From Anthopleura xanthogrammica (lineage: Eukaryota; Cnidaria; Anthozoa; Actiniaria; Actiniidae), in assembly GCA_964019055.1 (NCBI GenBank), contig OZ025209.1:16033351-16097350 (forward strand): DNA of 64,000 nt, given 5' to 3'. Positions 1 to 64,000 of the stretch are shown here, piece after piece. A model generated the notes under the pieces. That model made no database searches. It had not been told where the DNA came from and saw nothing but the letters and a program-made list of their open reading frames with translations. The position numbers and the translations under genes are program-made. Within the stretch, counting starts at the first letter, position 1, and each line of letters begins with the position of its first letter.

Positions 1-208
1 GATACTAGAAAACACTTAGAAATTTTCGCTGTGACAAACAATGCATTGCGCGTCTAGATTCCATATCACCTGGTTACCGCTGAGCTTGCTTGCTAAACAA
101 TGAAAAACATCCTATTCATCGATTTCGATTATTTTTTCCCCGTGGGTATCTTATTAGAGTCACAAATTAAAATTTCCAGTGTTTTCTAAACCTTTCTTTC
201 ATCCACAG

Positions 209-2008
209 AATCCTTGGTTTTTCGACTTGCCATTACCATTTTGCAACTGTTGGCCTCAGTGTTCTGTCAAGACACGTGTCCAGCCGTAAGATACAAAGGT
301 CGTTTTAAAGCGGATGCTTTCATTAGAGACTTTGCCATTATCGGGAAATCATACAAGAACCTGACAGCCAACAACGCACCAGAATGCTTTGGTGCGTGTG
401 TTAGTGACTGTAGATGTATGGCCTTTCAATTGTTTGGTACGCGATGTGAGTTGCTTGATGCGGACAGAAAGACAAATGATACGCTCTTTAAACCACGTGA
501 TGGTTACAATTTCTACCCCATAAGACAAGAGGTTTTTCATAAGGTTAGTAGATTAGTGAACCAACCAATCAACAGTGCAACTAACCGACCGACCGACCGA
601 CCGACCGACCGAACGAAAAACCGACCGACCAACCACCCAATGAAAAATAAATAAACAAGCACACTTTTGCTATCACTATTACTAATATATTAGTACTACT
701 ACTATTATTTTATCACTTTTACTACTGCTACACTATAGCTATTATCATTATTCATTATTATAATATTAATAACATTAATAGTATTGTTATTTTTATTGTG
801 ATTGTGATTGTGATTGTGATTGTGATTGTGATTGTGATTGTGATTGTCATTGTCATTGTCATTGTCATTGTCATTGTGATTGTCATTGTGATTGTGATTG
901 TCATTGTCATTGTCATTGTCATTGTCATTGTCATTGTCATTGTCATTGTGATTGTGATTGTCATTGTCATTGTCATTGTCATTGTCATTGTCATTGTCAT
1001 TGTCATTGTCATTGTCATTGTCATTGTCATTGTCATTGTCATTGTCATTGTCATTGTCATTGTCATTGTCATTGCCATTGCCATTGCCATTGCCATTGCC
1101 ATTGCCATTGCCATTGCCATTGCCATTGCCATTGTCATTGTCATTGTCATTGTCATTGTCATTGTCATTGCCATTGTCATTCTCATCGTCATTCTCATCG
1201 TCATTCTCATCGTCATTGTTAACTCTAATATTTCTATCATCAGCAAAAGCCAACTGCAAATTGCCCTCTCAAAAACGGATGCTGTCGTTCGTCGCCTTGT
1301 CTGAACGGTGGGCAGTGCACTGAGGAAGCCTCCAAAAGAAAGTTCAGATGTGATTGCCGCCCTAACTTTACTGGGAGAGTTTGTGAGGTTGATCTCCTAC
1401 TAGCTTCAAAGAAGTGAGTGATCTGTGATAATAATACTGAACCAGGGATGATGTGGTCGTTGATTGAGTCCTTCTCGATGAACAATTCCCAAAAATACCT
1501 GACAGGGGCTTTTTCCAACAACCTTCCTTCAGGCAAAGTAGAATTGACGGATTATCGTTTGCCATGCGCTGTCATGCAGTATCTTAGAAAAAGTTCAACT
1601 CACTGGAGAGTCACTTGTAACTTTAACAATTTTCTTGAGTTCGGTGAAATGGACACAAGCAACTACTTAACGGGTCTACTTAGTGACGTTGATATCCTGA
1701 CCTACGAAGGCAATGAATGTGTCAAGGTACAGAATTTTAGTATTATGGGGCATAAATGCACCGATTGTTCCGTCCATCTTCGTCAGAATGAGTCGTTTTG
1801 TCATTCATATGTTGATATTAGTAGCAACTTTCTAATGAACTGTTCGTCCACAAGGCGTTTTTCCCACTTCCCAAGGTTATATTCTGGTGATCCAAGAACC
1901 AGAAGGTTTGGCTTCTATAGAATTCAAAATAACGATGACGTTTGCTCAACAATTTCGCATTCCACCACGCAATGGTGGATGGGAAGACCAGTCCAGAAAA
2001 ATGACTGA
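209..2008 (+). CDS. Secreted PAN/apple and EGF-like protein, 5' end outside window, in-frame stop before last domain
   Basis: Exon 209-543 follows a CAG acceptor. It encodes a hydrophobic signal-like stretch ending near VFCQ, then a PAN/apple-like domain with Cys-rich motifs such as APECFGACVSDCRCMAF, and ends at a GTTAGT donor in phase 0. Exon 1244-1413 follows a CAG acceptor in phase 0. It encodes a typical EGF-like domain (CLNGGQC then CDCRPNFTGRVCEV) and runs into a GTGAGT donor. A third open stretch, 1418-2008, lies in the same frame and has a Cys-containing globular domain (motifs STHWRVTCNF, MGHKCTDC, STTQWWMGR) resembling the C-terminal part of anthozoan PAN-EGF proteins, although I cannot name the family. 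A TGA at 1415-1417 separates it from the EGF exon, and no obvious intron removes the stop while keeping frame. It may therefore be a decaying gene, a sequence error or an unusual splice. The initiator exon lies upstream of the window. Confidence 0.62.
798..1217. repeat. (CATTGT)n-type hexanucleotide microsatellite
   Basis: About 420 bp of ATTGTG, ATTGTC and ATTGCC hexamers in homogeneous blocks fill the intron between the PAN and EGF exons. The long open frames here on both strands (Ile-Val, Leu-Ser, Asp-Asn and Thr-Met dipeptide runs) are artefacts of the repeat. Confidence 0.95.
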
Positions 2009-2092
2009 ATTTCAGATAAAAAATATCATCAACCTTGCTCTAATGACTTGTGTAACAAAATAGGTAACACATCTAAGATATGCACAATTATT

Positions 2093-2555
2093 ATTATGGA
2101 TGAGAGGATGGGAATCTTCTATGTATCTATGCACTATGATTATGGATGAGAGGATGGGAATCTTCTATGTATCTATGCACTATGATTATGGATGAGAGGA
2201 TGGGAATCTTCTATGTATCTATGCACTATGATTATGGATGAGAGGATGGGAATCTTCTATGTATCTATGCACTATGATTATGGATGAGAGGATGGGAATC
2301 TTCTATGTATCTATGCACTATGATTATGGATGAGAGGATGGGAATCTTCTATGTATCTATGCACTATGATTATGGATGAGAGGATGGGAATCTTCTATGT
2401 ATCTATGCACTATGATTATGGATGAGAGGATGGGAATCTTCTATGTATCTATGCACTATGATTATGGATGAGAGGATGGGAATCTTCTATGTATCTATGC
2501 ACAATTATTATTATGGATGAGAGGATGGGAATCTTTTATGTATCTTTGCATGCAC
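2093..2555. repeat. 46-bp minisatellite, about ten copies
   Basis: A 46-bp unit beginning ATGAGAGGATGGGAATCTTC is repeated head to tail about ten times. Most internal copies are identical; the last copy is diverged and slightly longer. It starts about 85 bp after the stop of the PAN-EGF gene, so it may lie in the 3' UTR. Confidence 0.95.
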
Positions 2556-3600
2556 TATGACCTTCAAAATGCCATAGAAAAACTAAAGTTCGCCATTATA
2601 AAGCACTTACATCTCTTTTATAATTTGATTTTTCCGTTCGGCTGTGCTCCCTAAATTATTTAACGTTTTTTATGTGATGATATATTAAAGAAAGCTTTAG
2701 AGTTTTAAGTCCCATTCACACCAACTAAACTTGGTATTTATTAATTTATCTATCGCATTAATTTCCTTCGTCGTTTGGCTGCCATCTCTATACAGTGTTA
2801 AAACTACATCCCCAAAGTAGTTTAGTTAAGGAAGGTTTGAAAGTGGTTTAGTTAGGCGTACAGGCTGATGGAAGGGCACTAGTTCAACTAAGCAACCTTT
2901 AAACATGTTTAACGGTCCGGTGTGAATGGAATATTATTCTTGCTGTTATTACATCTCATCCTGTAATCAAGTATTATTTTATTTTTAGACTTGTATAAAT
3001 AATATTCATGTATCCTGCCGTATATTTATCTAACGTATGCTTCCTGTGTCAATAAATAGTTTCATTGCATGCGTATATACGTTTACAGCTATTTCAAGGA
3101 AGGTTGGTGAAAATGTTTTCCTTGTCACATGCCAAGCCCGAAATGTAGTATGGATGATGTGAATTCAATCAGCGAAAGGTCACAAAAATATGGAATTTTC
3201 CCAAACTTTGTCTGCAGGTTTTTTCAAGCATATTTTCTTCTGTGCTGACATTATTTGCATAATACATTTCAAGCTAAGAATCAACACGCAACATGCAACA
3301 AGCAACATACTTTCAAGCTTTCACCAACCTTTTTTGAAATAGCATTATTCAAACTGTAATTTAAAGTTTTACAAAATACAAAAATAAAGTTGAATGTTGT
3401 ATGCAATTCTCGAAACTGTTTTTTTCTATTGGTCGAATTATACTTTTCACGCCAAATGGCTGACATGCAAAATAATCCAGTAAAACAAAATTAGGTAAAT
3501 TATTTCACGAGTTTAGTGAATACCATTTTATCCACCAAGGTAGTTTTCCATAGACATCAGAATCCCCCAGGGGGGAGGGGAGGGGTAGTATGACATACTC
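2556..3600. other. Intergenic stretch between converging genes
   Basis: No convincing coding exon was seen. It holds the short terminal-inverted-repeat element at 2711-2930 and an AATAAA at about 3050 that could serve the upstream + strand gene. A second AATAAA-type signal near 3383 has no associated gene. Confidence 0.5.
2711..2930. mobile_element. MITE-like element with CCATTCACACC inverted ends
   Basis: The left end CCCATTCACACC is matched in inverted orientation by GGTGTGAATGG about 210 bp later. The interior is non-coding and contains GTTTAGTT-rich sequence. The size and inverted ends suit a non-autonomous DNA transposon. No clear target-site duplication was identified, so the assignment is tentative. 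Confidence 0.45.
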
Positions 3601-5986
3601 TCACCCTGTCTTGCAAAGACATGGTCGTTTACACGGTGAAATGTAGCTTCCTCCAACACCTGTTGAAACATTAAACTATTGTTATGTATGTTCATGGTAA
3701 TATATCGGATACAGATACTAAATGTTTTGATTTTCAATTAAGGTCTTTTGTCCAACGCAGCTGAGGATAGAGTAGAATAGACCTCTTTAGCTTGGGCGTA
3801 ATGTTTTATCATTTCAGACCACGTGTCATTCCCTAGAGTACCATTTCTTTGTTTAAAGGTTGCACATGAGAAGACACATCAATATGGATACAACTTTTAA
3901 AAAAATCTTATTTAAGAAACTGTGGGCTACGCCCTTGTGTTTATAAACCATTAAACCAACCTACCAAGACATATTTTTTTGACAAGCTCATTCCTCGTGT
4001 GGATTATTTTTCTGAACTGTCCGGTGAACACGTGATACAAAACCGGACGAGAAGCCATTTCGTTCAGTTGATGAATGTCAAAGTATCGTCCAACACCAAC
4101 AGACAATATTTGAATTCCTTTTCTTTTGATGGCCTTTGCGACATTTGACACGGAATCGCTTGAGCTGTGAAGTAGTTAATATGATCTTTATTAGTCTAAA
4201 ACAGCCTGTAGAATGGCGTAGTTTGTTAGGTCTCTCCCTAGATTCAAGGGCTTTTTTCCGGTTCTCCAGTTTTCTTGTCTCCGCAAAACCTAGCACGCGA
4301 CCTGTGAGTTAGCCGTGTCCTGACTTAGATCAGCCCAGTGGTCGTTTCAGGGTTCGATCTGTGAGTTAGCCGTGCCCTGACTTAGATCAGCCCAGAGGTT
4401 GTTTCAGGGTTCGATCTGTGAGTTAGCCGTGCCCTGACTTAGATCAGCCCAGAGGTTGTTTCAGGGTTCGATCTGTGAGTTAGCCATGCCCTGGTTTAGA
4501 TCAGCCCAGAGGTTGTTTCAGGGCTCTATCTGTGAGTTCGCCATGCCCTGACTTAGATCAGCCCAGAGGTTGTTTCAGGGTTCGATCTGTGAGTTAGCCA
4601 TGCCCTGGCTTAGATCAGCCCAGAGGTTGTTTCAGGGTTCGATAAAATTAAATGCACAAGTTGTTTGATAAGAAAGTAACTATAGCGCATTTAAACGTAC
4701 GTGCATCACATCTACACCCTCATAAAGAAAAGTACAAAGTTGACATTTCAAAGAACGTGAACGTACCTTCCATCTGTTATAACAACAAGGATTTTATTAA
4801 AGCGCGGGCTCCTACTAAGTAACTGACGATAGGCGAACTTCAAGGCAACTCCAGTTCTAGCTATGGGCTCCCTGTGTGGTTTAGCGCTTCGTAGACCTTT
4901 GACGATCGTCGGGATGTTTCTACAACAGAAAAAGAATAGCTTCTGAATGCGCACACTTAAAAGGCCAATAGAAAGAAAAGCGCACATGAATAGAACTAAA
5001 AACTCTCACTCCAGCCATTCAGTCGATGCCAATATCAAGAATGAATCCACTTGCGGTTCAGGATTCGGTGGACTAGCGTCCCTAGCTCAGTACATGTGCC
5101 GCAAGCTTAAAAATTTAATTAAAAACCTACCCTGTCAAACCAAAGAGAAGTTTCGGCCGTGAGGAATATGTGACGACCCCAACACGAGCTTTGTCTTCAG
5201 CGATAACAAACTTGCGCGCGATTAACCCAACAAACTGAACTAATCGACGGAAGCTACCAGGCTCCACGCGGTCTATATTGCTCGAGGATTCCAAAATGAA
5301 GCCTAGGTCGACTGTTGCTTTACAAACTACAAAAAAAGTATATATTTTTACTCTATTGTCGGTTCCGATGTTTCTTTTTTCATTTCCACTACACATTATT
5401 ACCTGGAGCTTTTGGTCCTTTATGATATGCTGAAAAGAAATTGAAATAAAGGATTAGTAAATATATAAATTTTATTCTAACCTTTAATTTCCTTATATAA
5501 TGTGAAAAGTAAAATATTTTCAGAATACTTTGTTGAGAGCTTTATCCCTTTTAATATTAAAAATTTGTCGTGAGATTTATACATGGATCGATATGTGCGT
5601 GGGTTTCAATGAACTGTTACTGCTAATGAACAGAAATTAGTATAAAAATGTTAGAGAAATTGTTTATATTTTATGTTATGTAAAACCAGTTGAAAATTGT
5701 AAGTTACTATGCTTGTATAGTGTTTAAAATTTTGAGTGAAAAAGTTCCCTTTTTAGAGAACTATATTTCGTGAAACTTCATACTTACGGCACGGAGAGCA
5801 TTTTTTAAATGCTGATTGGCTCTTTCGAGCAGTTCCTCCCTTTGTTTGTGATGGGCTTGAATGTTGAAAGAGAAGGTCGATAGAAGCAGGTATCTTCTGC
5901 CTTTTATCTTGTTCACTGTTCACTTGCTTAGTTAAAAGAACAAGACATATAACAAAAGAAATGTAGCCAACGCGAAGAGGATCCAT
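3601..5986 (-). CDS. Small secreted single-vWA-domain protein (six exons) with degenerate MIDAS
   Basis: Exons by eye, 5' to 3' on the minus strand: 5986-5788, 5429-5403, 5326-5131, 4919-4767, 4164-3965 and probably 3659-3601. They join in frame to 278 codons. The first exon gives a signal peptide (VGYISFVICLVLLTKQVNS) and a basic linker with KCSPC. A 27-bp exon follows. The next three exons encode one von Willebrand factor A domain (DLGFILESSSN, ARVGVVTYSS, ARTGVAL, ILVVITDG, QILSVGVG). The usual metal-ion site DxSxS reads ESSSN, while the threonine and the TDG aspartate are kept, so metal-dependent ligand binding may be altered. The last exon is small and cysteine-rich (SPCKRPCLCKTG, then stop); it is phase-consistent but least certain. 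vWA proteins usually mediate matrix or adhesion contacts. Introns hold a palindromic element and a 57-bp tandem repeat. Confidence 0.72.
3777..3900. mobile_element. Palindromic MITE family B, half copy
   Basis: It begins ATAGACCTCTTTAGCTTGGG and continues through TTTCAGACCACGTGTCATTC and a GAAGACACAT segment. The mirrored right half seen in the other copies (32437, 35713, 49916) is missing or degraded. It sits in the last intron of the single-vWA gene. Confidence 0.75.
4287..4645. repeat. 57-bp tandem repeat, about six copies
   Basis: Units of 57 bp containing GTGAGTTAGCC, CCTGACTTAGATCAGCCC and GGTTGTTTCAGGGTTCGATC follow one another with minor substitutions. A single related unit occurs at about 21955-22015 next to an RNA-polymerase-III-like B-box motif, so this array looks like local amplification of a SINE segment. 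It lies in an intron of the single-vWA gene. Confidence 0.9.
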
Positions 5987-6750
5987 GACCGATCTGTGTG
6001 GTATGCCACAGATAGCTGTTTAGTCAATTCCCTTGGAATTTACTGTGGTAAACAGCTCTTTCCGCGTATGACAATCATTTCATTATATTTGACCGGCACA
6101 CAAATGAATTAGCGAACATTTCAATAGAACAATAGTAAGATTATTTTCAAAATTTAATCTCGATTTGTTTTAATGTTTTCTTTTAGTATCGACAGGTGGC
6201 TAAAAATAATATGGTCTGATACGACCACAAAGTAAAAACAGCAATATTTATTTCTAATTATAACAAAAATGAAACATAAATATTAAAAAATAAACACAAA
6301 TATATAGAACTTGACTTCTATATTGTATAAAATATTAGGACATATATATTCATATCTATTTTTCTATTTATTTATTTATTTATTATCATTATTACAGTTT
6401 TCATCACTTTTATAGCTTCCGGATCCGTCCATTCTGTCAAATGAAAATCAAAGAAGAAAAAATAATGGCCGCCATGTTGGACTATACATTACAAAAGCGC
6501 ATTCAAAACCAAATCTTCCGTTAAAGTCAAACAACATGACTTTGTATAATTCTGTGGGGAAGAGGCACTTGGGTTTGTTTTCAATTGGTTAATTGATAAT
6601 CCCGGGTTAATGCATTCCTTGCTTGACAGTTAAAGGATAAAAGATTTATGGCCGTCATATTGGTTGACATATCACAAAAGAAACCAAGAACAAATGTTTT
6701 GGTAAAGTCAAACAAAATGTCGGCTATGACTTCACTTACACCCGGATGTA
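5987..6750. other. Intergenic, between two minus-strand genes
   Basis: It should contain the promoter of the single-vWA gene and the 3' flank of the gene ending at 6751. Overlapping minus-strand AATAAA signals (TTTATT run near 6364-6385) could terminate the latter. Two related segments, each with a GGCCGCCATGTTGG-like word, repeat at about 6465-6540 and 6645-6720. Confidence 0.5.
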
Positions 6751-9700
6751 TTAAGTATCGCCTTCTAACGGCTGTAGTTGCTCATAAGCAGACATCGGTG
6801 GTACGATTCCCATATCATCCTGTTCTGGTCCTTTTTTTTCATCATTTATTCCATTATTTTCATTGTCTTCTGTTTGATCCCTGGCTGCATCGTATTCATT
6901 TTCTTCCTCCGTGTTGTAAGTACTAGAATTCTCATCCTCGTTCGTAGGGCTTTCGTATTCGTCTCGGCCATTGGTCGGGTATGATGTGGTCGGGTATTCG
7001 GTAGTAAGATCTTCGGGATTCGTTGGATAAACCGTAGGTGTAGAAAGTGGAGATATGTTTGATGGATTCTTGGTTGGAAGTGTTGTGTTAGTATAATCAC
7101 TCTTGGATTTACCTTTAAAACAAAGATACAAAATGGTTATGTTTCCAATAGAAAATAAATGTGTCTGTCTTCTTTTTGTCTGTCTGTCTGATTGAATAAA
7201 TGAGAAAACGAACAAATGGGTGTATAATTGAATGAACGAATGAATGAACGAACAAACGAACGAGCGAATGAATGGATGAATGAATGAATGAATGAATAGA
7301 GGATTTTAAGGAACAAAAGAAAAAATGGATCAAAGAAAGAATAATAAATGAAAGAATGTATAGATGAGTGAATCGATAAATGAAATAGATTTGAAAATTT
7401 TAGATATTTAGCGCATGCGTACCACAGCCTTTTATCTTGATTGGTAATCGTAAGCGTAATAATCTGAAGTTTATGGGAAACACACGGATGAACCCAACTC
7501 TTGCTCCTACGATCAATTTAACCTGGAAAGATGACGGATGGTATAAGGAAAATAAGTCTCAACACTCCTCACTACAATTTTCAATTCCACATTTTTTCAC
7601 ACATTGGTTCACTGGTCAAACACAAAGCATTCAAGCGAGGCTTCTAGGTAGTTTAAGATTTGAACCTTGAAGCCTCGGCTGAATGCTTTGTGTTTGACCA
7701 GTGAACCGATGTATGAAAAATGGTGAATTGAAAATTGAAGTGAGGGGTGTTGAGTTGTATGGGAAGTGGTGACTAACAAATAGACCCTTGGGTAATGGGT
7801 TTGATGATTTGTTGTTTCAGGTCACGTCTTTTATCCTTGAGTATTTTTCTCTGTATTTATTGGTAATGCTGGAGAAGAAACATCAACATGCATATGGACT
7901 AAAACTCAAAGAAAAAATCTTGTATACTATAACAGGGGCGGATTTAGGGGTGGTGACGGGGGTGATTAGTCACCCCCCTTTTTGGCCAGTTGAATATTTA
8001 TTTTTGATCTTGACATCACCTTTTTAGATTTTTTTCATTTTTTAAAATTTTGATATCATTTTTCATTCAAGCTGTCTCATTTCTCGCGTTTGTTATTCCT
8101 TTCCTCGATATTGTCTGTGAGGAAATAAAGTGCCGTTTTAGTGAGGAGAAGAGAGCACACTATGAGTTATGAGTTATGTGCTCTTGTGCCAGAAGTAATC
8201 ATTGACAAGACGACGGAAGAGGTCGTAAACCTAAGCCAAACTCTTCTCACAAAATGGGGTCATCTAATGCCAATTTCATCAACTTTTGAAAATGAATTGA
8301 TTCGCTGGTACAACTTTTGGAGAAAACAGCCAAAATCAGCAATTTCCCAGAGTGTGACCTCTCTACTGACGAATAAAGCAGATGAGCTATTTTTTCCAAA
8401 CGTGAGGGAGCTTCTGAAGATTCTAGCAATTTTACCCATGGGGAGTACAGAAGCAGAGAGGTCGTTTTCGTGCGTACGAAGAGTGCACACATGGCTTCGG
8501 AGCACAATGTCTACTGAAAGGCTTGGCAATTTAGCCGTTTTGGCAATGAATGGTCATGTGGTGCCCTTGAATACCGAGGAAATTTGCAAGCAGTTCATAA
8601 TGCTACATCCACGAAGAATGTCAGCTTCTTCTCTCTTTTAAAGGTCAGTCATGATGATTGTTTAGTTTTTTTTATCTGTTATTTTAAACCAGTGACAGAT
8701 CACGTGAACCCCTCTGCACTCCGTGCATATTATATAAAAGTACATTCAAAGTTTTGGGATCTCAGTCACCCCCCTCTCAAAAATCCTGGATCCGCCCCTG
8801 TATAAAAGGTTTGAAATGGAAAAACATTTGGCCCAAAAATGTGCTATAGACCCCTTGCAGCAGGTCAGAAGGCAGCTCAATTTGGAGGATAAATTAAAAC
8901 AATAGGTTCTAATTCTCAGGAGATTGGTTCTTTTGTTTTGTCCTCCAAATTGAGCTGCTTTGACGTTTCGTGAAGGGGATCAATTGCTTGGATACACAAA
9001 GTATACCAGGCCTAGGTGTCCGGTGCACGCACGGATCGACCAATCACAGCGCGCTTCGATGCTTAGCCAAGCGGCCTTTGCTCCAAGTCTCTTCCCAATA
9101 AAAAAAAACACGCGTTTCCAGAAAATTTTTAAGTATAAGTGATGTATAGAAAATTAAAGCAAGTTTTTTCCATCCATCTCCTTGAATTCTGCGAGATATA
9201 TCTTTTAAGACTTGAGCGAAGGCAGCTCGAATTACAACAACAATCCTTTTCGCGCTTAGTTCTTTGCGGGGAGGGGAGGGGGATGGAAGTGGACGGAGAA
9301 TGCCTAGTGCCATACCTGCAGGGCTAATCTTGATCGAACTGGTTTGAGTAAAACCTCAATAAGAACCCCTCCTTCAATAGCACCAACGCTGACACCATAT
9401 CCAGGTATCGGAATTAACCTTCCAGACTTCATCTTGTACGACCATTTGATTTTCAACGCTGGAATATTTACACTAACGGACAGAGTGAGAGGGTTATCAC
9501 ACTTGTTGATCCCAAAGGAAAGTGAAATTTGTTGACCAATGAATTTTAGAGCACAGGAAAACTTAAGGCAGTCTGAGGTGATGCTACAGACTGAAGGAAG
9601 TGGAATATTAGCGCATGGTCCACTACTGTAACCTGATTTACTGTGTGTAACTTGCTTTTCTTTATTGCCTTAAAAAAAAAACAGATGATCAAGAAATAAT

Positions 9701-12384
9701 CGTCTAGAAATCTAAAAAAATTCATCATTATTAATATTACTTTTTAAACTGTATAGTACAGGCATCATATTTAGTTCAAAATGTTTATTGAAAATATAAA
9801 TAAGAACAAAAACGAAGCGGGGAAATATGGTTTCAAGCCATAAAATCTTATGTGTTCTTACCCATCATTTTCTTTGAGAGTTTTGATGTAGTTGTGATTG
9901 CAAGGAATTTCGTTTTAAACTGGTACTTTGTAAAACCTGAAACTTGCCCTCGAGTTGTTGCAAATATCTGTAGAAACAAGAATAACCGATAATAAAAATA
10001 ACCAACAATTTTAAGTTTTCCACAGAAAATATACAAACTCTTCAAAATAATATCCTTGAAGCTAATAAGAAGCAGATACAATTTCTCTATAATAAGATAA
10101 AAGTTTGAGTCATTTTAATTTAGAGTCTTTTCCCAAAAAAGCTGAAAAATACTAGTTTGGCTTCCCAATGGACTTCGTGCACGCTGGAATTTTCGCGCCT
10201 TTTTTGACGCGCGTCGCAAGTTCATGACCTTGAATGACCTTTGAACCTTTTGAAGAAGAAGGTCGAAGAGCAAGCACAAGAATACATCAATGAAGCTAGA
10301 AAACTTCGCTTAAATGACTCATGACTCATTCAAAATGGTTCTAAAAAGGAAGAGTTTTAGCAAAATAATAAGGTAAGCTATTTTTAAAGTTCAAAAAGAT
10401 TAAAGAATTGCCGGAGAGAAGAGCATGAATCAGCTCTAAAATTTGAGTGAAATTTCAAGCTAAATCCGCCATTAAACCCGTTTGTAGCTGTGTTTAGCTG
10501 TAGGTAGAGCTTAAAAACCTTATACAACTGCTAAAAATTCTTTATTTAGAATAAAATGCTTCTCTTCATATTTTATTTTAATGTACTTGAGTTAGCGAGC
10601 TATAAAACCCCATTAAACAACCAGAGGACGACAAAAGTTAACTACTGTAGTCTATACTAAAATATGTAAATTATATTATATAGCTTCTTAAATATATCTT
10701 CTGTCATTAGCAAATTAAGTCCTTAATATGAAGAACTAAGATCTAAGACTTTGAAAGGTAATAAAAAAAGTAATATAAAGTACGGATAAACGAAACTTGC
10801 AGTTTCTATCTACTGATATAAACTGGTGGTTTTTTTTTTATTTCGTGGAGAAAATTCCAAACATTTGAAATTTCTTCAGCATGATTTCTTGTTGCAAAAT
10901 GAAAATGGAAAGGGATGGAAGATCAGAATTGCCACTACTAATTATCATTAATATTAGTTTATTACCATATTGTTATTTACCTTCACAGACAGTTTTCCTC
11001 CACTCAAAGTCTTCAGAGAAAAGCTGAACTCTACTTGAGTCTGCATGTCACCGATTTTGTAGCCAAACTCTTTGATGACTACCCCTGGAGAGGACTTTCC
11101 AGCTTTAAGATGGTATGTACTATGTATTTTTCTCTTCTTGACTGTAATTTGTACTGTAGCTGTGAGTGACGTACTAATTGGCGGAATTGTGATTTTCATT
11201 GACCCATCGTTTCCCAGTACATTGAGTTCACAATCGACTTCGTGACAGTTGCGCAGAAGTCTACACTTTTTGGGAAGCTTGTGCGCTTTACATTGGTGCT
11301 TCTTGGTTGTTTTAGATTTTGATGTTGCTTTAGGATTGTCATAGTCTAAGGTGAAAATAGGAGAAGAAACTATGAATATACTGGACCATAAGGAGAGGGT
11401 TTTGATAGTGGTGTAGTGAGTCTATAAAAGCCGCCACTTCATATACCATCATTATCAACATGCAACATCAACATCATCCCAATGCATCACGATCATCACC
11501 ATATCATCATCATCACCACCACCATCATCATAAGTATGAATCATTATCATCATCATCATCCATCATCATAAGTATGCATCATCATCATCATTATCACCAT
11601 CATCCATCATCATAAGTATGCTTCATCATCATCGTCATCATCATCACCACCACCATCATTCCAATCATCAACATGCATCATCGTCATCAACATGCATCAT
11701 CGTCATCAACATTCACATCATCCCCATGCATCACCATCATCACCAAACCATCACCATCAACATGCATGCATGCATCATCATCATCAACTTCCATTTTTAC
11801 CATGAATTTGCATTTTTTTTCTTTCTGTTCTTTGTTTGGCTTTTTTTTCCTTTTTTTCCTCTCTCTCTCTCTCTCTCTCCTTCTTTCTTTCTTTCTTTCT
11901 TTCTTTCTTCATTTTTTGACAACACGTGAGCATCACTCTTATGTGTGAAGGGTTTGGGTGTTTCTAACATAGTGAATACAAGTTGACCAATAATATCAAT
12001 GAAACTTTAACTAATGAATATTAATAAGATCTTCGAATTCAAAGTACTAAAATTTTTACCTGCAGATAAAAAAAAAGTCACTTATTTGACCTTTTGAGAA
12101 CTCAAAGTCACTCATAACTTTAAAAAATATGTTATCTACTCTAAAAAAAACCTCGGGAAAAAACATTTTTTTTCAGTTCTCAACTTACCTCGTAACAAAA
12201 ACGGCTTCCACCGATTCGTTTCTATAGGACCACTATCAAATACATTACGATATTTCCAATCCTTACGATCAAAATCCTCTGCACTAAAATAAACTGTTTC
12301 AGTTTTCTTTCTTCTTTCATTCTGCCTAGTACTCAGACAACACAAGGATAATACTAACAATAAAAAGACTCTTAAAAGATACAT
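6751..12384 (-). CDS. Secreted protein with a duplicated four-cysteine module and acidic tail (six exons)
   Basis: Exons on the minus strand: 12384-12189, 11345-10981, 9967-9862, 9668-9316, 7522-7423 and 7112-6751. All junctions have GT/AG signals and the phases add up to 493 residues. Residues 1-20 form a signal peptide (MYLLRVFLLLVLSLCCLS). Exons 2+3 and exons 4+5 encode two copies of one module. Each pair is a long exon entered in phase 1 and left in phase 0, followed by a short exon entered in phase 0 and left in phase 1. Each module starts with C-x8-C-x5-C-x4-C and continues with alternating hydrophobic, beta-rich sequence (LTATVQITVKK; LTLSVSVNIPALKIKW). I do not recognise the family. 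The last exon is Thr/Pro-rich, then strongly Glu/Asp/Asn-rich. The product is probably an extracellular or matrix protein; any mineral-binding role would be speculation from the acidic tail. Confidence 0.8.
7560..7752. mobile_element. Long palindromic foldback element
   Basis: Two arms of roughly 85 bp (AACACTCCTCACTACAATTT at the left, its near reverse complement at the right) flank a short loop around GTAGTTTAAGATTTG. It is non-coding and sits in the fifth intron of the duplicated-module gene, about 40 bp from the exon edge at 7522. Confidence 0.85.
7933..8800 (+). mobile_element. hAT-type DNA transposon relic with transposase C-terminal fragment
   Basis: The ends CAGGGGCGGATTTAG and GGATCCGCCCCTG are inverted and match the common hAT-type terminal sequence. 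Inside, 8141-8641 is an open frame for the transposase C-terminus. LLKILAILPMGSTEAERSFS and TMSTERLGNLAVLAMN are characteristic of the hAT dimerisation domain. The N-terminal and catalytic regions are absent, so the copy is internally deleted and non-autonomous. The flanks do not show a perfect 8-bp duplication. It lies within an intron of the minus-strand host gene. Confidence 0.85.
8845..8982. mobile_element. Palindromic MITE family A, copy 1
   Basis: It starts ATAGACCCCTTGCAGCAGGT, contains AGCTCAATTTGGAGGA near the left and TCCTCCAAATTGAGCT near the right, and ends in a degraded copy of the mirror-image end. Related copies are at 22018, 26387 and 47836. Confidence 0.85.
11450..11930. repeat. 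CATCAT-rich microsatellite followed by a polypyrimidine tract
   Basis: About 350 bp of CAT/CAC/ATC triplets with interspersed ATGCATC words are followed by (CT)n and (CTTT)n. It is low-complexity filler in the first intron of the duplicated-module gene. The His-rich and Phe-rich open frames are artefacts. Confidence 0.9.
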
Positions 12385-15300
12385 TATATTGAACCATCGC
12401 TGGTCGCTAAGTGTAATAGTTGTGTTTTGATTCGAAAAAACAGAAAAAACAAATAAGAAAACATGGTTTTGTTCAAAATATTTATTTTGATTCTACTTTC
12501 TCATATGATAACATTTCTTACGCTTATATAGATTTTAGCGGGTGGGAAATCCAAAAGAAATGTAAATACATATAGGCACACACATCTCTTGTTAGTGCTG
12601 GGGTTCTATTCCTTTTTTAAAATTCCATGGAAATTCCTGTTAGCAACTCGTACCAAAGTATTTTAAGCGTTTCTTTCTAAAACTTCGCACCATTTTGCCT
12701 CCTTTCGTTTACGTGTCACTTGAAAGTGTGTGTGTGTATTTTTTTAACGTTTTTAATATTGAATGAATTTTAACAGTTTATTTCTGCTGTAGCACTGCTT
12801 TTTCACGAAAAAAAAACCCTTATACTTTTGGCTTTGAAAATGAGAAACCAGTTAGTGGAAATTCCACTTCTAAACCTTGTTTATCAGTATTCATTTATGA
12901 CCAACTTAAATGATAGTTAGTCGGTATCTTTTGATCTATCCCCCTACATTCGGAAACTAAAGGGGTACTAGCGCAGAGGTCATGCATCGGTGATCACATT
13001 GATCATAGACGTACTATAATCTTGAATATGACTTTGTGTTGAGACATCTTCACGATACTTTGGGGTACTTCTTATAGTGGTTAATCAAATACTGCTGCGC
13101 AAAAGAACGAAAATGAAAGTTATTTGATAGTCAGAGAAGTGAAAAGGGAAAAATTGAATGGGGTCGAAAAGGAAAGGAAAAAAAGGAAGTGAATGGAATG
13201 GAATGGAAAGGAAAAGAAAGGAAAAGAAAGGGAAGACACTATAAAACGATGAATCATTAAACCTGACTGCAGTAACAAGATCTTTAACACTATTGAGGAG
13301 GAAACGAAAGGAAAGGAAAGGAAAGGAAATTAAAAGAGGGAAATAGAATGGAAAAGAAAGAAAAAACGAGAAAACAAAAAAGGAAAGGAAAAGAATGGAG
13401 TGGAAAGGAGAGAGATAAAAAGAAACGAAGGGCAGCCGTGAAAGAAAAAAAAGAGAGAAAGACAATGATTGAGGGAAAGGAAGGAAAGGAAAGGAAAGAA
13501 TAGGAAAGAAAAAAAATGTAAAGAAAACCGAAAATTTCCCATTCCAATTATGTTCGATTTTGCAGCCAACTGCGGTCAACTTTGGATGATAGTTTAAAAC
13601 AAATAACCATCATTTGGTTATTTGTCATATTTGAATATGAATTTTGATCTCATTCTTTTTCTTGAGAAATTGTCAAAATATTTCTAAGACGAGAAGTGTT
13701 GGACAGATCAGATTCACAGGTTCAAGTAAACAAGTTGAACGCCATCTTTCATTTTCAACAAAAGAGCACCAGATCTCACTCAAAATACCAGTGTTTGATA
13801 TGAATTATTAAATACTATGATAGAACCTTACCACAGGTACTCGAAGAGTGGAAAATTTTTGCTATCTATTTATACCCGATAGTCCAACCCGAAAGAACTA
13901 TCATTAGATATCGAAAAAAATGGTTAGCTTTAGCTTATATACACTCTTCCATCTTAATATATAGTATAAGTGATATTGCACTGTTAAAGTATTAGAGATG
14001 CAATGGGTTGGTTTGTGGGCGTTGAAAGGGATGTAAGTCTACAATGAAGCCTTCCCTTTCATGGTGATTCCATTATTTTGACTTATATTTTAGACAAACT
14101 AAAAATAATAGTTCATCACGGCATATCATGATATTGTTTTTCCAGTCATTTATGAGTATCTCTACTGAAAGGAGATTAGATTTAACAAGAAAATGACAAG
14201 CTAATAAACACAAAAAATTAAATATTGAACAAATTGGGAAAAAGAAAAAGGAAAATAGCCTAAATAAGGACAATGATTAAAATGTATTTTATATAACATC
14301 AGATAATATGAATGCATCTGATTTATATGTATGAAGAGAGTCGTGATCCTGGACCCGTTTTTACCCGCAAACAAAGATAAGGGGAAAAAATGTCTTCTGA
14401 TGTTTATTTAGTCCACTGTCAGCCAGGTCAGCGGAGCAAAAACTACGACTTCGTAAATATTTAATATCCCGATACCAAAAGATATTATTTCGTCTTCCTC
14501 TCAAACAACACCAGGACGATATTATGACCGTGTCTAAGAGATAAAACAATAAGGAAAGACGATATCTCCTAAGGTAAGCAAAGATAAATATTGTTTTTAG
14601 TAAAATAATATAAAGATTTGAAGTATCTGTAAATATGAGATTTTTATTGTCTGCTGATCTCTGAAATTCCACACTACTCCGCTTGACCTGATAAAACATA
14701 TTCCTTGCAATTTTGACCTATTTTTACGAACTTATTTAGACAAATATTGTTGCTTAAAAAGCGGGTACAACATGCATGCCTTGGTTGAATATCGTGTACT
14801 TGTTTATTGCGGACAAACAGATATATTTCACAGGGGGGCTATTAAAAAAAAAAAAATTTTTCACTCCTTAAAATAAAATTTCTAAGAACAGATTCTAGAA
14901 ATAGAATCAGATTTAATTTAATTCTTATTCTAAAATTAAACGTTTTATACTTTTTGATACATATGGTATAATGTTTGAGGCTACATAAATCTTATCGATT
15001 TTCTAATTCTAAAAATTTCCCCATGACATGTCATTCTAATCCACCAGTTTTTTATTTCTTACTAAAAATGGAATAATTCCTTTTTTTTAAATGTATATAT
15101 ATATTTTAAACTGATTGGATTATAAGATATAATCAAAAATATAGAGTACGTTGCTAAAACCAGGATTTAATGAGCAACGAACGAGGTATGAATCTTCTAA
15201 GACATTGTGAATTTTTTATTTCAATGTCTAAATTGGTTTTCCTAGATTTTTTAGTATTATTATTTTACATGCAGCATTGCCAAAATTAAGGCTCCATTCA

Positions 15301-15515
15301 TCCTTGTTTTTAGTAATTGTGGGCTGAAATATGGGTGTTTTAGTTATAATATAAGACTTGGATATATCTTGGTATTAATAAATGTCTATAATATTTTGAA
15401 CATTCGGATATTATGAAAATAAAAAAATGTAATAACCAGGCAAATTTGATAACAGAATATGATTGATAATTGAATGTTTTTGTTAGTGTGTTTTTCTACG
15501 AAAATTTATGAATAG
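12385..15515. other. Gene-poor AT-rich intergenic stretch
   Basis: No exon was supported. It begins with the promoter side of the minus-strand gene ending upstream at 12384. It contains a purine-rich GGAAA tract at 13130-13520 and otherwise unstructured AT-rich DNA. A 112-codon minus-strand open frame at 14361-14699 has no recognisable domain and was not called. Confidence 0.5.
13130..13520. repeat. Purine-rich GGAAAG/GGAAT low-complexity tract
   Basis: Nearly 400 bp is almost entirely A and G on the + strand, built from irregular GGAAA and GAAAG words and interrupted around 13235-13295 by unique sequence. Phe/Ser-rich open frames on the minus strand are artefacts. Confidence 0.85.
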
Positions 15516-15853
15516 GTTTTACCACTCCCATCATTTCATACACTTCAAGTCACCCTGTCAAGAAAGACAAACAGTTGTATGTAATACCAGTAGAAGATGA
15601 CATTGCCGGCTCATTCCATAATTATATCATTAAATCAAACCTTCACAAAACAGCTTTCAGCCAAGTAGACCAATTCCGAAATATTGACTTTTCCAATTCT
15701 GACTTTTCCAACCAAAGCCTAAAAGTATTTCACTCCAAGAATGCCCGTGATTCAAACGCCATTTACAGGGACTTGAGTGCGAACTCATCACACACACAAA
15801 AAATATATATTAGAGGCCGTTCAAGTTTCAGAGTAAAAACCATTCTCGTTTAG
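15516..15853 (+). CDS. Possible orphan terminal coding exon
   Basis: After an AATAG acceptor at 15514-15515 a frame stays open to a TAG stop at 15851-15853. It encodes about 110 residues of normal, non-repetitive composition (for example KKDKQLYVIPVEDDIAG and FRNIDFSNSDFSNQSLKVF). No domain is recognised and no upstream partner exon was found, so this could be a 3' exon, a remnant or chance. I list it because its composition is unlike the surrounding AT-rich DNA. Confidence 0.3.
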
Positions 15854-17108
15854 GGTACATTCAGAGAGAGAAAATTACGCCTGTTTCAAGACATCTTTTT
15901 TTGTACTTATCAACGCCTATTTTAGCTTATACTTGGAACTTTACAATATGTGTGGAAATGAATATCATGTACTCTAATAAGAAACGTCCCACGAGTGATA
16001 TCTCGAGACTTCTCTCGCATATCAAAAATTGAAGATTAGGTTTTCAGAAACGAAAACTGTCAACTGACACATTGAGTGATTTTTCCCTTGTACTAAAGCC
16101 ACATGAAACCTCCCAAATTCCTTCATCCCCTCCCATCCCTTCCAAATGACTGGTCTCTAACTAGACAGGGGTTTCCCTGCTTTATTTGTTTTAATCCCTA
16201 ATGAAGCAACAAACATGATAAGAAATACGTTACAGATGTTATAATACTAGTGAAGATGGATTCACACAACTGAACGTACAACGGCAAAAGTTATTTGAAA
16301 ATAATTTTTCCGACATTTTGAACGTGGCATTACCTAAATCCAGTCATCTATTATTTAGCACATTAAACAATTTGGCATGAACTTTTGTCAGATTCACAGA
16401 ATTTAATATCGAGTTTTCATTTAATCATATAAATAAGAAGGATTTTCAAACATTTCCAAAAATTTACTAATTTTCTCTGAACCTCTAAACCCAAATAAAA
16501 CTTGACAGTTTGTGAATATAGAATACGCATGTGTTGGTAATGTCTGCTTGTCAGTAGTGCTTGTCGTTATATTGTTGGTTGTTTCATGGCTGCCAAATGG
16601 CTCGTTAAGCTTATTAGGAAACATTTCTTAGCTTTCATTCTATGAATAAAAAATATGTTTCGAGGAAGCTGAAAGGAATAAGACCAATAAGGGGTTGTAA
16701 ATTTCTATGTCATCCAACGAGTTTTCGTTAAAGATTAGGTCTTTTGATTCGAGGTCTTTTCTTCGGATTCTCCGGTTTTCCAGCTTCTAAATTCCAATAC
16801 GATCATAGAATAAGGGCCACAGGTTTGTTAGCCACAGGTTACCCACAGGTTATAATCTAAAGGACGATTTATTTATTTATTTTAACAGGCGAAAAATGCA
16901 CATACCAATCATTGTTATCAGTCAACTTTTTGCTCTCTGGGTGACTATCTTTATTAGAATAAATGTCAAGGACCGCGGAGAACCCTAATAAGTGGGGCAA
17001 AAATTGCAAAATATGCGAGACTAGCATGTGCCCCCTTCCCCCGTCTCCGTTATCCCATATTTTCCAACTTTTAATATATCTATCTTATTGGAATCAGGTT
17101 GAATCAAA
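15854..17108. other. Intergenic region upstream of the mosaic matrix gene
   Basis: No coding exon is supported. A segment near 16735-16790 (GATTCGAGGTCTTTTCTTCG and CTCCGGTTTTCCAG) resembles sequence at 4240-4275 and is probably another SINE fragment. A possible 5' UTR acceptor (GAATCAG) at 17091-17097 precedes the ATG at 17109. Confidence 0.45.
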
Positions 17109-20100
17109 ATGACCACGATCAAGTCTGTCATCGCAGGCCTTTTTCTTGTGCTGTTTTTCCACTCGGCCCTAATGGCTCATGGATCCAAGCTGTCAAAGCT
17201 GCATCACCGAAGGAAGTTGAAATTATGTAAGTGTCCAGAAATGAGTAGAGAATGGGGATAGTATTGTCGCGCAAAGGTGTCTGGGATCGGTACCCGGAAC
17301 ACTATACTTGTTTATTTAGTATTTTTAAATATTTACGATTATATAATTCAGTCGTTGTCAAAAAGGTTGTCCTGTGAAAAAGACTTAAAGACCAAATGAA
17401 GTATCACATGATGATTTGTTTATTTGTTTTAAACGATATAAATTCTGGTTTCAAACTCTATAATGAGTAACAACGAACAGAGAATAATAATTATGAACTC
17501 TACTTCTACAATGATTGCTGGTATCGAGCATTTGCAGCGAGTGTATTAGGTACCACGTAATATATCTTTTGGTCTAAATTGAATTTTTTGGTTGACAACA
17601 TTACTGATATTGACTGTACATATTTTTTCTCTTTCAGCGAATGAGAAGCTAAACAAAAGATCGTTTTACTACAATTCAGGAAAATTCCGAAACCTGCCTT
17701 TGAGGAAAGTAGCACACGCCGACTCCCATACACGATCACTGTATCCCAATTACTACCCATATCCCCCATCTCAGCCAGTCTACTACCCCCAACCAGCTAC
17801 CTATCCCGCAAGCTATTCAAACTACCCGGCGGCATCGAGCTCATATTCTAATTACTATCCTGCACCTGCTGCACCTGCTGCTTCCCAAGTTGTGTTGCCA
17901 GAAGTTTATCTGTACACGTCTGCATATCCGGGTCAAAGTTCAGTGTCACATGGAGCAGCTGCCAGTGAAGACACCCAGCCGAATCGTAATGAAATCTTTA
18001 CAATCAAAGACAAACGTGAGTGCTTGGTTGATTAAATCTAACTGTACAGAGATTTTTACTAGCCCAAGGAGGAGAGGGGTGAGGGGCCAACTTAAAATAT
18101 AGTCACATGTGTCATAGGCACTTTAAAAACCAATCAATAAGGAAAGGTTTCACGACTTTGAGCAGCTGTACGCACGCTTTTTTCCCCCTTGCTGGTGTTG
18201 TTGCTGCTACTGCTATTGTTGCTGTTGTTAATGATGTTAGTGTTGCTGTTGCTGTTACCGTTGATGTTGTTGTTGATGATGATGTTATCTTTGCGGTTTT
18301 TTGTTGTTGTTGTTGTTGATGCTTCTGTTGTTGTGGCTGTTCTTCTTTTTTATTGTTCTTGTTGTCGTTGCTGCTGTTCACTTGATGCTTCTGTTGTTGT
18401 TGTTGTTGCTGTTGTGGTGGTCATTGCTGCTGTTGATGCTGCTGCTGTTGTTGTTGCTGTTGTGGTGGTCATTGCTGCTGTTGATGCTGCTGCTGTTGTT
18501 GTTGCTGTTGTGGTGGTCATTGCTGCTGTTGATGCTGCTGCTGTTGTTGTTGATGTTGTTTCTTTTCCTGCTGTTGATGTTGTTGTTGTTGTTGTTGTTG
18601 TTGTTGTCGTTGGTGTAGTCATTGACTAGCATTTGACAACAAGATCCTTTTTTTCACTTAGAATACAAGAGCATTGGCTGTTGGAACGATGATATGAACA
18701 ACAGAGCTCTAAAAAGCCAAGAAGGAAAACATCCCTTACTCAAGAATCTTAACTACAAAGCTCGAACAAATGCATTAATGAAGTGCGCACAAGTGGCCAG
18801 TGAGAAGAACTTTAAACTATTCGCACTACAAAATGGGGGACAGTGCTTCGGGCAGAAGGACTCGAATAGCTACAAAAAGCATGGACCATCACAAAACTGT
18901 AAAGGTAATTAGAAAATAGCTGTATAAATCTCGCTTTCTGATTCGTTGTTGGCGCGTGCATTATGAGAGCAAACAGCACGCGCGCCCATTTGTATTTTAT
19001 AAAAGAAATGATTTTATAAAAAAAAAAACGCTGTGGTGTGTAAAGTTAGAAAGCACTTGGAGATCACTTGTCAGAATACTCGAGAAGTGTTGTCGAGAAG
19101 TACGTCGTGCTTCTTCTACCACTTCTCTTGTGTTCTTTCAATCCCCGCGTGCTTTATAACTGCACAAAGCACGCACGCGCATTCTCTATTTCTTCAATAA
19201 TTTGAGTTGAAATGACTATACATTTAGTAAGTGAGTTGTTTTTAATCTAATTAAACCTATTATTGTGCAGGTGATGGAGAAGGAGGACCGCTTAGTAACG
19301 AAGTCTACAGGTAAACATATCTAACCTGGATTGTCAATGTGTAGACATTTTGAGAACTCGATTAGGCAGACAAAACTCAATTCACTAATTTACGTTTCAA
19401 TTGGCGCGAAGGAGCGAGGGGGAAGCGTGAATGAAAACTAGGACCTCCTATTTTTTGAGAGAATTCTAAGCATTTGGCAAAATTTAAAAAGAAAGTCTTA
19501 TGCGATTGAGTGGTTAATGGGTTTCCTGTGCATTAGGAGGGAACTTTTGCGCCAAAGCGCGCGCTATCCTCTGCTTATTCGTGTGCCATTTTGATTAGTA
19601 CTACTGTACCTTTCTCATTTCTTTAGCTTCGTTGAAAATAACAAGACCCTCGTTCCAATGGAAAAAAATCAAAGTCCAAGCGGCGGATGGTCCGGTTGGT
19701 CTCCGTGTGCCCAACCCTGTAATGGCGCACAGGGATCACAATCAAGATACCGTCCTTGTGTCTCAACTGCCCCCTCTAACCCTTGCTCTGGACCAGTATA
19801 CGAAACACGATCTTGTGCCATTACACTCTGCTTGCGTGAGTATAGCTTATCTCGGCTGTATTGGACAATAAAACCTTTAATTTTCTTTAACTTAGTATTT
19901 ACATCTTAGGTAGGGTAGGAACAGCTAGATAGCTAGGTATGTAGGTAGGTAGGTAGGTAGGTAAATAACTTGGTAGGTAGTTGGATAGGTAGGTTGGTGG
20001 GTAGGTAAGTAGGTAGGTAGGTAGGTAGGTAGGTAGGTTGTTTGGTTGGTAGGTAAGTAGGTAGATTGTTTGGTTGGTTGGTTGGTTGGTAGGTAAGTAG

Positions 20101-23100
20101 GTAGGTAGGTAGGTAGGTAGGTAGGTAGGTAGGTAGGTAGGTAGGTAGGTAGGTAGGTAGGTAGGTAGGTAGGTAGGTAGGTAGGTAGGTAGGTAGGTAG
20201 TAAGTAGGTAGATAGGTAATAAGGTAGGTAAGTGAGAAAGGAGAACGGGAGGAAAAGATGCCAAAATTTGAACGATTGACTGATCGACGGTTTTTTTCTT
20301 TCTTTTCTAGCAAGCGTAGTTGTTGGTAAGTAAAATATCTTCGATTTATTTTCTCTAGTTGAAGTAAAGTGAAACGAGATACAATAGTCTGTACACTTGA
20401 ATATAGTCTGATTTAGGATCTACTACCGGGTGTTTTATGGGTTTCCTGTGGTATGGGCGCGAGTTACGCTGTAACAGCTACCCCCTTTAGAAAATCCTGG
20501 ATTCGTCCCTGCTCCTGTAATGGCTTTCACGTGATGGTGCAAGCCTCTATTAGATTACTTATCTGATTGGTTATTAATTAATTGATTAATAATTTTATTA
20601 GGGAGCACAGCAGCGCCTAGTACAGCTGCTACAACAGGAGCACCAACTACAGGAGCATCAGGCTCGTCAGTAATGCCAGCTACTGGAAGCACAACACTAC
20701 CACCAAGTACAACTGCATCTGCATCCTCTGTCATGCCAGCCACAGGTTCAACTACCCCTCCACCTACTACACCCCCACCTACTACACCTCCACCTACTAC
20801 ACCGACAACACCACCCGCCCCAGTACCAACACCATCACCCCAGCCTTTTCCGACACCACAGCCTGCACCTGTACCTGCACCATTTCCACCAGCTGCACCA
20901 GAACCACTTGTAGTTCCAGCTAAAGGTAAGACACTGATAATGAACTGAAAACGTTACGAAATCGTTACAGTAAGAGAGCATATTCTACTCTATTCATTCC
21001 GTCCTTCCTTATTTCCTTCCTTCCTTCGTACATTATATTGATATTTATTTGTCTGTCAATATGTCTGTGCTTCTGTCTGTGTAATTGACTGACTGACTGA
21101 TTTTTAAGTGATTGACTGACTGAATGACTGACTGATTGATTGATTGATTGATTGAATAATTGATTGATTTTCTGTTCTGTATTTAGTTTGCAAAGCTACT
21201 GTTGATCTTGGCTTTGTTGTTGATGGATCAGGGAGTATCGAAGCCCAAGGTGCAGGAAACTTTGGCAAGTGCAAGGATTTCGTCAAAAAACTCATCGAGG
21301 AATTTGATGTCTCCCCCAAGGGCACCCATGTTGGAGTCATAGTTTATGACCACCGGTCCAAAGTAGAGTTCGGTTTTGATAAGTACACTGACAAGCAAGC
21401 AATGTTTACACACATTGATGGAATTAAGTATCCTAATGGCAGAACAAATACCGGAGCTGCTCTTACATTAGCAAAAACAGGTCTTTTCGAAGCTAGTTCA
21501 AGAAAAGGCGTGCCTAACATTCTTATAGTCATGACTGATGGGCAATCAGGGGATCAAGTCCTGCAGCCTGCACAGAAATTGCGTGACTCTGGAGTGACTG
21601 TCTTTAGTATAGGTATCGGTAAGCAATTCGTTGTAAAGGAATTGAACGATATGGCAACAGATCCAGATTCTGAACACGTGATTACTACAGGGTTTGACCA
21701 ACTCGACGGTGTAGTTGAGAAAATCAAGGACAAAGCTTGTCAAGGTAAATCAAGGGTGGTGTAGCATTAAAGAACTCGCCTCTGCCCCTCTCCCTCTCTA
21801 TCTCCCTCTCCCTTCCCCCTCTCTCTACGATCTTGGGTTCGATTCCTGTACTCGGCATCACATGGGAGTAGAGGGTGTTTGATTTGAGGGTTTTATATCT
21901 GGGTTTACCGCCGGTTTACCTCCCTACCCAAAACCTAGCACTCTTAATTTCAGTTAGTGAGTTAGCCATACCCTGACTTAGATCGGCCCAGAGGTTGTTT
22001 CAGAGTTTGATCTGTGAGTCTCAATCCCCTGAGAATTGAAACCTATTGTTTTGTCCTCCAAATTGAGCTGAATTCTGACGTGCTGCAAGGGTTCTATACG
22101 GTAATGATGTCTTAACTTGGGAAACCACCATGTTAAACTTAATTGTTTTATAGGCGCAGGAGGAGCAACGCAATCTCCAGCTGTAGGTATGTATTGTCCA
22201 ACATTCTCGACAACACTAGATATGAAATTTGCTTGTCATTCAAATACATGAATGTATGAGAATCGAATAAGGCCATTTTATTTTGCTCAATCTTTCCTCC
22301 TCATGCCATGGGCTTTTATCACACGGCACAATGTTTATTCCCATGAGAGCAAAAACATCGTTTGGAACGTTCTGAAACGGCTCAAAGTGAGGGCAAGGAG
22401 ACCCACAAGGGAATCGAAACCGATATGGCTACCGCGTGATAAAAGCGAATTCCCTTGAGTGTTACATCTTTCTATTGTAGTAAAAATGGTAGAAATATAA
22501 AAGCCCAACATGATACTTTATTAATGTAATTCAAAGTGCTACTATGATCAAATTTTTGACCTGCTGTTTTTATGCATGGACTGAAAGACCTTTGATGGCG
22601 AAGTGAAACGTCCTTTTCTTTTTCAAATATTTTTTTCCTTCCAATGATATTGGAGTTTAAAAAATTGGCGGCCATTGTTCATGATGACGTCATATTCTCA
22701 ATACTTGACTAGCCTAGGATTACGATAAGCTATATCGCAGCCTAATTTCAATCAAAATCAATCAAATTGAGCAGCATTATAGTATTCTAGCGGTTTTTTC
22801 AAAATTATCTATACAAATCAGTTGTCATAGCAACAGCCTCAGTTCCAGGCAACCCCTATCTAAAATTCTTAAGTTTTTGACATTTCTACCTTGATAAAGA
22901 TATCGTATCAAATGATATTATTATTATTATTATTATTTATATTAGTTTAAGACTTTATTTAAAGCTATTAATTTTATTTTTATTCCACTTTATTACAGCT
23001 ACTACTGCACCACCACCACCACCACCAACAACACCAACACCACCACCACCAACACCAGCACCAGTACCAGCACCACTACCACCACCACTACCAACACGAC

Positions 23101-26100
23101 CACCACCACCATCAGCAGCACCACTACCGACAGCCCAAGGTTTGAACAATGAAATTGCCTCTATGCTAGAATTTGGGATGACTGAAAATTATTTTTGTTC
23201 GAAATTTGCTGGGGATAGGCCGAGAGTTGTTAAACTTTTCAAATTCTATTTCAGTTAAGTTCTACGGAATAGATAAATCACAAATGAAATATCACTCTGA
23301 ATAAAGAATTTTGGACTTTTCTGAGACTTATATTTGATTCAATATGTCAATAGAAAAAAGAAAAAAGTAGAAAAAAGTTCTTGAACACAGGGTCGGCCAT
23401 AAAAAATCAGAACGGACTGTGATTGGTTAGGAAATCTAATGCCGCATAGCTGGTAAGGGACCGTTCGTTATTAACATTAGAGAGGGGCTGGTACGAAACG
23501 GGAAAGGGCAAGTAAAATTTGTACAACCCCTCCCCCCCCCAAAAAAAAAACAAGGAGGAAAGCGCACACTCCCCCTTTGGTTTTCCCCACCAAAACATCG
23601 AACCTCCTCCCCCCAATGAAATTTGTACATATTATATATATTATTAAGGTAGACTGTGTTTGGAAAAAATCTGCAAATATCTAGGCATTTTTTTATAATA
23701 ACAGTAAAGTTCATTGTCCTACTCTGAGATATATATACAACTAACGAAATCCTCAACAGCTACATCACTTTTCATGTCTTCATACTCCTTTTCGTCTTCC
23801 TCATCTTTATCATCAGTGAAAAATGCCGTATCCATACAGCGGCGACGGCGGAAGCTGAAAATCATTGGGGGCACTACAATTATTTTATTTTTACAAAATA
23901 CAAAATACAAATGCCTTTAAAAATATTTATGATTTATAGTTTATGATTTATCCGAACCACAATTTGGGGGGCCTGGCGCCCCCCAAAAAATAAGTGGGGG
24001 GCCAGTGCCCCCCCCCGCTTCCGCCACCCCTGACATATGCTATTTCATAATTACTCTCCCCATCATGATCACTGTCTTGTGTACATTCGACTTCTTGTTC
24101 TTGGTGCCTTTCATATATGTGGGCTATTATATTACCTTCTAATTATATATGGCTTCAGTTCCCTTTCTTATAAGAAAAGAAGGAAGCCCTAGAAAAAATT
24201 AAAAGAATCTGCAAGCTCACAAAAACCTCTGGATAACTGTGTATTGAGAACTCTGGACCATCTTTATTTTCAAGAACTCCCGTTTTGTACCAGCCCCCCT
24301 CTAATGTTAATAATGAAGGGTCCCTAAGCAGTAATATCAAAAACTCGCGACGGGTATCTACAACGAGTGCAGATAAAAAATGCAGATAAAAGATCCTTTT
24401 TGAATTATTCTCCTTCTTCGGTTTCAGCTCCATGTAAAGCCAAAGTTGACCTCGGGTTTCTATTGGATTCCTCGGGCAGCATCGAAAATCCTCCAAATGG
24501 AGCACCGGGCAACTTCAAAAAGTGTTTGGACTTTATCGTTAAAATGGTTAAGGAATTCGAGATTTCTGCTGATGGCACGCACATTGGTCTTATACGTTAT
24601 GAATCTACAGCCCAACTTATTTTCGACTTCAAGAAATATACGGACCAATCAAGTGTGACGACAGCTATACAGGGTGTGCCCTACACAAAAGGTGGTACCA
24701 AAACTGGACAGGGAATAACAAAGGCTAAAACTGATCTGTTTGATGCCAGTGCTCGCAGCGGAGTGAAGCATATCTTGATTATCATGACCGATGGGACTTC
24801 GACGGATGAGGTCGATGCCCCTTCAAAAGCCTTACGAGATTCTGGTGTTGATATATATGGTGTTGGCATAGGCTCAAATACTAATATGATGCAACTGAAA
24901 GCCATTGCAACGGATCCTGATGACAAGCACGTGTTTCAAGCCAATTTCGATGATTTGAATAATGTGGTGAAACTTATTAAGGACCAAGCTTGCAAAGGTT
25001 TGTTCATTGATGCAAAAATGGTCTTTTAATTTCCACTAGCCACGACCTTATTCGGGGGGTCCAAATAAGGGTAAAACGAGAAACGAAATTAGGATATTTT
25101 CCAATTGAAATAATGATTTTAGACACTCTCTGGGACTGGTATTCGGCCAAACGTTATTTGGACAGGGAAGCCGTATTGAGTCCCTAGGACTTAGTAATAT
25201 AGCATAAAGCTATATGTGCATTTAAAATTACCCGACCCACCTTCCATTACCGATTTGTTTTGTTTCTTCTGTTTTTCTTTGATTTTCTTTATGTTCGAAC
25301 TCGGGAGGCACAGGTACAGGTGAGTGACAACTGAACTGTTTACTTGAACAAACAGTTTTTCGAAATTTGCTGGGGAAAGGCCGAGAGTTTTTAAACTTTT
25401 TAAATTCTATTTCGGTTAATTTAAACCCATCTATTAACTTATACCTATGCTTTCTTCCCTAAGGTTCAACTACAACAAGCGGCTCACAAACAGGTAACTA
25501 ATTCAAATTCTATTTCGGTTAATTTGAGCACATCTATTAACTTATACCTATATATGCTTTCTTCCCTAAGGTTCAACTACAACAAGCGGCTCACAAACAG
25601 GTAACTAATTCAAATTCTATTTCGGTTAATTTGAACACATCTATTAACTTATACCTATATATGCTTTCTTCCCTAAGGTTCAACTACAACAAGCGGCTCA
25701 CAAACAGGTAACTAATTCAAATTCTATTTCGGTTAATTTGAGCACATCTATTAACTTATACCTATATATGCTTTCTTCCCTAAGGTTCAACTACAACAAG
25801 CGGCTCACAAACAGGTAACTAATTCAAATTCTATTTCGGTTAATTTGAACACATCTATTAACTTATACCTATGCTTTCTTCCCTAAGGTTCAACTACAAC
25901 AAGCGGCTCACAAACAGGTAACTAATTCAAATTCTATTTCGGTTAATTTGAACACATCTATTAACTTATACCTATGCTTTCTTCCCTAAGGTTCAACTAC
26001 AACAAGCGGCTCACAAACAGGTAACTAATTCAAATTCTATTTCGGTTAATTTGAACACATCTATTAACTTATACCTATGCTTTCTTCCCTAAGGTTCAAC

Positions 26101-29100
26101 TACAACAAGCGGCTCACAAACAGGTAATTAATTCAAATTCATGGTAGAATTGGTGGTATGTTTTGCCATGTCATCCAACATGGTGGCCATTTTGGTTCTT
26201 TGACTCTGCATGTCCCAATAACGTTCATTTGTCTCCCTCATGTTCAAATCCATTAATATTGGTTATCACTTTCTCCCTATCTCTCTTTTTAGGTTCAGTA
26301 ACAACTGGCTCATCAGGTTTGACTTTTAACATTGTTATTATTATTATTGCTATATTGTTTCGAATTGTTGACGCCCATCGGCTGGAATAGACCCCTTGCA
26401 GCACGTCAGTTTGGAGGACAAAACAATAGGTTTCCAATTCTCAGGAGATTAAAATTCTTTTGTTTTGCCCTCCAAATTGAGCTGCTCTGGCGTCACGTGC
26501 AAGGGGTCTATACTGCCTGGCTTAGCAGTAAGAACTTTGCGATCGAAGGTGAATGCTATTGAGAATTAAAAGTCCTGTGGTTCTCGCTCAAACTGGAATG
26601 GGCTAAACACCATTGACCCAACAAATCTAGAACATTGCTATGCATGTGGTTGTATTACTAATATCTTTATTTTTCTTCTTTCCTTTTTATCTTCCATGTT
26701 TTGTCACTGGTTCATCACAAGGAGCCGGTAAGTTGATTAGTAGCTAGTACTAGATAAATGAGCAATTATAGGGCCTTTTGCAACAACAGGTCACGTGACC
26801 TTACCCCTTAAATGGAACAGCTGTGTCAAAAATGAACATCAGAAATGAAAAGAGCACCTTAATATATATGTACTATATGTAACAATTAACTAACTCACTT
26901 TTGACCAATCAGAAACTGACTTACAGAATCTTACGGACTATATGTAACAATTAACTAACTCACTTTTGACCAATCAGAAACTGACTTACAGAATCTTACG
27001 GACTATATGTAACAATTAACTAACTCACTTTTGACCAATAAGAAACTGCCTTACAGAATCTTACGGACTATATGTAACAATTAACTAACTCACTTTTGAC
27101 CAATCAGAAACTGACTTACAGAATCTTACGGACTATATGTAACAATTAACTAACTCACTTTTGACCAATAAGAAACTGACTTACAGAATCTTACGGACTA
27201 TATGTAACAATTAACTAACTCACTTTTGACCAATAAGAAACTGACTTACAGAATCTTACGGACTATATGTAACAATTAACTAACTCACTTTTGACCAATA
27301 AGAAACTGCCTTACAGAATCTTACGGACTATATGTAACAACTAACTAACTCCCTTTTGACCAATCAGAAACTGACTTACAGAATCTTACGGACTATATGT
27401 AACAATTAACTAACTCACTTTTGACCAATAAGAAACTGACTTACAGAATCTTACGGACTATATGTAACAATTAACTAACTCACTTTTGACCAATAAGAAA
27501 CTGACTTACAGAATCTTACGGACTATATGTAACAATTAACTAACTCACTTTTGATCAATCAGAAACTGACTTACATATATTTAGCAACTGTCAGCTCTGT
27601 AACATCTCGATTCTTCGAACGGTTAATAATTAACAAAATACTCAAACTCAACTCAGTCAGCCACGTAATTAAGGGACTAAAGGACAGCGTGGTGGTGGCC
27701 GAAAGTCTTCAAGGCTGTCACTGATCAAGTTATATAACCCTATACCTATAAGAATGCTAGACAAGACATGGTAACTGAGCTAATAACATTGCTCGTCTTC
27801 TCAACTTAACCACTGATGCAACTAACAACAATAATAGTACAAGGTTTTGACGATACAACCGGTCGACACACCATGACATCTTGCTTATGCTATCGACGCC
27901 CTGGTGTCAATAACCTAACGAAACGACTGACCATGCGACCTTCTGTGCGCACAAAGACACGTGACACGTCATTTTAAGCACTTGATGGCAACCGTTGCCG
28001 TGACTTTTTTTTAATTATTATTATATTTAACGAGGAAGCCATACTCATCGGTGATGATTTTCAGGAGGGTCCTCACAGGGTTCGTGCTGCACAACAGGAC
28101 TTGAAAATTTGAAAATCTCTTAAAAAGGATACTTGAGAAACCCTTTTAAGCCCTTAAAAAACTAATAGCCTAAGAAACGTTCTTAGCAACATAAGTGACA
28201 ATTATAACTTGTTGGATTATATGGATTGTATCAGTTTACTGATTCAAATGCTTGTCAAATGGATTTGTCCATTTTATATAATCCCAAGAAACCCCTGGAA
28301 TCATTCTGAGGAATCGTGCACGAACCCTGATACTATTATTAATTTTAATGGCTTTTTAGGAGTCCAGCCGTTAGCCGTCTATCCCTTCAATAACCAGTTC
28401 AAGACAAGAGATGCCATTGGCAAAGCACCCGAAGGCGTTGCTAGCAATGTTGTTCTTGCTCAAGGATACAAGGGCCAAGCTAGTGGAAGCTACCAGTTCC
28501 AAGGCAATGCAAACAGCTACATTGAGATACCTAACAATGAAAATGGCGTATTGGATATCAAAGGATCTATAACTATCCTGGCCAAAGTGTTTATTCAGCA
28601 GAAAGGTCCGCTATTCAATTACAAAATTGACGGCTGGGGGGTACATTTCTGGATTGTAAACGGTCCAAAGCTCTTCGTTCGTGTTACTAAAAGAGAAAAT
28701 CTGGGTTTTACAACCCATTTGGAAACTAATCTTCAAAAAAATCAATGGAAATCTTTGGGATTCTCATATGATTCATCAAGTGGAGTGGTTTCATTGTGGG
28801 TCGATGGGAACCAGGCAGCATCGAATAACATCGGCAAGTTTGATATCGCTACTAACTACGCTATCCGTATTGGGGCAAAGAAAGGAGATACCAGATACTT
28901 CAAAGGAAGAATCGCTTGCATACAGATCTACAATATGGCTCTGAATAAAGATCAAGTATCCGCTGCCATGAACTATTGTGACAGATATAACACCAATGTC
29001 GAGCCAGCTGGTGAATCCAACGAATCGAAACCAAACCCCGAGGGAGAGTCCTACTGCAAACAACCAGATTGCGCCCATGTAGAGCCTACAGAGGAAGTAG

Positions 29101-30024
29101 TCCAAGGTAAAAATGGAAATGTTCCAGCAGAATTCGTTGAAAAGTACTAAAACAAGTCCGTAAGGAAGACTCTGATAACCAATTACCATTCACATTTAAA
29201 GACATTTTGCTAGGGAAACCGAATTAGTGCCATACGCTTTCGAGCAAGAAAATGGATCAAACTTCGTTTATTGAAATGTAAAAGATTACCTAATGATAAC
29301 AAATAAATACTATCAAAAAGTCAAAGACAGAGTTGTCAGTAAATTGGATTAAAAAGCACTCCAGTTTTGACTTCTTTCTACCTATTTATTTTAAAAAACT
29401 GCCATGTTGGATTACAAAACATACACTTAACTGGCAAAAAGATGTGGTTGGATATTCGTGGGCTGCGCGGGCACTGGACAAAACGTTTGTGTAGACAGTA
29501 ACCATAGTAACACATACAACAACAAAATGTCGAGAAAATTGGAAGTAACAACTTTTAGATGCATTCTGGTCTAGTTTGGGTTCCATCAAATTTTCATCAT
29601 ATGTCTTATATGGCGTTTTCGTATCCGAGGTATACCAGAACGCATGCACCAAAATGATTGCACATCATCTCATTACTTTCTTTAGGTACTGAATTCAACA
29701 CAAATAGCCGGTAAATTACAAGTCTTACGAATCTTTTATACCAATAACATTCCATATAATTTTCGCAAGGAAAAAAAAAGTTTTACTAATGGGGAAGGGG
29801 GGAAATGCGAATTGTCACCAACTTTATTACATTTTTCTAAATACGCCACTTCTTAAAACACATGGAGTATAGCAAAATAAAAAAATCACACATTTGTTGC
29901 AAAAACATAGGAAGATAGAAACTGATATTTATCTATTAATCTAAAATATTTTGCCAAAGCATCTCTATTTTCATAAAAATTGAATAGTGATCCCGAATCG
30001 ATGCTACAGTGGAGATCTAGACTC

Positions 30025-30092
<68 letters not shown>

Positions 30093-31985
30093 TAATAATA
30101 TCAGGTTTAATCGAGCCTTTTGGAGAAAAATCTGGATTACAGGCTGATGCGCCACACCAATAAACACATTGAATAACATGAGAACTCGAACCAATATCAG
30201 TGATTCAAAAAATGAAAATTGTGTTGAAATTAAGAACTGTGTCGTACGCTGATTGGTCAAAAGTGAACTGAACACCAGACATTTGGAGGAAAACACGGTA
30301 TTGTTTAGTTTTTAAGAGTTATCTACTGAATGCCTTCATTTGATAACGAACAGCGGGCTCGTAGTTCCTAGCTAAGATTTGTTTATATTGATAGACGCAC
30401 CACAGGAATCCCATTCGGATAAACGTGTAGCAGGTCAGCTAAAATCCAAACAAGAAGTAATTGAAGGTAAGCGTCTTGATAGAGCAAGTTTCATCTTTTC
30501 AACCTTAAACAAATATATGTCCGACCAGCTAATCATGTAACGCAAGATCCTTCATCAACGGAACCAATCAGTATCCTGAAACGGATATACTTGGCCGTGC
30601 TGTAACGTCAGTGTAGAGAGGCCAAGTGCTCTTTTAAAATAGATTTATGGTGTACAAATATTGATATACCGTCATCACATATATTTTATAGAGAGTAGGC
30701 ATAGAGTCTTAAGAAAGACAAAAATAATATGATCCTGTCCGTTTTGCTGTTATAGTGAGCGATGAAAACGATGGAAATTCCAACAATGGGGGACCTTTGG
30801 AACCAGGTAAATGAACTTTGAGCAATTTTCAATGGGGGAGGGGAGGGTTTGGCATAAACTTGGTGACTGGAGACCAAAGCACTTTCGTGACATTTATAAC
30901 ATGTCTTGTTAAAATCTCGGGGGTATTGGTGAGGTGTTAAAGGGAAACAAAATCAACGTAGCCTACCCCTTTCGTGTCTTTAGTTGTTCCTGGGTTATCT
31001 GTGTTGTTGACCATTTTCTCATCCTCATTGTTTTTATTAGCAATGTTATATAATACACGATAATTATTATTCCCATCCTGTTCAACATCATCATCTGCAG
31101 CAGCAGCAGCAGCAGCAACATTATTACCTCATACGAATGTCTTTGCAACTTTCAGCTACCGAAAACGCCATAAGCAATGACACTGATAACAATAAGAGAG
31201 TCGCAGAACATCTTGAACAGTATCCCAATAACAGAATCAATCACAAGATAGCTATCACAGATACAGAAAATGAACCGCAAACGGAAAAAGATACCAAGGA
31301 AAACCCCGAAATGTCGCTGTCCAAAACAGCCACAGAGGACGCCACTGATCAACAAATAACCGTTGATGTGCCAGAATCACCGACTGAAAGCAGTTACGTA
31401 AACATAGGCGAAACACCCAACCTAGATTTGGATACCGAGGGTAAAACCCTAAGTCGTTCTAGTTTTCAAGATGATGACAAAGATGTGCAGTTAACAACAA
31501 TCGATGAACCAAAATCTGAAAAGCAGTATTTTGGACTTTCTGACAAAAGTCTTGATGAGTCGTCGAGAGATGATACCGACTCGACCCAGGGTACCCAGGT
31601 TAAAGAAAAAGAGTTAGCTGGGATCGAGTTCTTTCACAGTCCTCCCAGTAATGGTAATAAAGACGAATACGTCTTTACAGGTAAGAATAAAAACCATGAA
31701 ACGATAGCAATGCATGTTAATAATTGGTACAAGGGACCGCGGAAAACAGACCTTCACGATTTTCTCCTTGATCGACATTTTAACTTGGGGGGGGGGCATT
31801 ATCTGTCTTTAGTTATTTTTTATCCCTCCCCCTTTCAATTCATCCAAAGTGTATTCTTAAATTGTTGTTCCTTTTGCTTTAAAGATGATTATTTTGATAA
31901 GCGAAGATCCCATGTGCAACACCGAAAAGCACATAAGCTATCAAAGATGCTAAACAAGCATCGAAGAGCAAGAAGGACAAGATAA
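17109..31985 (+). CDS. Large mosaic matrix/adhesion protein: WSC-like, TSP1, two vWA, exon-repeat linker, LamG
   Basis: Exons by eye: 17109-17226, 17638-18015, 18662-18904, 19271-19310, 19627-19835, 20311-20325, 20602-20925, 21187-21744, 22154-22186, 22999-23139, 24428-24997, seven 30-bp exons within 25464-26123, 26293-26316, 28360-29106, 30395-30466, 30756-30806, 31156-31680 and 31885-31985. Nearly every junction is phase 1, and the sum is 1453 codons ending in TAA. Domain order: signal peptide (1-23), Tyr/Pro-rich region, WSC-like domain (166-246), TSP1 (about 270-329), Thr/Pro linker, vWA1 (443-628), Pro linker, vWA2 (687-876), repeated [10 protein letters not shown], LamG (955-1190), acidic region, basic C-terminus. 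vWA plus TSP1 resembles the coral coadhesin type, but this combination is not one I recognise. Two extra 6-bp exons (25317-25322, 26722-26727) are possible. Joining the vWA and LamG parts into one gene rests on phase continuity across a 2-kb repeat-rich intron. Confidence 0.78.
17638..18015 (+). CDS. Exon: Tyr/Pro/Ser/Ala-rich secreted segment
   Basis: This second exon of the mosaic gene begins after a dibasic-rich stretch (NEKLNKR, a possible furin-type site) and encodes [23 protein letters not shown] repeats followed by Ala/Pro runs. Tyr/Pro-rich stretches occur in cross-linked or adhesive matrix proteins; here that is only a compositional hint. A similar YPAPYPAPYPAPY stretch occurs in the unrelated gene at 54324-60304. 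Confidence 0.85.
18187..18612. repeat. GTT/GCT trinucleotide tract with an embedded 48-bp unit
   Basis: An imperfect (GTT)n/(GCT)n tract fills the intron before the WSC-like exon. Between about 18400 and 18560 a 48-bp unit containing GTGGTGGTCATTGCTGCTG is repeated three times exactly. Gln-, Leu- and Val-rich open frames here are artefacts. Confidence 0.92.
18662..18904 (+). CDS. Exon: WSC-like cysteine domain
   Basis: 81 codons, phase 1 on both sides. The motif order is IGCWNDD, then KKNL-type text (LLKNLNYKA), [25 protein letters not shown] and [10 protein letters not shown]. It matches the WSC-like (carbohydrate-binding) pattern seen in cnidarian secreted proteins. The exon at 19271-19310 supplies the closing GDGEGGP segment. 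Confidence 0.75.
19627..19835 (+). CDS. Exon: thrombospondin type-1 domain
   Basis: It contains the WSxWSxC core ([13 protein letters not shown]), SRYRPCV and [11 protein letters not shown], giving the six-cysteine TSP1 pattern. It enters in phase 2 and leaves in phase 1 at a GTGAGT donor. Confidence 0.92.
19926..20240. repeat. (GTAG)n tetranucleotide microsatellite
   Basis: About 300 bp of GTAG/GTTG tetramers lie in the intron after the TSP1 exon. The Tyr-Leu-Pro-Thr repeat frames on the minus strand are an artefact. Confidence 0.95.
20602..20925 (+). CDS. Exon: Thr/Pro/Ala mucin-like linker
   Basis: 108 codons, symmetrical phase 1. Two MPATGSTT units are followed by [12 protein letters not shown] and a PxPxP stretch. 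It would be a long, O-glycosylatable spacer between TSP1 and the first vWA domain. A second, shorter Pro/Thr linker exon lies at 22999-23139 before the second vWA. Confidence 0.88.
21187..21744 (+). CDS. Exon: von Willebrand factor A domain 1
   Basis: A 558-bp, phase 1-1 exon encodes a complete vWA domain. The MIDAS residues are intact: DGSGS in [14 protein letters not shown], the threonine in GRTNTGAAL, and the aspartate in IVMTDGQ. It ends with KACQG just before the donor, the same place as in the second vWA. Confidence 0.95.
21775..22017. mobile_element. SINE-like element with pol III B-box motif
   Basis: It contains GGGTTCGATTCC, which fits a tRNA-type B box. It is followed by CAAAACCTAGCAC and GAGTTAGCCATACCCTGACT, the same order of words found at 4280-4340 where the 57-bp unit is amplified. 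It lies in the intron after the first vWA exon. Confidence 0.5.
22018..22098. mobile_element. Palindromic MITE family A, half copy
   Basis: Only the right half is present: CCTGAGAATTGAAACC, TTTTGTCCTCCAAATTGAGC and a GACGTGCTGCAAGGG end. It abuts the SINE-like element, suggesting one inserted into the other. Confidence 0.75.
22311..22446. mobile_element. MITE-like element with GCTTTTATCACACGG inverted ends
   Basis: GCTTTTATCACACGG near the left is matched by CCGCGTGATAAAAGC at the right with one mismatch, about 130 bp apart. No coding content. It lies in the intron before the second Pro-rich linker exon. Confidence 0.6.
23950..24033. mobile_element. G/C-rich hAT-type terminal remnant
   Basis: GGGGGGCC and CCCCCC stretches form an internal inverted repeat, and the segment ends CCGCTTCCGCCACCCCTG, similar to hAT-type ends. 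No transposase frame was found. It lies in the intron before vWA2. Confidence 0.4.
24428..24997 (+). CDS. Exon: von Willebrand factor A domain 2
   Basis: A 570-bp, phase 1-1 exon with an intact MIDAS (DSSGS in [27 protein letters not shown]). Its boundaries equal those of vWA1, which supports an in-gene duplication of a linker-plus-vWA module. Confidence 0.95.
25464..26123 (+). repeat. Tandem array of seven identical 30-bp exons with their introns
   Basis: Seven copies of a unit, each consisting of a TTCTTCCCTAAG acceptor, a 30-bp exon and a GTAACT or GTAATT donor, are spaced 107, 107, 107, 103, 103 and 103 bp apart. Exons: 25464-25493, 25571-25600, 25678-25707, 25785-25814, 25888-25917, 25991-26020 and 26094-26123. 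All seven exon sequences are the same and encode [10 protein letters not shown] in phase 1-1, so any number can be included or skipped without a frameshift. The intron parts differ only by a TATA insertion in the longer units, the donor's sixth region in the last copy and single substitutions. The next exon, 26293-26316 (GSVTTGSS), looks like a diverged member. Confidence 0.92.
26387..26512. mobile_element. Palindromic MITE family A, copy 3
   Basis: It is bounded by ATAGACCCCTTGCAGCACGT and its inverse ending GCAAGGGGTCTAT, with TTTGGAGGACAAAACAA and a mirrored copy inside. The best-preserved member in the window, about 126 bp. Confidence 0.9.
26877..27580. repeat. 65-bp satellite array, about eleven copies
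   Basis: A 65-bp unit containing GACTATATGTAACAATTAAC, TCACTTTTGACCAAT and CTGACTTACAGAATC is repeated head to tail. Variants ATCAG/ATAAG and GACTT/GCCTT alternate between copies. It occupies the large intron between the exon array and the LamG exon. Confidence 0.95.
28360..29106 (+). CDS. Exon: laminin-G/concanavalin-like domain
   Basis: A 249-codon, phase 1-1 exon. It encodes an LamG-type jellyroll, with motifs including [65 protein letters not shown] and [15 protein letters not shown] Glu/Asn-rich tail with CKQPDC follows. Binding to a matrix partner or glycan is inferred from the fold only. Confidence 0.9.
29565..29653. mobile_element. Palindromic family C, diverged copy
   Basis: GCATTCTGGTCTAGTTTGGG at the left and GTATACCAGAACGCATGC at the right are imperfect inverted ends. 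Better copies are at 41207 and 47697. Located in an intron of the mosaic gene. Confidence 0.5.
30027..30095. repeat. (AAT)n microsatellite
   Basis: About 22 uninterrupted AAT triplets in an intron of the mosaic gene; the Leu-rich minus-strand frame is an artefact. Confidence 0.95.
31156..31680 (+). CDS. Exon: acidic Ser/Thr/Asp/Glu-rich disordered region
   Basis: 175 codons, symmetrical phase 1, rich in Asp, Glu, Ser and Thr ([38 protein letters not shown]). It is followed by the final exon 31885-31985, whose product is strongly basic (HRRARRTR at the C-terminus). The acidic-then-basic end could allow self-association, but this is inference. Confidence 0.8.
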
Positions 31986-32167
31986 GACAGTGCATCAAAG
32001 CCATGGAGCAGCCGCGTGCACCATCAGTACGACTAGCTGGATATTCATGCTGAAACTTAGTATTAATACCCTTTTTTGATACTTTGTTCGTATATCACCT
32101 CCTTATTTGTGCAAAGACCGGTTCTGCACAGAAGAGTGGGTTCCTCTGTGAAATTTTCAAATGTAGA

Positions 32168-32173
32168 AATAAA
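32168..32173 (+). terminator. Polyadenylation signal of the mosaic gene
   Basis: AATAAA about 185 bp after the TAA at 31983-31985, followed by a T/G-rich stretch (GGTATTTCTGTGTC). Confidence 0.55.
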
Positions 32174-32436
32174 TGGTATTTCTGTGTCTCGTGCAGAATG
32201 TTATGAATTGCAAGTTTTCAATATAATACTTCTTTCTGGCTGACAAAACATGGTGGTCAGTGTTTGACGACCATTTGAAGAAGATAATGAGATTCAAAGA
32301 CTTATCAGCTGATTGAAACCCAGTAATTATGACTATTTATTATTAGTTTAGCAAGTTGATGTTTGCCGATTCTTACCATCGTAGGATGAACATAAATTAA
32401 ACTTGGGAGTGCTTGCATAGAATCTGTCCGAGAACA

Positions 32437-32637
32437 ATAGACCTTTTTAGCTTGGGCGGTTTGTTGTCCCATTTCAGCCCACGTGTCCGGCATTTCCAAA
32501 AGTATCAATTCTTTGTTAGGCGGTTGTGCATTAGAAGACACATGAATATGGATTCACCTCAAACAAAGAATCTTATTCTCAAGAGAATGAGACGTGGTCT
32601 GAAATGAGACAAGAAACCACCCAAGCTAAAAAGGTAT
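32437..32637. mobile_element. Palindromic MITE family B, full copy
   Basis: It begins ATAGACCTTTTTAGCTTGGG and ends CCAAGCTAAAAAGGTAT, with CATTTCAGCCCACGTGTC mirrored by GACGTGGTCTGAAATGAG. It lies about 150 bp upstream of the TRIM start at 32790, within likely promoter sequence. Confidence 0.88.
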
Positions 32638-32789
32638 ATTTCTGCCTTGTTCATCATTAGTTTAACCTTGTGTGACAATGTCTTTAAATTGTCACGCAAG
32701 AAATGATCTTACGTCACGTGGTCTAAATTCCGAGAAGCAGCGTGGCTTGGACAACTGATCAGTCACTGTCTAGGCTAATAATACTCGCC

Positions 32790-34961
32790 ATGGATTCCAT
32801 CCTTGAAAACCTCAAAGGGAATGTCCAGTGTACCTTGTGTAATGATACACTTACTGAACCCAAGATTCTGCAATGTTTTCATACATTTTGTAAGCCTTGT
32901 ATCAAAAGACACGCCGAGCTGATCGAAGAATTCATCGTCTTTAAGTGTCCTAAATGTAAATCAGAAACTACTTTACCACAAGAAAGCGGCTTGGAGAGTC
33001 TGAAGACAAGTCCACTCCACTCTAGAATGTCGCAAATTCTGACTACTATTGAAAGCGAAAAGGTTTGTTCTGTTTCTGATAGTCATTCAGGAGCAGTTTG
33101 GTATTGCTTGGATTGTGATCAATCGATCTGTGAAGATTGTGTCAAGGGTCATTCTGCGTTTACCAAACTGAAACATCACAAACTCATTCGTGTTAATGAT
33201 ATGAAAAACGAAGACCTCGAATCTATGCTGAAGAAGGAGATTAACTGTACAACCCACTTGAATGAAATGTTGGAGCTTTATTGCGAAGATTGTGATGATA
33301 TCATCTGTTTGAGCTGCTGGAAGACAGGCCATAAAGATCACAAGATTATGTCATTAGACAAGCTCGTCTTACTGAAGAGGGCATTGTTGTACAAGCATCT
33401 ACAAGTACTGGAGCAGTTGAGATTCAATGACAAGGAAAGACAGGAACAAGAAGAGATTGCGCACAAAATACAAGAAGATGGAGAAAGAGCTATAAGAGAA
33501 GTGAAGGAAAACATAGCGAGAACGATTGAAAAATTACGTGAAAGGGAAAGAGAAATTCTGAAGCAAATCCATAGCAAGATGGACAGAGCCACCAAAAACT
33601 TGAATATAATTCATCATATTCCAGCCGTCAAGGAATACATCAATAATGTGATGGAAAGAGGACTGGCAAGTGAAATGATGAACATTCAAGAGACAGAATG
33701 CTCTGAGGATTTCATTTTCAGCCCTATCAAAAAATGCTCAGGACTTGCCTTCATTCCTAACCAAACCTTGCTGCAACAAGTGAACACAGGGCTGGGAGAA
33801 ATACAGTCCTACTCTAAAACAGACTATAGTATGAGTACTATTCAAATGGAGTCTGAGCCAGTAGCCTTGAAACAAGGAAAACTGCTATTGATGACTAAAA
33901 CATCTACAGGAGAACCCAATCATGATCCAGGTGATGTTATTGATGTTAAAATCAGCCCTGAAGAAAATGTGGAAATAAAAGAAAACTATGTGAGAACTGA
34001 AGGTAAAATAGAAGTGGAGTTCATGGCTAAAGTAGCTGGTCAACTGACAGCAGAGGTTCAAGTGAATGGGAATCATGTATCTAACTGTCCACTGGTGATG
34101 AATGTAGAAGCCCAAGAAATGGAAATAACGAAAGAGTTTAAGATGAAAGGAAGAAAAATAGAAACTTTGGATATTAATGGGATAGCAGTCAACAAAGGAA
34201 ATAACAGAGTCTCTATTGCAGATGGGTTTTCTCATTGTGTGCATGTATTCAACACTGATGGAGATCTCTTACTGACGTATGGCAGTCAAGGTAATGGACA
34301 GAGTCAGTTAAATAATCCTGAAGGTTTGGCTTTTTTGAATGATACAGACTTAGTTATAGCAGACAGTGGTAATCATAGAATATGTATAGTGAACATTGCA
34401 AAAGGGACATCCGTAAAAACCTTTGGTAGCTATGGTAGAGGCAATGGACAGTTTACTTCTCCACGTGGAGTACATGTTGATGCCGATAACATCATCATTT
34501 GTGATAATGGATATAATTATCCTCGTGTTCAAGTCTTCACAAAAGACTGTGACTATCAATATCATTTTGGCAGATCTCCTCAGTTTGGTTACACAAATCG
34601 TGACCCTTTGCATCCTGTCAGCGTAGTAACACATGGTGGACGGTTTTACGTCAGCGATTCTGTCTACTGCGTTATTTATGTATTTGAGAAGAAAGATGGT
34701 GTAATGACTAGGATATCAACGATTGGTGAGAAAGGCAGTGCTGCTGGTCAGCTGAGTGAACCATGGGGCCTGGCTATTGATAATGACCATAATCTACTGG
34801 TCTGTGATCGTGGAAATAACCGCATTCAAAAGTTCACATTGGATGGTCGTTTTGTTAAGAGGAGTGCCAATAACATACAGAAACCTTCTTATATAGCAGT
34901 TTTAAAAGACGGTCAGTTACTTGTAAGTACTTATTGCTCTGGTGTTTTCTTTGTAAAATAA
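32790..34961 (+). CDS. TRIM-NHL protein (RING, two B-boxes, coiled coil, filamin-like, NHL), intronless
   Basis: I chose the ATG at 32790 because the RING begins 14 residues later; the frame extends upstream without another Met in that context. 723 residues. RING at 14-56 (C14, C17, C29, H31, C34, C37, C53, C56). B-box 1 about 93-132 (YCLDCDQSICEDC), B-box 2 about 150-186 (LYCEDCDDIICLSCWKTGHKDH), a Glu/Lys-rich coiled coil to about 275, a filamin-type Ig domain (VEFMAKVAGQLTAEVQVNG), and NHL repeats from about 455 to the end (LNNPEGLAFLNDTDLVIADSGNHRI; LSEPWGLAIDNDHNLLVCDRGNNRI). This is the class of TRIM2/TRIM3/TRIM71. RING proteins of this type act as E3 ubiquitin ligases in the cytoplasm, and NHL propellers bind RNA or protein. 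The single exon suggests an expanded or retrocopied family. The specific target is unknown. Confidence 0.93.
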   Translation: MDSILENLKGNVQCTLCNDTLTEPKILQCFHTFCKPCIKRHAELIEEFIVFKCPKCKSETTLPQESGLESLKTSPLHSRMSQILTTIESEKVCSVSDSHSGAVWYCLDCDQSICEDCVKGHSAFTKLKHHKLIRVNDMKNEDLESMLKKEINCTTHLNEMLELYCEDCDDIICLSCWKTGHKDHKIMSLDKLVLLKRALLYKHLQVLEQLRFNDKERQEQEEIAHKIQEDGERAIREVKENIARTIEKLREREREILKQIHSKMDRATKNLNIIHHIPAVKEYINNVMERGLASEMMNIQETECSEDFIFSPIKKCSGLAFIPNQTLLQQVNTGLGEIQSYSKTDYSMSTIQMESEPVALKQGKLLLMTKTSTGEPNHDPGDVIDVKISPEENVEIKENYVRTEGKIEVEFMAKVAGQLTAEVQVNGNHVSNCPLVMNVEAQEMEITKEFKMKGRKIETLDINGIAVNKGNNRVSIADGFSHCVHVFNTDGDLLLTYGSQGNGQSQLNNPEGLAFLNDTDLVIADSGNHRICIVNIAKGTSVKTFGSYGRGNGQFTSPRGVHVDADNIIICDNGYNYPRVQVFTKDCDYQYHFGRSPQFGYTNRDPLHPVSVVTHGGRFYVSDSVYCVIYVFEKKDGVMTRISTIGEKGSAAGQLSEPWGLAIDNDHNLLVCDRGNNRIQKFTLDGRFVKRSANNIQKPSYIAVLKDGQLLVSTYCSGVFFVK

Positions 34962-35542
34962 TGCGTACATGTTCCACATGCATGTCGTTGGGTTTTAAAA
35001 GTTCTGAAGAGGTTTCTCAAAAATTTAGATCAAAACGCAGACACCCGAGATAACGTTTGCGCATGCGTGCATTTATTACGTTTCCAAGAATTCATTGACG
35101 CTAAGCATGCAAAAAAAATAATCAAATATCGTCAGAATAAGGAAAAAACTTACTATACTTATAACTACAGTAGATTATATCAATATTTACTACATGGATT
35201 CAAATTGTATACATATGCTTAAGCGGTGCGCACAAGATTCAAATTTAACTCAAGAGGTTTACAATCTAAACTCAAAACTTAATATCAAAATCTTGCGGTT
35301 TTTGAACCAATCAGAGCGCGAGAAGCGAAGTGACAGCATTGTATACATTTACTCATTTTGCCAGATAGTTTTTTTTCTGTTGTTGTATATACCAAGTTTA
35401 TATTGTATTGATAACCCTATACTGGGCAACCAACTAGTATCCTGGGTAGGCCTAGGAATGTAGATATTAATTACATTGATATTACAATAATAGCATTTAG
35501 TTAAGAAACCGTACGATTTGGCTATTGTTACATTAGTACAAA

Positions 35543-35548
35543 AATAAA
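35543..35548 (+). terminator. Candidate polyadenylation signal of the first TRIM gene
   Basis: AATAAA about 580 bp after the stop of the + strand TRIM gene, the first canonical signal on this strand that I noticed downstream. Confidence 0.35.
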
Positions 35549-35712
35549 GTCATGCAATATATTTTTTACGATGTGTTTTATAAGGCTTCTGTTTATTAAA
35601 TTGATACGAATATGCCTGATTACCAAATCTTTAACCGTGTAGGCTTCTAGATCTGTTTGTTTTCCCCAGTAATTGATTATTGAAGCAAGTTTAGCGTAAT
35701 ATGTTTATTAGT

Positions 35713-35914
35713 AAGACCTCTTTACCTAGCTTGAACGTAATGTTTTCTCATGCATTTCAGACCAGGTGTCTTTCTCTTGAAAATAAGGTTCTTTGAATAA
35801 GTTGTATCCAAATTCATGTGTCTCCTAGATCTCATGAACAACCGTTAAATAAAGAAACGCAGGTTACTCTAGGGTTTGCAATGGAAAACTCTACGCCCAA
35901 GGTAAAGAGGTCTT
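35713..35914. mobile_element. Palindromic MITE family B, full copy
   Basis: AAGACCTCTTTACCTAGCTT at the left and GCCCAAGGTAAAGAGGTCTT at the right are inverted ends, with TTTCAGACCAGGTGTC inside. About 60 bp from the stop codon of the minus-strand cysteine-rich peptide gene. Confidence 0.85.
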
Positions 35915-35973
35915 TTTCGAGGCAATCGTAATGTATTCTAAATATACTCCATTATATTCTAAATATGTGTCCA

Positions 35974-37817
35974 TTACATGTTCAATTTAGGTGTTTCTTG
36001 CGAAGAGATGCTTCGCTTTTTTCGGTATGGATTCTGCCAATTGTCTATAGTACATGTAGAACTGTAGCAAAAGAGAGGAAAGCCTTCGCAGACTCCTTTA
36101 CATTCATCATCACTAGAGCACCAATCTCCCATAATATCACAGGGGTTACGCTTGACACGAACGTTTTGTTTGACATTCTGCAAAAAAGAAAATAAGAAAA
36201 AATGAGACTTTTGTGTTGATTTTACTACCTCACATTTATGGTAAAACACTTCGAAAAGTGTTTTTTTTTTTTTTTTTTTGTTAAAAAATGGTGGGTTTCA
36301 TCTTGTGAAAGAGTTTGGATTTCACCATCTGCTTCAAATGGTGGTCAAAATTGCGTACGAGACAGGAAAATGACGTCAAGTGGCTCACGGTATGTCCATT
36401 GAACCAATCACAGCGAGTACTTTGCTCATCCAATCAGAATGCAGGGACAGCAGTTAGGTACACTAACACCGCATTTCGCATGAGACTGATGTACATCGTG
36501 AAAATGATATTTGCGTATAAACAATCTTTTTTTACTGTTTCAGACCAAGTTCCATTTCCTTGAGAAAAATATTTTTTATTTAGAATGAAATGATGAAACA
36601 AATGAAAGAAAAATACACACGAGACTGACGTGCTTTGAAATGGGAACAAGCTTATCTGAGGTCCGTTTTTTATCGGGTGCGCTGCTAGTTATTATTCATC
36701 TTATAATAGACTGTTTGTTTCATATCAGTTCGCTTAACATCTCATTATGCATATTGAGTTAATTAAATAACAGATAAATCAAAATTGATTAAATCATCTT
36801 AATTGCCTTCCCATGTGGGACGTATTCACTCTATTGCGCATGATCATAACCTTGTATTTTCCTATGGAAGCCAATATTTTTGTCGTTTCTTTCAACGAAT
36901 CGTTGAACATATTGAATACATTACTAACAAATCGAAATCCATCATTTCATCTCCCAAATTGCTTTCCCATGTGGGACTCATTTACGCAATTGCGCATGTC
37001 CAAAAACCTAATAATCAAACAGCCAAATTGTTATGGGAAGTACTCACCTAAAAAAAATCCCCGTTTCTAGTCAAGTTCTAATAACCTAAACACAACACAA
37101 CTCCAACTGTGCTATCTGAGCCTGTGGCGTTATTTTATGGTTCAAAAACTTTGAATATTAGTTTAGTTGTTTTGAAATGAATATTATTATTATACAACAA
37201 AACAAAGCACTAGCGCACTCAATGAATGCAAAACAAATTAATTTCTATGTAACTCAGTCATGTCTTAAATTTAGGAAACTTCTAGAAATACTTTATATAT
37301 AATAATGTCTACTTATTTGAACCAGAAATATATGAAAATCATTTGTACCCTTACTTCAGCATTTCCCCTACACTAGTGAAATAATTTTGCTTCGATCACC
37401 CCCAAGAAACTAGTTTTTAGGTATTAGTGAACACCTTGAAGGCACATATTTGCATCGATTAGTTTCTGTTGAATGTACTTACTAGTCAATAGCGAATGGT
37501 TTCGAAATGAAAGATATAGTTGTCATTTGACTAAAAAGATGGAGAAAGTCTTTGTTTCGTGATTAAAACTCTCTCTACTCGTGTCTCATGAAGAATTAAA
37601 ATTCTTTTGCATTTCTTAAAATATCTAGCATATTCTCTAGCTCTATCTTGCCTGAGTGCCCGAGTATGAACCTGCCTAATTTATTAAATAAAATTATGTA
37701 TTTTTGTGATAAGTTTAATTCTGACTGCGATATACTCACTTTTGGGATGAGGTTCCTTGCTGCGGCGAGCCCAGCTATGAGCAGGACAGCAAGTATCACC
37801 AAAGTTTTTCCGCTCAT
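35974..37817 (-). CDS. Two-exon precursor of a small secreted six-cysteine peptide
   Basis: Exon 1 (37817-37740) encodes a 26-residue segment with a clear signal peptide (LVILAVLLIAGLAAA) and ends at a GTGAGT donor in phase 0. Exon 2 (36177-35974) follows a TTTTTTGCAG acceptor in phase 0. It starts with a short basic propeptide ending in a Lys-Arg pair, continues with a cysteine-rich core, and ends with a second basic cluster and a short tail. The core has six cysteines spaced C-x6-C-x5-C-x3-C-x6-C-x4-C. The signal, dibasic propeptide and cysteine-core layout is shared by cnidarian secreted effector peptides, including toxins, antimicrobial peptides and peptide signals. The spacing does not let me choose among them, so no toxicity is claimed. 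The intron is about 1.56 kb. Confidence 0.68.
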
Positions 37818-39102
37818 CTTGTTAGTACGTCCCAACACTTTAAACCACTTTAAATCTAAATAAGAAGAAATCAAAACATATTACGATATTAAGATATTAG
37901 CCGCTAAAATAAACTTGTCAATTGGAATTAAAGATTCGTGGTACAGGGAAAAGTTACCCTTGCAGCTGTGTGTCGAGTGATGCTCTGATAAAGTGTTCCA
38001 AGTGTTGCACCCTTTATTGGCATGGGTATCAGTTAATTACAAGTATACTACACCGTGGGTGGGTTAATTAGTCTGCCAAGTATTTTCAGATCTCAAGTCA
38101 TCATAATTAATGAAACGGCAAGGACCACTTTTTGTCGTAAATAAAAGCTGCATCGGAAAGCCAGTCAAGTGTTGCATAATGACGATGATTGATGACGTGA
38201 AGGTATTTGACTAATTGTTTTAAAGAAGACATGAATTCCGAGATTCCAATGCTTGCCTTTGGCAAGATTTTCATTAAATAGGCCGGAAAATTGACGACTT
38301 TCGTCTGTAATCAGTTTGATTCGTGAATAATTTCAGTTAACAAGTTGATGAATCTGGTGTCATTTTCAAAGGACCTTTGAGCAGAGAAGGAGAAAAATGT
38401 GTGCCAAAAAAAGTTTTCCAATTATTTTTGTTTAAAATTATTTTTATTCGATAAACACGTTTGTCCTCTATATAAGATTTTGTTCCCCAAATTGATGTAA
38501 CACGTTTAAAGGAATCCAAACTATGACACTCTCACCATCTAAACACCTGATTCACAGTCTAAGGAGTCGGAGTTCTGGATTTGGAAGCAGCCGATGTCTT
38601 TGTATAAATCAAAGACCAAACGAGAAGGATTGTTTTTCTCGGGTAATTTCGTGATAAAATTAATGAAAAGCAGAAGAAATTATGAATTGATGACTGTCAT
38701 CAAATCTCCATCAAAAAGGTGGTTGATATTTTTGAATTGCTTTGTGGTAAACTCGTGAAAATTGCATCACAAAGTCAAAAATAGACTGTGGGTGAGCATT
38801 GCCCTAAGTAGGAGCTCCAAAATCGGAGGATATATTTGAAAATAATATTTTGCATGACGAGAAATTTAAAGGCGCGCCCTACCGTGACTCTAAAAGGGCT
38901 TCCCGTGGTTAACGTACGTCTTTTTAAAAACATCTGGGCAACGTATGCGTAAGAACAGAGTTATTATGGAACACCAGCATTGGTTAACGTAAACTTAGCG
39001 TGTGTTTTGACTATGTTTGTCCGACAAGTCGAATTTTACTTATCTGCATGAAATCTTTCACGTCTTTATACCTAAACTGATGTCAAAAAAATACTGCTAC
39101 TG

Positions 39103-39144
<42 letters not shown>

Positions 39145-41206
39145 CTGCTACAAGAAGTTGTATGATACCGTAACTGACCACGGAAACCCCTCATAATGCA
39201 TAGGAATAGCCCACTAAATCTGCCATCTGAAAGTTGGACAAATGCTTTAAACAATTTATTTTCCCATGGCCCTCCAACTTAACCTCTTTTTGAAAATACG
39301 TTTATTGAATAGCGGCTCGAGTCTTTGTGATAAATTATAGTGCCAGAGGTCTGTGAAGCCAAAAGCAGGTTAAAGCAATGTGTTTCAAATAATGTTTTGC
39401 ATATGATCATGGAATCAATATTTCTTTTTGTCTATGCAAAATATTTTAAGTAATTTTCCTTACCTTTGGCTAGAATTTCAAGGAATTAAAACTTATTGCA
39501 ACATCAACATTCCTGTCAAACGTTTGTCCAAAAATTGCTTTGCGAAAAACCAATTTTCTTTCCCCTAAATTGAGGCGCAATGATTCCCAGATGAAATACC
39601 AGCCTCCATAATCCAAGCACCCTACAGAGAAAACCCTTTATTGTGTTGGACGCCCGCCGCTTTAAGCATTAAGATCCCGGCCAGATGGAGACGTTTAAAA
39701 ACCGAATTATCTTGTTATGATTGTGCATTAAAACCAACTTAAAACTCGTTGAAAAGCGTTAATCTAAGTGCCCAATGGGGAGGGTGATTGATCTTTCTAT
39801 TGATGTGCCATCTCGTCAGAGCAGGGGGCTTGTAAAGAAGCAAAGCGATTTACAATTATACTCGTTGACGAACTGAGCTTCAACTACAACTCAAGGCCTT
39901 ACAATTTGTTTTCTTTCGGAGGCACATTTGCCTCAGAGACGAAGGGGGTGGATCCAGTGATGCATATCAGGAAGAAAGACTTACAAGTGAACAAATTTTA
40001 GGATAAAAAGTCCTTTAAAAAAATCCTTGAATAAACTGCTGATAGCAGTAGACTGTTTACATTTCGTATTTTCGGAGCTTGATTAAAAAGCGCATTACTT
40101 AAAAAAAAAATAATAATAATAAACCCTGATGGACTTGTGATATCTATGGAAATCTATTGCGTATCTTTTGAACATTAAGAACGCCTTTTCACACTCACAA
40201 CATCAACATAACACTAGCATGCACAAGCACGGGAAAGCATTCTTACAAGAGTATTAAGAACAAAGAAGAACAATAATTAGCAATTGTTAGCAATGTACAA
40301 CTGAGTCTGCGTGTTGCAGTGGTGGTCATGACACAACAAAAAACTTTCCTGGTTAAGTTCTTCCAGTATTTTTCCAGTTTAGAAGTTTCAAATTAGTAGA
40401 ATTTCAGGTCCCACAAATTCTTCTAGTATAGTTCTAGCCTAGGACGTTGAAAAGTAAGGCTTCAAGCATCATTTTGAAACAAATATGGCTCGAACAAGAT
40501 CTCTGTTGCTATCGCTAATAAGGTGAGCAATGCTATTGAATATATTCTAATATCACTTGTAAACAAATATTTATACTGTATCCTAGAACATGATTTATGC
40601 TGCAACCAGTTCTAGATATTAAACAGTTAGGGGTACGATTTCGTTTTCTTCAAAATTCTGTAATTATAACTCGAACTGTGATCATGAATCCTTGGGTCAG
40701 ATCGATAAGTATTTTTTCAACTTATTGTCCAGTCTCGATTATTCTAAAACATTCGTCAGATGGTAATGATTTTTTAATGCATTCCGTTGGTATGCTTTTC
40801 ACACGATCAATGGCACCCAAAGTTTACTTAGTTGGGGGGAGGGGGTGGGGAACATTTTATCTCAGCACACAAACTAATAACCTATAAATATTTAATATTT
40901 TATGACAACATTAGCTAGTTATATGCATACATGAATAAATAAATACGTCTAGGAAGACATGCAAATCAGACGTTTTTATCATCAATGAATTAGGAAAAAC
41001 TTCATGAAAGTTATATTAAATAAAACACTAAAATCGTAAAAGTTAACGACTTCGTTGTAAGAATTCTGCGGTCAAGATGTGACATAACAAAGCTGCTTTC
41101 ATTTTAAAAAAATCAGGTTCTCTGGCGCTGTCCAGGAAGATTGTGGGCTCAAAGGATTAAAATTCCAACGTGCGGGACATGAATTTTTTTTGAGTTGGAT
41201 AAACAA
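37818..41206. other. Gene-free stretch with a CAG/CTG repeat
   Basis: No coding exon, RNA gene or transposase fragment is supported over about 3.4 kb. A triplet repeat lies at 39095-39150. A short G-rich run occurs near 40838. The rest is ordinary AT-rich DNA and presumably includes the promoter of the cysteine-rich peptide gene just above 37817. Confidence 0.5.
39095..39150. repeat. (CTG)n trinucleotide repeat
   Basis: CTGCTACTG units pass into about 14 uninterrupted CTG triplets. No surrounding exon is supported, so the Ser-rich frame on the minus strand is not called as coding. Confidence 0.9.
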
Positions 41207-41296
41207 GATGCATCCTGGTCTAGCTTGAGTACAAATGACACCATGTAAGACAGGATGAACACAAGATGTTTGTACCCAAGCTAGACCACAATGCAC
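41207..41296. mobile_element. Palindromic family C, best copy
   Basis: GATGCATCCTGGTCTAGCTT with GAGTACAAATGACACC at the left and TTTGTACCCAAGCTAGACCA at the right are inverted. It ends about 30 bp from the stop codon of the second TRIM gene, so it may contribute to its 3' UTR. Confidence 0.8.
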
Positions 41297-41328
41297 TATG
41301 TTTCACCTCAGAAAAATTCTATAAATCA

Positions 41329-43623
41329 CTATCTACGCGTGCGTCCAGATCTCCGAGTTGGTGTCGCAAGCGTCGTATTTTCTGTCTCTAAGATCCTATT
41401 TACAACAAACAAACCAGATCGAAAAGTAGTGACAAGTAGGTTACCATCATTTAACACCGTTATATAGCGCGGATCTTTGAGTTTATCAAGTGTTTTTCCT
41501 ACGAAACGACCATCCAATGTGAATTTTTGGATTCGGTTATTCCCACGGTCGCAGACCAGTAGATGATGGTCATTATCAATAGCCAGGCCCCATGGTTCTC
41601 TCATCTGACTATCACCACTGCCTTTCTCACCAATCGTCGATATTTTAGTCGGTACGCCATCTTTCTTCTCAAATACATGAATGACATTATTCGTATAATC
41701 ACTCACGTAAAACCGTTCATGGTGTGTTACTGCGCTAACTGGATGGAAATTGTCCTGTTTGGTCAAACCAAACTGATATTGATAGTCACCGTCTCTTGTG
41801 AAGACTTGGACACGTTCATTATGGAAGTCACATGCAACAATGTTACCATCATCATCAACATGCACCCCATAAGAATCATTGAAATCTCCTTCGCCTTTAC
41901 CAAGTTTACCAAATGTCTTTACCAGTGCCTCAGTAGTAGTGTTCACAATACATAATCTGTAATTACGATTGTCAGCTATAACTAAGTCTGTCTCATTCAA
42001 GAATGCTAGTCCTTCTGGTTTTAGCAACTTTCTTTCTCCACTTCCTTTCCTACCATACTTTAGTAGGAGATCTCCATCAGTGTTAAACACATGCACACAA
42101 CTGCAAGACTCATACGCAACTGCAATTTTGCTATTTTCTTTGTTAGCAGCGACTCCTGTTAAAGTTTGAGATGCTACACTTACGCCTTTCATCTTGAACT
42201 CTCTGGTTATTCCCATTTCCTGTGGATTCACATTCATTACTAGTGGACTGTTAGATACATGATTACCATTCACTTGAACCTCTGCTGTTAGTTGACCAGC
42301 TACTTTAGCCATGAACTCCACTTCTATTTTTCCTTCAGTTCTCACATCGTTTTCTTTTATTTCCACATTTTCTTCAGGGCTGATTTTAACATCAATAACA
42401 TCACCTGGATCATTACTGGGTTCTCCTGTAGAGGTTTTAGTAAACAATAGCAGTTTTCCTTGTTTCAAAGCTTCTGGTTCAGACTCCACATGAACAGTAC
42501 TCATACTATGGTCTGTTTCAGAAGAAGATTGTGTTTCTTCCTGCCCTGTGTTCACTTGTTGCAGCAAAGTTTGGTTAGGAATATAATCTGTTTTTAACTT
42601 AGTCTGTATTTCACCGATACCTGAAGCCACCTGTTGCAAGAGTTCTTCGTTAAGAACAAAGACAATCTCTGAGATATTGTTCTGTGGAATAGGACTAAAT
42701 ATATAATCCTCAGAGCATTCTGTTTCTTGTATGTTGACCATATCACTAGCGAGTCCTCTTTCCATCACATTATTGATGTAATCCTTGAGAGCTGGAATAT
42801 GATGAATTATATTCAAGTTTTTGATGGCTCTGTCCATCTTGCTATGGATTTGCTTCAACAACTCCTGCTCCTTGTGTTTGAAATAATTTATAACTTCATT
42901 TGTTTTGTCCTTGACTTCTTGTATGACTTTTTCTCCGTTTTGTTTAATCAACGAAGCAATATTTTCCTGTTCTTGTACTTTCTGCTCATCTAACATGAAA
43001 TTTTCCAGCTCTTCCAAGTGCTTAGATAACATTTCTCTCTTCATAGAAGCAAATGTGTCTAGTGATGTCAAATCGTGTTCTCTGTGTTCCTGCTTCATGC
43101 AAAACACACAGATCAAGGCCTGACAGGTTCGACAAAACACCTCAACTCTTTGACCAACATGGCATCTAGTACAATCATCTTCTCTTTTAAGAATAAATTC
43201 CAAGTCTTCTAGTCTTAACTCGTTGAGATTTATAAGCTTATGACTATCAATAAAAGTTGTATGATTCCTTAAACATATGTCACACATCGAGCGACTGCAG
43301 TCTAAACAGTACCAAGATGCTGGAGAATGACTCTCAGAAATCTTACAATCCTTTATACCTTCAACTAAGGCCACAACATCCAAGATTCTTGAATGTAAAA
43401 CACTGGGTTTTAGATCTTCCACGTTGTTTAGTTCTGGTAGAGCAGTTAGAGTTTGACATGATGGACACTTGAAGACGTTGACTTCCTCGATCAGCTCGGC
43501 TTTTCTTTCGATGCAAGGCTTACAAAATGTGTGAAAACATGGCAAGATCTTCGGATCAGTCAGTGTACCGTTGCACAAAGAACATTGGACATCTTTTTTG
43601 AGGTTCTCAAGGAAGGAATCCAT
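41329..43623 (-). CDS. TRIM-NHL protein, second paralogue, intronless
   Basis: The ATG at 43623 gives 764 residues, with the RING at 14-56 as in the paralogue at 32790 (C14, C17, C29, H31, C34, C37, C53, C56). B-box 1 (WYCLDCSRSMCDICLRNH), B-box 2 (VEVFCRTCQALICVFCMKQE), coiled coil, filamin-type Ig and NHL repeats (LKPEGLAFLNETDLVIADN; MREPWGLAIDNDHHLLVCDR) follow in order. The extra length comes partly from an internal duplication of a short segment after the coiled coil, where LLQQVASGIGEIQ is followed by LLQQVNTGQEETQ. The C-terminus is extended and basic (TPTRRSGRTRR). The coiled-coil end and filamin domain are far closer to the first paralogue than the B-boxes are. Probably a cytoplasmic E3 ubiquitin ligase, from family knowledge; substrate unknown. 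Confidence 0.93.
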   Translation of the reverse strand: MDSFLENLKKDVQCSLCNGTLTDPKILPCFHTFCKPCIERKAELIEEVNVFKCPSCQTLTALPELNNVEDLKPSVLHSRILDVVALVEGIKDCKISESHSPASWYCLDCSRSMCDICLRNHTTFIDSHKLINLNELRLEDLEFILKREDDCTRCHVGQRVEVFCRTCQALICVFCMKQEHREHDLTSLDTFASMKREMLSKHLEELENFMLDEQKVQEQENIASLIKQNGEKVIQEVKDKTNEVINYFKHKEQELLKQIHSKMDRAIKNLNIIHHIPALKDYINNVMERGLASDMVNIQETECSEDYIFSPIPQNNISEIVFVLNEELLQQVASGIGEIQTKLKTDYIPNQTLLQQVNTGQEETQSSSETDHSMSTVHVESEPEALKQGKLLLFTKTSTGEPSNDPGDVIDVKISPEENVEIKENDVRTEGKIEVEFMAKVAGQLTAEVQVNGNHVSNSPLVMNVNPQEMGITREFKMKGVSVASQTLTGVAANKENSKIAVAYESCSCVHVFNTDGDLLLKYGRKGSGERKLLKPEGLAFLNETDLVIADNRNYRLCIVNTTTEALVKTFGKLGKGEGDFNDSYGVHVDDDGNIVACDFHNERVQVFTRDGDYQYQFGLTKQDNFHPVSAVTHHERFYVSDYTNNVIHVFEKKDGVPTKISTIGEKGSGDSQMREPWGLAIDNDHHLLVCDRGNNRIQKFTLDGRFVGKTLDKLKDPRYITVLNDGNLLVTTFRSGLFVVNRILETENTTLATPTRRSGRTRR

Positions 43624-45210
43624 GTCGAGTAAACAAATTTTCTTTGAATTCCTGAACTGATCATGACATATTTCTTGGAATTATGAAAACGTGACCTCAA
43701 GGCCCATTTCTTGGTAATTTAATGTCACCCGTGTCACGCAACGTCAGCCAGAGTAGCTATGTTTCTTCATCGGATGATTTATTCAAGGATAGCAATAAAG
43801 CCATGGGTTCTAAAAGCAGCCCAGAGAAAAAGAAAAGACTGCCAGCTCAACAAATACATGGATTATTTTAATTTTGAACCGACATAAAAACAAAACAAAT
43901 ACACAAATAAATAATGAAGCATTATTTGTTTATTTCTTATCAAGTTATACTAGCACGTCTAAACCAAGTATTTTGCTTACCTAATAATTACGGTTGCCTA
44001 GAATACCATTATCATTATCTTACTATTTTTTCGAAGTTTAATAGCCAATGTGCACGAGCTCGAATTTCTAGCACAAAGCATGATGGGAAACCGAGTCCTT
44101 ACCCTTTGTTTGCTTCTCTAAACATTCATCTGAAAATTTTTCCTTCGACGTTTTCTATGGAAATGTAAGTATTTCAACAGACGAGTAATTTTTTTCTGAT
44201 ATTTCATTTCATTTCTTGGTTTCATTTTTGCAGGGCTCGGTTTCCCAGAGTGCTTTGTGAGCTTTGATGCACATTGCCCATTAAGGTGACGCACACTGTT
44301 GAACGCTCGATTGGAGCCAACGATGGGCGTGCTCACAAAAACCGCTGAGTAAAATACGAAATTTTATTGAGGAACCATACACGTTTTGAACTTTAACAGG
44401 GCAAAACCCCTCAAACTTTGCACTGGACTCTAAAAATCTACGTCATATCAATTTTTTTTTTAAATTAATTTTTCTAACGCATGAAATATTAGATTTTTGT
44501 AGGAATTTTTGTTCGACTTTGTGAGATTTTTGAGAGCGCTGAAAGGGCGAAGTTTGACAAATCGATGTATTTCTTTGTCTTTTATTCGAAAATACCCTAG
44601 TATAGTTGAATATTCACTAGCTAGCATTTGTACATGATAAAGTCCACAAAGAACTATTATCTTATGAGTTGTAATTTTTTCCTAATCCAGTGGCGCAATT
44701 TTTGCTTTTAATTGTTGCATCCATTAAACGCTGGTTATCTTGAAAAGGAGCTCGGGATGCCCCATTTTTCTTTTCATATTCGGAATCAGCATTAAATTTC
44801 ACTTTAAACTATCGTACTTTTTAAAAAAAGTTTAAGTCGGATCACATGCAGATCAAGAGGGTGGATTGGGTGGCTACCCCCCCCCCCCCCCCCACCCCGT
44901 CTTTCGGAATTTAAAAAAGAAGAATAGAGAGAAAATAAGCTATATACTGCCTTCTATAGGCAACAGCCACCTCCCTTAACATGAACCTGGATATGTCATT
45001 GCAGATATCTATCAGATATTAGTAAAATTCTACTACTATACTATTGCAAATCCTGCATTCTGATTGGCTAACGTACTCACTATCTATCAGCCGATAGATA
45101 GTGGGTAGAGAAAGCCGGACTTGTTTTGAAAAAATGGCGGCTTTTCCTTCGCGCTTTTGTGAAGTTTAGTTTAGTTTAGTATAGTATAGTTTAGTTGAGA
45201 TTTTTACTAA
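43624..45210. other. Intergenic between two minus-strand TRIM genes
   Basis: No exon is supported. A (C)n run at about 44879-44896 sits in a G-rich then C-rich segment (44850-45000) that resembles a decayed hAT-type end. At 45079-45101 CTATCTATC and GATAGATAG form a short perfect palindrome that shares TATCAGCCGATAGA with the foldback element next to it. Confidence 0.5.
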
Positions 45211-45322
45211 AACAATTAGAAGACTCACTCTCGATTTCTATCGGCTTTGATAGTTGACTCGGGGCCGGAGCCCCTCGTCAACTATCAGCCGATAGAAATC
45301 TCGAGTTCGTCTTCTAATTGTT
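45211..45322. mobile_element. Foldback element abutting the third TRIM gene
   Basis: AACAATTAGAAGAC at the left is exactly mirrored by GTCTTCTAATTGTT at the right. Inner arms (CGATTTCTATCGGC and GCCGATAGAAATC) also pair around a GGGGCCGGAGCCCC core. It could form a near-complete hairpin of about 112 nt. Its right edge is 8 bp from the TAA of the truncated TRIM gene. Confidence 0.88.
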
Positions 45323-45329
45323 AAGTAGT

Positions 45330-46700
45330 TTAGTACATGTTGGCCCAAGTATATAAGTTTGGTTTCACATTTATCACTAGTGGACTGTTAGATACATGAA
45401 TCCCATTCACTTGAACCTCGGCTGTCAGTTGACCAGCTACTTTAGGTATGAACTCCACTTCTATATTTCCGGGATTCGTTATCTTCTTTTCAAACTTTTC
45501 TACTTTATCCAAAGGATAGATTTGAACATTGATAACATCGTATGGATTATCGTTGAGCTTTCCGTATTTAGTTTTCGTTGTCACAATCAGTGTCCCTTTC
45601 TTTCCTTGTATGATACGATAATAATTAAATATGTCAACACTGCTCATGCTGGGATCTGTCCTTTTCACTATTATCATTACTCCGAGCCCAGATTTTACTT
45701 GTTTCGTAAGCTCTTCATTAGCAAGGAACAAAACGTCCGAGTGCTCTCCAACGACACAATCAACAGAGGAGTGACAGGTTTTCTTCATGTCCTTGTTCTC
45801 AACCACTTCACTTGCAACACCTTGTTCTATCAGTTTCTTCATGTATTCAATTGCTCCGCGTGTCTGATCAAGCACAGACTGACCTTTGACCTTTCTTCTC
45901 TCGGCTCTATCAACACTCTCATCGATTTGCTTCAACAACTCCTTCGCATGGTTTTGCAGCCTATCTAACATTATTTGCAATCTTTTCTTCACCAAAAGCT
46001 TAGTTTCTTCGCAATAGGTCTTCAATTCACTTGTCTCCTCTTCGATTATTTCGACCTGCTTTTCCATTTTTTGTTCAAGCACTTTTAACTCCTCCAGTTG
46101 TTTAGAAAGATGAGCTTTATTTTTCGATGTATACTTCCCCAAACTAACCGTCGAATGCTCATCATGACAATCTTTCAAGCACTCTATGCAGATATTCTGT
46201 TTGCAGTTTTTACAGAATAATTCCACAGCTTTATCAGCATGTTTTATACAGTTAGTTTCTCTGCTCACCATCAGTTTGATGTCTTCTTCTTTTATCTCTA
46301 CGAGAGATACAACTTTGTGATCTTTGATAAACACTAAATGGCTCTTCTCGCATTCGTCACACAACGAGCGATCACAGTCAAAACAATGCCAAGATGCTGG
46401 TGGATGACTCCCAGAAACAGAACAAACCTTCTCACTTTCTATGAACTCCAACACCTTCAACATCCTTGAGTGCAATGGACTTGGTTTTAGATCTTCTACG
46501 CTGTTCAGTTTTGGCAGAGGAGTTTGTGATTTACACTGAGGACACTCAAAGACGTTGACTTCCTTGATCAGCTGGGCTTGTCTTTTGATGCAAGGCTTAC
46601 AAAATGTGTGAAAACACGACAAGATCTTGGGTTCAGTAAGTGTATCATTACACAAGGTACACTGGACATCTTGTTTGAACTCCTCAAGAAAACTTCCCAT
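45330..46700 (-). CDS. TRIM protein lacking NHL repeats (truncated paralogue)
   Basis: 456 residues from the ATG at 46700. RING at 14-56 (CTLCNDTLTEPKILSCFHTF, then CPQC), B-box 1 (WHCFDCDRSLCDECEKSH), B-box 2 (VELFCKNCKQNICIECLKDC), a long Glu/Lys/Gln coiled coil, and a filamin-type Ig domain (VEFIPKVAGQLTAEVQVNG). Similarity to the two full-length paralogues runs through VINVKP and then ends; nine unrelated residues (NLYTWANMY) precede the TAA. A foldback element begins 8 bp beyond the stop. I infer that the NHL propeller was lost in a rearrangement or insertion there. The remaining frame is intact, so it may be a working NHL-less TRIM or an early pseudogene. Confidence 0.88.
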   Translation of the reverse strand: MGSFLEEFKQDVQCTLCNDTLTEPKILSCFHTFCKPCIKRQAQLIKEVNVFECPQCKSQTPLPKLNSVEDLKPSPLHSRMLKVLEFIESEKVCSVSGSHPPASWHCFDCDRSLCDECEKSHLVFIKDHKVVSLVEIKEEDIKLMVSRETNCIKHADKAVELFCKNCKQNICIECLKDCHDEHSTVSLGKYTSKNKAHLSKQLEELKVLEQKMEKQVEIIEEETSELKTYCEETKLLVKKRLQIMLDRLQNHAKELLKQIDESVDRAERRKVKGQSVLDQTRGAIEYMKKLIEQGVASEVVENKDMKKTCHSSVDCVVGEHSDVLFLANEELTKQVKSGLGVMIIVKRTDPSMSSVDIFNYYRIIQGKKGTLIVTTKTKYGKLNDNPYDVINVQIYPLDKVEKFEKKITNPGNIEVEFIPKVAGQLTAEVQVNGIHVSNSPLVINVKPNLYTWANMY

Positions 46701-47696
46701 GTTGATATGATCAGGATTACTACAAGGAGACGTGTGTTGTATTTCTGCGAAACTACGTAGCCTCGTTAGCCAAGCGTTCCGCCAGGTTCCGCCTTGCGGG
46801 TAACTTGTGGGGTCGGGGAAGATTCGAGCGGAACAAGGTACTCAATCAAAAATTGTAGTTTTTGTGTGTTTGATTTAAAATATATGCCGAAATTCTTGTC
46901 GTTTCTGACTGATAGGTGGTGTGCACCTTTTTATATCAGAATAAAAGGCCGTCAGTTGACATTATAAACGATAGAAACTAATAACAATCAATCAATCAAT
47001 GGTCTTTAATTAAATAAGATAAATGTACATATCTTATTTTACATAACAAGTAATAAGCTGACCCTGATATGGATTCCAAAAAGGCAAAGTTGCTTAGCAA
47101 AAGTTATACATTGAGATTAAACAGCTAGATCATATTTAAATATAATCCTATGAGTTCTTAAATCTATCTGTATTGACTTTAGGGTGCAGTGATTGGTTCT
47201 TCCTTAGATGATATTTGGTCTTCTTAATTCGTGGAAGATTAATGAAGAAGATACAATGGATGATTGTTCATCATTTTCAGTTTATGGAAAATTTTTCTGT
47301 CCTGTTTTTCTAATAGCAATAGTTTTAGTAACATCATAGTTTTAGTAACATACCAAGTATGAAAGCTTAGGGTATACAGGTTTTCATGTACATTTTGTAC
47401 ATTTTTTTCCTCAGTAGAATAAAAATTTGCTAACAAATCATTATTATTTCAAATCACAACAGACTTCAATAATCCGTCTGACTGATTTTCGTCAAACTCG
47501 TGTTTTCTCGGTGTCTTTGCTAATAAGTTTCCATGGAAACGCCAAAGTAGATACCCGGATGTAATGAACCAAGTTTTTCCTCCTGGATAATTAAGTCATT
47601 TACACACTGGTCAATTATTCCATAACATAGAAGAAAGATGCAATATTTACATTCTCATTCAATCGTTGTTGTAAATACTTCGTCTTCATAGAATGG

Positions 47697-47795
47697 GGTA
47701 GTGTGGATTCTGATCTCGCTTGGGTACAAACATCAGTCACTTGTTTTTATTTCTCATATGGTGTTTTTCGTACTAAATCTAGACCAGAATCCACC
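47697..47795. mobile_element. Palindromic family C copy
   Basis: GATTCTGATCTCGCTTGGGT with ACAAACATCAG at the left and CTAAATCTAGACCAGAATCC at the right form imperfect inverted ends. A solitary end (GTACCCAAGCTAGACCAGAA) recurs at 48356-48375. Confidence 0.65.
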
Positions 47796-47835
47796 ACAGG
47801 CCTTTTCTGGGATATGGAACATATTACCGATACAC

Positions 47836-47967
47836 ACCTTTCACGTGACGTCAAAGCAGCTCAATTTGGAGGACAAAACAAAAGAATTTCAATCTCCTGA
47901 GAATTATTGAACCTATTAGTTTTTCCTCCAAATTAAGCTGCATTACGACGTGCTGCAAGGGGTCTAT
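47836..47967. mobile_element. Palindromic MITE family A, copy 4 (inverted)
   Basis: CAAAGCAGCTCAATTTGGAG at the left and TCCTCCAAATTAAGCTGC at the right, ending GTGCTGCAAGGGGTCTAT. It is in the opposite orientation to the copy at 26387. Confidence 0.85.
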
Positions 47968-47978
47968 CCATAATGGTA

Positions 47979-48115
47979 ATAGAACTGAGTTGAGTGCAAT
48001 TTGGGCTGAAATCGCAAGAGTGATTACAAAATTGCACGACCGCGCAGCGGGAGTGCAATTTGTTAATCACGAGTGTGATTTCTGCCCAAAATTGCAAGAC
48101 ACTCAGTTCTATTAC
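47979..48115. mobile_element. Foldback element with AATAGAACTGAGT ends
   Basis: AATAGAACTGAGTTGAGTGC at the left is mirrored by CACTCAGTTCTATTA at the right, with GAGTGCAATTTGGGCTGAAA versus TTTCTGCCCAAAATTGCA arms. The core is CGACCGCGCAGCGG. Only 11 bp from the family A copy. Confidence 0.82.
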
Positions 48116-48682
48116 CTATTAATCATTTCCATTTTGAAACTTAATATATTAAAATACTCAACAGTTATATGTAGCTTCAAAAGTGATTGTTTGACAAAAT
48201 GATGCAATTAATGATTCAAAATAGTGCAATTAATGCTTAAATCGCACACTTTGTAGCCAATCAGATTGCAGGATTTGCTAATGATTTCAAAATGGATATG
48301 ATTAATTCTGATATTAGCTCAGTATAAACGACGTCTTTGTTTCAATTTGTAGTTTGTACCCAAGCTAGACCAGAATTCGAATGCACCTTGGCTGTCTCAA
48401 GGTAGAGAGGACATATGAGAATGACGTCCATTTGTTGAAATATTTTAGAAAAATCTTCTTGTTTTTTTCTTCGTCAGTCAAATCTAGCACCGCATTTGAT
48501 TCTTGTCGCGTACGGAGCACATCTTTCGCTCAAAATGTCTTATCATAGAAAGTTAAATGAATCAATCTACGAAAATAAAAGAATAAGTGCATTAGGTTAA
48601 GATTAAGTTACAAATAAATTCAAAATTTTTAAGTAAAATAAATATTCTTATTTCGATTTTTTCCTGGAGCAAAGTCTCACTT

Positions 48683-51600
48683 TCAACGATATAAAACATC
48701 CAACAGATTGTCTAACGTCCCAGCCTTGTTCATAACTTTGTACAACTAAGTAAAGTTTGAACATGAGGTTTCCAAAAAAGTGATGTCCAGGGTACATAAT
48801 ACGTACGCCGAGGCCCTTCCCTCTTTTTTTCTTTCTGTCAGTTTGTCGGTTGGTTGGTTTTCGTAATTGTCTGTCTGTCTATTATTTTTCACAGCATCTT
48901 TAATATTTTCTCATAACTTGAACCAAATCAAAGTCAACGCGTGCAACTGTTCAAATGAGTGGTGTCCAGGGTTTTGGTAATGACTTTCTTACCAAGTTTC
49001 TTTCTTTCTTCTTTTTGTCTTTGCCAATACTTGCTCTCTTTCTCATGCTTTTGTCTAAAAACAATTGTCAACGTACACCTTTATATTTTGGCATTTTCTC
49101 CAACGTACATTTTTATATTTTGTCGCATTTTCTCCAACTGAAGGCCTGAATCCTGCCTCAAAATCAAAGTACTAAATTGTCTTGTCTTTCTATACGTACC
49201 GTCACAAGGCGCTAGATTACAGAGCTGTGTCATCCTGCTTGGTCCTAAAGAGGCACAGAATTCCTCACCCATCCTTGGTGGGGCATTAATACACTGGCGC
49301 ATTCTTTCTCTAACACCTCCCCCACAGTCTGCATCACATCCTGACCAGGGTTCCCACGTGCTGTATCTGGCATGAACTTAAACAAAATGAGTAAATTTAA
49401 TTTAACTCCCATATCGATCATGGTACATATCATCTGCATGGCCCTGGCTCATAATTGGTTTTTGGACCATTTGCCTAACTGGACATAGTACATTCACTTC
49501 TGCATGACCTTTGACCATTTGCCTACCAGGGCATGGTATATATTATATTATAAATGGCCTTGTTTCATATTTTGGTCCTTGGACCATTTGCCTAACTGGA
49601 CATGATACATTTTTTTTGTTCCTTGGACTATTTGCTTACCTGGACATGGTACATTTCTTCTGCATGGTCTTGTTTCATATTTTGGTCCCATACACTTCTT
49701 GCCGCCATTAAAAGGAGGGGGATTCGTACAGGTTCGTACACGGAACTGAACTCCTCGAGGACCACAAGTCTTGCTACACGGAGAGAACTGGGACCAACTA
49801 CTGAATCTACCATTAACTACAAATAGCAATAAAGAAGCATTGAGAAAGTCACTCTACTATTCCCATAAAACCCCTTGATACTACTAGTACTAGAATCCTC
49901 TTTGGATAGACCTCTTTAGCTTGGGTGTAATGTTTTCCCATTCCAGACCACATGTCATTTTCTTGGGACTGATAAGATTCTATGTTTGAGTTGTATCCAT
50001 ATTCATGTGTCTTCTCATGCGCAGCAATTAAACAAAGAAATAATACTCTAGGGAATGACACGTGGTCTGAAATGGGAAAACATTTACGCCCAAGCTAAAG
50101 AGATCTCTTCGTTTTCTTAATCAGAACTTTTCAAATCCTTCAAGAGTCGCAAGGTAGTGGTGTTAATAAGACAAACAAAAGGAAAGGCTAGCTAAGAAAA
50201 AAGCGTTCTTGTAGTACTTGTATATATGAAGATGTAATATGGAGAAAAGACAATTCATGGGCTCATGACTCTAAAAATAACTTTCTGATCTTAAAGGTCA
50301 GTTTATACTCACTTGGACAAGGTATTATGTTACACCGTCTCACTTGAACAGATGGTCCAAAGGCAATACATGGTTTACCCATAATGCTTGGCTTTGGGTT
50401 GTTGCAAAGGCGCGTGCGAACTTGCGCGCCTCGACCACATGACCTGTCACACTGTCCCCATGGCGACCAGTTACCATAATGTCCATCAACTTCACAAAAG
50501 AGATGAAAAAATATTCATGTATGAGTTTGATTGACGTTCTTTCTTTGAGTAAAAGGTCTTTGTTTATTAGATCTTCAAATACGCTCCTTCTGAGAGATCC
50601 TTCTGTTCGATCTAAGCTGACATTAGGTGACAGGGCCTTTGCATTTGCTGCTCCTAAACTATGGAATAACTCACCGAAAGAACTACGTTTAATCCAGTGT
50701 ATTGAAACATTTAAATCACGTCTTAAGACATATCTTTTTAGGCAAGCTTATGGCTAGTTATGAGTATATATATTTTTTAATATATATAGTAGCTTTTTAA
50801 GACTTTATTAATCTTATCTAGTAATTAATGAAATGTAGCATTATTATATAAATTATAATTAATTAATTATTTATCTATTTTTTATTATTATTGCTTATTT
50901 TATCATGATTATTGTAAAGCGTATTTGATCATAATCCATGTAATTTACGCTATATAAATTATTAAATTATTATAAATTATTAAATTATTATTTATTGTTA
51001 GCGCTCGTCTCCGAGAATCTCATTCCCAAGAATGTTGCTTCGATATGTAAAAAAAGGTCCATGATAGGTGGCAGGGTTAGCACATCAAGATCAAAGTCCT
51101 CTTACATGAAACAGTTTGTACAGAACACAACAGAGGAAACAAAAAGAAGTAAAAAGAGAGTGGTGTTGATCCTACAATGTGAGATTAAAAGATAACCTGG
51201 TAGCCAAAGTCAACAGACATGCTGGATATTAAAGTCTCACAAAGCATTGCGATCATGTCGTATTCTTTTGTTTTGTTTGTTTGTTTGTTTGTGTATACCT
51301 GCATGCAAGATTCTCGGGTATCCATGCTGTAGTATTGGTTTTTCGCGCGCTAGATGGATCACGTGACGAGCCTCACCTAAACCATGAATATGTGGTTAAC
51401 AATAATATCACTAGCTACTGATAAAACTCTTCTTATCAAATACGTATAAAGACAACACTAATAACCAAACATTTAGCTTGACTTATTATTAGTTCATGTA
51501 AAATATTCTTTACTCCAAGGATCATTTTGTACCTGTGTCTTGTATTGGCATTGACTTGTGTAGAACAGATGCCTTGGATTTTGCTTGAACGTCTGTTGTG

Positions 51601-52424
51601 TCGTGAGGAATAAGTTGTCCGAGACCTGACATCCAGAAAAATTTAAGATGTGTGTTAGTTTTTTTGTGCGCTCTTTCTGATTATTCATCAGTATGTTCAT
51701 TTTATTTATTTTTTCCTCTTCCCTGCCTTCCTTCCTTCCTCCCTTCCCTCCCTCCCTCCGTCCCTCCTTCCCTCCCTAGCTCCCTCCCTCACTCCCTTCC
51801 TCACTCCCTTCCTTCGCTCCCTCCTTCCTTGTTTCCTTTCTTCCCTTCTTTCTTCTCTCTTTCCTTTTTCTTTTATTTTTCCTCTTTCTTTCTTTGTTTC
51901 TATTTTTTTCTATATAGATAGCTTACCAAACGGTAACTCAGGGAGTTTATTTTCAGCTATTTTCTTTCCTTCTTTGATCGTAAAATCCCGTACAAGATCT
52001 CTAAGGATTTTGCGCACCAAGGCTTTCCTTGCTGATGTACGAGTGGTTCCTAAAACAGTATTATGAAACAATTTCTCCTGTCATGACTAGAAAACACAAA
52101 GCAATATGACTACATCCACGTATGCGCATGCGCAAACATTTCTTCTGACTTCCTTTGTATATCACGTGTGATTCTTTTTTTTAAAGATATGACAAACAGA
52201 TGTACCTGGACAGGCTTTCACAAAACAGAATCCATGTTGTATTGAAGGACTACTACAGACTTTCCCGCCAAGAAGGATCTGAGGGTTCTGGCACACGCGA
52301 CGACGTTCTCTGACGCCATAACCACATTTCTCTGAGCATGCGCTCCAAGTACCCCACGGGGAGAAATACTGACTGACAACTGGTGTCGACGCAAGGCTGT
52401 GATCACGGGTTCGAGATTTGGCGA
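48683..52424 (-). CDS. Multi-TSP1 extracellular protein, 5' end not resolved
   Basis: Exons on the minus strand: 52424-52206 (TSP1), 52049-51927, 51625-51533, 50489-50313 (TSP1), 49816-49640 (TSP1), 49376-49200 (TSP1) and possibly a short terminal exon 48735-48683 (MNKAGTLDNLLDVLYR, then stop). All junctions are phase 1 and splice in frame. The four TSP1 domains have W-x-W-x-C type cores (FSPWGTWSACSEKCG; GNWSPWGQCDRSCG; FSSWSQFSPCSKTCG; STWEPWSGCDADCG). Three TSP1 exons have exactly 177 bp, showing tandem exon duplication. The two exons between the first and second TSP1 are Lys/Arg-rich spacers without cysteines. No signal-peptide exon was found up to 54323, so the start is missing from this model. 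TSP1 repeats usually bind matrix or glycosaminoglycans outside the cell. Confidence 0.78.
49200..49376 (-). CDS. Exon: TSP1 domain 4
   Basis: 59 codons, phase 1-1, containing STWEPWSGCDADCGGGVRER and ending CNLAPCDG at a GTACGT donor. Confidence 0.88.
49440..49700. repeat. Tandem degenerate copies of a TSP1 exon 3' end and its donor
   Basis: The text TTGGACCATTTGCCTAACTG with GGACATGGTACATT recurs about four times, together with CTTGTTTCATATTTTGGTCC. It corresponds to the 3' end of the exon 49640-49816 plus the start of its intron. The copies retain a CTTACC/CTAACT donor-like site but lack the WxxW core. Confidence 0.8.
49640..49816 (-). CDS. Exon: TSP1 domain 3
   Basis: 59 codons, phase 1-1, containing FSSWSQFSPCSKTCGPRG and ending RRNVPCPG. 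Degenerate copies of its last part are repeated just downstream (49440-49640). Confidence 0.88.
49916..50108. mobile_element. Palindromic MITE family B, full copy
   Basis: ATAGACCTCTTTAGCTTGGG at the left and GCCCAAGCTAAAGAGATCT at the right; CATTCCAGACCACATGTC is mirrored by GACACGTGGTCTGAAATG. Located in an intron of the multi-TSP1 gene. Confidence 0.9.
50313..50489 (-). CDS. Exon: TSP1 domain 2
   Basis: 59 codons, phase 1-1, containing NWSPWGQCDRSCGRGAQVRT and ending CNIIPCP at a GTGAGT donor. A non-LTR retrotransposon tail begins almost at its acceptor side. Confidence 0.88.
50500..50995 (+). mobile_element. 3' end of a CR1/L2-like non-LTR retrotransposon
   Basis: The frame up to 50757 encodes the typical end of a reverse-transcriptase ORF (RAFAFAAPKLWNNSPKELR, FKSRLKTYLFRQA). 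It is followed by an AT-rich 3' tail with GTAAAGCGTATTTGATCATA, TTACGCTATATAAATTATT and repeated TAAATTATTA. It is 5' truncated, on the opposite strand to the host gene, and starts next to the TSP1 exon at 50489. Confidence 0.8.
51690..51915. repeat. Polypyrimidine CCTT/CCCT tract
   Basis: About 220 bp of TTCC, CCCTC and TTTC words on the + strand, in an intron of the multi-TSP1 gene directly next to the exon starting at 51927. The Pro/Ser/Leu frame is an artefact. Confidence 0.9.
52206..52424 (-). CDS. Exon: TSP1 domain 1 of the multi-TSP1 gene
   Basis: 73 codons, phase 1-1, with a 24-residue lead before SPWGTWSACSEKCGYG and a closing CFVKACPG. This is the most 5' exon I can support. Confidence 0.88.
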
Positions 52425-54323
52425 CTGCAAAAAAATAAAGGTAATGCTTGTGATTGGCTCACTCAAGGACCAATCAACTTACAGAATGACTCTTAAGTTA
52501 GTTAAGGAAGAAATTAATAATATTAATGATAACTGGACAAATCTGTAATCCATAAACTAGAAGCTAAAAAACAAACAAACAAATAACACACAAACAAATA
52601 ACACACAAACAAAAATAAAATATTTCGAAGTACCACGTGACGTGGACGAGGCCATTATTTATGTCAGTGTCCCATCAATTATGTACGAAAAAATACAATT
52701 GGCTTTCAATTTAACCCAACAGAAACCCAAAAAGTTTTTATGATTTCCTTAAAATCCTTATAAAAGAAAACGTAAAACATGAAAAACTCATATATATAAA
52801 AAGAATACTACGTTATCGACAATCTGATAGTTTTTAATCGGTAAAGTTTAATAGTTATCAATATTGATAATATTGAAATCCAATTTAACCTGTGACTAAC
52901 ATCGCTCTGATGAATCTTGACACTTAATGACAGATATTATTATTAGGATTTGGTGTCAGAGTTACTCAGAAACCAATGTGAAAAAACGGTCGTTTCTAGA
53001 CAATGGTACTTGAAGGGAGGAGCTAGTACAGGCCGAGAGATTTGAAAGCAAACGAAAACAACAATATACCTTATATTAGCTCCTTTAAGTTGTACTCAAA
53101 ATCTTTTTTAAACTCTAACATTTTTAATTACCTCTTGTCCCAATATCCCACGTGTGCAACCACACCCCGCCCCTCCCCTCCCTTGTGATATCAAATGAAC
53201 AACGAGCTCTAGAGATCCAAATGGTTGGCAGCATTTTAACCTCCGCAAATGGATTTTGCTCAGGAAAAAAGGAATAAAAATTATATTATTAATTCGATAT
53301 TAATTCGTCAGATTATAACTTAGAAAGTCTCAATATACCATTTATGCGATTCGTGTTATAAAGCAATTTGCCTTTAGTCCCCGGTAGAGTGCACCTACTG
53401 AACACGGATTTTTAGTGTAGATTTCCCGGTAATAGATTGTGTTCAAGAAATCACCGGCATTCTTAATTTTAATCTCGAAAAGCATCGATATATCAGATAA
53501 CGAGCTCACTTTTACTTATAGAATCTATAGTTTTCATCATTCCGATCATTCTTTTCATTCAACAGAAATTATAGACCATGTCACCACTCCATCGAACTTA
53601 TAAAAGTTTCATGTGATTTTATGAATTTCGAAAAATAAAGGAAAAAATATATCAAAAACAAAAAAGCGGCATTGTAAGAGAATTTCTTTTATTTCATATT
53701 TCATATCAATTTTCTCAACATATATATCTTTTACAAATTTTTGATTATTTTCAGTCTTTCTATTTTCTATATAAAACGTTTTAAACAACAGAGGGTTAAC
53801 AAGCTTATCGGCGAACAATCGAGGAGTGGTGACATAACGATATAACCCGAAAATTTACGACAGGATACGAACATTTTACGATAGTTCCCCGAACACTTAT
53901 CGATGCGATATGGACTCTCAAGATGGGGTCCGAACTCTAACGATGGAAATTTAGAATATTTCAAGGTCTAAAACAATTTGCAAGCCGTATAAATTTGTTA
54001 AGACCCTCGTTTTCCCTTTTGGATCTACTTTACGAACACTAAAAACGATAAACAATAAGAATGCTATAATTTCAAAGAACATGAATTCATTTGTTGAAAA
54101 AAAATTCAATGAAAGAAACTTTACGTGGCGGCCATGTTGGATGGCATGCTCACGTGGCGGCCATATTGGAGGCAGAACTAAATTTTTGACAGAGAGCCTA
54201 CAAATATCTCAATACGGCAATAAATAAATAATAATTTAAGATCCTCACCCAAGGAAAGTATACTAAATTTCCTTATCAAATTCATACAATATGGTTTCTG
54301 TGAGTCAAACGCAACCAAAAACA
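52425..54323. other. Unresolved stretch that should hold the TSP1 gene's 5' exons
   Basis: No signal-peptide exon with a phase-1 donor could be recognised on the minus strand. Two ATGGCGGCC-type words lie at 54125-54175 (TGGCGGCCATGTTGG; TGGCGGCCATATTGG). Otherwise AT-rich DNA. Confidence 0.45.
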
Positions 54324-57300
54324 TTAGTTTTGAGATTTTGCAATTTTAGACTTTTTTCTATGCCTTCTGCGCAATTTTTTCAAAAAACTTTGTAAGTTTC
54401 CATGTTTTCTTGCATTTTGAATTCTCTGCCTTGCTACAATGAGATTGCCATCAGATGCCTGCAGCGCATCCTCTAGAACCTTAGCAAAATCGACGCTCAC
54501 CACCCGTGACAGTTCTCTCTTACCTCCGGGTACATACGAAGGATGAGATGAATAAACTCCCATATCATTGGCAGAACTTGGAGCAGGAGCAGCCGCTGGG
54601 TAGTACCCCTGGGGCATCTGGTTACTATTATAGGTCGAGCCAAATTTCATCGACGGGATGTACTCAGTAAAATGATATGTCCCTGGTTTGAGGTATTGGT
54701 AGGGTGCTGGGTACGGTGCAGGATAAGGGGCCGGATATGACGTCATCTGGGCTGCACTGGGTTGTTGGTAAGGTTGCTGGTTGGTGATTGGGTCATTTTG
54801 TTGGTAGTATGGTTGAGGCATCCCTGGTTGAGGCATCCCTGGTTGTGGGTTCTGCTGTTGTGATGCTGCAGACCCTGGTTGAGTAACACTCGAAGTTGGT
54901 CTCTTTGCATCTGCAGAAGCAACTGTAAAACAACCTGGTTAATCAGTTGACTTTTTAGGTTTACATCCCAATTCTTAGACGTCAGGGTTCCTTCTCAATC
55001 ATTAGTAGTTCACGTTCGAACGATATACATTTCTAGCAGAAAACTATTAATAAAACCTTAGCAAATTTCAAGGGAATATTATACTAATATTGCTGACAAC
55101 TTTTGAACTAATTTATTGATCCAAGATCAAAGATGTTTTAATGTCAGGGTGCGGCATATTCTATCTTAAGTTTTCCAATTAACTCTCACACTATTGCTAG
55201 TTTGCAATCATTCTTAAGAGAGTTGTATAACAAAGGAGGCCAATGAGAAATCTTTTGTTAAATACCACCAACATGGCGGCGATGACGTATCGTGCAAACG
55301 AAGAATTCTGATAATCTTTTAAGTGATATGGACTACATATCACTTTATTATGAAAGAGTATATGCGTAAGATAAGAACTTCGTTCACATACCCTTGCCTC
55401 GCCCACACAACGTGTTGACGTCCTCATCATCCAAGTATCTCTCCCAGAACGATATATCACCACTCTCAAACTTAGTACAGTGAAAATGAGGACTGTAGTT
55501 TGGTCGGCCAATCATGAGTTGAGTATTGACGTCAGTCACGTGACAGCCTGGAGAACGGCAGCCCAGACAGTGTTCGTTTGTCGCGGTGTGTCCTTTGAGC
55601 TCACAGTTGAGGTAAAGTTTGAGACCTAAGGTTGATCAAAGAGAGAAAATTGCTGACATGGTACGTAGCCAAAATGAAATGATGATAACTTGACTCTTGC
55701 CATCCAACATGGCGGCCAGCTCATTATTTTCCTTAAGAGATGATTATAGGATCTCTTTCGGGCAGGCATGTTTGATGATCAAACAATATGATCTTTTTTA
55801 CTCTGAGTAAAGAAATCTATAATATTTTTCCTGCCATCAAAAATGGCGCCTGCTGATTATCAAATAGTGAAAATCCTATATCATATGTTAATTTTTTTTT
55901 TTTTTCTGTTCTTTTCTTTTTTCAATTGAAAAAGACTGTCCCCTACTTTAAGGAGTTCCATTATTTTTTTCACCTACGATAGATTCTACTGTTTCTACTG
56001 TTCATGTCCTCCAAGATGGCTTCCAATATTTATTGATCAATGATTTACCTTTATCTTTCCTCCACGTAACCAGTACATCATGCCAGCGGTCTGTCTCTAA
56101 GGGCGTCTCCAGGCACAACGAGTCGTTAGGTATAGCGATATCAGCACGTAACTTCCCTTGTAAAGTGTAGAGAGAGAATCCCTTTGAGTTGAACGTCGAT
56201 GCTCCTGAATCAACGATGTATCTCATGTCGTCTGATTTAATGAAGGTGTCTTTGTTTGTCTTTAGAGTCATCTCAAATGAAAAACCATCGTCACATTTAT
56301 CTGGAGCTGATGGCAAAAAAAAAAGACTTTGATTACTCGAGTCAAATCTTTTTTCAACATTTTATGATGGCAGCCCTCATTAGCGCGCGCCCGAATCATA
56401 ATCAAAACCTCGCGATATTTGGTCACAAAATCGTACCACCTTCTGCACTTTAACGGTTTCCTCTAATAGGAAAAGCTTAGTATAAATTGCTTGAAAATTA
56501 GGTTCGAGCTCGAGAAACAAAAAAGATACTTAGGCAAAAATCTGTGATTGGGGTACCTGTGTCAAAACTGGTACGCAGTGCTGCTATTTCTCATAACATG
56601 TTATTCAAATAAGTCAGTTTGTTCACTTACCACTGATGCATCCACCAGCGAAGTCTCCACCTCCTAACCACGCATCTTCTCCATTGAACGACAAACCCCC
56701 TCGCGTCTTTTGGATTTTGCCGTGTGAAATCATGGCAGCTCCGGGACTACCGGGGATTCTTTCCCCGATGATGTTGCTAAGCGACCAGTGGTATGATGGA
56801 CGTACTGTCAAAGGGATTTAAAAGGAATTATTTACTGTAAAATTATTCGCTATTAATCATGGGCATAATCAAGTATTTTAAGAAGGTTTTGGCTTTGTGC
56901 AAATGTGTGCGCATTCCTTGTTCGAACTTAATGATGTTACATTGAGTATCTCAAGATTTTTAACATCGCCGCCATGTTGGTGGTATCTATCAAAAGCGTT
57001 CAACAACATGGCCGACACTAATGACAAGCTTCGTGTCAAACTTGATTACAAAGAGCGCAAAGCTTTCGCATAACTTACATGCATGTGATTTTGGTATCTT
57101 TGAGTTGATAGTCTGTGTCATATACTCCTCTTGCTCGTTCACAGACCTGGGTTTAGTTGGACTTAGCCTCGTTTCGATGTCCTCAGGTTTGATCCCAGTC
57201 TCGTCTTGGTGTGCTGCTAGCTTCTGGGTCTTGTTGTCTTGTTGTCCTTTTTCGTTAGTTTTTGTTTGGTTAATTGCTGTCTCGTGCTTGTCCTCATGCT

Positions 57301-60300
57301 TGTCCTCGTGCTTATCCTCATGCTTGTCTTTGTCAGGATAGTCCAATAGGTTCGCAAGGTCTTTTGAGTTTCCGTTGATCCGTCGTATCAGACCGTCGAA
57401 TCCTTCATCAGGAATATCAAAGCTGACACCATCAAACACGATATGGTGCTTACCTCTTCCTGATATAGCACTATCTCTTCCAACTCCTGTCATCTGTCTG
57501 AAACCTTGATTGTTCAGTTGCTCCGATGTGTAAGCTCCTTGTTCAAGCCCTTGAGGTTGCGTGGGAGCGAGCATAGGTTGTGCTGGAATTGCGTCAGCCA
57601 TCGGCATTTGAATAGGTAACACGCCTCCTGGCGGCACATTCATGGGATTAAAATTGTTGGGGTACGGTGGGAGATTTGGCTCCATACCAGCGGAGCTGCC
57701 CGTCATTTGTATTTGTTTTGGTTCGGGCATGATAAGAGGTGGTGGTCTTCCTTCACTTTCATTTGCCTCCTCAATTTTCTTCTCATTTTTCTCTTTGCTG
57801 TTCTTTTCTTTGTTTTTCTCATTGCTTTCCTTTTCATTCATTTCATTCTCATTCCTCTCGTTCTCATCCTTATTGTTCTCCTTTTCCTTTTCTTGTTTCT
57901 CATTTCCATTTGCCGCTAAAATGGTCGCATTAATTCTTCCTCCTTTGATGATAACTCCGTCTCCTATCTCTCCTCCCTCAATAACACCCCCTTCTATTAT
58001 CCCGCCATTTATTTTTCCCGCCAAAACCACCCCACCTTTAAGCTGCCCCTTCTCCATGACCCCACCCCTCAGAATACCCCCAGTAATTGACCCTCCTTTG
58101 AGAATACCACCCTCGATGCTTCCATTCGTCATTTCTCCGCCAAGCATAGTACCAGCCTTGATGGTCCCGCCTGAGAGTTTCCCAAATTTGAGTACTCCAC
58201 CCTCGACGCTTCCTCCAGTCATTGTCCCTCCCTCCATCTTCCCTCCCTTGATACTGCCTCCCTTGACTTCACCCCCTCTCATCACCCCTCCCTCGAGGCT
58301 GCCTCCTCGGAATGAACCACCTAGAAGCACACCCCCTGTAATGTCCCCACCTTCAAAATAACCACCCTTGACCTTTCCTCCAAACATTCTTCCTCCCTTC
58401 ATCAATCCACCTTCAAAACTACCGTTAACTAAACGTCCACCTTCAATAAGTCCATCATGGAAAATCCCGCCTTCCATTGTGCCATTCTTGAATTTCCCGC
58501 CTTGTACGTAACCTCCTTTGATAGTCCCACCTTCAATACTTCCGGCACTGATTTCACCTCCTTCAATAAGCCCACCAGTTATAGTGCCCCCGGTGATCTT
58601 TCCACCTTGGATTCTTGTCCCTTTGACTTGAAGAGGGACCAAGTTTTCTTTGTTTTCTTTTTCCTTCTGTACGACCATTTTCTCTCCCTCGCTCGTCGCT
58701 ACTTTGTTTTCCAATGAACTAGCAGCCGGTCTCTTGTTCTCGCTCGTCGCTACTTTGTTTTCCAATGAACTAGCAGCTGGTCTCTTGTTCTCGCTCGTCG
58801 CTACTTTGCTTTCTAATGAATTAGCAGCCGGTCTCTTGTTTTCTTTGTCTTGTTTATCATTATTTTGATCTAAATTACCATTTTTTTGCTTTTTATTCAA
58901 TCCAAAAATTTCAAATGGATTGAAGAAGGGATTAGCAAGGAATTGGTTATAAACGTCTGACTGTGCCTGGCCTTCTTTGCTGTCCGCGTAGTCACGGTTC
59001 CCAGTAGCTGCCTCGCTATGGTTTCTGTTTAATTCTGTGTTATTTTGCTGTTCTTTCATTCCCTGTTTCTCAGCTTTGTCCGTCCTGACCGGCTTTGTCG
59101 CATTAGTAACCTTGCCTACATTTTCTGTGGTTGTTGCATTTGCTGCATTTGGCGTGTTAACTATACTTTCAGTATTCCCAACAGTCACCGTATTAACTGG
59201 ATTTCCTTCCGTCTGAGCATGCACATTATCAATAGAATATGGATAGTCCATGATATTTTGGTCTTCATTACTTTCTTGTGCTCTGTTGTCATTGCCGTTG
59301 ATGCGGCCATCATTCTGGCCATAGTTCTGTTCATTTTTCTGTTGAGGCATCATACCACCTTGTTGCTGACTACTTGGGTCTTGGTTCTGGTCCAGTTGCT
59401 GTGAAAACGAGTCTACATTGTTCATTTCCTCGCTACTGTCATATCTACTAACTTCCTCATCTCCCCTGATCCGATGGCTGCTCACTTGTTGCCCATCCTT
59501 GCTTAACTTATGCCCATGTCCGAAGTGAGACTTTGTAGGACGTATTCTCTTCATATTATCTGCAGGATGTTTCCCTTGGTCGATGGCATTATAAAAATCA
59601 TCCGAGTCAGATTCCTCTGGATTGTCACTAAAAACCTCGTACCCAGGTCCCCCGTCGTGCTGCCTGTTTAACTTGTACCCAGGACTCTCTTCCAAACCCT
59701 GCGTATCTGACTTAGTATCTCCTGGTGAAATTTCATCTTCTACGTCTTCGCTATGTTGGTAATTCGGTGGTGCTTCATTGTTGGCATGGTGACGAGATTT
59801 CGGCCTGCCGTCCGCTGTTTTTTCATCTCCGTTCAATGCGTGGAAGTAATCAGTCAGCTCGCCAGTGTCAATCATCCTGACGTTCTCCATGTCAACAGAA
59901 TCATCGCTGTTGACTCCCTGCTTGTACGCACCTTGCACGTCGTCCATTCTGTTGATCTCGTTCGCGATGTTCTGCCTTGAAACTGCATTTGCCTCGTGGG
60001 AATTTACACCATGAATCTTATGACTGTGTTTATGTTTCTTACTTTCACTTGAACTTTTAATGCTTTTTCGCTGGCTGCTATCAACTTGTGACGTATCTGA
60101 CGTGTTTTCTTTTGAGTCACGTGACGTGCTTTCTTTTGAGTCACGTGATTCTTTACCTATGGCAAGAAAAGTCACCGATTTGTCTTTGAGTACGTTTGAT
60201 TCTTTCACGTGATGTTTTTTCGTAGCATTTGTGTTTCTACTGATTGTCAATAGTGTAAACAGACAACACAATATTATCTTGAGAAATGCCAATTTCGTTG

Positions 60301-60304
60301 CCAT
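54324..60304 (-). CDS. Secreted Gly-Gly pentapeptide-repeat protein with LamG domain (five coding exons)
   Basis: Coding exons on the minus strand: 60304-57079, 56804-56631, 56306-56049, 55625-55392 and 54922-54324. All junctions are phase 1 and sum to 1496 residues. ATG 60304 starts a signal peptide (LAFLKIILCCLFTLLTIS). Residues about 30-460 are disordered and rich in Asp, Ser, Asn and Gln. Near residues 487-540 a 17-residue unit (ENKRPAASSLENKVATS) is repeated three times. About residues 560-795 consist of some 47 pentapeptides of the form x-hydrophobic-x-Gly-Gly. A Lys/Glu/Asn-rich stretch, a Pro/Met-rich region and a KHED x4 run follow. Exons 2-4 encode one LamG-like domain (PSYHWSLSNIIGERI, GGLSFNGEDAWLGGGD, DRWHDVLVTWRK). 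The last exon is Tyr/Pro/Gln-rich (YPAPYPAPYPAPY) with a basic end (LRRRHRKKSK). A non-coding 5' exon with a GTAAGA donor near 61021 probably precedes it. Role unknown; an extracellular structural protein is most likely. Confidence 0.86.
57915..58630 (-). repeat. Coding repeat: about 47 Gly-Gly pentapeptides
   Basis: In the first coding exon the peptide repeats a five-residue unit with paired glycines, a hydrophobic residue at the second position and usually a charged or small residue at the third, for example GGKITGGTITGGLIEGG. The DNA shows a 15-bp period with TCCTCC/ACCTCC words at regular spacing. The unit resembles pentapeptide-type solenoids in spacing but not in the canonical A(D/N)LxX consensus. 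Confidence 0.9.
58686..58845 (-). repeat. Coding repeat: 17-residue unit, three copies
   Basis: A 51-bp unit is repeated three times with few differences. The encoded unit is ENKRPAASSLENKVATS with Asn/Ser and Glu/Ser changes. It lies just before the Gly-Gly repeats. Confidence 0.92.
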
Positions 60305-60313
60305 GGCAATTGT

Positions 60314-62521
60314 CTGCAAATGAAAAACATGTTGGAGTCAGTTTCATGAAGGTTTCACAATTTGGCGCCGTTCCTCTTAAAAGGCTTTCACTTTTCAACC
60401 AATCAGAAAAAAGCATGAAATATATCAATTACACCGGGAATTCGTTCCACCTATCTTCATGCAACGCCATACCTAATTATAACTATGAAGATTTCGCTCA
60501 ATAAAAAACCATAGACGGAAGTTTTGCAACAGTGTCTAAAATACAACGCCCATAAATGGCATTTAATGTCAAACAAATAGCCCCTATTTATAGAGGGTTT
60601 ACTAAGTGATCTGTAAGTACATTCAATAGCATGGAAGGAAACGATCCGTAAAATATATGTACTATATAATTAATGACACAAAAATAAAAATAAAATAAAA
60701 AATATAAGATGAATCGTTTTTATAAACAAAATCTTTCCGACAAAGGATAATTTTTTTACTTGTCGAATATATATAAGCTCATTTTCGTCTTGCATATTAA
60801 TTTTTATCAAGAACACTTCAAATTTTTTGTTGATTTAAGAATTTTAGAAATAAATTTATCATGGAATACACTTAATTGTTTTCATGATATATAATAAAAA
60901 TACCACTTAGAATCGATATATTATTTTGTTTTGACTACGAAATAATAAGGAAAAACACATTCTAGGTAATTAAATATATTAAGTTTTAAAAACAAAATAA
61001 CATAGGATACTTTTTCTTACCTAAATTTAGGTTAATGGTTGAGTTGCTTTGCTAAGTCGTTGAAGACTTTCAGTCAAAATATCAATCCAAAATAACCTTC
61101 TTCTATGCCTCAACTAGGAAATCCGAGTTCCATGACACTGGAGTTTAGTATCGGCATTAAATTCCTGACTCCAAATCCATTTCTGCAAACACTATTCAAC
61201 AAAATAAAAAAATTGCAAGAAAAAAGCGCGATTTTTTTTTTGACGTGTGAAGGTTATGGCTCTACGCATGCGTGATGCGTGCATGTTGATTAGTACTTGA
61301 AAATGACAAGATCTTTCAGGAATGTTTTTCAAATGATTTCTGCAGGGTTTTCGCTTGTCAAACAATTATCGCCTTCGTGGAGTTTAAATAAGAGATTTGA
61401 AAGCTACAAAAGAACAGGGATAAAACATTGCATGAGAGGTTAAAAAAAGAAATTTAATTCAACGAGCTTAAGCTTCAAAAAATTATTTTGAAAAAATACT
61501 TTTATCTTTTGACTAGTATTTGCAAATTCGGTCCATGATTTTGTATGGATAATATGATTTTTTTATTATATAACAAAGAATAATCCAAATTTCAAAACAC
61601 CGCGAACTCTTAACCTTTTTTCCATTACATAATGATAATATATTATTTCAAAAATATATCAAACAATTAGGGGAAAATGTAAACAAATATGCACAAATAC
61701 AAATGGAAAAGCAAAGCTACACAACCAGTCGTATCCAGTCTCCCTCATCCTCATGACCTCCAGTGATCTCTAAACACAAGACATTGATCTTAGTCACTGG
61801 TACCAGTCACAAACTATAGTAGGTCTTTGTATTTCTTAAATATTTAATAACTTTTATAGTCTAAGAACTCGTTGTAAGTCATTTCGGAAAAGAGAGCCTT
61901 TTTTCGTCAGGGGATTCGAAATTTTCGCTTGCAAATGGTCAAGTGCAAAGAGTAACTCCTCAAGTTCATACCGTCTGCCACGAGAGATTTTTCTTCTTGT
62001 TTAGAGGTAAGTGTCTTCATCATTTGTTTCGCTATTTATGCGGTAGATTATGAAATACTTCCATTAAAATTGCTAGTCTCCACTTTCTACCAAATTTAAT
62101 CTATTTTTACTCAATAAAATAGAAAACAGCAACAAAATGTTACAAACTAAGTTCAGAGGAGCTTTATTCCTGTTTTACGTTCTTTTCTCGTTCACATCGT
62201 TTGTTTTCAAAATCCAATCTTGACCAACCTGTTCTAGTCACCTGTAGTTTTAAGAAATACCTTGTGCCTAGAACTCTTGATTCATGAAATTCAAAATAAC
62301 GATAAGCGATAATTAAATATCTCGTATAAGGAATTCATCAGAATTTTCCAGGTTTTTTGTCGTTTTTACTGAGCTACTTGGTCCTTCCCAGTCTCTCTCC
62401 ACCCGCCCCTCCCCTCCCCCTGTTAATTCTAAGCTCTCCAAACGTTAATGTTCTAACCGGCGGTTCTAATGTGCATCTTATTTCAAAACAACTTGTAACA
62501 TTTTAAATAATTTTCTTTTAG
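60314..62521. promoter_or_regulatory. Shared divergent promoter region with 5' UTR introns on both sides
   Basis: Two genes for secreted proteins diverge from this 2.2-kb AT-rich stretch. On the minus strand a probable non-coding exon ends at a GTAAGA donor at 61020 and splices to the acceptor at 60314-60315. On the + strand a probable non-coding exon ends at a GTAAGT donor after 62006 and splices to the acceptor at 62520-62521. The core promoters would then lie between about 61100 and 61950. No TATA or initiator element was confidently placed. Confidence 0.5.
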
Positions 62522-62536
62522 CTAAAATAATCCAGA

Positions 62537-63879
62537 ATGTCCAATTTACTGTTTCTTTGCTGTTTGGTGTGTTTCGTGTTTTGTGCTGGAGTATCGAGCG
62601 GCGAGAAGCCCTTGAAACGAGGTAAGATATATACATATTTATGAAAGAACGAACGAACGAACGAACGAAAGAAAGAAAGAAAGAAAGAAAGGAAGGAAGG
62701 AAGGAAGGAAGGAAGGAAGGAAGGAAGGAAGGAAGGAAGGAAGGAAGGAAGGAAGAAAGAAAGAAAGAAAGAAAGATTTGAGTGAGGGATGGAGTTGGAA
62801 AAATGGCGGGAAAATGTAGAAATGCAGAAACCAAACCAGTTCTTCCTCATTAACATAAATTAGCTGAAATTGATTTCTTTTGGATTTCTTTACCAGAAAA
62901 CGTATTAGGAGCAGATGATTTAGATGTCAGTGAAATACACAATCTCCTGAAACACAACGATCCCCAAAGCGATGATGAAATCCGGGCAGCTTTTCCAGTA
63001 ATGGACGCATTCAAGTCTCATCAGTTATTCTCTCCAGAAGACTTAAAAGATAAGAGAGAATACGAGAATACAGATGAAGGGAGCATCGAACTAGCTGTAC
63101 AAGCAGCTCTGAGAAAACTTCGTAAGAAGAAAGATTTATATGCCGATGCTGTAAAACAGAACACTGAGGCTTTGAACGATGAGGCACACGAACACTTCGA
63201 AGATAAACACAAGAAAAAAAATGTGACCGCGAAAGAACTTATTGATGAAGTAGTGAAAGATGAGATCAAAAGTCATGGAGGTCCGTCTGACAAAGGAGAT
63301 GACGATGATTCAGAAACCGGAGAAGACGCAAAGGCGAGTTCAAGGTCTAGTTTTGATGATGATCAAATCCATAAGAAGCTTGCCGAGATTTCACTTCTAG
63401 AGAAAAAGCTTGCACACTTGGTTCGACAAGTCAAACATTACTTGCGAAAGAAAAAAGCACAAGTACATAAGTCAGAAGGGTTGGAAGACAATGACGATGT
63501 TGAAAGTATTTTAGCCGAAGCAGATGACAAGAAGAAGAGAAATGGAATACCTCACACTTCAATACTTGAGAAATTCAGAAACAATCCAGGCCTCGTTGAC
63601 AAATATATGGACAGTATACTAAATGATGATAGCGACACAGCTAATGGCGACCAGAGGGACTTGCTTGGTAAGAAAGATATGGAGACGGGGTTGCTAAGAG
63701 ACATCGTACCAGGAGAAATAAACTCGATCCCGTTGTCAAGGCTTGATAAAGAGAGCGATGATTACGAGAGTATGGCTACTGATAGAGGAGTTGCTCGAGA
63801 CGCCATGGTGGAGTCGCCATTTTCAATTCTTGATATCAAGAAGACGACTGGCAAGAAGTTTCGACACAATTTGGCTTAA
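62537..63879 (+). CDS. Secreted highly charged coiled-coil protein (two coding exons)
   Basis: Coding exons 62537-62621 and 62897-63879 join in phase 1 to 355 residues. The first encodes a signal peptide (LLFLCCLVCFVFCAGVSSG) and ends in a KPLKR pair. The second encodes a highly charged protein: a helical region with LAVQAALRKLRKKKDLYADA, an acidic run (GDDDDSETGEDA), a heptad-like stretch (LLEKKLAHLVRQVKHYLRKK) and further Asp/Lys-rich sequence to a TAA at 63877-63879. There are no cysteines after the signal peptide. I recognise no domain. Its SRSSFDDD motif resembles SRSSFQDDD in the mosaic gene's acidic exon, hinting at a shared secreted acidic segment. An ATTAAA near 63901 may be its polyadenylation signal. 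Confidence 0.85.
62644..62776. repeat. GAAC/GAAA/GGAA tetranucleotide microsatellite
   Basis: Successive blocks of GAAC, GAAA and GGAA tetramers fill much of the intron of the charged secreted protein gene. Ser/Leu/Pro/Phe frames opposite are artefacts. Confidence 0.95.
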
Positions 63880-64000
63880 GATTCTTAAACCTTATACGTG
63901 ATTAAACTTTATGCTGATTGGTTCGTATTTGTGACGTCGCCATCCAGACCAGCCAATCAGATATCAAGAACAGCGCGCAAAGAAAGAGATGTAAAAAACA

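Follow-up and report, generated by a model that had tools for sequence, protein, structure and literature searches.

Can a minisatellite carry, in each of its units, a complete exon of the gene in which it lies? This question is raised by a tandem array in the sea anemone Anthopleura xanthogrammica, found in a stretch of 64,000 nucleotides of contig OZ025209.1 (the window, whose numbering is used throughout). The array and the exons of its gene described below lie on the + strand. The array probably is a minisatellite whose unit happens to hold one complete, frame-neutral linker exon, the copies of which would be spliced in separately.

The array is located between an exon for a von Willebrand factor A (vWA) domain and an exon for a laminin G (LamG) domain, a context that the original prediction had described correctly. 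The upstream exon (24428..24997, phase 1-1; Pfam VWA, E 6.5e-41 for 24430-24996) encodes the second vWA domain; the first is encoded by the exon at 21187..21744 (Pfam VWA, E 3.6e-43 for 21186-21746). The downstream exon, at 28360..29150, has an acceptor and is predicted to be the last one, with the stop codon (Pfam Laminin_G_3, E 2.7e-16 for 28362-29147). Both the vWA and the Laminin_G_3 matches exceed the Pfam gathering scores, as expected of a vWA/LamG extracellular protein. In the gap between the two vWA exons we predict a 33-nt linker microexon encoding eleven residues (22154..22186, from splice scores) and a Pro/Thr-rich linker exon (22999..23139). From their order, strand and phase we infer that the vWA and LamG exons belong to one transcript. 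Its product is a predicted secreted adhesive protein with a flexible linker, which would hold the array peptide.

An exact search of the window found seven copies of a 30-mer, starting at the positions originally predicted: 25464..25493, 25571..25600, 25678..25707, 25785..25814, 25888..25917, 25991..26020 and 26094..26123. There are no further copies in the window at up to six substitutions, nor any on the other strand. The spacing of the copies is 107 bp three times and then 103 bp three times, and the six introns separating them (77, 77, 77, 73, 73 and 73 nt) all run from GT to AG. The array as a whole is longer than the 25464..26123 initially assigned to it. Tandem Repeats Finder (TRF; score 1335, period 107, 7.1 copies), the copy search and a comparison of the edges place it at 25402..26140. 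These 739 bp are exactly seven units (three of 107 bp and four of 103 bp, the edge unit included) plus 6 bp, and the hexamer AAATTC stands at both edges (25402..25407 and 26135..26140) as a short direct repeat. It is a homogeneous head-to-tail array with units in the size range of minisatellites.

Within the intron, the full units differ at a single substitution column and a single indel, and besides only at one base in the donor of the last copy (GTAATT, against GTAACT in the others). The six introns are almost as uniform as the exons, with one variable base and one indel of 4 bp among them; exon identity is therefore no evidence of selection and indicates no more than recency or homogenisation. 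The original prediction had read the two unit lengths as contiguous blocks. The spacing agrees with this, but the intron substitution runs G,A,G,A,A,A across the array, and the history was therefore not simply one of two blocks. In the 289.8-Mb assembly, searched with simple repeats and very common words skipped, the unit has eight matches, all within the array; a transposon origin was rejected, dispersed copies not being found. Rfam gives no match anywhere in the window at gathering thresholds.

Each 30-nt copy is open in phase 1-1 and has acceptor and donor signals of its own, as had been claimed for the unit. The phase matches both adjoining domain exons, and the encoded ten-residue peptide, with Ser or Thr at seven of its ten positions, is in keeping with the gene's other linkers, which are rich in Ser, Thr and Pro. 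The splice signals were scored with matrices built from 30 related exons of the family, three of which come from this window. From the fetched loci, L018-L024 (near-identical to L017), L034, L036 and L056-L058 were left out; the duplicate acceptor of L017 was dropped, L047 contributed no donor, and the acceptor of L048 and the donor of L037 were set by hand. The array copies score 3.0-5.6 as acceptors and 7.4-9.9 as donors, within the leave-one-out ranges of the family (0.1-14.3 for 29 acceptors and 2.4-13.5 for 29 donors). The acceptor is an AAG, and its lower-scoring form is outscored by all but 5 of the 29 family acceptors. Since both splice signals are repeated with every unit, the copies should be spliced as separate exons. 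The array introns contain in-frame stops, and intron retention would therefore truncate the protein.

The seven copies may not be the full set of short exons in this gap: a likely exon and a possible relic follow. The likely one is a predicted eighth microexon at 26293..26316 (GSVTTGSS, phase 1-1), perhaps an older relative of the exon in the array. In a direct, anchored comparison none of 2000 base shuffles matched the array exon as well. An unanchored search of the remaining gap did not recover this resemblance (85 of 300 shuffles did equally well, and the top match lay elsewhere). At 26704..26727 lies a possible exon relic, in which TGSSQGA is followed by the strong donor GTAAGT (splice scores of the last 6 nt) without a good acceptor; the similarity of the eighth exon to it, at 26706-26717, is not significant (46 of 300 shuffles as good). 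The intron unit of the array has no significant match in the remaining gap to the LamG exon (61 of 100 shuffles as good). A MITE-like dispersed repeat lies at about 26386-26518, downstream of the array and outside its bounds.

Could the unit be exon-like merely by chance, in a purely intronic minisatellite? Tandem repeats abound in the window, where TRF reports 47 rows, some of which overlap; the interval from the vWA2 exon to the LamG exon itself holds a 65-bp array of 10.8 copies as well. Within the seven-copy array, exon-specific conservation cannot be shown. At looser thresholds short exon candidates are common in the window (33 on the + strand and 25 on the − strand). At thresholds derived from the array itself, however, an equal or better candidate arose in only 1 of 2000 shuffled units that had been tandemised; for random pieces of the window treated in the same way the figure was 10 of 2000, none of those ten with at least 60% Ser/Thr. 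The remaining 63,262 bp of the window hold six equal or better candidates on the + strand and two on the − strand. The four further tandem arrays of the window that were tested yield no such candidate. Together with the fit of the peptide to the linkers and of the phase to both neighbouring domain exons, this makes coincidence extremely improbable. An error of assembly, by which the array was collapsed or expanded, is suggested by the near identity of the units. Against it, the internal markers (G/A and TATA) form an ordered pattern across the units, and the assembly, 289.8 Mb in 125 contigs of which those listed measure 10-17 Mb, suggests long reads. Such an error, which we consider very unlikely, would alter the number of units and not their existence.

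A more serious alternative accepts the original exon as real and supposes that most of the added copies are skipped. The array would then be carried along neutrally in an intron, and the length of the protein would be independent of copy number. The weak AAG acceptor and the harmlessness of skipping a frame-neutral exon favour this, and duplicated exons are absent from transcripts in the earthworm metallothionein clone Lr6F14, according to PMC12783039. Yet the same 17 bases precede the exon in all seven copies and the donors are near-identical, the last one scoring higher; no copy is therefore singled out for skipping. We regard general skipping as unlikely, and separate splicing of the copies as the probable outcome.

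The protein search with the vWA2 exon gave four matches and that with the region from vWA2 to LamG gave 14, none over more than half of the query. In the latter search, six of the eight matches that name an organism are hexacorallian; the best four of these eight come from Actinostola, Pocillopora, Oculina and Montipora, and the two non-hexacorallian ones from a gastropod and a crocodile. The best match (P0005, 96% identity) runs through the intron into the LamG exon and is therefore a genomic reading and not a transcript. No database protein covering the array was found with the vWA2-to-LamG query or with the whole gene model; for the latter, 7999 candidates were scored without a match, and low-complexity words had perhaps filled the candidates. 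No matching protein was found in PMC12549020.

Amplification of exon units is also seen elsewhere in the family. About 210 kb past the window, on the same contig (16.307-16.339 Mb), 27 LamG and eight vWA exons are clustered in 31 kb. In the first scoring of vWA loci, 150 of 473 first-look candidates were covered. The cluster, like the array, consists of homogeneous tandem single-exon units of the same domain family; its units differ in carrying folded domains and in their length, from about 0.9 kb (915 bp) to about 2790 bp. Ten LamG exons of 630 nt are spaced at exactly 915 bp, and phase 1-1 was checked for these ten and for the eight vWA exons. The cluster suggests that the vWA/LamG family has grown repeatedly by amplifying exon units. 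Small candidate exons in phase 1-1, of 24 and 48 nt, also lie between the vWA exons of the paralogue L040.

The exact fit of the array to seven units and 6 further bp, and the presence of AAATTC at either edge, suggest that one ancestral exon was duplicated between short direct repeats. The starting point would have been a single 30-nt phase 1-1 exon, one of the short symmetrical linker exons that the family has between domains, with AAATTC in both of its flanking introns at a distance of 103 bp. The exon would have been duplicated with its intron by slippage or unequal exchange between the two hexamers. Replication slippage or conversion may have made the array as well as the unequal crossing over of the original prediction. 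Homology could then have expanded the array to seven units, the TATA insertion being present in three. Each spliced copy would add ten residues to the disordered linker that would join vWA2 to LamG and that may, as originally proposed, be O-glycosylated.

Among known systems, the array is best filed with exon-carrying variable-number tandem repeats (VNTRs) such as the KIV-2 repeat of human LPA, as a very small form of a kind already known. A complete exon with predicted splice sites in every tandem unit, and a repeated unit of 30 nt in phase 1-1 that keeps the frame, agree with this placement. According to PMC4378929, KIV-2 varies in copy number and repeats exons together with introns; its 5.5-kb unit contains two exons of 160 and 182 bp and is present in 1 to more than 40 copies. 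In both systems the tandem unit consists of complete exons and introns, and in LPA the copies set the number of protein modules; the KIV-2 unit, however, has about 50 times the length, codes for a folded domain and is an established polymorphism, whereas the array has units of 103 or 107 bp with one predicted 30-nt exon. Human coding minisatellites and internal tandem repeats alter protein length on expansion and may affect splicing at exon-intron borders, but those described in PMC2812944 lie inside exons or at a border, while the array unit holds a whole predicted exon with a whole intron. The micro-exon genes (MEGs) of schistosomes, seemingly restricted to platyhelminths, share the very small symmetrical exons, which in MEGs are alternatively spliced into similar proteins and make up most of the coding region (PMC4350168). 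The host gene here consists mostly of large domain exons (570 nt for vWA2 and 791 nt for LamG including the stop, against 210 nt for the array) and cannot be counted as a MEG. Nor is this a cluster of mutually exclusive exons, which must differ from one another; all seven are identical. The repeats of spider silk genes are the fibre itself, in contrast to the short linker here. The flagelliform and MaSp2 silk genes resemble the array in having several almost identical introns per gene, though of 496-2620 bp (PMC3522626) as against 73 or 77 nt.

Because the copies are identical and all donor-acceptor pairings keep phase 1, anything from none to all seven could be included without harm to the frame, and the 128 patterns of inclusion would yield only eight lengths of the protein, each ten residues from the next. 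It is conceivable, if somewhat doubtful, that the array works as a length dial tolerant of splicing noise, in which the range would depend on germline copy number and the mean on splicing. If this were true, a minisatellite would act directly on exon number in a family that grows by exon-unit amplification. Such arrays may be overlooked, since annotation and read mapping may have difficulty with identical exons of 30 nt. If its copies are indeed included by splicing, the array would be unusually small for an exon-carrying VNTR. It also illustrates how one linker exon could become an exon array by way of a 6-bp direct repeat in the introns on either side.

The 30-nt sequence GTTCAACTACAACAAGCGGCTCACAAACAG occurs in the window in seven exact copies, starting at 25464, 25571, 25678, 25785, 25888, 25991, and 26094; no eighth copy was found on either strand of the window with up to six substitutions allowed. 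The copies are spaced by 107 bp three times and then by 103 bp three times. Thus both the seven identical segments and the two successive blocks of unit length proposed in the original prediction were recovered. The introns between the copies are of the GT-AG type, three of 77 nt and three of 73 nt. TRF places the array at 25402-26140 (period 107, score 1335). A genome search with the array unit gave eight matches, all within the array, and none elsewhere in the assembly.

Open frames on the + strand contain, in order, the Pfam domains WSC (E 4.2e-7), TSP_1 (E 1.4e-8), vWA, vWA, and Laminin_G_3. The predicted limits of the vWA1 exon (21187-21744, E 3.6e-43), two linker exons (22154-22186 and 22999-23139), and the vWA2 exon (24428-24997, E 6.5e-41) fit phase 1; the LamG exon starts at 28360 (E 2.7e-16) in the same phase as the preceding exons. 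Its frame has a stop at 29148-29150, followed by AATAAA-like signals at 29302 and 29348, which suggests that the predicted gene ends with this exon. From order, strand, and phase we infer that the exons from WSC to LamG form one transcript. With the spliced vWA2-LamG model as protein query, the 8000 candidates scored yielded 14 matches. Eight of them name an organism: six hexacorallians (Actinostola, Pocillopora, two Oculina, Montipora, and Nematostella), one gastropod, and one crocodile. The DNA thus probably comes from a hexacorallian. Three further long open frames in the window are TRIM-like, with RING and B-box: 32787-34958 (+) and 41332-43626 (-) also have NHL repeats and a filamin-like stretch below the Pfam cut-off, and 45333-46700 (-) has such a stretch above the cut-off and no NHL repeats within its scanned part.

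Splice matrices were derived from 29 acceptors and 29 donors of family exons in this genome, the numbers left after some sites were dropped. Array acceptors score 3.0 in four copies and 5.6 in three, and array donors score 7.4, or 9.9 in the last copy; the leave-one-out ranges of real family sites are 0.1-14.3 for acceptors and 2.4-13.5 for donors. The acceptor score of 3.0 is at least as high as 5 of the 29 real acceptors, and the donor scores of 7.4 and 9.9 are at least as high as 9 and 20 of the 29 real donors, respectively. The predicted signals therefore agree with the suggestion that each unit carries an acceptor, a 30-nt exon, and a donor in phase 1-1. A retained array intron would reach an in-frame stop at its third codon, so protein could be read through the array only via splicing. 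In a paralogue on another contig (C5), the vWA exons are likewise separated by candidate short phase 1-1 exons, one of 24 nt (EKPTPTEK) and one of 48 nt (DASLVTPTIKPLTEQP).

A scan of 17400-29200 for short open phase 1-1 exons gave 15 candidates on the + strand (the seven of the array, two at 26293/26299-26316, and others) and none on the - strand; equally loose thresholds gave 33 (+) and 25 (-) over the entire window. Array-grade candidates elsewhere in the window number six (+) and two (-). When the unit was dinucleotide-shuffled and tandemised 2000 times, an array-grade exon arose once; among 2000 tandemised random window pieces it arose in 10, none of these 10 reaching 60% Ser/Thr; the thresholds were the array's own lowest scores, taken from the finding itself, and the figures serve as a guide. 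The array is real and well formed, and a chance origin of its exon-like unit is unlikely.

The 739 bp of the array equal three 107-bp units, four 103-bp units, and 6 bp, and this extra AAATTC stands at both edges (25402-25407 and 26135-26140). The simplest reading is a single ancestral exon with AAATTC in each neighbouring intron: slippage or unequal exchange between the two would have duplicated the exon unit, which would then have expanded. Compared with the inner units, the left edge shows 2 differences over 62 positions. Variation among the six inner introns is limited to one column (G, A, G, A, A, A) and a single 4-bp indel, and one base sets the last donor apart from the others. By simple arithmetic, the chance that three random events on a 103-bp unit all miss the 30-nt exon is roughly one in three. 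Given how little the units vary, identical predicted exons show no more than a recent origin or continuing homogenisation of the array. Recent expansion, as originally proposed, is one of these two readings.

A second minisatellite lies between vWA2 and LamG at 26872-27575 (10.8 copies of a 65-bp unit, matching at 97%); in the genome its unit has 11 matches, every one at that array. Homogeneous minisatellites also occur at 2089-2550 (46 bp, 10 copies) and 4298-4643 (57 bp, 6.1 copies). The short-exon test found no exon candidate within the 65-bp array, and none were found in the other two. A dispersed MITE-like repeat of about 130 bp, matching itself in reverse, is located at ~26386-26518 (748-bp query, 40 scored of 3924 first-look candidates).

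Exon-carrying repeats are already known, and the array would be a small version of this type. The LPA KIV-2 unit has two exons and two introns in 1 to >40 copies (PMC4378929), and measures 5.5 kb versus 103/107 bp here. Small symmetrical exons, as predicted in the array, are described as a mark of schistosome MEGs (PMC4350168), and almost identical introns within a single gene, also seen in the array, are reported for spider silk genes (PMC3522626). Likewise, minisatellites altering exons or exon borders are described in human paralogues (PMC2812944), and duplicated exons absent from the final transcript in an earthworm metallothionein clone (PMC12783039). A word-based search of open-licence literature found no unit of ~100 bp that contains a complete exon together with a complete intron.

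Each unit would likely act as a self-contained, frame-neutral splicing cassette adding ten residues, and the seven predicted copies together would lengthen the linker from vWA2 to LamG by 70 residues, 49 of them Ser/Thr. Other predicted linkers are Pro/Thr/Ser-rich, and the one before vWA1 has its own 15-bp in-frame repeat (TTPPP, 20751-20803), so the predicted protein probably tolerates altered linker length. This repeat is a second possible site of such change within the gene. The array linker may be O-glycosylated, its length may be tuned, and its copy number may be polymorphic.

Larger exon-unit arrays occur in the same family on the window's own contig (C4). Ten LamG exons, each 630 nt long and spaced exactly 915 bp apart, lie about 210 kb beyond the end of the window. 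Mean pairwise identity is 98.6% in exons and 97.1% in introns (28 of 630 and 19 of 285 columns variable, respectively), and 11 of the 22 variable codons have synonymous changes only. Beyond them, vWA and then LamG exons follow, mostly in ~2790-bp units with one interval of 4633. Altogether, C4:16307062-16338541 (loci L044, L045, L041, L042, and L043) contains 27 LamG matches and eight vWA exons in 31 kb, the vWA exons being at least 99.8% identical, with a tandem spacing of 915-945 bp and a higher-order unit of ~2790 bp. A check of exon limits and phase 1-1 covered the ten LamG exons and the eight vWA exons; the other LamG are matches only. Upstream, at 16.2909-16.3002 Mb, are ten more LamG matches spaced 949-1028 bp apart. 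Taken with the predicted 30-nt exons, these arrays indicate that the vWA/LamG family repeats exon-carrying units on three size scales, ~0.1, 0.9, and 2.8 kb.
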